In this document: in pieces, positions 1 through 30,189 of the stretch | How the letters are laid out: each line of letters starts with the position of its first letter | Numbering within the stretch: position 1 is the stretch's first letter | Source: a virus | DNA: 30,189 bases | Direction: 5' to 3' (one strand) | Virus record (IMG/VR): IMGVR_UViG_3300032050_000572 | Span: 1-30,189 of that record | The notes under the pieces: model-generated | The model's database searches: none | Told to the model about the DNA's origin: nothing | What the model saw: the letters and a program-made list of their open reading frames with translations, nothing else | Made by a program: the position numbers and the translations under genes

Positions 1-357
1 GAAATCTCACAAGAGTTTGATGAGAAGATTGATAAACAGATTGAGGATGTAGAGTATAAGTTCGCACAACTCAAATATTACCAAGAGTATCAGTTTAGCA
101 AAAAGATTACTAGGATTATTGAGGATATTGAGTATGCTCGCAAGAATGGAAGTTTTCCAGCAAAATTAGATTACTCTAAACTTACTGCGACTGGTGGTAA
201 TATTACTTCCAGTTTTGTGATTAAAGAAGGTGGTAAAGAAGTAGGATATTATACTTTTGGTAATGGGTATTTGAAGTATTATATGAATAAGAAACCGACT
301 GCGATTAGTCGTTGGTTTATGAAAAATTGTCTTTCTTTTGTATGGGTTGATGTATGA
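1..357 (+). CDS. Hypothetical protein, C-terminal 118 residues (5' end outside window)
   Basis: The frame is open from the first base and ends at TGA 355-357. The visible part starts with a charged, helix-prone stretch (residues 1-50, rich in Glu, Lys and Gln), followed by a Gly/Thr-rich middle and an aromatic C-terminus ending SFVWVDV. The start codon lies upstream of the window, so the full length is unknown. The stop overlaps the next start as ATGA, which places it in the same operon as the genes that follow. I do not recognise a domain. Coding status rests on the uninterrupted frame, the overlap and sensible residue composition. Confidence 0.75.
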   Translation, partial: EISQEFDEKIDKQIEDVEYKFAQLKYYQEYQFSKKITRIIEDIEYARKNGSFPAKLDYSKLTATGGNITSSFVIKEGGKEVGYYTFGNGYLKYYMNKKPTAISRWFMKNCLSFVWVDV

Positions 358-650
358 TGAATAATCCTCTCATAGAAAAATATAATGAACTCTACGGAAA
401 GAAAGAAGAACCAAAACCAGATTATTATAAGGGTGAAAAGTCATACGCAGAAGAACTGAAAAAACTTCGGGACACTTCAACTATTCCTGTTAGTAAAGTC
501 AAAACTTATGATATTAATAGTGTGAATGTTTCTTTTCATCAAGTCGTAGAACAAGTCAAAAAAGGTGAGGCAAAAGTATCCACTATGAGTGTGGAAATGG
601 ATATAATGTATGGAACAAAAATCACCTTTGAGGTTTATGTGGACACTTGA
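354..650 (+). CDS. Hypothetical protein, 98 aa, lysine-rich
   Basis: The start ATG overlaps the stop of the previous gene (ATGA); a second ATG follows directly at 357 and either may be used. The N-terminal half is hydrophilic with many Lys, Glu and Tyr (residues 7-40). The C-terminal half has alternating hydrophobic residues that suggest a small beta-sheet (residues 50-98). No catalytic motif, signal peptide or membrane segment is visible. The stop lies next to a promoter-like box beginning at 654, so transcription may be renewed after this gene. Function unknown. Confidence 0.8.
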   Translation: MMNNPLIEKYNELYGKKEEPKPDYYKGEKSYAEELKKLRDTSTIPVSKVKTYDINSVNVSFHQVVEQVKKGEAKVSTMSVEMDIMYGTKITFEVYVDT

Positions 651-653
651 AGA

Positions 654-697
654 ACTGGCACAGGGCATCTCCACAGGTGCTCCTTTTGCCTTATAAT
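654..697 (+). promoter_or_regulatory. Boxed promoter: ACTGGCACA ... TATAAT
   Basis: ACTGGCACA starts at 654 and TATAAT at 692, a spacing of 38. This matches the architecture repeated in the 7.1-12.6 kb island (box about 39 bp upstream of the -10). The -10 ends 21 nt before ATG 719, the same distance as for the island promoters. No TTGACA-like -35 is obvious. It is the only copy of this promoter type seen in the left operon. Confidence 0.6.
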
Positions 698-718
698 GAC
701 TTCATAAGAAACAAACCG

Positions 719-892
719 ATGGACTACGAAACTCACATAGACATCCACCAGTATTTCCCTGGTGATAGATTTTATTACAAACTCAAAGTCACAGATGTAA
801 TGAATATGGATTACTACTATGAGGGTAGTGCTCTAACTCTTGATAATGTTATGGAATGTATCCAACTTCACCTCAAACAACACCAGAACTGA
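719..892 (+). CDS. Hypothetical protein, 57 aa
   Basis: The frame can be extended upstream to TTG 647, but ATG 719 is preferred: a boxed promoter ends at 697, leaving a leader of the usual length, and the extension would translate the promoter itself. The product starts MDYETHIDIHQYF, has several Tyr residues and ends in a hydrophilic helix (LHLKQHQN). The stop TGA 890-892 is one base before the next ATG, so the two are probably translationally coupled. No family recognised. Confidence 0.7.
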   Translation: MDYETHIDIHQYFPGDRFYYKLKVTDVMNMDYYYEGSALTLDNVMECIQLHLKQHQN

Positions 893-893
893 A

Positions 894-1220
894 ATGACTA
901 TCAGAGAAACTGAACTTCTCAAACTCTTTTCCAAAGCAAACCAACTTGATTTAAGTGTTGAGGTTCGTGAGGACAAAGATGGTGATTATGTAATTCGTAT
1001 CTATGAAATGTTCCGTCCAGAAAACTTTGATGAAAAGGTAGTCATCACTCAAAAAGGTGAGAGTGATTGGAACAAGGGTAATTATTGTTTTGATGCTATG
1101 ATGGATGTTCTTGATGAAATGTTGGAAGAAAAACGACAAGAAGAAATCAAAGAACAAAAACGACAAGAACTTCTTGCTCGTTTGACTGATTTTGAAAAGG
1201 ACTTGCTTGGAGTAAAATGA
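894..1220 (+). CDS. Hypothetical protein, 108 aa, charged C-terminal helix
   Basis: I take ATG 894, directly after the previous stop, instead of the longer frame from 840, because the extension would be wholly inside the preceding gene. Residues 1-60 look like a small alpha/beta domain with acidic patches (VREDKDGDYVIRIYE). Residues 70-108 form a strongly charged Glu/Lys/Gln helix, probably coiled coil, ending in TDFEKDLLGVK. The stop overlaps the next start (ATGA at 1217). Function unknown. Confidence 0.75.
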   Translation: MTIRETELLKLFSKANQLDLSVEVREDKDGDYVIRIYEMFRPENFDEKVVITQKGESDWNKGNYCFDAMMDVLDEMLEEKRQEEIKEQKRQELLARLTDFEKDLLGVK

Positions 1221-1402
1221 TTGAACGAGTTAAATTCACACACATCACACGCACAATTGATCCCAAGACACGCATTCATTATCTTGATGCTGTTGATGAG
1301 AATGGATACCACTGGACTGCTCAAATGACCCACCAAGAAGAACCTTGGATTATCTACAAAGAAATTTGGAAAAAAGACCCACAGCAACCTTATGACGTTT
1401 GA
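1217..1402 (+). CDS. Hypothetical protein, 61 aa
   Basis: The start overlaps the upstream stop as ATGA, and the end overlaps the next gene by 11 nt. The sequence alternates beta-type segments (VKFTHITRTI, HYLDAVDENGYHW) with a Trp-containing C-terminal part and a basic KKDPQQPYDV tail. Its size and polarity fit a single small beta domain. I do not recognise it, and the call rests on operon geometry. Confidence 0.7.
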   Translation: MIERVKFTHITRTIDPKTRIHYLDAVDENGYHWTAQMTHQEEPWIIYKEIWKKDPQQPYDV

Positions 1403-1661
1403 AGAAATCCTAGAAGAATATGGGCAGGAAGTATTAGATACTTACTATGAACTCTTCCCAGATAAAAGTATTTCAAAGTTTCCTGACCGTTTCTGTGGTT
1501 TTGTTGGTGAGTATGAGGATTTTGTGTTAGACTGTTATCATTCAACTGGTAGTGATGAACTGGAAACACTTGAAGATTTTATGAATGGTGTATTCCAAGA
1601 GTATTATTACTACTGTGAAAAAACAGCAACAGGATTTGTATTTTATAATGAAGACCGATGA
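1392..1661 (+). CDS. ArdA-like acidic protein (single C-terminal-type domain), 89 aa
   Basis: The protein is very acidic and reads like the C-terminal half of ArdA antirestriction proteins: a helix ending in ELF, then FCGFVGEYEDFVLD, resembling the ArdA segment with YxGxFxSxEDFA, and a final Tyr-rich strand ending GFVFYNEDR where ArdA ends in a YVFR-type strand. Known ArdA proteins mimic bent B-form DNA and occupy type I restriction-modification enzymes in the cytoplasm. Typical ArdA is about 165 aa, so this would be a half-size form. The assignment is by eye from pattern and acidity. It could also be an unrelated acidic DNA mimic or an unknown protein. Confidence 0.5.
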   Translation: MTFEEILEEYGQEVLDTYYELFPDKSISKFPDRFCGFVGEYEDFVLDCYHSTGSDELETLEDFMNGVFQEYYYYCEKTATGFVFYNEDR

Positions 1662-2170
1662 CTGAAACCGACATCTCAAAAGTTCTTATAGAAGGAGACT
1701 ACGCAACCATTATGGGTGTGAAGTATAAGAGAGTAGAAGAACCAAAGACACCAGTAGAAGAAGCATATAAAGAAGTTTTCGGCAAGTATCCTGAAACTGG
1801 TTCAGATGCAACTAAATTTGATATTCAATCCTGGAATATCTTTCGGTATGGTTGGAATGCAGCAAAGGAGGATGGAGTGGTTGATGAACCTGAACATTAT
1901 GATGAAGTAGAATGGGATGAGAAAGATAATCCAAAACCTATGGATGAGGTTGTGAATAGGTTGGTGAAAAAATACGAAGCACAAAAACTTTTTAATAGAT
2001 TGGTAGATGAACTTGGTTATGATTTTGATGCTTGTAATGATGTTGTAGATTTGGTAGAAGATTGGTTGCCGAAAGAACAATCAGCAGCAGGAAGTCAGAA
2101 TGTAAATACTGAATTACTTGTGGATGGATTTAATCATTGTCTTGAAAAAATTAAGGGGATGCTACGATGA
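1658..2170 (+). CDS. Hypothetical protein, 170 aa, acidic
   Basis: It starts with an ATGA overlap with the ArdA-like gene and ends with one on the next gene. Three parts are visible: an N-terminal strand pair (residues 1-27), a middle segment with FDIQSWNIFRYGWNAAKED (about residues 52-73), and a C-terminal helical acidic part with DELGYDFDACNDVVDLVEDWL (about residues 117-137). No catalytic motif stands out. The FxxGWNAA element resembles a motif I recall from many small phage proteins of unknown role. Function unknown. Confidence 0.75.
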   Translation: MTETDISKVLIEGDYATIMGVKYKRVEEPKTPVEEAYKEVFGKYPETGSDATKFDIQSWNIFRYGWNAAKEDGVVDEPEHYDEVEWDEKDNPKPMDEVVNRLVKKYEAQKLFNRLVDELGYDFDACNDVVDLVEDWLPKEQSAAGSQNVNTELLVDGFNHCLEKIKGMLR

Positions 2171-2397
2171 GATACAATCCATTAGGTTGGGACAAATATA
2201 CTCAAAAACAAAGAAAGGAATGGTATCTCAAACCATTTGAAGAACAGCAAGAGATTATAAAACAATCATATCTTTCTCTTGTTGCTGATGAAAATGGTAA
2301 TCTGGATACTATGAAAATCCTTCAACTTATTATGGACTTGCAAGACAGGGTAGAAGACCTTGAAATAGAATGTGTGAGGAAAGAGTATTATGAATGA
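2167..2397 (+). CDS. Hypothetical protein, 76 aa, helical
   Basis: ATG 2167 overlaps the previous stop (ATGA). The N-terminus is rich in Trp, Lys and Gln (LGWDKYTQKQRKEWYLKPF), and the C-terminal half is a predicted amphipathic helix (MDLQDRVEDLEIECVRKE) with heptad-like Leu, Ile and Val spacing, so a short coiled coil is possible. It overlaps the next gene by 8 nt. No family recognised. Confidence 0.7.
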   Translation: MRYNPLGWDKYTQKQRKEWYLKPFEEQQEIIKQSYLSLVADENGNLDTMKILQLIMDLQDRVEDLEIECVRKEYYE

Positions 2398-2968
2398 AGA
2401 CATGCCGTGGGTTAGTCTCACACAAGAAGAAGTAGAAGAACTCCGCAACAAAAAACACGAACTCACTGAATACGGCAAACAGAGGTTGAAAGAACTTATC
2501 TACAAACAGGATATGAAAAAAATGGAAGATTCTGCAAAAGACCTTGTTCTTGAAAATCTTACGCACGAAGAGATGTTAGAAGAGGCAGCACGAAGAGAGG
2601 CAGAAAATAAGGCACTTGCTGCCCTTGATGAACTCTATGAGAAGCACGGTGATGCTATGCTGAAACTTGCTGAGATTGAGAAGGAAGAATGGGAAAGTAG
2701 AGAACGTGCTGATACTGTCCTGAGACGATATAATCACTTCTATAATGAAGAATGTTCTGGTCTTCCTCACGGTACACCAATCACCCCAGAACATATGCAG
2801 GCAATGACACTTGAATGTATGATTGATGCCCTCCGTTGTGAGAATATGAATGTTGAGTATAATGTGATTGATATTGAAGATATTAAGGATTTGATTACAC
2901 GATTGTATGAACAAGGTAATGAGTTTCTTGAACGAGTGAGAAAACTGAAGGAGGAAAATAATGGATAA
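2390..2968 (+). CDS. Hypothetical protein, 192 aa, long charged helices
   Basis: This is one of the larger products of the left operon. It is dominated by Glu/Lys/Arg-rich helical sequence (about residues 8-105) with a short Gly/Pro-containing linker (SGLPHGTPITPEHM, about 122-135) before a second helical region ending RVRKLKEENNG. The pattern suggests an elongated coiled-coil protein. An ATG at 2394 is out of this frame; 2390 is the start that gives the full open frame. A strong Shine-Dalgarno for the next gene lies in its last codons (GAAGGAGG, 2947-2954). Function unknown. Confidence 0.75.
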   Translation: MNEDMPWVSLTQEEVEELRNKKHELTEYGKQRLKELIYKQDMKKMEDSAKDLVLENLTHEEMLEEAARREAENKALAALDELYEKHGDAMLKLAEIEKEEWESRERADTVLRRYNHFYNEECSGLPHGTPITPEHMQAMTLECMIDALRCENMNVEYNVIDIEDIKDLITRLYEQGNEFLERVRKLKEENNG

Positions 2969-3251
2969 ACCATTCTATCGTTTCTTTGTGATTGATTACT
3001 TTGCGACTGGTGAAGGTAGATCTGTGTGGTTGCAAATCTGTCGTTATAATCTTGATGGAGAAAGAGATTATGAGTTCGCAAAATTTGCAAACTTTGTTAA
3101 TAATGATTATTATCTACGCGGGTGTGATGAACTTACAGAGCGAGAGTTTCTGGACAAATATACAAGGTTTATTCCCCATGTGATTGCTGATATGTTACAA
3201 AAGAAAACCATTGGTACATGGAAAACTCATTTACACTTTAACCTATCATGA
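2961..3251 (+). CDS. Hypothetical protein, 96 aa
   Basis: The start is well supported: GAAGGAGG at 2947-2954 lies 6 nt upstream of ATG 2961, the best Shine-Dalgarno in the left operon. The product is rich in Phe, Tyr and Arg, with beta-like segments (YRFFVIDYFATGEGRSVWLQICRY, split by turns) and a helical LTEREFLDKYTRFIP element. It overlaps the previous gene by 8 nt and the next by 4 nt. No domain recognised. Confidence 0.75.
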   Translation: MDKPFYRFFVIDYFATGEGRSVWLQICRYNLDGERDYEFAKFANFVNNDYYLRGCDELTEREFLDKYTRFIPHVIADMLQKKTIGTWKTHLHFNLS

Positions 3252-3514
3252 ACATCAAATTTACTGGACATCAATCAACTGATCGTGAAGTAGAACTTAC
3301 ACAACAAGAACTATTCCAACTCTTTGAGACCATGAAGCAAGAGTTCAGGGATCATATCACTTATGCGAGGTTCCGCAACATCTATTCTCCAACTAAAACT
3401 GAAAAGAACATTGTAGATTTTTGCAATTCTCATGGTGTTGATGTAGAATACGACAAGGATCGCATTGCTTTCTTTGATGCTATCCTAGACAACCTTAAAA
3501 ACCCATACCAATGA
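3248..3514 (+). CDS. Hypothetical protein, 88 aa
   Basis: The start overlaps the previous stop in ATGA. The N-terminus is a beta-type segment (MNIKFTGHQSTDREVELTQ), followed by helices (QELFQLFETMKQEFRDHI) and a C-terminal helix ending DAILDNLKNPYQ. The composition is soluble and mixed in charge. No motif points to a function. It ends in an ATGA overlap with the cysteine-rich gene. Confidence 0.7.
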   Translation: MNIKFTGHQSTDREVELTQQELFQLFETMKQEFRDHITYARFRNIYSPTKTEKNIVDFCNSHGVDVEYDKDRIAFFDAILDNLKNPYQ

Positions 3515-3726
3515 AACTTTGTAAAGATTGTAAGTATTATCGTCGGGATTGGGTCTCTCATTTATTTGGAATGGGACACCGACACGATACTTGCACTTCC
3601 CCAAATACTTCTACAAATCTTGTAACTGGTAATGAGAGCAGGTTCTGTGACATGCTCCGTGCTAAATGTTGGGAATCACTTGATTATTCTTGTGGTTCTG
3701 ATGGTAGGTTCTGGGAGGCAAAATGA
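3511..3726 (+). CDS. Cysteine-rich, probable zinc-binding small protein, 71 aa
   Basis: Six cysteines are present: C4 and C7 (CKDC), C28, C46, C53 and C61, plus histidines at 17, 23 and 25. The N-terminal CxxCKYYRRDW and the later TSPNTSTNLVTG and RFC elements resemble small cysteine-rich proteins I recall from myoviruses, which probably fold around a metal. The spacing suggests one zinc knuckle rather than a standard zinc finger. The partner and role are unknown. The gene overlaps both neighbours by 4 nt. Confidence 0.75.
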   Translation: MKLCKDCKYYRRDWVSHLFGMGHRHDTCTSPNTSTNLVTGNESRFCDMLRAKCWESLDYSCGSDGRFWEAK

Positions 3727-3908
3727 GTAGATTTATTGAAAACCCTGATGAAATCGTACTGGAAGAGGTGAAGTTGTTTCACTTGGAAAGTATGAATGAA
3801 CGCAGTCTGTGGGTTGGAATTTACACACAAGACGACAAGATCTACCACTTGAATATTTCTGCTGATAGTGATAGACTGAGATACTATTGGAGTAATGAAA
3901 CACCATGA
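3723..3908 (+). CDS. Hypothetical protein, 61 aa, beta-rich
   Basis: ATGA overlaps join it to the genes on both sides. The sequence alternates polar and hydrophobic residues (EIVLEEVKLFHLES, SLWVGIYTQDDKIYHLNIS), which suggests a small beta-sheet with acidic loops. No signal peptide and no cysteine are present. No family recognised. Confidence 0.7.
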   Translation: MSRFIENPDEIVLEEVKLFHLESMNERSLWVGIYTQDDKIYHLNISADSDRLRYYWSNETP

Positions 3909-4114
3909 ACTTCAAAGAACCAACAAAATTGGAACTCTTCATTGACGGATTTCATGACTTCTGGTATGCCTGGGATTGTTATGTTTCTGGAGACTATTGT
4001 GACTTCTGGGAAGCACTTTGTTCTGGGTGGTATGACGATTACATTTATCCTTATGATGATATATTTTACGGGCACATTTCTTCAAAAGAACGTAAACTGA
4101 GGTTAGCACAATGA
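3905..4114 (+). CDS. Hypothetical protein, 69 aa, aromatic and acidic
   Basis: This short product is unusually rich in Trp, Tyr, Phe and Asp: residues 12-52 include DGFHDFWYAWDCYVSGD and GWYDDYIYPYDDIFYG. Such acidic and aromatic composition occurs in DNA-mimic and anti-host proteins but is not diagnostic. The C-terminus turns basic (SSKERKLRLAQ). It overlaps neighbours by 4 nt on each side. Function unknown. Confidence 0.65.
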   Translation: MNFKEPTKLELFIDGFHDFWYAWDCYVSGDYCDFWEALCSGWYDDYIYPYDDIFYGHISSKERKLRLAQ

Positions 4115-4278
4115 AACTTTGCAACGTTATCTTTTTCTCTCTTATTGGTGTTTGTCTTGCTGGTATGGTCTACTCAAATATCAAACCAGATAAAACTGAA
4201 CAACATACTTCTACAGTATCTGGAACTTCTGGCGAATTAAACTGTACTGGAAGTTCTTGTGTAATTAAAGATAAATGA
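4111..4278 (+). CDS. Small exported or membrane-anchored protein, 55 aa
   Basis: The start ATG overlaps the previous stop, and TGA 4276-4278 overlaps the next ATG. Residues 1-26 form a typical hydrophobic N-terminal segment (MKLCNVIFFSLIGVCLAGMVYS). The remainder is polar and Ser/Thr-rich with two cysteines (LNCTGSSC) that could form a disulphide outside the cytoplasm. A lipobox is not convincing because the residue before C15 is Val. It may be a signal-peptide protein or a one-pass membrane protein. Role unknown. Confidence 0.65.
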   Translation: MKLCNVIFFSLIGVCLAGMVYSNIKPDKTEQHTSTVSGTSGELNCTGSSCVIKDK

Positions 4279-4616
4279 ATATTCATAAACTGATTATCTC
4301 AAATAAGTTTTTCCGTTATACTCCATTCTGGTGGTGGTATCGGTTGATTGGTCATGAAGGTTTTCGCTTTGATGACTATCATGTATGGGGAGAGTTTTGG
4401 AGTTCTCTAAATGCTGGATGGTTGGATATGAACTACAAATGGGAGTTTGAAAAGTTCTGGGGTAAAGGTGCAAAACCTGAAAAGATTATTCTATCAAAAG
4501 AAAACTTTGACGCTCTTGTTGATAGGTTGAATCAACCACCAGACCCAGAGGTAATGGAAAGGGTCAAAAGAGTTTTAGAACGTAAAGCACCATGGGACAG
4601 TAATTATGACGATTGA
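4275..4616 (+). CDS. Hypothetical protein, 113 aa, with DUF1778/TacA-antitoxin-like C-terminal tail
   Basis: Residues 1-60 are Trp/Phe-rich (FWWWYRLIGHEGF, WGEFWSSLNAGWLD) and unlike any domain I know. Residues about 70-106 read LSKENFDALVDRLNQPPDPE followed by a short helix and ERKAPWD. This resembles the C-terminal tail of DUF1778 (TacA) antitoxins, which in those proteins wraps and inhibits a GNAT-type toxin. The usual ribbon-helix-helix DNA-binding part is absent. The phage product might imitate the antitoxin, but the motif match is by eye and the inference is weak. It overlaps the next gene by 11 nt. Confidence 0.7.
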   Translation: MNIHKLIISNKFFRYTPFWWWYRLIGHEGFRFDDYHVWGEFWSSLNAGWLDMNYKWEFEKFWGKGAKPEKIILSKENFDALVDRLNQPPDPEVMERVKRVLERKAPWDSNYDD

Positions 4617-4752
4617 AGTAAATGAAGAACAAGACGGATCTCTCACTATCACCTGGGATGAAAATGATCCTAGGGAAAGTATTCTTAACACCTTCACCAA
4701 AGAAGACTTCATTAAGGTTATTTCCGAATATTTGGATAACCTGGAAAAGTAA
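4606..4752 (+). CDS. Hypothetical acidic protein, 48 aa
   Basis: ATG 4606 lies inside the end of the previous gene (11 nt overlap) and TAA is at 4750-4752. The protein starts MTIEVNEEQDGSLTITWD, a beta hairpin pattern, continues with ENDPRESILNTF, and ends in an amphipathic helix (KEDFIKVISEYLDNLEK). I recall small cyanophage proteins with this ITWDxNDP pattern, but know no function for them. The composition and frame support it as a real gene. Confidence 0.65.
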   Translation: MTIEVNEEQDGSLTITWDENDPRESILNTFTKEDFIKVISEYLDNLEK

Positions 4753-4777
4753 ATGAAATGTATTGAATGAAATGATC

Positions 4778-5149
4778 ATGAAAAAACTATTGTTGTTTGC
4801 TGCACTTCTTTTTTCAGTACCAGCATATGGTCAAAATGTCACTACATATCGACCATTTCGATATGAAACTCCATGTATTCTTGAGGCAGGTATTCAAACC
4901 TATCCTGACACTTGTGTTGTGATTGAAACTCGCGAAAAGGGCGGTTCTCTTCGCACTCGTAATATTTTCTCCAATAAACATGCTCTGACAATCAAAGGAC
5001 GATTTGATAAAGAACAAGGATATGTGACATGGGATAGTCACAATAAGTTTGAGTACAAATGGGAGTATAAAGTTGGTGGCAGTCAAGAACTTGGTGCATG
5101 GACCTATGTAATGCCTGGTTTCCTTGTACAAAATGTAAGTTGGGATTGA
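4778..5149 (+). CDS. Secreted protein with signal peptide, 123 aa
   Basis: From ATG 4778 the product begins MKKLLLFAALLFSVPAYGQ: two lysines, a hydrophobic core and a probable signal-peptidase I site after AYG. ATG 4772 and TTG 4763 are in-frame alternatives but only add residues before the lysines. The mature part is beta-rich with two cysteines near its start (about residues 33 and 46) and many Tyr and Trp. Export to the host periplasm or outer face is inferred. No enzymatic motif is visible. About 50 nt without a gene follow before the next start. Confidence 0.75.
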   Translation: MKKLLLFAALLFSVPAYGQNVTTYRPFRYETPCILEAGIQTYPDTCVVIETREKGGSLRTRNIFSNKHALTIKGRFDKEQGYVTWDSHNKFEYKWEYKVGGSQELGAWTYVMPGFLVQNVSWD

Positions 5150-5173
5150 ATCATTAAAATATCATAAACTGTA

Positions 5174-5180
5174 TTAAATA
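5174..5180 (+). promoter_or_regulatory. Possible T4-type late promoter TTAAATA
   Basis: TTAAATA lies 22 nt upstream of ATG 5203 in a short gap without ORFs. T4 late promoters are TATAAATA, and CTAAATA/NATAAATA variants are reported for marine cyanomyoviruses. This copy differs at one position from CTAAATA, so it is tentative. Confidence 0.35.
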
Positions 5181-5202
5181 GTAATAGAATAAGAGAATAG
5201 AC

Positions 5203-5373
5203 ATGGTTGTTCTCACTGCATCAACCATTATTACCTGTTCACAAGCTTTGAATATCATTTACCGTATTCAAAGAGTTGTTGGATTAACTGAAGTTCAAAA
5301 AACAGAAATAGTCCAAGAAATCCGAAAAGTTATTCCTTTCTGCCCCGTTACAATTAAACAAGATGGAAAATGA
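5203..5373 (+). CDS. Hypothetical protein, 56 aa
   Basis: The product begins MVVLTASTIITCSQALNII and ends FCPVTIKQDGK. The first 25 residues are hydrophobic and might act as a membrane or signal segment, but there is no N-terminal charge. The middle (GLTEVQKTEIVQEIRKVIP) is a helix. I recall similar short proteins (TASTIITC, then GLTxxQKTEI) in other cyanophages, with no known role. It overlaps the following gene by 11 nt. Confidence 0.65.
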   Translation: MVVLTASTIITCSQALNIIYRIQRVVGLTEVQKTEIVQEIRKVIPFCPVTIKQDGK

Positions 5374-5536
5374 ATCTCAAGAAACTAAATGGAATCGTGG
5401 ACTTGATTTGTTTGTCGAATCAGTACATAAACCAGATTCTGAATTGAGACAATGTGCTCATAATCAAGAGTGTTATAATGAACTTATGGCAGTACGGGAT
5501 ACTGTCTTAGAATATCTGAAAACACTAAGAAAATGA
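5363..5536 (+). CDS. Hypothetical protein, 57 aa
   Basis: ATG 5363 is embedded in the last codons of the previous gene, and TGA 5534-5536 overlaps the next ATG. The sequence is soluble and mostly helical, with two cysteines (LRQCAHNQECYNEL) seven residues apart, and a C-terminal helix LEYLKTLRK. Nothing identifies a function. Size, frame and overlaps make it a credible gene. Confidence 0.6.
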   Translation: MENESQETKWNRGLDLFVESVHKPDSELRQCAHNQECYNELMAVRDTVLEYLKTLRK

Positions 5537-5772
5537 GCACAAATTACATATACTTTATTATATTCTTTTGTATTGCATATTTGATTCTTACCGATCAATC
5601 AGTTGCAAGAGGATTTTATATGCTCACTCAACTTGCAAGAGTACAATATGAAAAGACAAAGTGGTGGATATTACATAATCCTGCCAATCCAATTGTAAAG
5701 TATATCATGTGGAGACGCGCATATAAACTTGCCAAAGAGTTGCAGCAAGAGATAGAATTAAGAAATAAATAA
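5533..5772 (+). CDS. Single-pass membrane protein, 79 aa
   Basis: One N-terminal hydrophobic segment (residues 4-20, YIYFIIFFCIAYLILTD) is followed by a basic cytoplasmic-type region with YEKTKWWILHNPANPIVKY and MWRRAYKLAKELQQE. I recall proteins with the pattern EKTKWWxxxNP and KYxMWRR from many cyanomyoviruses, all without a known function. With one membrane segment and a basic tail a holin is not excluded, but no lysis gene is visible nearby. It overlaps the previous stop by ATGA. Confidence 0.75.
   Translation: MSTNYIYFIIFFCIAYLILTDQSVARGFYMLTQLARVQYEKTKWWILHNPANPIVKYIMWRRAYKLAKELQQEIELRNK
5764..5771 (+). promoter_or_regulatory. Possible late promoter AATAAATA
   Basis: AATAAATA fits NATAAATA, the cyanophage variant of the T4 late promoter. 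It lies at the very end of the membrane-protein gene and 21 nt before ATG 5793. The AT-rich surroundings make a chance match possible. Confidence 0.4.
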
Positions 5773-5792
5773 ACATTATTTGAATAACACAC

Positions 5793-6110
5793 ATGCTCTC
5801 TACGCAATATCGCCTTCGCCTTGAGGCAATCTGTGATAAAATCGCAATGCATGAAGAAGTAAGTTTAGAGGATATGATATGGGCAGAGAAGTTAGCAAAA
5901 TCAAATCGTTCTGCTGCAACTATTCTAAGACAAGCAAGAAGACGTGCTGCTAATCCAAATATGCAAGAAGGGAGTTTGGACGACTTCATGAATGCATTAG
6001 ATTTAGGTGATCCCGATCCCTCAAATCATAGAACAAATTTCAATAGTGCAGACGATATAATTGATTTCTTCACAGGCGACAAACCCGACGATTGGAGACA
6101 AAGAGATTAA
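5793..6110 (+). CDS. Conserved cyanophage-type hypothetical protein, 105 aa
   Basis: The N-terminal two-thirds are helical, with Arg-rich segments (STQYRLRLEAICDKI, ILRQARRRAANPNM). The C-terminus is acidic with DDFMNALDLGDPDPSNHRT and a final IIDFFTGDKPDDWRQRD. I recall the LGDPDPSNHR element from small cyanomyovirus proteins of unknown role. A late-type promoter sequence precedes it. The basic helix and acidic tail could suit a structural or nucleic-acid-associated role, but that is a guess. Confidence 0.75.
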   Translation: MLSTQYRLRLEAICDKIAMHEEVSLEDMIWAEKLAKSNRSAATILRQARRRAANPNMQEGSLDDFMNALDLGDPDPSNHRTNFNSADDIIDFFTGDKPDDWRQRD

Positions 6111-6123
6111 ATGAGTGTGAGTC

Positions 6124-6606
6124 ATGAATGGTATAACGATACAACCAAATACCAGTATCTTGGTATTAAACTCTTCCTATGAACCATTAAACATAACCAG
6201 TTGGAAAAGAGCAATAGTTCTTCTCTTAAAAGAAAAGGCACAGATATTATCGAATAGAGTCATACGCCTTTTAAGTTATGTGAAAGTACCATTTTCTAAG
6301 ATTGTTATGAACAAACCATCAAGATCAATGATCTACAAGAGAGATAATCATACTTGTCAATATTGCGAATCTACACAACGATTGACAATTGATCATGTTA
6401 TTCCTAAATGTAGAGGTGGAGAAGATACATGGGAAAATCTTGTAGTAGCATGTAGTTCTTGTAATACAAAGAAAGGTAATACTCTATTAGAACAAACCAA
6501 TATGAGGTTAATTCGCAAACCAAGAGCACCTTATAATAAGATGCAATTCCTATTGAATGATTGTAAGATTAAAGAATGGAAAGAATATACTATTGAACAA
6601 TTATGA
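6124..6606 (+). CDS. HNH endonuclease, 160 aa
   Basis: A full HNH nuclease core is visible: zinc ligands C78 and C81 (CQYC), catalytic D90-H91 (IDHVIPK), the RGGEDTWENL segment with N105, and C110/C113 with N114 (CSSCNTKKGNT). The N-terminal part (SILVLNSSYEPLNITSWKRAIVLL) is typical of the stand-alone HNH proteins found in cyanobacteria and many other bacteria. Such enzymes cut double-stranded DNA with a metal ion. In phages they act as homing-type nucleases or in host DNA breakdown, and which applies here cannot be told. It lies at the edge of a non-coding region. The complete motif suggests it is active. Confidence 0.93.
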   Translation: MNGITIQPNTSILVLNSSYEPLNITSWKRAIVLLLKEKAQILSNRVIRLLSYVKVPFSKIVMNKPSRSMIYKRDNHTCQYCESTQRLTIDHVIPKCRGGEDTWENLVVACSSCNTKKGNTLLEQTNMRLIRKPRAPYNKMQFLLNDCKIKEWKEYTIEQL

Positions 6607-6732
6607 CTAAAAATGCTTATTTTATGGTAAAAAACAATTAAATTAATTAATAAATGTATTTTTAAATATGTTTGTGTGATTTATCTCTTATAATGTTATC
6701 GTTATATTGTTAGAGAGTCTCTGAGTTCTTTA

Positions 6733-6774
6733 ATGTCTTATAAACTTATTAATGCCTTATAAATGTCTTATAAA
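6733..6774 (+). repeat. Three direct repeats ATGYCTTATAAA
   Basis: Copies start at 6733 (ATGTCTTATAAA), 6752 (ATGCCTTATAAA) and 6763 (ATGTCTTATAAA). The last two share their boundary base, giving a period of 11, and a further partial ATGCCTC follows at 6774. Each contains TATAAA, which could be read as a -10 element or a protein-binding half-turn repeat. Confidence 0.75.
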
Positions 6775-6875
6775 TGCCTCAGAGTCTTGTGATCTTAGCG
6801 TGCATTGTATCACAACTCCGAAAAAATGTCAAGCGCCCCCGAAACAAAAATACACGGAGGCGGGCACATATAAAA

Positions 6876-7165
6876 CTAGATTCATGATATCATATAACAA
6901 TAACGTTATATCATTATACAACTAGATTCGCATATATCCTTCGAGATTCACAACTAGATTCACAACTAGACTCAACTAGATTCGCATCATACAACTAGAT
7001 TGCCCATCTAGATTCGCATTATACAACTAGATTCATATCATTATATCAACATATCGAGATTCACACATATACAACTAGATTCATATCGAGATTCATATAT
7101 ACACCATGCACTTGACATTCCTTCTAGATTCATGTAACATGTACATAGTTACTTCACCTAGATCC
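6876..7165 (+). repeat. Iteron-like array of CTAGATTC 8-mers
   Basis: Exact CTAGATTC starts at 6876, 6922, 6954, 6976, 7008, 7027, 7075 and 7124. One-base variants are at 6966 (CTAGACTC), 6995 (CTAGATTG), 7158 (CTAGATCC) and as CGAGATTC at 6942, 7055 and 7087. Many copies are preceded by ACAA. Spacing runs mostly from 10 to 28 bp, without a fixed unit length. All copies have the same orientation. This suggests a multi-site binding region (origin, regulator or RNA-level repeat), but no function can be read from the sequence. Confidence 0.85.
7112..7140 (+). promoter_or_regulatory. Sigma70-type promoter TTGACA-N17-TAACAT
   Basis: A perfect -35 (TTGACA, 7112-7117) is 17 bp from TAACAT (7135-7140), which ends 26 nt upstream of ATG 7167. 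One copy of the CTAGATTC repeat lies in the spacer (7124-7131), so a protein bound there would block RNA polymerase. Confidence 0.65.
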
Positions 7166-7166
7166 T

Positions 7167-7328
7167 ATGGTTTACGCACAGAAAAACAAGTATCGTATTA
7201 CTCTAGAACTAGACGTGTTTCAAGACTTTAACCCACGCGATATTGATTGGGAAAAACTGTTTGAATTGGGTGGCGATGAGCGTGTGAAGGCATATATTGA
7301 AGATCTGAGTCTAGACCGTATTTGGTAA
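7167..7328 (+). CDS. Hypothetical protein, 53 aa
   Basis: The frame runs from ATG 7167 to TAA 7326-7328. The product begins MVYAQKNKYRITLELDVFQD, then FNPRDIDWEKLFELGGDE and an acidic helix AYIEDLSLDRIW. I recall short proteins with the pattern YRIxxELDVFxDFNPxxIDWEKLFxL from picocyanobacteria and their phages, without a known function. The position after a clean sigma70 promoter suggests early expression. It is followed by an inverted repeat. Confidence 0.75.
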   Translation: MVYAQKNKYRITLELDVFQDFNPRDIDWEKLFELGGDERVKAYIEDLSLDRIW

Positions 7329-7359
7329 CTCTATCCCAATATTAATATTTCTTCATGCT

Positions 7360-7378
7360 AGGAGAATTATATTCTCCT
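7360..7378 (+). terminator. Perfect inverted repeat AGGAGAAT/ATTCTCCT
   Basis: Eight base pairs (7360-7367 with 7371-7378) enclose a three-base loop TAT, 32 nt after the stop of the previous gene. There is no T-run after it, so it is either a weak terminator or an RNA-stabilising hairpin. Confidence 0.5.
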
Positions 7379-7447
7379 CCCAATATTCTGATTAATCTAC
7401 ATTAATCCTATCGATTCTCGATCATAGCGCACCGATTGCCAATATCA

Positions 7448-7517
7448 AGTATCATTGTGCCACTAGTTCAAGTGTCCACTAAATCGCCCACAGGGGGCAG
7501 CTGGGTGCAATGATACT
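7448..7517 (+). promoter_or_regulatory. Boxed promoter with a long inverted repeat around it
   Basis: AGTGTCCAC starts at 7471 and the -10 GATACT at 7512 (spacing 41), 21 nt before ATG 7539. AGTATCATTG (7448-7457) is the exact reverse complement of CAATGATACT (7508-7517), and the match extends to about 14 pairs if G-T pairs are allowed. The -10 is thus one arm of the repeat. Confidence 0.6.
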
Positions 7518-7538
7518 CAAGTCGTCAGGGATTGCCCC

Positions 7539-7751
7539 ATGATTCTTCTCACTGCCACCAACTACGGTTGTGTATTCACCCTGTCGCAGGAAGATAGTAA
7601 CGAACTGTTCTATGCTCCAATCTATTCTGACGGTAGCGTGAATTTGAATGAATTTGCACCCGTAGATATGGAGAGTGCTGATATGGACGAAATGGAACTA
7701 TTTGATATCATGAATCAATTGCGTGAAATGGAAGGACGTGTGACGGTCTGA
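7539..7751 (+). CDS. Hypothetical acidic protein, 70 aa
   Basis: The product starts MILLTATNYGCVFTLSQED, a beta-type segment, and has a strongly acidic second half (APVDMESADMDEMELFDIMNQ) ending in a strand (GRVTV). It has its own boxed promoter upstream, and another promoter box begins 3 nt after its stop at 7754, so it is a single-gene transcription unit. The low pI and small size fit phage host-takeover proteins in general, but no family is recognised. Confidence 0.75.
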   Translation: MILLTATNYGCVFTLSQEDSNELFYAPIYSDGSVNLNEFAPVDMESADMDEMELFDIMNQLREMEGRVTV

Positions 7752-7753
7752 CA

Positions 7754-7798
7754 AGTGGCACAAGGGGGATTGATTTCTCCCCCCACTGCTGCCATACT
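7754..7798 (+). promoter_or_regulatory. Boxed promoter AGTGGCACA ... CATACT with GC hairpin
   Basis: The box starts at 7754 and the -10 at 7793 (spacing 39). Between them GGGGGA (7764-7769) pairs with TCCCCC (7778-7783). The hairpin may end the previous transcript. The next ATG is 7914, so this promoter would give an unusually long leader of about 110 nt. Confidence 0.65.
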
Positions 7799-7913
7799 AC
7801 TTTCAGAAGCGAACCCTCCTAGCGAAACCACCGATATCGGAAAGGTCCTAGGTAAGATCCTTCACATGCTGTAGGGGAGATCAGCACCCCAACCCAAACT
7901 AATTCTTTTCATC
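7799..7913 (+). promoter_or_regulatory. Structured 5' leader of the ArdA-like gene
   Basis: The leader contains the 10-bp palindrome CCGATATCGG (7831-7840), a CCTAGG palindrome just after it, and GGGG (7874-7877) facing CCCC (7887-7890). No ORF is visible. The palindromes could be operator sites or fold in the RNA. Confidence 0.4.
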
Positions 7914-8351
7914 ATGTCGATCACCCTGACCGCTAACTACAAAGAAACTCTGAATGTTCAAACTGTAGAGTTCATTGAAGAGCGTCTGGAAGATAACTAC
8001 GCTCTGGATGACATGTTGGAGTTCATTGATACCTACAATGAGGACGACTTCTGTAACTATTACGAGGAGTATGTTCGTTGTGGTGAAGCAATCGGATACG
8101 AGGCAGTTGATGCTCTCATTGGCGAAGTTGGTTGCATGAGTGATATTGAATGCTGTGATGAGCGTTATCAAGGTTGCTTCAATGATGAGGCAGAGTTTGC
8201 TGAATCTTTCTATGATGATATGGGTTATGATATCCCTTCTGGAATTGTAGTGGATTGGGAAGCAACTTGGGAGACTTCGTTGCGTTATGATTTCACTGCA
8301 TGTAACGATGGAACTTCTTATCGTTCGATGCATATCTTCCGCGATCACTGA
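7914..8351 (+). CDS. ardA: ArdA-like antirestriction protein, 145 aa
   Basis: About 36 of 145 residues are Asp or Glu. The central and C-terminal parts follow the ArdA pattern: an acidic helix (LDDMLEFIDTYNEDDF), CDERYQGCFNDEAEFAESFYDD (about residues 82-103, split here by family-typical YxGxFxxExEFA), DIPSGIVVDWEATWE, and a closing strand (SMHIFRDH). ArdA is a DNA mimic that inactivates type I restriction-modification complexes in the cytoplasm soon after DNA entry. The length is slightly below the usual 165 aa or so. It has its own promoter, a long structured leader and a strong terminator, forming a separate unit. Alternative: another acidic DNA mimic. The symbol is given by similarity only. 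Confidence 0.75.
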   Translation: MSITLTANYKETLNVQTVEFIEERLEDNYALDDMLEFIDTYNEDDFCNYYEEYVRCGEAIGYEAVDALIGEVGCMSDIECCDERYQGCFNDEAEFAESFYDDMGYDIPSGIVVDWEATWETSLRYDFTACNDGTSYRSMHIFRDH

Positions 8352-8358
8352 ATCAAAT

Positions 8359-8385
8359 GGGGGGGCACAATGCCTCCCTTTTTTT
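8359..8385 (+). terminator. Rho-independent terminator
   Basis: GGGGGGC (8360-8366) pairs with GCCTCCC (8372-8378), with one G-T pair and loop ACAAT, followed by seven T. It directly follows the ArdA-like gene and is the clearest terminator in the left half. Confidence 0.85.
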
Positions 8386-8396
8386 ATACTTTGCAA

Positions 8397-8591
8397 TTAA
8401 TATTTCAAAGCTGCTTCAGTGTCGATAATTGTCGTCCGCAGGGCTACCTCACCCCTCATTCGCTTGTGACCCCATTCTAGCGCCTCCTGGGCGGCAGCCA
8501 GAGGGTTCGTGAGCCAGTTCCCGTACTGTCCACCATCGGTTGATTCGTGCCCTGATCGGTGCCATACTACGTTTGTTCCTGAGGGAGACAC
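8397..8591 (-). CDS. Possible small minus-strand gene, 64 aa
   Basis: The minus frame from GTG 8591 (a TTG lies one codon further out) stays open to TAA at 8397. Its residues look protein-like: DGGQYGNWLTNPLAAAQEAL, then EWGHKRMRGEVALRTTIIDTEAALKY. No + strand gene occupies the same bases, and GC content here is higher than in the neighbours. Against it, there is no ATG, no clear promoter, and the frame covers the boxed promoter of gene 8594. No family recognised. It would be the only minus-strand gene in the window. Confidence 0.3.
   Translation of the reverse strand: MSPSGTNVVWHRSGHESTDGGQYGNWLTNPLAAAQEALEWGHKRMRGEVALRTTIIDTEAALKY
8525..8568 (+). promoter_or_regulatory. Boxed promoter ACTGTCCAC ... 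CATACT
   Basis: The box starts at 8525 and the -10 at 8563 (spacing 38), 25 nt before ATG 8594. ATCGGT occurs twice between them (from about 8535 and 8556). There is no TTGACA-type -35. Confidence 0.65.
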
Positions 8592-8593
8592 CA

Positions 8594-8719
8594 ATGTTTG
8601 ATGAAATGTGGCAAGAGATTCAAGACATGCCTGGTGAGATCTTCGATCTGGACATTCCTGAACTGAAAGAAGAAGATTTTAACCTCACGGATTACATTAA
8701 CGGCGAATACGATTACTGA
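8594..8719 (+). CDS. Hypothetical acidic protein, 41 aa
   Basis: The ATG-TGA frame encodes MFDEMWQEIQDMPGEIFDL followed by DIPELKEEDFNLTDYINGEYDY. More than a third of the residues are Asp or Glu. It has its own boxed promoter, and the next two genes follow closely, so it probably heads a four-gene unit ending at 9193. It may be a peptide inhibitor of a host enzyme, but this is only a suggestion from size and charge. Confidence 0.6.
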   Translation: MFDEMWQEIQDMPGEIFDLDIPELKEEDFNLTDYINGEYDY

Positions 8720-8722
8720 ATC

Positions 8723-8836
8723 ATGAACATCCTGAAAGTTTGGTATCGTCACATCACAGGATACTGGGAGAAGAAACTTCCCCACATTCCTGGGGCAAAC
8801 TCTAAACAATTCTGGAACATCATCAATGGCAACTGA
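8723..8836 (+). CDS. Hypothetical basic protein, 37 aa
   Basis: It begins three bases after the previous stop. The product is MNILKVWYRHITGYWEKKLP followed by a short HIPGANSKQFWNIINGN, basic and Trp-rich, in contrast to the acidic proteins around it. It overlaps the next gene by 11 nt. Too short for any family call. Support comes from close packing and the intact frame. Confidence 0.55.
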   Translation: MNILKVWYRHITGYWEKKLPHIPGANSKQFWNIINGN

Positions 8837-9017
8837 CACTAACATGAACCGTTCTGAACTCCAAGATCAACTCATTCAGCAGATGTTGGATGACATGGAT
8901 CTCAAGACAATGACGCAGCTTTGTTATGATTATCTGGATGAGGGTTATGCTAAGTATTCTGATGAAGAATTGATCACCGAGTGTGAAGAATACTACCCCG
9001 AACTGCTGGAGGGTTGA
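8826..9017 (+). CDS. Hypothetical acidic protein, 63 aa
   Basis: Start ATG 8826 lies in the end of the previous gene. Most of the product is helical: LQDQLIQQMLDDMDLKTMTQ, then LCYDYLDEGYAKYSDEELI and a final ECEEYYPELLEG. I recall small cyanophage and cyanobacterial proteins with the DMDLKTM and DEELIxExxEYxPELLE patterns, with no assigned function. The stop overlaps the next start (TGATG). Confidence 0.7.
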   Translation: MATDTNMNRSELQDQLIQQMLDDMDLKTMTQLCYDYLDEGYAKYSDEELITECEEYYPELLEG

Positions 9018-9193
9018 TGACTAATTTCCAACACAATTTGAATGTTGAGATTGCAGAAACTCTAGAGAAGGTGCAACTCATTAATCCTGAATTGTATGGG
9101 GAATGGTATAGCAAACTGTATGCTCCCCATGGTGACATTGCCAACTGGAATGTGAGCACACTTGAAGAATTGAACCGTATCGTGGTTAAGTGA
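9017..9193 (+). CDS. Hypothetical protein, 58 aa
   Basis: ATG 9017 shares a base with the previous stop. The sequence reads MTNFQHNLNVEIAETLEKVQ, LINPELYGEWYSKLYAPHGD and a final helix (STLEELNRIVVK). It is soluble and helical. It is the last gene of the 8594-9193 unit and is followed by a GC-rich segment (9204-9222) and a promoter box. Function unknown. Confidence 0.65.
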   Translation: MTNFQHNLNVEIAETLEKVQLINPELYGEWYSKLYAPHGDIANWNVSTLEELNRIVVK

Positions 9194-9228
9194 CACAAAC
9201 TGAGTGGCCGCGGCGGTCCAATCCCTGA

Positions 9229-9273
9229 ACTGTCCACCAAAACCCCACAAGGGCACCGCTGACCCCCTATACT
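9229..9273 (+). promoter_or_regulatory. Boxed promoter ACTGTCCAC ... TATACT
   Basis: The box starts at 9229 and TATACT at 9268 (spacing 39), 22 nt before ATG 9296. The whole segment from box to leader is nearly the same as 10771-10829, including GGGCACCGCTGACC just before the -10. Confidence 0.75.
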
Positions 9274-9295
9274 GACTTCAGTTCAAACAAACCTC

Positions 9296-9469
9296 ATGCG
9301 TTACGAAGTTATCGTCCCCTCTGCCCCTTATGAGTCGCAGTCTGTGAGTGATGAGGGTCAGGCATACGATCTCTGTTATGATTTGGCAGAGGAATTCGGT
9401 TACGCTGAGATTCGTTTGAATGGTCATCACATTGCCGATTATGGCAATCCCGCAACCTTCCTGAACTGA
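9296..9469 (+). CDS. Hypothetical protein, 57 aa
   Basis: The product starts MRYEVIVPSAPYESQSVSDE and continues GQAYDLCYDLAEEFGYAEIR, ending in LNGHHIADYGNPATFLN. The pattern strand-helix-strand suggests a very small alpha/beta fold. The leader (about 15 nt after the predicted transcription start) has no Shine-Dalgarno sequence. It is probably cotranscribed with the membrane protein 21 nt downstream. No family recognised. Confidence 0.7.
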   Translation: MRYEVIVPSAPYESQSVSDEGQAYDLCYDLAEEFGYAEIRLNGHHIADYGNPATFLN

Positions 9470-9490
9470 TTCTTTCACCTTTTCTTCACA

Positions 9491-9817
9491 ATGGAACTGA
9501 CCAAATCTTTCCCGCCTGCTGATGATCTGTTCGTGAAACTGCAGGAGGTTGATTATCAGAAACTCTATCAAGATATGAAGAGTTTTGTAATCACTGCCGC
9601 AGCATTCGTTGCTGCAATTGCTACTATTCTTTGGGAGAAAATTCAGGTTATGAAATTCCGCACCCCCGATTCTATCAGCAACTATTTCTATTTCAGTGTC
9701 AATCTGATTGGTGATAGTGAAGATGAAATCGTTGGTTTGAGTATTGGAAACCGTTACATTGGCATGTATCAGGGAACCATTCAGTGGGGAATTCTTGATG
9801 AGAATGGGGCACTCTGA
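9491..9817 (+). CDS. Single-pass membrane protein, 108 aa
   Basis: A soluble N-terminus (residues 1-30, with FPPADDLFVKLQEVDYQKLY) precedes one hydrophobic segment (about 32-48, FVITAAAFVAAIATILW), then a beta-rich domain ending GTIQWGILDENGAL. The 21-nt gap upstream contains no promoter, so it belongs with gene 9296. The architecture (membrane anchor with a small domain on each side) could suit a superinfection-exclusion or host-envelope protein, but no motif proves it. Confidence 0.7.
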   Translation: MELTKSFPPADDLFVKLQEVDYQKLYQDMKSFVITAAAFVAAIATILWEKIQVMKFRTPDSISNYFYFSVNLIGDSEDEIVGLSIGNRYIGMYQGTIQWGILDENGAL

Positions 9818-9819
9818 GA

Positions 9820-9864
9820 ACTGGCACACGCCCTCTTGCGATCCGCTCAATTCTCTGCCATACT
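9820..9864 (+). promoter_or_regulatory. Boxed promoter ACTGGCACA ... CATACT
   Basis: The box starts at 9820, immediately after the previous stop, and the -10 at 9859 (spacing 39). Only 6 nt separate the -10 from ATG 9871, so the expected transcription start falls at or next to the start codon. Confidence 0.7.
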
Positions 9865-9870
9865 AAGAGC

Positions 9871-10767
9871 ATGAAAAACACACACCTCGAACACCCCGAA
9901 GATACCATTCTCACTGGTGATCTTTCGTGTCTTGATTGGTTCATTGCCCCTGGCACTTTGAGCGTTAAGATTGATGGTGCTCCCGCAATTGTGTGGGGAA
10001 TTGATCCTGCAAACGGTGAGTTCTTTGTAGGAACGAAAGCAGTCTTTAACAAGAAAAAGATTCGCATTGCTCACTCTCATGAAGAAATTGATCAACACTA
10101 TCAAGGTGAGGTTGCGTCTATTCTTCATGCTTGCTTTGATTATCTTCCTCGCACCAATACTGTCTACCAAGGTGATTTTATTGGTTTTGGCGGTAGCGAT
10201 GAGTATACTCCCAACACGATTACTTACAAGTTTTCTGAGGTAGTTTCTCAGCAGATTATCATTGCCCCTCACACTTGCTACTTTGCAGAGAATGATCTGC
10301 GCGAAGCAGTTGCAATGCCTGACCGTGCGATCTGGAATGATACTGAAACTGTTAAGTTTGTGAAACCTGAAGCATACATTCTTTACAATCAAGAATCGTT
10401 TGCTGATGTGAAAGAAGTTGTGGACTTTGCCCGCCAAATGTCTACCGCTTGTGAGTTTGTTTCTGATAAGGAAGCAGCAAAGATCAAACAACAAATCAAC
10501 GCCTGCATTCGTGCTGGCGAACAGGTTGCTGCTGAGGACTTTGATTGTGATCCTAACCTGATTCGCTTGTGGGCATTGGTTAAGTCTATCAAAGATGATT
10601 GTGTATACTTGTGTCGCAATTATGGTCCTGCTGCTTATGTGAACGGCAATCGTATTGACGCTGAGGGTTATGTAATGACCAATGAGTTTGGTATGTTCAA
10701 ACTCGTGAATCGTGAGGTGTTCTCCTATCATAATTTCAACAGCGGACGTTTCCAGTGTGCCAACTGA
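9871..10767 (+). CDS. RNA/DNA ligase-like nucleotidyltransferase, 298 aa
   Basis: The covalent nucleotidyltransferase motifs occur in order: motif I KIDGAPA with K33 as the expected adenylated lysine, a following EFFVGTKAVFNKK segment, a motif III-like VYQGDFIGF (98-106), motif IV-like AEGYVMTN around E265-G266, and motif V-like MFKLVNR with K277. The N-terminal HLEHPEDTIL and the KxDGAPA signature match a phage family I recall (possibly DUF6267). Such enzymes activate themselves with ATP or GTP and usually seal RNA or DNA ends. The natural substrate is unknown. There is no OB-fold or DNA-ligase C-terminal domain at this length. In an anti-defence island, repair of cleaved tRNA or other nucleic acid is plausible but is an inference. 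The promoter predicts leaderless translation. Confidence 0.8.
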   Translation: MKNTHLEHPEDTILTGDLSCLDWFIAPGTLSVKIDGAPAIVWGIDPANGEFFVGTKAVFNKKKIRIAHSHEEIDQHYQGEVASILHACFDYLPRTNTVYQGDFIGFGGSDEYTPNTITYKFSEVVSQQIIIAPHTCYFAENDLREAVAMPDRAIWNDTETVKFVKPEAYILYNQESFADVKEVVDFARQMSTACEFVSDKEAAKIKQQINACIRAGEQVAAEDFDCDPNLIRLWALVKSIKDDCVYLCRNYGPAAYVNGNRIDAEGYVMTNEFGMFKLVNREVFSYHNFNSGRFQCAN

Positions 10768-10770
10768 GGC

Positions 10771-10815
10771 ACTGTCCACCAGACCCATATGGGGGCACCG
10801 CTGACCCTTTATACT
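10771..10815 (+). promoter_or_regulatory. Boxed promoter ACTGTCCAC ... TATACT
   Basis: The box starts at 10771, 4 nt after the previous stop, and TATACT at 10810 (spacing 39), 23 nt before ATG 10839. A CCCATATGGG palindrome lies between them (10784-10793). Confidence 0.75.
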
Positions 10816-10838
10816 GATCTCAGTTCAACCGATCTACC

Positions 10839-11030
10839 ATGTCCCGCCTGGAAATGACCTACGCTCAGATCACCGCCGCTCACCGCTACGCTTCCGATGC
10901 CCGTGAGGCGATCTGTGATCTGGCGGATCACTACTCCTGGGAAACGATCGCCCGTGAAATGATCTCCCGCATGACGGGTGATGAGGCGCTGGAGTTTGTG
11001 GAGGATTTCAACTCCCTTTATGCCGACTGA
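10839..11030 (+). CDS. Hypothetical acidic helical protein, 63 aa
   Basis: The product is almost all helix: MSRLEMTYAQITAAHRYASD, AREAICDLADHYSWETIARE and MISRMTGDEALEFVEDFNSL. GC content is clearly above that of the left operon. It is a single-gene unit, with a boxed promoter before it and another beginning 3 nt after its stop. I do not know a function. Small helical proteins of this kind are common as host-protein binders. Confidence 0.7.
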   Translation: MSRLEMTYAQITAAHRYASDAREAICDLADHYSWETIAREMISRMTGDEALEFVEDFNSLYAD

Positions 11031-11033
11031 GGC

Positions 11034-11079
11034 ACTGGCACAAGGGGGACACCGATCCCCCACCCTGACCCTTTATACT
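11034..11079 (+). promoter_or_regulatory. Boxed promoter ACTGGCACA ... TATACT with GC hairpin
   Basis: The box starts at 11034 and TATACT at 11074 (spacing 40), 23 nt before ATG 11103. GGGGGA (11044-11049) pairs with TCCCCC (11056-11061). The stretch CTGACCCTTTATACTGATCT is identical to that at the 10839 promoter. Confidence 0.75.
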
Positions 11080-11102
11080 GATCTCAGTTCAGGCAACCCG
11101 CC

Positions 11103-11348
11103 ATGAAAGTCTCCGCCATCGGCAGCAACAAAACTCAAGTCTCCCTCGCGGATGGCACTGAGGTTCTGTTCTCCTATTCCACCCCTGTCGCCGCTCTGGT
11201 GCCTGGTAAGGGTTGGATGCGGACAGAGCACAAGTGGAGCGCCACCACCACCCGCCACATCAATTCTTGGCTGGCAGAGAACGCCAGCACCTATGCTGAG
11301 GTTCAGGTTGTGCCACAATGGGATCTGGATCAATTGGTGGCATTCTAA
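11103..11348 (+). CDS. Hypothetical protein, 81 aa, beta-rich
   Basis: The N-terminus is a small beta unit (KVSAIGSNKTQVSLADGTEV, then LFSYSTPVAALV), followed by a basic Trp-rich segment (MRTEHKWSATTTRHINSWL). I recall phage and bacterial small proteins with the same order, SNKTxVxLADGTxVLFSYxTPVAA then TEKKWSxTTxxHINxWL, which may be the DUF8033 family; the function is not known. Its leader is C/A-rich and lacks a Shine-Dalgarno sequence. Confidence 0.75.
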   Translation: MKVSAIGSNKTQVSLADGTEVLFSYSTPVAALVPGKGWMRTEHKWSATTTRHINSWLAENASTYAEVQVVPQWDLDQLVAF

Positions 11349-11412
11349 CCTGAACAATGGGAATGGCAGCGCCCAAAAAAGACTCCGCCAAACATTAACT
11401 TTTTTTGATCAA

Positions 11413-11580
11413 ATGTCCCGCGAACTGGCTCTTTCCCTTCTGCGTCAAGGTAACAACGGATCCGACATTCTCCAGATTCTGGAAACTATCACCAGCGACA
11501 TTGAACAGGAGAACATCAACGATTGTGCCGCACATTATGCTTCAATCAGTGCCCCTACTTTGACCGCGATTCAATTCTGA
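11413..11580 (+). CDS. Hypothetical protein, 55 aa
   Basis: ATG 11413 is preferred over the much longer upstream frame, which only shadows the preceding gene. The product is MSRELALSLLRQGNNGSDIL, QILETITSDIEQENINDCAA and a tail ending TLTAIQF. I recall similar MSRELALSLLRQGNxGxEIL proteins in marine Synechococcus and its phages, without function. No clear -10 lies at the usual distance. A T-run (11400-11406) precedes the start, so it may be transcribed from the 11103 promoter. Confidence 0.65.
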   Translation: MSRELALSLLRQGNNGSDILQILETITSDIEQENINDCAAHYASISAPTLTAIQF

Positions 11581-11604
11581 TCTGACATTAATTTTATAAG
11601 TACA

Positions 11605-11760
11605 ATGCGAGCAATTCTCCCTTCAATGTTTGCAATCTTCTGCATTGCAATTGCCTCCACTTTTGTACAGTCTGCCACTGCCACAATTAATTCATATCAA
11701 GAGAAGCAGGCAGAGACAATTTGCCAAGTGTCCCCCGCCGCCTGTGGATCGCGCTCCTGA
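11605..11760 (+). CDS. Small exported or membrane protein, 51 aa
   Basis: The first 26 residues are hydrophobic with one N-terminal Arg (MRAILPSMFAIFCIAIASTF, then VQSATA), which fits a signal peptide with a possible cut after SATA, or a membrane anchor. The mature part is only about 25 residues with two cysteines (ICQVSPAAC) that could form a disulphide. Its stop TGA is part of the conserved CTGACCCT motif of the next promoter, and that promoter's box (11727) lies inside this coding sequence. Confidence 0.6.
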   Translation: MRAILPSMFAIFCIAIASTFVQSATATINSYQEKQAETICQVSPAACGSRS

Positions 11761-11771
11761 CCCTGTAGAAT
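11727..11771 (+). promoter_or_regulatory. Boxed promoter AGTGTCCCC ... TAGAAT
   Basis: The box starts at 11727 and TAGAAT at 11766 (spacing 39), 25 nt before ATG 11797. The box is in the coding sequence of the previous gene, and that gene's stop codon is within CTGACCCTGTAGAAT. Confidence 0.65.
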
Positions 11772-11796
11772 TACAGAGTCAACCGCAAGGCAACCG

Positions 11797-11979
11797 ATGA
11801 CCTTCCCCGACCTGATCGCTGAAATCACCAACCCTGAGAATGGCACCATCTATTGGATCGAAGCGGCACACGCTGCCAAACAGCACGGTCTGTGGGATGA
11901 CTTCCGCACCGACTATGGCACGACCTCTGACTTCGGCGGGGTTGACGCTGGTGAGTTCCTGGTGTGGTTGGGGTATTGA
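11797..11979 (+). CDS. Hypothetical acidic protein, 60 aa
   Basis: The product reads MTFPDLIAEITNPENGTIYW, then IEAAHAAKQHGLWDDFRTDY and GTTSDFGGVDAGEFLVWLGY. It is acidic with several aromatic residues and probably folds as helices with one loop. It has a private promoter and another promoter starts soon after its stop. No family recognised. GC content is high compared with the structural genes of this genome. Confidence 0.65.
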   Translation: MTFPDLIAEITNPENGTIYWIEAAHAAKQHGLWDDFRTDYGTTSDFGGVDAGEFLVWLGY

Positions 11980-12005
11980 CCCCTGCCCCCCTGACCCTGT
12001 AGAAT
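11961..12005 (+). promoter_or_regulatory. Probable promoter CTGACCCTGTAGAAT with a weak box
   Basis: TAGAAT (12000-12005) and the preceding CTGACCCTG are identical to the 11797 promoter, and the distance to ATG 12030 is 24 nt. At the expected box position (11961) the sequence is GGTGTGG, only a partial match. Confidence 0.5.
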
Positions 12006-12029
12006 TCTCAAGCAACCGACAGACGACCA

Positions 12030-12200
12030 ATGCGCTTCCCTCTCGCCATGTGCTCTGACCTCCAGACCCGCCAGATCAAATGGATCTCCCGCGCCGATCA
12101 ACTGAAGAACGGTTCCCGCCCTTCCTCCTACGTTCACTGGGGAGTGCCCGCTACCGTCATCGCCGCCCAGTACTCTGAGGCACACGCAGGGCGGGGGTGA
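12030..12200 (+). CDS. Hypothetical basic protein, 56 aa
   Basis: The frame runs from ATG 12030 to TGA 12198-12200, with an alternative in-frame ATG at 12048. The product is MRFPLAMCSDLQTRQIKWIS, RADQLKNGSRPSSYVHWGVP and a tail ATVIAAQYSEAHAGRG. It is basic, which suggests nucleic-acid or acidic-partner binding, but nothing specific is visible. Its last codons overlap the promoter of the next gene. Confidence 0.55.
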   Translation: MRFPLAMCSDLQTRQIKWISRADQLKNGSRPSSYVHWGVPATVIAAQYSEAHAGRG

Positions 12201-12219
12201 CCCCGTTTCGTGCTACAAT
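12177..12219 (+). promoter_or_regulatory. Boxed promoter GAGGCACAC ... TACAAT
   Basis: GGCACA (12179) lies 35 bp upstream of TACAAT (12214-12219), against 36 at the 9871 promoter. The box is one or two bases off consensus. It ends 22 nt before ATG 12242, and the upstream stop TGA lies in the promoter. Confidence 0.5.
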
Positions 12220-12241
12220 TCACAAGTCGCCAACCGATCCC

Positions 12242-12580
12242 ATGATCAACGCTCAAACCGCCAACCGCCTTGACCTCCTGCTGGCAGACTGCCGTGGTGA
12301 AATTTCCTACCGCCGCCTGCCCACTCGCCACGCTCGCAAGGGTGAGACCTGGCAGCGTCAATCGCAGCATGGTAGAGGGGCAGCGATCGGTAACGTTCGC
12401 GGTGGTGATTTCGGATCCACTGGCGACACCGTTGCGGGTGCTGGTAAGGGTGTGACCCTGACCCGCGTTTGTGGAATCGGTAAGGAGATGGTTCGCGATC
12501 TTGATTCTGTGGTTGCCCGTGCCAAAGCACAGTATGCCGCAGATCGCCGCTCCGCTGCCTTAGAGCGGCGTGGGGTCTGA
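12242..12580 (+). CDS. Hypothetical arginine-rich protein, 112 aa
   Basis: ATG 12242 is chosen over the in-frame ATG 12197 because the boxed promoter (-10 at 12214) falls between them. The N-terminus is helical (MINAQTANRLDLLLADCRGE), followed by an Arg/Gly-rich linker (residues about 30-75, RRLPTRHARKGETW and GRGAAIGNVRGGD) and a basic C-terminal helix (VARAKAQYAADRRSAALERR). Arg/Gly-rich linkers often bind RNA or DNA. No catalytic motif is seen. It ends the high-GC island. Confidence 0.6.
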   Translation: MINAQTANRLDLLLADCRGEISYRRLPTRHARKGETWQRQSQHGRGAAIGNVRGGDFGSTGDTVAGAGKGVTLTRVCGIGKEMVRDLDSVVARAKAQYAADRRSAALERRGV

Positions 12581-12617
12581 TCTTCGTTAGTGGCATGTTC
12601 GTGATGGGCAGTTGTAT

Positions 12618-12637
12618 GGGGCGCGGTCCGCCGCCCC
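12618..12637 (+). terminator. GC-rich inverted repeat, possible terminator
   Basis: GGGGCG (12618-12623) faces CGCCCC (12632-12637) in the most GC-rich segment of the window. A run of C follows, then AT-rich DNA, without a real T-run. It may end transcription of the island. Confidence 0.4.
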
Positions 12638-12690
12638 CGCCCCGCCGTGCCCCCCGTTATAAAAATTGTTAACTACCCTAACCTACAGAG

Positions 12691-12719
12691 GTGACAAAAA
12701 GCGAGAGTGTTATTATACT
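12691..12719 (+). promoter_or_regulatory. Sigma70-type promoter GTGACA-N17-TATACT
   Basis: GTGACA (12691-12696) and TATACT (12714-12719) are separated by exactly 17 bp. It lies 24 nt upstream of GTG 12744. Unlike the island promoters it has a recognisable -35 and no upstream box. Confidence 0.7.
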
Positions 12720-12743
12720 TAAAAAAATTTCCGGAGGGTAAAA

Positions 12744-12866
12744 GTGGAGAATAAACCATTTTCTGATAAAAAAATTTCCGATTATAAAACGACCCTCGGA
12801 GAGCAATTCGAGTATATTTTGCTGTGTGTAAAGGAAACCGTAAAAATACTTCTATCCCGTGAGTGA
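12744..12866 (+). CDS. Small protein with GTG start, 40 aa
   Basis: A strong Shine-Dalgarno (CCGGAGG, 12731-12737) is 6 nt before GTG 12744. The frame gives ENKPFSDKKISDYKTTLGEQ and then FEYILLCVKETVKILLSRE, with a hydrophilic N-terminus and an amphipathic or partly buried C-terminal helix. Promoter, ribosome site and frame agree, so this is a credible gene despite its size. The helix could associate with a membrane. The role is unknown. Confidence 0.6.
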   Translation: MENKPFSDKKISDYKTTLGEQFEYILLCVKETVKILLSRE

Positions 12867-12869
12867 ATA

Positions 12870-12875
12870 TATAAT
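12870..12875 (+). promoter_or_regulatory. Possible -10 element TATAAT
   Basis: A consensus TATAAT lies 35 nt upstream of ATG 12911, just after the stop of the 40-aa gene. The -35 position has no good match, so it may be weak or act with another factor. Confidence 0.4.
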
Positions 12876-12910
12876 GGGACCGACGCGAAAGCCGTTCAAA
12901 TATTATTCAG

Positions 12911-13102
12911 ATGGATAAAGTATATCACATATATGCAAAGGGTAAGTGCATATATCACAATCTCCCAAAGAACAAATTTGAGGAGACCTGGGAAATGATG
13001 CACAGAATGATTGAGGTTCTTGACGTAAAATTTAAGAAAGAAGATCTACAATATGAAGAACTTGCAATTAACAAAGAAATAATAAACGCTTCTTCTTTTT
13101 GA
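12911..13102 (+). CDS. Small conserved phage protein, 63 aa (paralogue of 13936-14091)
   Basis: The product begins MDKVYHIYAKGKCIYHNLPK and then has an acidic helical part (FEETWEMMHRMIEVLDVKFK). It is clearly similar to the protein at 13936: both start with a short strand of the form VYHI/FYNI, then KGxxIYxNL, then an acidic helix. I recall this KVYHIYAKGxCxxxNL pattern in many cyanophages, function unknown. It lies just before the late structural block. Confidence 0.75.
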   Translation: MDKVYHIYAKGKCIYHNLPKNKFEETWEMMHRMIEVLDVKFKKEDLQYEELAINKEIINASSF

Positions 13103-13125
13103 GGGGCCTCTTAGATTGACAAACA

Positions 13126-13132
13126 CTAAATA
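13126..13132 (+). promoter_or_regulatory. T4-type late promoter CTAAATA
   Basis: CTAAATA exactly matches the late-promoter form reported for marine cyanomyoviruses. It lies in the gap before the glycosyltransferase-like gene, 36 nt upstream of ATG 13169. Confidence 0.6.
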
Positions 13133-13168
13133 AGACGATAAAATTGATTTTGAAGGTTACTAAAACTT

Positions 13169-13936
13169 ATGGCAAAAGGATTCACTGTTAAAACGGTAGC
13201 ACCTAAGACCAAGACTGAAGAGTGGGATTATGATGCTATTAGAGAAAGAATGCGAGGGAAGTCAATTGTTTTTTGTCTTCCTGGAAGAGGTTGTTCTTAT
13301 ACATTCCTCAAGTCATTCGTACAACTATGCTTTGATCTAGTAAAGAATGAAATGAGTATCCAGATTTCTCAGGATTACTCATCTATGGTTAATTTTGCAA
13401 GGTGTAAAGTTCTCGGCGCAAATGTTCTCCGAGGTCCAAACCAAGTTCCCTGGGATGGAAAACTACAATATGATTATCAACTATGGATTGATAATGACAT
13501 TGTTTTTAACTCAGAAAAATTCTGGCAACTTTGTGACCTTGCATTTCCTGCAGAAGGTGAGGAACGTCCTATTTCTGCTGGTTGGTATGCAACTGAAGAC
13601 GGGCACACAACCTCAGTGGCTCACTGGTTAGAGGAAGACGACTTCCGTAAGAATGGTGGAGTCATGAATCATGAGACTGTAGAATCAATCTCAAAGCGTC
13701 GTAAGCCTTTTACTGTTGACTACACTGGATTTGGTTGGGTTCTGATTAAAAATGGAGTCTTCGAAAATCTCGAATATCCTTGGTTTGCTCCTAAGATGCA
13801 AGTCTTTGAATCTGGGCAAGTTCAAGATATGTGTGGTGAAGACGTTTCGTTCTGTCTTGACGCTATTGAGAAAGGATTTAAGATTTGGTGCGATCCTCGA
13901 ATTCGCGTTGGACACGAAAAAACTCGTATTATCTGA
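13169..13936 (+). CDS. GT-A type glycosyltransferase-like protein, 255 aa
   Basis: The sequence has an N-terminal Rossmann-like segment (SIVFCLPGRGCSYTFLKSF, about 30-50) and a DxD-type motif in LWIDNDIVF with D108 and D110, the place where GT-A glycosyltransferases bind the metal and nucleotide sugar. Later WYATEDGHTTSVAHWLEED, DYTGFGWVLIKNGVF and CGEDVSFCLDAIEKGFKIW resemble the acceptor-side and ED-type catalytic segments of GT2-like enzymes. Near-identical proteins are common in cyanomyoviruses beside the baseplate genes. It may glycosylate virion proteins, host surface or DNA, but the substrate is unknown. A late promoter precedes it. Confidence 0.8.
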   Translation: MAKGFTVKTVAPKTKTEEWDYDAIRERMRGKSIVFCLPGRGCSYTFLKSFVQLCFDLVKNEMSIQISQDYSSMVNFARCKVLGANVLRGPNQVPWDGKLQYDYQLWIDNDIVFNSEKFWQLCDLAFPAEGEERPISAGWYATEDGHTTSVAHWLEEDDFRKNGGVMNHETVESISKRRKPFTVDYTGFGWVLIKNGVFENLEYPWFAPKMQVFESGQVQDMCGEDVSFCLDAIEKGFKIWCDPRIRVGHEKTRII

Positions 13937-14091
13937 TGACTACAAAATTTTACAATATCCTTTATAAAGGTCGTAAAATTTATTCGAACCTCAGTATTGA
14001 AGAATGTACTGAGGTTCTTCAAGATTTTTCCGAAAACTTCTATGAGGAAAAGTCTTTTGATCCTATTGATATTGAACTGGAGGAAATTTAA
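13936..14091 (+). CDS. Small conserved phage protein, 51 aa (paralogue of 12911-13102)
   Basis: I use ATG 13936, which overlaps the previous stop (TGATGA), and not the longer frame from 13885, which lies in the glycosyltransferase gene. The product starts MTTKFYNILYKGRKIYSNLS and has an acidic helix (EECTEVLQDFSENFYEEK). The KGRKIYSNL element matches KGKCIYHNL of gene 12911. It is directly followed by the next ATG (TAAATG). Function unknown. Confidence 0.75.
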   Translation: MTTKFYNILYKGRKIYSNLSIEECTEVLQDFSENFYEEKSFDPIDIELEEI

Positions 14092-14232
14092 ATGGCTAAA
14101 GGTGGAAACAATAAGGTAATCTTTGAACCAGGAGCACCCAAGAAAACTCGTCAGGGGCGTTCTCCTCGTACATTACTTTCACCAACTTCTCGTAATGGAC
14201 GTAAGAAGAAGTATCGGGGACAAGGTAAATAA
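14092..14232 (+). CDS. Small basic conserved cyanophage protein, 46 aa
   Basis: The product starts MAKGGNNKVIFEPGAPKKTR and ends NGRKKKYRGQGK. It is strongly basic and Gly/Ser/Pro-rich, so it is probably disordered and may bind nucleic acid or act in assembly. I recall proteins ending KKxYRGQGR at this place in other cyanomyoviruses. It starts immediately after the previous stop and is followed by a terminator hairpin. Confidence 0.75.
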   Translation: MAKGGNNKVIFEPGAPKKTRQGRSPRTLLSPTSRNGRKKKYRGQGK

Positions 14233-14239
14233 TTTTTTT

Positions 14240-14273
14240 AGAGTGCTTAAATAGAAATAAGCACTCTTTTTTT
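14240..14273 (+). terminator. Rho-independent terminator, touching the next start codon
   Basis: AGAGTGCTTA (14240-14249) pairs perfectly with TAAGCACTCT (14258-14267) around loop AATAGAAA, followed by a T-run to 14273. ATG 14274 is the very next base. The loop side contains TTAAATA, similar to a late promoter. Confidence 0.8.
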
Positions 14274-14798
14274 ATGTTTTCAGATAAAGAACTTTATATC
14301 TTAAATTGGATAAAGGAAGTATCAAAAGTTCGTCCAGAATTGAATGGATTTGCAATTTGTCCTTTTGCAGCAAACTCAAAATTTAAGATCATAGAGTGCT
14401 CCGCAGAAGATATTATACCAATTGAAGGTTATCAAGTTATCATTTATATCATAGAAGACTATTTTGATTTGGATACTGTTCAATTTTGGGTAGATTATTA
14501 TAATCAAAAACATGAAAAGTGGAAATTTTTTGAAGATTGTGGCGCATATAAAACATACATTAAAGGAATTCAAACGAATAACGGAAAATATAATTTAATT
14601 CTAGGACAACCAACGGACAAATTACGTAAATTCAGAGAAAATCTTGCTAAAAGTGAATATTATAATATGTGGGATAATGATTATCTAAAAGAAATTCTTG
14701 AAGATGACTACGATTTGATTGAAAAACGGGATAGCAACCCCGTAAAAAGTTCTGATTTAACAGATCAGGAGCAAAAAAATGACCAAACAAGTCGATAA
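14274..14798 (+). CDS. Conserved hypothetical protein beside gp25, 174 aa
   Basis: The N-terminus has SDKELYILNWIKEVSKVRPE and GFAICPFA, then a beta-alpha pattern (KFKIIECSAEDIIPIEGYQV, IIYIIEDYFDL) and an acidic, Asp-rich C-terminus. The (N)GxxxCPFA element resembles the start of DUF1415 proteins, but the rest does not clearly match. The position before gp25 suggests a link to the tail module. The start lies directly behind a terminator and has no Shine-Dalgarno sequence, so its expression is unclear. It overlaps the next gene by 20 nt. Confidence 0.75.
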   Translation: MFSDKELYILNWIKEVSKVRPELNGFAICPFAANSKFKIIECSAEDIIPIEGYQVIIYIIEDYFDLDTVQFWVDYYNQKHEKWKFFEDCGAYKTYIKGIQTNNGKYNLILGQPTDKLRKFRENLAKSEYYNMWDNDYLKEILEDDYDLIEKRDSNPVKSSDLTDQEQKNDQTSR

Positions 14799-15024
14799 AG
14801 ATCAAAATTTCATGAAAAATGAGTGGGGAACTCAGTATTTGTCCTCAGAATATGGTTGGGAATCTAAAATCAATAAGCAAAAAATGCTTAGAGAAATTGC
14901 AAATGATGACCTCACACCCAAAAAGCATGATTTCTTTCATCAAAATGAAATTCACTCAAAAATAAGAAATGATGAAGACTATGATGACTGGGAATATGGT
15001 ACAGAACCAATAATAGGAATGTAA
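14779..15024 (+). CDS. Hypothetical protein beside gp25, 81 aa
   Basis: ATG 14779 has AGGAG at 14767-14771 in good position. The product is very hydrophilic: MTKQVDKDQNFMKNEWGTQY, a SSEYGWESKINKQKMLREIA segment and an acidic Tyr/Trp-rich end (DEDYDDWEYGTEPIIGM). It looks largely disordered or extended, as in small tail-associated proteins, but no family is recognised. It precedes the gp25 late promoter. Confidence 0.7.
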   Translation: MTKQVDKDQNFMKNEWGTQYLSSEYGWESKINKQKMLREIANDDLTPKKHDFFHQNEIHSKIRNDEDYDDWEYGTEPIIGM

Positions 15025-15032
15025 AAAAGTCT

Positions 15033-15039
15033 CTAAATA
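15033..15039 (+). promoter_or_regulatory. T4-type late promoter CTAAATA
   Basis: CTAAATA lies in the gap before gp25, 30 nt upstream of ATG 15070. The following gp25-gp6-gp7 genes have no further gaps, so this may drive all three. Confidence 0.65.
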
Positions 15040-15069
15040 ATACAGAATTTATAAACTTTAATATTATAA

Positions 15070-15471
15070 ATGCCTGTCGAAAGAATTTCAAAGGGATTTA
15101 AAGATATAAGTCTTTCGTTTCAGGTGAGTCCCCTGAACTATGATCTTCTCACAATTAAAAATGAAACCGCAATCGCTCGATCCGTTAGAAATTTAGTTTT
15201 ATATGGAACGGGCGAAAAATTTTTTAATGAAACATTTGGATCAAAAGTATCGCGTTTACTCTTTGAAAACATTGATGAGATATCTGCTTCAATATTAAAA
15301 AGCGAAATTGAACTTACAATCAAAAATAATGAACCTAGAGTTAGTTTAATAGGTATTGATATTACACCAAATTATGATAACAATGAATTTAATGTGGTCA
15401 TAAAATATTATATTATTGGTATAGAGGCATTACCTCAGCAACTATCATTTGCATTACAGCAGTCACGATAA
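15070..15471 (+). CDS. 25: Baseplate wedge protein gp25, 133 aa
   Basis: The length matches T4 gp25 (132 aa). The sequence has the gp25/GPW pattern: an N-terminal FKDISLSFQ stretch, a conserved middle with SVRNLVLYGTGEKFFNETFGSK (about 37-58, the region where gp25 proteins have a GExxFxPxFGxxl-like signature), and the NEPRVSLIGIDI segment (about 90-101), with EPR typical of the family. gp25 sits at the inner rim of the baseplate, contacts gp6 and starts sheath assembly. It precedes gp6 directly (TAAATG). Confidence 0.92.
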   Translation: MPVERISKGFKDISLSFQVSPLNYDLLTIKNETAIARSVRNLVLYGTGEKFFNETFGSKVSRLLFENIDEISASILKSEIELTIKNNEPRVSLIGIDITPNYDNNEFNVVIKYYIIGIEALPQQLSFALQQSR

Positions 15472-17424
15472 ATGGCATTAGTCAATTTTACAAATTTAGA
15501 TTTCAACGATATTAAGAGTTCAATAAAGGATTATCTTAGATTGAACTCGAATTTTACTGATTATGATTTCGAAGGATCTAATCTGTCTATTATCTTAGAT
15601 ATATTGGCATATAATACGTACATTTCTTCGTATAATGCCAATATGATAAGTAATGAAATTTTTATCGATAGTGCAACTTTGCGAGAGAATGTAGTATCTC
15701 TTGCGAAAAATATTGGATATATACCAAAATCTAGAATTTCCCCAAGATCTAAAATAAGTTTTTTTGTAGATACCACAGAATTATCATTTAATCCTGTGAC
15801 TTTAACTTTAAAAAGAGGAATTGTTTGCTCTACACCAACTTCCTTTGGCAGAGAAAGTTACACTTTTAGTATATTAAATGATATCACTGTTCCAGTTGTA
15901 AATAAAATAGCATTTTTTTCAGATGTTGAAATTTATGAAGGAACCTACCTAACCTCTAATTTTACAGTAGATTCTTTAAATCCAAATCAAAAATTTATTT
16001 TAAATAATGCAAATATTGACTCTTCTCTAATAAGTGTTCAGGTAAGAGACAATCAGAATTCATCGTCATCAACAAAATATAATTTGTCGGATAGTTTATT
16101 TGATATTGGTCCAGAATCAAAGGTTTTCTTTATTCAAGAAATAGAAGATCAAAGATATGAATTGGTATTTGGAGATGGTATTTTTGGCAAAAAGCTATCT
16201 GCAAATAATTATATTGAAGTTTCATATATTGTTACCAATGGACCTTCGGCAAATGGTCTAAGTAACTTCACTTTTGCAGGAAGAATCATTGATAATGAAG
16301 GAAATACTATAACTAGCGATATATCAGATCTAACAACAGATCAGTCAGCAGCGGGAGGAAAGGATATTGAATCTATTAATTCGATTAAAAAATATGCTCC
16401 TAGAATATATGCAGCACAAAATAGGGCTGTAACTGCTGCAGATTATGAAGCGATTGTACCTCAAATTTATCCTGAAGCAGAATCAGTTTCTGCTTTTGGG
16501 GGTGAAAATTTAGATCCTCCAGAATATGGAAAAGTTTTTATAACTATAAAACCAACTAACGGAGCATTTGTACCAAACTCAATCAAAGATAATATCATAT
16601 CCTCCTTGAGAAAATATAGTGTAGCAGGAATAGTTCCAGAAATTTTAGACCTAAAATATCTTTATGTTGAATTTGACAGTAGAATTTACTATAATACTAA
16701 TTTCTCTTCAAGTCCAAGTAATATTTCTACGGGCGTACTTAATAACATTAATGAATATGCAAATTCTTCGGAATTGAATAAATATGGTGCAAAATTTAAG
16801 TATAGCAAATTCCTAAAAATAATTGATAATTCAGATCAATCTATTACCTCAAATATTACAAGAATTCAAATAAGACGAGATTTAAGTCCAACATTAAATT
16901 CTTTGGCAGAATATGAAATATGTTTTGGAAATCAATTTTATGTTGAGGGTGGAAATGGATACAATATTAAATCTTCTGGATTTGAAATTGCAGGAATAAC
17001 AGGGACTGTATATCTGGCAGATATTCCAGATTCGGGGACTGATGGTAGATATGGTTCTTTGTTTTTCTTTAGATTGGATTCAGATACTCAATCTTCAACG
17101 ATTAAAAAATCTGTAGGTAAAATAGATTATTTAAAAGGAGAAATTTTTCTAAATCCAGTTAATATTGTTGGCACTTCAAAGAACTTTGAAGGAAGACCAA
17201 TTATTGAAATATCCGCAATACCATTATCAAATGATGTGATAGGATTAAAAGATTTATATTTACAGTTGGATGTCAATAATAGTTTCATTACTACCTTAAA
17301 GGATGAAATTGCATCTGGATCAGATATTTCTGATCTCAACCTTCCATACAAAAATACATCCTATACTGGCACAACATACATAGTTACATCAAGCTACGAC
17401 ACAGGGAACTTAGTAAGATTATAA
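15472..17424 (+). CDS. 6: Baseplate wedge protein gp6 (baseplate J-like), 650 aa
   Basis: The length is close to T4 gp6 (660 aa). The N-terminus (LVNFTNLDFNDIKSSIKDYL, then NFTDYDFEGSNLSIILDILA and YNANMISNEIFIDSATLREN) is the typical gp6 start. The middle contains the baseplate-J-type segment DQSAAGGKDIESINSIKKYA with AQNRAVTAADYEAI (about 290-330). gp6 forms the continuous ring that links wedges in the dome-shaped baseplate. It lies between gp25 and the giant gene, as in T4-like late clusters. Confidence 0.92.
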   Translation: MALVNFTNLDFNDIKSSIKDYLRLNSNFTDYDFEGSNLSIILDILAYNTYISSYNANMISNEIFIDSATLRENVVSLAKNIGYIPKSRISPRSKISFFVDTTELSFNPVTLTLKRGIVCSTPTSFGRESYTFSILNDITVPVVNKIAFFSDVEIYEGTYLTSNFTVDSLNPNQKFILNNANIDSSLISVQVRDNQNSSSSTKYNLSDSLFDIGPESKVFFIQEIEDQRYELVFGDGIFGKKLSANNYIEVSYIVTNGPSANGLSNFTFAGRIIDNEGNTITSDISDLTTDQSAAGGKDIESINSIKKYAPRIYAAQNRAVTAADYEAIVPQIYPEAESVSAFGGENLDPPEYGKVFITIKPTNGAFVPNSIKDNIISSLRKYSVAGIVPEILDLKYLYVEFDSRIYYNTNFSSSPSNISTGVLNNINEYANSSELNKYGAKFKYSKFLKIIDNSDQSITSNITRIQIRRDLSPTLNSLAEYEICFGNQFYVEGGNGYNIKSSGFEIAGITGTVYLADIPDSGTDGRYGSLFFFRLDSDTQSSTIKKSVGKIDYLKGEIFLNPVNIVGTSKNFEGRPIIEISAIPLSNDVIGLKDLYLQLDVNNSFITTLKDEIASGSDISDLNLPYKNTSYTGTTYIVTSSYDTGNLVRL

Positions 17425-17427
17425 GAA

Positions 17428-20400
17428 ATGGCAGATACAAGAATCAAAATCAACTCTATTGTTGAAAATCAACTTCCATTATTTGTACGCGATGAGTATC
17501 CTCTTGTCGCGGAATTTCTATCTCAGTATTATAAATCACTCGATGCTAAGGGAGGAGTATCTGATATACTTCAGAACATAGATCAATATGTAAAATTGGA
17601 AAATTTAACCAATCTTACAGATTCTACTGTTCTAATTAATGACATCGATTCTTTGGGAGATGTTATTGAGGTAGAATCCACATATGGATTTCCTGATAGT
17701 TATGGATTGATTCAAATTGATTCTGAAATAATTACCTATACTGGAATAACAACAAATCAATTTGTTGGGTGCGCTAGAGGATTTAGTGGTATTACAACAT
17801 ATCAAGGAAATACTAATTTAGATCAACTTATATTCTCTCAATCAGGAATAGCAACACATGCTAGTGGATCTACAGTAAGTAATTTAAGTATAAGATTTCT
17901 TAAAGACTTTTTCAACAAAATAAAAAAACAAGTTGTTCCTGGATTTGAAGGTAGAGAATTTTATGAGAATTTAAACGAAGAACTTTTCATTACAAATTCA
18001 AAAGATTTTTATACTTCAAAAGGAACTGATCAATCGTACAAAATTTTATTCAAAGCCCTATATGGAGTAGACGTTGAAGTAATAAAACCAAAAGATTATT
18101 TAATTGAGCCTTCAAATGCTCAGTATAGAGTAGTTAGAAATTTAGTTGTAGAGTCTCTAGAAGGCGAAGATCTAAGCGAACTATTGAATAGAACGATATA
18201 TCAGGAACAAGGTGATCTTTACAATGGAGCAAATGGTGTTGTCAATAATATAGAAAAGATTTTAAGAGATGGAAAAGAATATTATGTTCTTAGTCTTGAT
18301 TATGATTACCAAAAAGATATTGGACTCAATGGATCTATATTTGGAGAATTTTCGATACACCCAAGAACAAAAATACTCAATAATGTTTCAATAGGAGCCA
18401 CATTTATTGATGTAGATTCTACAGTATCATTTCCCACTGAAGCAATTTTATATACCAAATTGGACAATGGAACTACAGTTTCTATTGGATACTCTGGTAA
18501 AAGTTTAACTCAGCTGTATAATTGCTATGGAATAGATCAAAATATTCCTGCAGGATCCGACTTAAATGTGGACGCATATGCTTATGGATATGGAAAAAAT
18601 AACCAAATAATAAAGTTTAGAGTAACAGGGGTCCTTTCTGATTTAGATATCATTGATAACACTTATTATTTTGCAAAAAATGATACCGTAAGAATTAAAA
18701 CTTTAGGATATGACTCTAAAAAGTTTAGAGATAATAATTGGATCTTTAATATATGCCCAAGTTATACAATAAAATCTTTAGATCTTATCGATTCTACAGA
18801 TTATACTTATAGATTGGCAACAATAGATCAAAATATTTTCAACATTGGGGACATTCTAGAATTATTGTTGACTGATGGTTCTATCATAAAAACAACAATT
18901 TATTCGATAGAAAATAGAAATTCTTGCATAATTAAAGGGCAAGGGTTAATACCACCAACTAATTTAATAGTTAATGTAAAAAAATCTCTTTCAAGAGTAA
19001 ATTCAACAAATCAACCAGAACTAAGTCTCTATACTACAAATATACAAAATGTATATACGGATTTGGATTCTACATTTGTAACTTCCCCATCATTACCAAC
19101 TTATCATGAAGAACCACTCAACATTAATGATCTATCAGTTACTTTTTCTGGTTCTTTTTCTGGAGAAGAATTAAGAATTGTTAGACATGGATTTTATACC
19201 GGAGAAGCAATCTGGTATAATGAGTCTGACGAGAATAATAGATTGGATATTCTTAATGGCATATATTATGTCAAAAAAATTGATGAGGATACAATAAAGT
19301 TATCCAAAAGTAGATCTAATATAGACAATAATAAATTTGTAAGTGTTAATGGAACTGTCGTAAACAATAAGTTTGAATATTACAAATTCAATTCACAGAA
19401 AGTTGAACCTCAAAAAATTATAAGAAAAATATCAGATCCCGAAGACGATGGCAATATTTACGAAACTTTGCCTGGAGCAATTGGAATTTTAGTTAATGGT
19501 GTTGAAGTATTAAATTACAAATCTTCTGATAGTATTTTTTATGGAGAACTAGAAGAAATTATCGTCTCTGGTGGAGGATACGATTATGATGTAGTAAATC
19601 CCCCAATTTTACAAATAACAGATAAAATTGGTGTTGGCGCAACTGGATTTTGTTCAGTTGTCGGAACCTTAGAAAGAATTGATATTATAGATCCTGGGTT
19701 TGATTATATATCAGAACCAATTATAACTATTAGCGGTTTAAATGGGCAGGAAGCAACTGCCAAAGCAACTTTAACTTCATTTGAGCATTATGTTGATTTT
19801 AATTCATCATCAAATGCCAACATGGTAGACTTGTCAAATAATACTATAGCATTTTCAACTTATCATAAATTTAGAGATTCTGAAAGGGTTATTTACAGAA
19901 CAGATAAGCAGCAATCTGTTGGCGGATTGACTACAGATTCTCAATATTATGTTTATGTAGAGGACGCATATACAGTCAAATTACATAAAACTCAAAATGA
20001 TGCCATTATCGGAATTAATACTGTCAATTTGACATCATATGGTATTGGTAATCATAGATTCAGATCATATTCACCAAAAAATAGAATTGGATTTATTAAT
20101 ATTTTAAACGCTGGATATAATTTTACCAATAGAAAAATATCAGTTACTAGATCTGGAATCAACACATATTCAAATGAAATTTCTGCAAAAAATCATGGGT
20201 ATAATGAGGGAGATATCATAACTTATGAGTCAATAAACCCTATTGGTGGATTATCAACTTCTAAAAAATACTTTGTATCTAAAATTGACGATGATAAATT
20301 TAAGTTATCTGAAGTGGGAATTGGAAGTACATTATCTAGATATTTCTATGAAACAAATCAATTTGTCAATTTGACATCAAATAATGATGATAATCATTAC

Positions 20401-23400
20401 TTTAACTACCCACCTATTGAAATTTTAATCAATGGTGTGATAGGAGTTTCTACAAAATCTGGACAAGATTTTAATGCTAAAATTAGACCTATTATTTTAG
20501 GGGAAATTAAATCAGTTTTCTTAGATTCTGGTGGAGTTGGATATGGTTGTTCCGATATTATTGGATATAATAGACAACCCCAAATTACTCTTGTTAATGG
20601 CGATGGTGCGGAAATAACACCAATTGTTTCAAATGGAAAAATTGTTGATGTCTTAGTCAATAATTCTGGCGCAAATTATAATTCGACTCCAGAAATAATT
20701 TATTATGGAGACGGTTATTCTTCTTTAATGACTCCAATAATTAATGATGGAAAATTAACAGAAGTGAAAGTAATTAATGGTGGAGTTGGATTTAATACTT
20801 CAAATACAACAGCGATTGTATTGTCTAGAGGGCAAGAAGCAAAATTTGAGGCAAAGATTAAAGAATGGACAATTAATTTATTTGAAAAATTATACCAAAA
20901 TAATAAAATCTCAAATGATGACGGGATAGTAGATTCTGGTCTTAATAGTGACTATGGATTACAATATACTCACATATATTCACCAAGAAGCTTAAGAAAA
21001 ACATTATTGTCTTCAAGATTTGTTGATGGCAATTTAAATTATACACCAGATTTAATTCTGATTAATGATAAGGAAGTTAAATCTTCATCTCACTCACCAA
21101 TTATTGGGTGGGCATATGACGGAAATCCAATTTATGGTCCTTATGGATTTACTAAAGTTGGATCTAGATCTGGAACAGTTAAGCAAATGATATCTGGATA
21201 TGAAATAATACAGAATTTGCCCACTACTAGACCAAGTTTAGATTTATATCCAAAAGGATTCTTTGTTCAGGATTATGAATTTAAAGCAAAAGGAGATTTG
21301 GACGAATATAATGGAAGATGGTGTATAACTCCCGAATATCCCAATGGTGTTTATGCATATTTCTCTACGATCAATTCTGATACTGTAGAATCTTCTGGAG
21401 TATTTAAAAACTACAAAAAACCCGAATTCCCATATCTAATAGGAAATAAATTTAGATCCAAACCAATAGAATATAATTTTACAAGATATGCTAATCAAGA
21501 TAGTATAGATTTAAGTGGAACATATTGGTTTAGAAATACAACACCATATGGACTTACAAATGAAAACACTTTTTATGATTATTTAATAAAACCTTCAAAT
21601 ATACAAAATCAAACTTCCAAAATTAAGTTTGCAACTAAAGGTGCGGTAGAATCTGTAGGAATTGTTAGTGGAGGAATCAATTATAACGTTGGAGATTTGG
21701 TAGTATTTGATAACACAGAAACTGGTGGAAGAGGAGCTTCAGCCAGAGTTTCTTTGGTTAAAGGAAATGAAATCCAAGAAATATCATGCTCTACTAATAA
21801 AATTGAAAATATAGAGTTTTCTCCATATCTAACGTTAGGTAGTTTCATAGGATTCTCAAGTTTGCCCCATGGATTTAAAAATTCTGATTATGTTTATATA
21901 ACAGGAATCAATACAACTACTACAAGTTTAAAAAATTTATATGAAGTTGGTGTTAGATCGGAAACATTTAAATTAATATCTGGAATTGGAAGTGCAGCTG
22001 CAACTGGTATTGTTACATATTTTAATATTTCAGGATCTCTAATTTATCCAAATATTAGAGAAAATGATGTATTAGGAATAGGTACCGAAAAAGTAAAAGT
22101 ATTGTCCGTCGATATAAAATCTTCAAGAATTAAAGTATTAAGGCAGTATGATAATACTGTCGGATCTGCACATACATCTTTAACGCCCCTATACGAAAAT
22201 TCAAGAAAGTTTACCATTAATGTTGGTTATAATACTTCTAACCAGTATAGAGTAAACAGGGAAATTTATTTTAATCCTTCAGAATCGCTTGGAATTGGTA
22301 TAACTGGAACATATACTGCATACATTTCAAATCCAGGTAGTGGAAGTTCTACTGTAACTATTCCAGTAAGGTCAATTTACTATGAGAATCATGGATTGGA
22401 AACTGGAGATAGACTAGTCTATTTTTCTAACGGAGGAACACCAGTATCCGTTTCAACAAATGGATCTTCTAGTTTCCAACTATTAGATAATCAAATAGTT
22501 TATTCTGTAAGGATTAATAATGATTTAATAGGAATATCAACTCTTAAAGTTGGTGTTGGGTCAACAGGAACTTATGTTGGTATTGATAGCAGCAAACCTA
22601 CAAGTATTTTATACTTTACTGGCATAGGTACTGGAACAATACATAGCTTTAGAACAAATTATGACAACGTTGTTATTGGTTCTGGAATTAAAAATATTGT
22701 CACCATTTCTACTGCGTCAACGCACGGTTTAAACATAAAAGACTCAGTTTATATCAATTCTTCTCCAGGAATATCAACAACTATTGTAGTCAAGTATAAT
22801 GATTACAATAGAAGACTGATAGTAAATCCAAGATCTTTTGTTTCTTCGGATGTTGATATTGTCAATGATATTATTACAATTAATAATCATGGATATAATA
22901 ATGGACAAAAGATAATTCATACATCTACTTCTCCATGTACAGGATTAACTAATGAGCAAATTTATTATGCAGTAGTTTTAGATGAAAACAAAATTAAACT
23001 ATCCGAAAATTATTATGAATCAGTATCTTCAAAACCTTCAATAGTAAGTATTGGAAGCTCCTCTTTTGGAACATTATCGCCAATAAACCCAGAATTGGCA
23101 ATTTTAAAAGGATCTTCTGTTATTTTTGATTTGTCAGATTCTTCTCTTTCTTATAGCAAAAATTCTACTTTATATCCTGCGTTTGAACTGAATTTCTATC
23201 TAGATAAAAATTTCAAAAATAAATTTGAAACTTCTCAGTTATCCAACGAATTTGAAATTTATAGGGAAGGAGTTGTTGGTATTGATCCAACAGCTAACGT
23301 AAAAATTAATGCAACACAAAATTTCCCGCAGACAATATATTACAAATTGGATGTTGTAAATATTGACAATATCCCAGTAGAAAAATCACAGATAATAATT

Positions 23401-26400
23401 GATGCAGAATATATTAAAGAGGGAAATACAATATATCGATATGAAAGTGAATATACTGGAACATATAAAATTTCGGGAATTGGATCTACTACATTTAGTT
23501 TTAGTATGCCAACTGTTCCTGAAAAAAATATTTACAGAAAAAATGAAGGATTATTTGAATATTATACTGACTCAAAAACTTCATATGGTGAAATTTATGC
23601 ACTAGATGTTGATACTACTGGATCTCAGTACGAAAAACTTCCAGGAATTTCTACCATTGTAAGTGAAAAGGGAACTGGAGCTGTCCTCTTGCCATACAGT
23701 TCAAGTATTGGGCAAGTTAAAACGTCAATAATAAATGATATTGGTTATGATTATTATGCTGATACTACAATTAGACCGTTAGCAAAACTACCAGAAATAT
23801 TAAAAATTTCAACTTTAACTTCTTTTGAAAAGATTGGTATAACTTCTGCTGGTATAAATTATGCAGTTTCACCAGACCTTTTGGTAATAGACGGATTAAC
23901 TAGAAAAATTGTTGATGATGTTGATTTGTTCTATAAAGTAGGTGATACAGAAGTTACTATTCTCAAAAATACAACAGGAATTAGTAACGTTCCTCCAATT
24001 ATTATTCCTGTAAATAATTGCAATGGAGTTGGAATATCGTCAATTGGATACAATCCATTGACAAATTATGTCACTGTTGGACTTGCAGTTAGTTACAGCA
24101 ATGCTTCAGACTTCCCATTCTCTGTTGGAGATAAAGTTCTAATTGAGAACATTAGTGTTGGTCTAGGATCTACAGGAAGAGGTTATAATTCCTCACAATA
24201 CTCTTATGGATTATTCCCTGTTGTAGCAGTATCTCCAAATATAGGAGGCATTAATGCTACTGTCACATATGATCTTACCGAATATATTTCATCAGGGCAA
24301 GTTCCTGGAAGATATGATCCTATAAATTCAAAGGGTAGGATAATCCCAGAAAAACATTTTCCAAAGTTTGACGCAATTCTATCAAAAAATAATTTTATTA
24401 AGGGAGAGACTGTAGTATCAGATGATTCAATCGGAATAGTTGAAAATTGGGATCAAAAAAATGAAATTCTAAAAGTTTCCACAAACAAAGAATTTTATAC
24501 AAATACTGTATTGAGAGGTTTATCTTCAAAATCTCAAGGATTAATATCAAATAAAGAGTCTTTTGAGGCAACTTATGAAATTGATTCTTCTTCTATTGTA
24601 ACTAAAGGGTGGGAGAGACAAACTGGATTCTTAAACAGCAGTCTACAAAAAATTCATGATAATGACTATTATCAATATTTTTCATACTCATTGAAATCAG
24701 AAATACCATATGAAACCTGGAATACACCAGTAAGTAATTTAAATCACGTTGTTGGATACAAGAAATTTAGCGATCTTGTTATAGAAACAAGAGATTTGGA
24801 TTATGTTGGCATACAAACCTCTCAAGATAATGGAGATTTTTATGGAATCTGCGATTTTTCTTCTACAATTAATCTAAATCACATTTACGATTATGATTTA
24901 GTTTTTGAAGAAACGATCAATAATGATAATAATATAATTTCAACTGATATAGTCTTTACATCGAAAGAGATACAAGATTATCTCCAATCAATAGGAAATA
25001 GAGTATTAGAGATAGATGATTTTAGTGACACATTCAAGAGTGTTCCTAGATCAACTCCATTTTCTATTGTTGATACATTTAGAATGAATGACTCCAGATC
25101 TAGAAAATATATTACATATGTAAGAGATAAGAGATTTAGTTCGGATAGACAAATTCTATTAGTTTCTTTACTATATGATAATGATTTTGGGTATTTAAAT
25201 CAATACGGAAGAGTCGAAAGTTATCTAGAAGATCTGGGATCATTTGACTTCACTGTAAATGGCGATGAGGGCAATTTACTATTTTATCCTTCTAAGTATA
25301 CAGTTAATGACTATAATATTAGTCTTCTGTCATTTAATTTAAAAGACGACGTTACAGCAACTTCTACCTCTTATTTTGGAGATATTATAAGATTATCGAC
25401 CAGTAATGTTAATGCTTCTTCGTCCACTCCCTCAACAATCGTATCGATAGCATCTACATATCGTTCAACAAAAATATTAGTACAAATAGAATCTAATAAT
25501 GACATATATGAATACGATGAACTAACTGCTATTCACGATGGAACAAATGTAGATCTCTTAGAATATGGTCAAATTACAAATCACTCAAGAAATGCATATG
25601 CAAGTAGTGGTCTGGGTACATATAATGCATATTTGTCTGGTCCTGGACTAATAGTAGAATTTATACCAAATCCAGGAGTAGCTGCAACCATAAACACTAT
25701 GGCAATATCTTTTGCGGCAAATACAAGTGGTTCTGTTGGTACAGGAACTGCAATATTGAGCACATCTTCATTAAGTTCTAATTATGTCTCTATAGCTTCT
25801 ACATCTGCCCCAACTCAAAACTTAGTTTCAAGTTATTCTAGTGATTATTCTGGTGCATATTATATTGCTTCTGTCGAAGATACAACCAATAGTAGATATC
25901 AGATTTCAGAATTGGTTGTTGTTGATGAGACAGTTTTCAATACAACCTCAATTACAGAATTTGGAATTGTAGAAACTCATAGTGGACTTGGAACTTTTGG
26001 ATCTGACATTTCAGGAAATCAAACTAATTTATACTTTACGCCAAATCCAAATATTAATGCACAGGTTAGAATATTCCAAGTTGCAATGAAACCATTGGAT
26101 GAGGGAATAGCAACAAATAATATTGATTTGAATAATGGATTTATAAAGAGTAATTATGGATCATATGAAGGTACTGAAAGAGATGTTAGAAGATCTTTTG
26201 AATTAACTAGCAGCGGTAGAGAAATCTTTAAGCGTTATTTTGACGGCACCGATTCAAGCGTTGTTAATATTACAAATAATACTATAAGAATTCCAGAACA
26301 TTATTTTGTTACTGGCGAAGAACTCCAATATTCTTCTCCTGGAATTGGAAATACTCAATCTATTGGAATTACAACTGCAATATCAATTCCCGGAATAGGA

Positions 26401-29391
26401 ATAACCAATAAATTGCCAGGATCAATTTATGCAATTAAAGTAAGTGACTTAGATATAAGAGTTGCTGCTTCTGCAACAGATGCTTTAAAGGCTGTTCCAA
26501 TTCCACTGCAATTAAATTCACTTGGTATCGGAACTGTTCACTCATTTACTTCTAAGAGACAAAATTCTAGAGTATTAGTGACAATTGATAATGTAATTCA
26601 ATCTCCTATTGTTGGTTCTTCTATTACTACGACATGCGCGAAAACAGTTGAAATCGTTGATGATAGAGTCAAATTCTCAGGAATTACTTCATTCTTCAGC
26701 GATGACTTAATTATGGTCGATGATGAAATTATGAGATTGAATACTGTAGGACTTGGAAGTACTAATATTGTACAAGTCCAACGTGGTTGGATGGGTACAA
26801 ATATTGGAATTCACACTGTTGGCAGTTTAATTAAAAAGATATTAGGAGATTATAATATTGTTGGAAATACTATTAATTTCTTTAAAGCACCTTATGGAAA
26901 ATCTCCTATAGGAACTGATAGTAATAGACCAGATGATAGAGACTATACAGGAATAACTACTCATTCAACATTTAGTGGTAGATCTTTTATGAGGTCTTCC
27001 GCTACAAATTCTACAAGTGATCCTTATAGTAAAAATTATATTTTTGACGATATTTCTGAAGGGTTTACTGGAATTAAGTCAACATTTACATTAAGATCAG
27101 AAGGCAAAAATATCTCAGGAATTTCTTCAGATAATGCGGTAATTCTGATCAATCAAATATTCCAAGGACCACAAAGACTTGGAGTAGTTGATATTGTAGG
27201 AGACTATACATTAACAGAAAATGCAGGTATAACTTCAATAACATTTAATGGATCATATGATCCAGATGATATTACTAGCACAAATTTACCATTCGGAGGA
27301 CAGATTGTTTCTGTTGGTTCCACTAAAGGTTTTGGATATCAACCTCTTGTTGCTGCAGGTGGAACTGCAATCGTTTCTTCTGCAGGAACAATCTCAGCAA
27401 TAAGTATTGGAAATAGTGGATCTGGATATAGATCTGGAATTCAAACAACTGTTAATGTTGGTGTGTATACAGAATCATTAACTTCTACAAATATAACCTA
27501 TGTTGGATTTGCTTCAGTTAGTAATGGAAATATTGTTGGTGTCTCAATAACAAATCCTGGAATTGGATATACTTCAAGTAATCCACCAAAGGTAATTTTT
27601 GATTCTCCATTATCATATTCAAATATTCCTTTAGTTTATTCCACAAATTCAACTCCTGGATTTGGTACTGGAGCAACTATTAGTATTGTAGTTGGACAAG
27701 GATCAAGTATCATTGACTTTGAGATACAAAATAATGGGTATGGATACGGTCAGGGTGAAAAATTAACTATTGAGTATGGTGGATCCACTGGCATTCCAAC
27801 AGATATAACAAAGAATCTTCAACCATTTGAATTATCAATCGATAGAATTTATAATGACCAGTTTAATGGTTGGTCTCTTGGAAGTTTTCAAGTTATTGAT
27901 AATATAGATGAATTATTTGATGGTCAAGTTAATACTTTCCCAATAAAAATTGATGGAGTTCAACAGTCAATAAGATCCAAAAAAGGATCAAACATTAATG
28001 TAGAATCTACACTGCTAGTGTTTATAAATGATATTTTACAAACACCAGGACAATCCTACATATTTGAAGGTGGAAGCATTATCAAGTTTGTAGAAGCACC
28101 TAGAGCAGGAGATACTTCTAAAATTCTTTTCTATAAGGGAACTGAAGGTGTCGATGTAGTTTCTGTTGATATTTTAGAAACTGTTAAAGTTGGAGATCAG
28201 TTAAGAATTTATAGTGAAGATCTTAGTTTAAATCAAACAAATAGATTGGTCACAAGAGTTAATTCTTCGGATAGTGTTTTGACAAACCCATATTCTAATA
28301 TTGGTGTTTCTTCAAATAGAAATCTTTTAAGACCTGTAATCTGGTGCAGACAAACAGAGGATGTTATTATTGACGGCATACAAATTTCCAAAAACAGAGA
28401 ATGGTATGAACCCTTAGTAAATCCATCAACAAATATAATACAAAGTGTTGGAGTAGGATCTACATTTATTTTTGTGGAAAGTGTTAAGTCATTCTTTGAT
28501 AGTGCTAAGGAGAATACATCTTCTTCAATCTACTACACAGTCAAATTGACTTCACAAGATCAAAAAGTATCGGCTGCTAGTACCGCAATAGTATCAATTG
28601 CAGGAACGATAAGTTCTATTAATATTACAAGTGGCGGAATTGGATACTCAACAAATCCAACAGTTACTATTGCAAATCCTGTCGGATTGGGCACCACTCT
28701 AAGAGCTTCTGCAAATGCATTTATTTCTGCGGGAGTAGTAACTTCAATTCAAATAAATTATGGTGGAATTGGATATACAACAACAAATCCTCCTGTTGTT
28801 TTAATTGAAGATCCAGAACCAATTTCAGAGATTATTGAATATGTTTCATATGAGGGTGATTTTGGAAGAATTGTTGGTGTTGCAACAACTTCAGTAGTTG
28901 GAGTTGCTTCCACTGCTATTGCATTTGATTTCTATATTCCACAAAATTCAATATTGAGAAATTCTTCGATTGTAGGAACAGCAATAACAATTAGTGGAAT
29001 TTCTACTGGATATTATTTCGTAGTAAATAAATCAAATGTTGGAAATGGTGTAACTTCTTTAAGGAGAGATAAATCTATCGTTGGCGTTGGCACGGAGTTT
29101 CTGGACAATGTTTATGAGGTTATTTCTGTTTCTAATGTAACAAGAAGTATACCTGGTATAGGTGTAACTTATGTTTCAAGAGTCATAACTTCAGTTTCTT
29201 CTTATAATGGGTTAACAGGAATTGCTAACACAGGATACTATGGCAATTATAGTTGGGGAAAAGTTTCTACAAATAGCAGAACTAATCCAACAGCATTTAA
29301 TTCGTACAATAACAATGGAACAACTGGTTTGTCAACTAATCCAATTTTAATTAGATTAAATCCATTGAGATACTTTAATTATAATTCATAA
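17428..29391 (+). CDS. Giant modular baseplate/tail structural protein in the gp7 position, 3987 aa
   Basis: This single uninterrupted frame lies between gp6 and gp8, the place of gene 7 in T4, whose product is 1032 aa. The N-terminus (about 1-250; LPLFVRDEYPLVAEFLSQYY, FLKDFFNKIKKQVVPGFEGR, DFYTSKGTDQSYKILFKALY) resembles large cyanophage baseplate proteins and probably attaches to the wedge. The rest is built from repeats: at least seven modules of the form HG(F/Y)xxG(D/E)xxxY...YYVxxxDxxxIKLS (for example near 582, 921, 1653, 1819), at least eleven short (S/N)xGxGYxxxPxxxI units, and RG-containing turns (near 50-130 and 3090). A YHYH-domain segment (GWAYDGNPIYGPYGF, 1227-1241) may bind metal or act as an enzyme or adhesion part. 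It is likely an outer baseplate or short-fibre component for host contact. gp7 homology is positional only. Confidence 0.85.
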   Translation: MADTRIKINSIVENQLPLFVRDEYPLVAEFLSQYYKSLDAKGGVSDILQNIDQYVKLENLTNLTDSTVLINDIDSLGDVIEVESTYGFPDSYGLIQIDSEIITYTGITTNQFVGCARGFSGITTYQGNTNLDQLIFSQSGIATHASGSTVSNLSIRFLKDFFNKIKKQVVPGFEGREFYENLNEELFITNSKDFYTSKGTDQSYKILFKALYGVDVEVIKPKDYLIEPSNAQYRVVRNLVVESLEGEDLSELLNRTIYQEQGDLYNGANGVVNNIEKILRDGKEYYVLSLDYDYQKDIGLNGSIFGEFSIHPRTKILNNVSIGATFIDVDSTVSFPTEAILYTKLDNGTTVSIGYSGKSLTQLYNCYGIDQNIPAGSDLNVDAYAYGYGKNNQIIKFRVTGVLSDLDIIDNTYYFAKNDTVRIKTLGYDSKKFRDNNWIFNICPSYTIKSLDLIDSTDYTYRLATIDQNIFNIGDILELLLTDGSIIKTTIYSIENRNSCIIKGQGLIPPTNLIVNVKKSLSRVNSTNQPELSLYTTNIQNVYTDLDSTFVTSPSLPTYHEEPLNINDLSVTFSGSFSGEELRIVRHGFYTGEAIWYNESDENNRLDILNGIYYVKKIDEDTIKLSKSRSNIDNNKFVSVNGTVVNNKFEYYKFNSQKVEPQKIIRKISDPEDDGNIYETLPGAIGILVNGVEVLNYKSSDSIFYGELEEIIVSGGGYDYDVVNPPILQITDKIGVGATGFCSVVGTLERIDIIDPGFDYISEPIITISGLNGQEATAKATLTSFEHYVDFNSSSNANMVDLSNNTIAFSTYHKFRDSERVIYRTDKQQSVGGLTTDSQYYVYVEDAYTVKLHKTQNDAIIGINTVNLTSYGIGNHRFRSYSPKNRIGFINILNAGYNFTNRKISVTRSGINTYSNEISAKNHGYNEGDIITYESINPIGGLSTSKKYFVSKIDDDKFKLSEVGIGSTLSRYFYETNQFVNLTSNNDDNHYFNYPPIEILINGVIGVSTKSGQDFNAKIRPIILGEIKSVFLDSGGVGYGCSDIIGYNRQPQITLVNGDGAEITPIVSNGKIVDVLVNNSGANYNSTPEIIYYGDGYSSLMTPIINDGKLTEVKVINGGVGFNTSNTTAIVLSRGQEAKFEAKIKEWTINLFEKLYQNNKISNDDGIVDSGLNSDYGLQYTHIYSPRSLRKTLLSSRFVDGNLNYTPDLILINDKEVKSSSHSPIIGWAYDGNPIYGPYGFTKVGSRSGTVKQMISGYEIIQNLPTTRPSLDLYPKGFFVQDYEFKAKGDLDEYNGRWCITPEYPNGVYAYFSTINSDTVESSGVFKNYKKPEFPYLIGNKFRSKPIEYNFTRYANQDSIDLSGTYWFRNTTPYGLTNENTFYDYLIKPSNIQNQTSKIKFATKGAVESVGIVSGGINYNVGDLVVFDNTETGGRGASARVSLVKGNEIQEISCSTNKIENIEFSPYLTLGSFIGFSSLPHGFKNSDYVYITGINTTTTSLKNLYEVGVRSETFKLISGIGSAAATGIVTYFNISGSLIYPNIRENDVLGIGTEKVKVLSVDIKSSRIKVLRQYDNTVGSAHTSLTPLYENSRKFTINVGYNTSNQYRVNREIYFNPSESLGIGITGTYTAYISNPGSGSSTVTIPVRSIYYENHGLETGDRLVYFSNGGTPVSVSTNGSSSFQLLDNQIVYSVRINNDLIGISTLKVGVGSTGTYVGIDSSKPTSILYFTGIGTGTIHSFRTNYDNVVIGSGIKNIVTISTASTHGLNIKDSVYINSSPGISTTIVVKYNDYNRRLIVNPRSFVSSDVDIVNDIITINNHGYNNGQKIIHTSTSPCTGLTNEQIYYAVVLDENKIKLSENYYESVSSKPSIVSIGSSSFGTLSPINPELAILKGSSVIFDLSDSSLSYSKNSTLYPAFELNFYLDKNFKNKFETSQLSNEFEIYREGVVGIDPTANVKINATQNFPQTIYYKLDVVNIDNIPVEKSQIIIDAEYIKEGNTIYRYESEYTGTYKISGIGSTTFSFSMPTVPEKNIYRKNEGLFEYYTDSKTSYGEIYALDVDTTGSQYEKLPGISTIVSEKGTGAVLLPYSSSIGQVKTSIINDIGYDYYADTTIRPLAKLPEILKISTLTSFEKIGITSAGINYAVSPDLLVIDGLTRKIVDDVDLFYKVGDTEVTILKNTTGISNVPPIIIPVNNCNGVGISSIGYNPLTNYVTVGLAVSYSNASDFPFSVGDKVLIENISVGLGSTGRGYNSSQYSYGLFPVVAVSPNIGGINATVTYDLTEYISSGQVPGRYDPINSKGRIIPEKHFPKFDAILSKNNFIKGETVVSDDSIGIVENWDQKNEILKVSTNKEFYTNTVLRGLSSKSQGLISNKESFEATYEIDSSSIVTKGWERQTGFLNSSLQKIHDNDYYQYFSYSLKSEIPYETWNTPVSNLNHVVGYKKFSDLVIETRDLDYVGIQTSQDNGDFYGICDFSSTINLNHIYDYDLVFEETINNDNNIISTDIVFTSKEIQDYLQSIGNRVLEIDDFSDTFKSVPRSTPFSIVDTFRMNDSRSRKYITYVRDKRFSSDRQILLVSLLYDNDFGYLNQYGRVESYLEDLGSFDFTVNGDEGNLLFYPSKYTVNDYNISLLSFNLKDDVTATSTSYFGDIIRLSTSNVNASSSTPSTIVSIASTYRSTKILVQIESNNDIYEYDELTAIHDGTNVDLLEYGQITNHSRNAYASSGLGTYNAYLSGPGLIVEFIPNPGVAATINTMAISFAANTSGSVGTGTAILSTSSLSSNYVSIASTSAPTQNLVSSYSSDYSGAYYIASVEDTTNSRYQISELVVVDETVFNTTSITEFGIVETHSGLGTFGSDISGNQTNLYFTPNPNINAQVRIFQVAMKPLDEGIATNNIDLNNGFIKSNYGSYEGTERDVRRSFELTSSGREIFKRYFDGTDSSVVNITNNTIRIPEHYFVTGEELQYSSPGIGNTQSIGITTAISIPGIGITNKLPGSIYAIKVSDLDIRVAASATDALKAVPIPLQLNSLGIGTVHSFTSKRQNSRVLVTIDNVIQSPIVGSSITTTCAKTVEIVDDRVKFSGITSFFSDDLIMVDDEIMRLNTVGLGSTNIVQVQRGWMGTNIGIHTVGSLIKKILGDYNIVGNTINFFKAPYGKSPIGTDSNRPDDRDYTGITTHSTFSGRSFMRSSATNSTSDPYSKNYIFDDISEGFTGIKSTFTLRSEGKNISGISSDNAVILINQIFQGPQRLGVVDIVGDYTLTENAGITSITFNGSYDPDDITSTNLPFGGQIVSVGSTKGFGYQPLVAAGGTAIVSSAGTISAISIGNSGSGYRSGIQTTVNVGVYTESLTSTNITYVGFASVSNGNIVGVSITNPGIGYTSSNPPKVIFDSPLSYSNIPLVYSTNSTPGFGTGATISIVVGQGSSIIDFEIQNNGYGYGQGEKLTIEYGGSTGIPTDITKNLQPFELSIDRIYNDQFNGWSLGSFQVIDNIDELFDGQVNTFPIKIDGVQQSIRSKKGSNINVESTLLVFINDILQTPGQSYIFEGGSIIKFVEAPRAGDTSKILFYKGTEGVDVVSVDILETVKVGDQLRIYSEDLSLNQTNRLVTRVNSSDSVLTNPYSNIGVSSNRNLLRPVIWCRQTEDVIIDGIQISKNREWYEPLVNPSTNIIQSVGVGSTFIFVESVKSFFDSAKENTSSSIYYTVKLTSQDQKVSAASTAIVSIAGTISSINITSGGIGYSTNPTVTIANPVGLGTTLRASANAFISAGVVTSIQINYGGIGYTTTNPPVVLIEDPEPISEIIEYVSYEGDFGRIVGVATTSVVGVASTAIAFDFYIPQNSILRNSSIVGTAITISGISTGYYFVVNKSNVGNGVTSLRRDKSIVGVGTEFLDNVYEVISVSNVTRSIPGIGVTYVSRVITSVSSYNGLTGIANTGYYGNYSWGKVSTNSRTNPTAFNSYNNNGTTGLSTNPILIRLNPLRYFNYNS
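19166..26340 (+). repeat. Coding repeats of the HGxxxGDxxxY...YYVxxIDxxxIKLS type
   Basis: Copies begin near 19166, 19858, 20188, 21860, 22384, 22714, 22882 and 26292. The best are NHGYNEGDIITYE with KYFVSKIDDDKFKLSE and NNHGYNNGQKII with IYYAVVLDENKIKLSE. The spacing is irregular, so the copies are dispersed domains and not a tandem array. The DNA copies have diverged strongly. Confidence 0.65.
19564..28800 (+). repeat. Coding repeats of the GxGYxxxP type within the giant gene
   Basis: Units of the form (S/N/P)GxGYxxxPxxxI start near 19564, 19690, 20524, 20662, 20773, 21664, 27406, 27550, 27727, 28630 and 28756. They form two groups, at about residues 713-1420 and 3327-3785, separated by about 5.7 kb without clear copies apart from a weaker one near 23842. 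They probably encode short beta-turn modules. Confidence 0.65.
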
Positions 29392-29398
29392 ATAAATA
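29387..29398 (+). promoter_or_regulatory. T4-type late promoter CATAAATAAATA
   Basis: Two overlapping NATAAATA matches (29387-29394 and 29391-29398) cover the stop of the giant gene and lie just upstream of ATG 29412. This would allow gp8 to be made independently of the 12-kb gene before it. Confidence 0.55.
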
Positions 29399-29411
29399 AA
29401 AAACGTTAAAA

Positions 29412-30189
29412 ATGTCTGCAATTATAACTGATCAATTTAGAATATTAAATGCAAAAAATTTTGTTTCTGCAGCAACTTCCTCAGCAAATTCTTATTATGC
29501 ATTTGTTGGTTTGACCAATGCAACAGATTATAGTTCCACTTGGGATACTTCACCACTTGCACCTAAAGATAATTTTAACGAAGAATCCGATTATTGGGAT
29601 ACTATCGTAGCATTAAAAAAAATTGGAAGTGACGATGTGCGTCAAGTGGTTAGAAAAATAACATGGTCTTCCGGAACCACTTATGATATGTATCGTCATG
29701 ATATTAGCAGGACAAATACATCTAAACCTTCAAATGCTACTAGTATATATTCTTCAAATTTTTATGTTGTAAATAGTGATTTTAGAGTGTATATTTGTCT
29801 ACATAATGGAACAGATCCAGAAAATCCTACAGGAAGACCATCTTTAGACGAACCAACATTTACGGACTTAGAACCAAGATCTGCAGGTTCTAGTGGAGAT
29901 GGATATGTGTGGAAATATCTCTATACAATTAAACCAAGTGACATTGTAAAATTTGATTCTATTAATTTTATTCCCGTTCCAACAGATTGGGAAAATAGTG
30001 CAGAAAATTTTGCAGTTAGGGACAATGCTTCTACTAGTGGTCAACTAAAAATTGCAGTTATTACCAATAGAGGTATTGGTATAGGAACTGCAAATAGAGT
30101 TTATACCAGGGTTCCTATTAAGGGTGATGGATCTGGAGCAGAAGCTACTATTGTGGTCAATAATGATTCTAAAGTTGATACTGTTACGA
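29412..30189 (+). CDS. 8: Baseplate wedge protein gp8, N-terminal 259 residues (3' end outside window)
   Basis: The frame from ATG 29412 is open to the window end. The sequence MSAIITDQFRILNAKNFVSA, a SYYAFVGLTNATDYSSTWD segment, RRV-like VRQVVRKITWSSGTTYDMYR, then NFYVVNSDFRVYICLHNG, EPTFTDLEP and GDGYVWKYLYTIKPSD is typical of T4-like cyanophage gp8. T4 gp8 is 334 aa and forms dimers at the wedge periphery. It follows the gp7-position gene, as in T4, which supports the assignment of the whole block. Confidence 0.92.
   Translation, partial: MSAIITDQFRILNAKNFVSAATSSANSYYAFVGLTNATDYSSTWDTSPLAPKDNFNEESDYWDTIVALKKIGSDDVRQVVRKITWSSGTTYDMYRHDISRTNTSKPSNATSIYSSNFYVVNSDFRVYICLHNGTDPENPTGRPSLDEPTFTDLEPRSAGSSGDGYVWKYLYTIKPSDIVKFDSINFIPVPTDWENSAENFAVRDNASTSGQLKIAVITNRGIGIGTANRVYTRVPIKGDGSGAEATIVVNNDSKVDTVT

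Follow-up and report, generated by a model that had tools for sequence, protein, structure and literature searches.

Here we describe an array of short direct repeats in a non-coding gap of a 30,189-base stretch of viral DNA (hereafter the window, meaning the whole stretch that was analysed), the closest matches of which are Synechococcus myoviruses, and show that the same motif recurs at the same locus in around 14 further distinct T4-like cyanophages, some of them closely related to each other, with spacers that are unrelated. Retention of the motif while the spacers diverge fully, its fixed slot and its inversion in one phage together point to a binding site in DNA, and sequence comparison indicates selection on the repeat motif itself, which most likely acts as DNA. 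The array lies beside a conserved core with a promoter, and in array-less relatives a host-type DnaA box is concentrated next to the same core. Our preferred reading, which we hold tentatively, is that this is an origin-like locus at which the place of DnaA boxes is taken by iteron-like sites specific to certain lineages.

A preliminary description of the window had reported about 14 copies of an 8-mer (eight exact and about six near), all in one direction within 290 bp of a non-coding gap, and this proved correct. Exact copies of CTAGATTC start at 6876, 6922, 6954, 6976, 7008, 7027, 7075 and 7124, and copies with one mismatch at 6942, 6966, 6995, 7055, 7087 and 7158, all on the + strand; a scan of both strands of the record found no further exact copy. 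The repeats are not tandem, and their spacings (46, 20, 12, 12, 10, 19, 13, 19, 28, 20, 12, 37 and 34 bp; range 10-46 bp) are irregular and are not multiples of 3, which marks the region, lying between an HNH endonuclease gene (6124-6606) and a gene for a 53-aa protein, as non-coding. The array is far above chance expectation, as its slot holds a 7-mer nine times in 330 bp, compared with at most four occurrences of the top 7-mer both in 100 dinucleotide shuffles and across 177 other 330-bp stretches of the window. Further clusters of CTAGATTC found among viral contigs were rejected, being mostly coding repeats with spacings divisible by 3. The repeat consensus exceeds 8 bp, reading ACAAC[T/G]AGATTC[A/G]CAT, with a linked variant TTCGAGATTC. 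The description of CTAG as a rare tetranucleotide was apt only in part, as there are 59 in the window, of which 13 cluster at 6876-7209. Multiple direct repeats in a single orientation, a feature of iteron-type origins, are thus present in 14 copies; even, helically phased spacing, a further such feature, was not found, and the phasing differs from phage to phage (a pooled test of phasing lacked a proper control and is not relied upon here). An Rfam search of 6200-8000 gave no matches.

Table 1. Positions of the features of the array locus in the window.
Feature	Position	Strand	Remarks
AT-rich stretch, possible DNA unwinding element	6629..6689		Matches the AT maximum of relatives; visible in the sequence
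Three AATGYCTTATAAA repeats left of the core	6732..6774	+	Direct-repeat family D6
Conserved core GTGATCTTAGCGTGCATTGTATCA	6789..6812	+	Found once per genome in Kyanoviridae
Leftward sigma70-type promoter, within/beside the core	6804..6832	-	-35 TTGACA 6832-6827, N17, -10 TACAAT 6809-6804
Repeat array	6876..7165	+	14 ACAAC[T/G]AGATTC-type copies: 8 exact CTAGATTC, 6 with one mismatch
Rightward promoter of the 53-aa gene	7112..7140	+	TTGACA 7112-7117, N17, TAACAT 7135-7140; CTAGATTC at 7124-7131 in the spacer
53-aa gene, phrog_12516	7167..7328	+	Follows the core in 77/106 loci

A BLAST search with the gap recovered a short core element in non-coding gaps of S-SRM01, S-PRM1, S-SM2, S-SCSM2R, S-8S53, S-CAM9 and a single-cell virus, and in S-SCSM1 the core was identified by eye. 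The core pattern GTGATCTWRGCGNGCANNNTATCA is single-copy in seven of eight such phage records, the eighth, S-SRM01, having a diverged copy, and more than 119 viral-contig stretches contain it. Relatives also conserve an element of the TTTAAATGT type at positions -20 to -12 relative to the core. A minus-strand promoter of the form TTGAC[A/T]-N17/18-TAnnnT is present at the core in 98 of 101 loci compared with 6 of 1861 control windows, and because the pattern used to fish for the core includes the -10 but not TTGACA, conservation of the latter is independent evidence for this promoter. AT content averaged over about 95 relatives reaches its maximum, 78%, at -150 to -125 from the core, which is the downstream side of the leftward promoter, so that the combination of promoter and AT-rich DNA seen in origins of the T4 oriF type is present. 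Folding of the leftward leader RNA was not significantly better than that of shuffles. A check of cumulative GC skew, which had been proposed at the outset, left the site unmarked: no shift of the kind associated with a DnaA-dependent oriC was seen at the core in five complete genomes.

The sequence TTTTCCACA is the cyanobacterial DnaA box (PMC4674748, PMC3480399). In array-less relatives it is enriched about 290-fold beside the core, at 3.92 per kb within 300 bp to the left against 0.0136 per kb in the remainder of those loci, and at least one box is present in 58 of 95 loci, as would be looked for in a DnaA-dependent oriC. S-SCSM1 has its sole exact DnaA box in 229 kb at approximately 100 bp from the core, two of the three boxes in the 190 kb of S-SM2 fall within 60 bp of it, and in L022, L029 and L110 the boxes occupy the slot of the array. 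Core-adjacent boxes can also be inspected in L122, L043 and S-SM2 (58064-58085). The positions of the boxes vary, and their presence changes around 18 times on a gp6 tree; that they come and go and are nevertheless concentrated at the core suggests that they are selected for and not simply inherited. This concentration may matter more than the array.

In the window, the interval from -300 to +450 of the core contains no TTTTCCACA, even when one mismatch is allowed. Across loci, the DnaA box is present in none of 15 with the array, some of which are cut short on the left and so limit this count, compared with 53 of 84 others, leaving 31 of the 84 array-less loci with no box. When phylogeny was controlled the mutual exclusion of array and box was not significant (three independent pairs; sign test, median p 0.5). 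Box-less loci (L037, L081, L084, L109 and similar) often have GTAGTNTCTTCGTAGT- or GTATCTGTGGAGT-like words within 100 bp to the left of the core, which are possibly another type of site.

The preliminary description had proposed that the array be sought in related phages, and it is present in the ~14 other distinct phages rather than absent from close relatives. It is unchanged in three contigs (L035, L096, L099), and the phages with the same motif and unrelated spacers are L085, S-SRM01, L238, L247/L369, L371, L372, L373, L415, L425, L423, L424, L418, L419 and L239. In nearly all of them the array is flanked on the left by the core, often in diverged form, and on the right by the 53-aa gene; the exceptions are L247, where the core was found by eye, L418 and L419, which have no recognisable core, and L239, where no 53-aa gene was recognised. 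Each array has some 6-17 copies. Among 168 copies picked across phages by C[T/G]AGA[T/C], a search pattern that makes C[T/G]AGA invariant, T follows in 158; CAA precedes the CTAG form and TT or AT the CGAG form. In S-SRM01, which additionally carries CTCGTCGAGAT forms, the motif is flipped, with three CKAGATTC on the minus strand in 231 bp compared with 15 in 241 kb on both strands, and this orientation argues for action as DNA.

The distance from core to gene is 329-543 bp in five array bearers compared with at most 198 bp in secure array-less homologues (first set of loci, weak match L102 omitted; the median of all is 176 bp), and by these distances the array is an insertion between the core and the 53-aa gene. 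Array phages are scattered on the gp6 tree (640 columns), on which well-supported branches force at least three changes and L085 is sister to L107, an array-less phage with a DnaA box. The locus can do without the array, which is missing from most relatives. A different array, of CCTGCG/CTGCGC words, stands to the right of the same core in S-PRM1, S-8S53 and S-CAM9 (L002 5100-5420, L012 3090-3430, L014 3070-3400) and was set aside as a different motif.

A copy of CTAGATTC had also been said to lie in the spacer of a TTGACA-N17-TAACAT promoter, and as sequence this is real. The preliminary description's suggestion of a regulator site is partly borne out overall, by this copy and by the recurrence of the array in other phages. 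Taken further, it would make the array purely transcriptional, with a phage regulator acting through it to silence the 53-aa gene or set its timing, perhaps together with that of the leftward promoter, and with no role in replication. This is a genuine possibility. Sites overlapping a controlled promoter are the mark of an operator array, and here the copy in the spacer is equally far from TTGACA in at least six further phages with the array, the arrangement TTGACA-N6-CTAGATTC recurring in L238, L247, L369, L371, L372 and L373; the last repeat (7158-7165) ends one base before the ATG of the 53-aa gene, the array fills exactly the interval between the two divergent promoters, and by eye S-SRM01 also has a copy in a promoter-like spacer. 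However, at least 14 sites over 290-450 bp are far beyond the need of one promoter, L085 has no copy in the equivalent promoter, and array-less relatives retain the same gene without any such sites. We therefore place an origin-type role above a purely operator one. The 53-aa protein, the gene for which is also found in phages without the array, has no match in Pfam or to a fold in the PDB, and its structure model is modest (pLDDT 87, pTM 0.58; the homologue alignment used for the prediction omitted two homologues from named phage records).

The remaining explanations are much less probable. The high copy number of one site would fit a site that decoys or hijacks a DNA-binding protein of the host, another of the roles first suggested, and the DnaA boxes beside the core of relatives show host-type sites in use at this locus. 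However, when 84,980 bacterial and archaeal species were scanned, with one genome per species, only scattered pairs came up and no comparable non-coding array was seen in the marine picocyanobacteria that are the likely hosts, and we know of no cyanobacterial regulator with this site; a decoy is accordingly improbable. Slightly less probable again is an RNA element, in which copies of CUAGAUUC, set among G-poor spacers without structure, would be displayed on a + strand transcript and serve, for instance, as a sponge for a protein or RNase. The window's spacers are indeed only 7.6% G on the + strand, and folding of the array RNA is not significantly better than that of shuffles (z -0.5), but in S-SRM01 the motif occupies the same slot on the opposite strand with spacers that are not G-poor, and the array lies mostly upstream of the promoter of the 53-aa gene. 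We give equally little weight to neutral expansion of a functionless repeat by slippage or as a small mobile repeat: copy number and spacers do vary among phages, and most relatives have no array, but the repeats are not tandem, and the motif is kept in the same slot, between fully diverged spacers, in phages whose gp6 is only ~50-60% identical to that of the window. No evidence was found for a recombination hot spot, which had likewise been suggested.

Returning to an origin-like role, the locus has been compared with known systems. In phage T4, oriE contains evenly spaced 12-nt direct-repeat iterons of undefined role, and oriF and oriG each combine a promoter with an AT-rich unwinding element and are primed through an R-loop (PMC3016281). 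The likeness to oriE lies in direct repeats of ~12 bp in a T4-like phage, at syntenic places of relatives and at or near the proposed origin; it is one of kind rather than spacing, since the T4 repeats are even whereas spacing in the window is irregular (10-46 bp), and neither a conserved promoter core nor DnaA boxes such as those of the relatives were found described for oriE. As for oriF, which in T4 is at uvsY, next to gene 25, and oriG, the transcript of the core promoter would similarly enter an AT-rich non-coding stretch a few kb upstream of gp25. The likeness here is one of layout, since the core promoter is of the sigma70 type, its -35 being TTGACA, and not MotA-dependent, and the cyanophage locus adds the repeat array or DnaA boxes. 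The locus can be filed as neither, since the array lacks the even spacing of oriE and a priming R-loop as at oriF/oriG would be hypothetical here. Array-less relatives resemble cyanobacterial oriC in clustering TTTTCCACA beside a core with an AT-rich stretch (PMC4674748, PMC3480399). They differ from it in that no dnaA or dnaN gene is near the locus, and the window itself lacks a DnaA box and has repeats unrelated to it in sequence. In iteron plasmids, autoregulated rep genes have a repeat copy inside the promoter, and the window similarly has repeats in one orientation with one copy inside a promoter; in contrast, its spacing is irregular and no recognisable Rep gene is next to the array.

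The sequences show directly that the array exists, that it recurs in a fixed slot although the spacers have diverged, that the core holds a promoter and that DnaA boxes are enriched beside the core in relatives, and from these we infer a candidate origin, protein binding of the repeats and their functional substitution for DnaA boxes. According to this model, the ~12 bp repeats (ACAAC[T/G]AGATTC) would be bound by one sequence-specific protein. This locus of T4-like cyanophages, which combines an AT-rich stretch with a core that holds a leftward promoter and, in the majority of relatives, has DnaA boxes of the host type, would serve early initiation of replication, through transcript priming as in T4 oriF, through an initiator bound to the repeats, or both. 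In the lineage of the window and several others, CTAGATTC sites would replace the DnaA boxes, and another protein, probably one that the phage encodes, would nucleate the complex. With one copy placed between the -35 and -10 of the 53-aa gene and another next to the start codon, this protein could adjust expression of that gene as well; initiators often autoregulate, so that origin and operator roles are compatible. Comparison of candidates across phages yielded no firm initiator or repeat-binding protein, and in the phyletic profile an AbrB/MazE-like protein and a small zinc-ribbon protein emerged as no more than weak candidates.

The replication origin named in the preliminary description thus gains from the recurrence of the array beside the promoter core and from the DnaA boxes of array-less relatives, while GC skew lends it nothing. 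In relatives the AT-rich stretch, the DnaA boxes, the promoter firing toward the AT-rich stretch and the position upstream of gp25 are origin-like; flat GC skew, irregular spacing, inconsistent phasing and an exclusion of array and box that is non-significant on the tree count against an origin. A more specific proposal, which we regard as rather unlikely, is that there is one conserved origin with its promoter, for which some lineages recruit host DnaA and others have swapped to ~12-bp iterons and a phage initiator; if true, a single virus family would display a switch of initiator. The T4-like cyanophages (Kyanoviridae) are viruses that abound in aquatic habitats, and a text search of 5.39 million open papers, a corpus outside which most subscription papers lie, found none on a cyanomyovirus replication origin or on DnaA boxes in these phages. 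The single-copy, nearly invariant core and the DnaA-box enrichment beside it offer a precise target of a few hundred bp. Together they would link a T4-like phage to the initiator of its host, and the CTAGATTC array would show that such an origin-like site can also be marked in a second way, specific to the phage.

Some further features of these genomes should be noted. In S-SRM01 (L001 ~5256-5392) a short unannotated open reading frame, acidic and with DLDE repeats, contains two of the repeat copies and lies downstream of a promoter-like site, TTGCAT-N17-TATAAT. Words of the GTG(C/G)CAC type precede the next small genes of the window (7440-7520 and 7740-7790) and also occur in relatives, for example L238; they are perhaps an upstream element of early promoters. 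G+C content is 52-56% at 10500-12500 compared with 28-46% in the rest of the window, and this jump suggests that the genes there were recently acquired. The baseplate genes gp25 and gp6 lie at 15070-17424 and are directly followed by a single open reading frame of 3987 aa (17428-29391).
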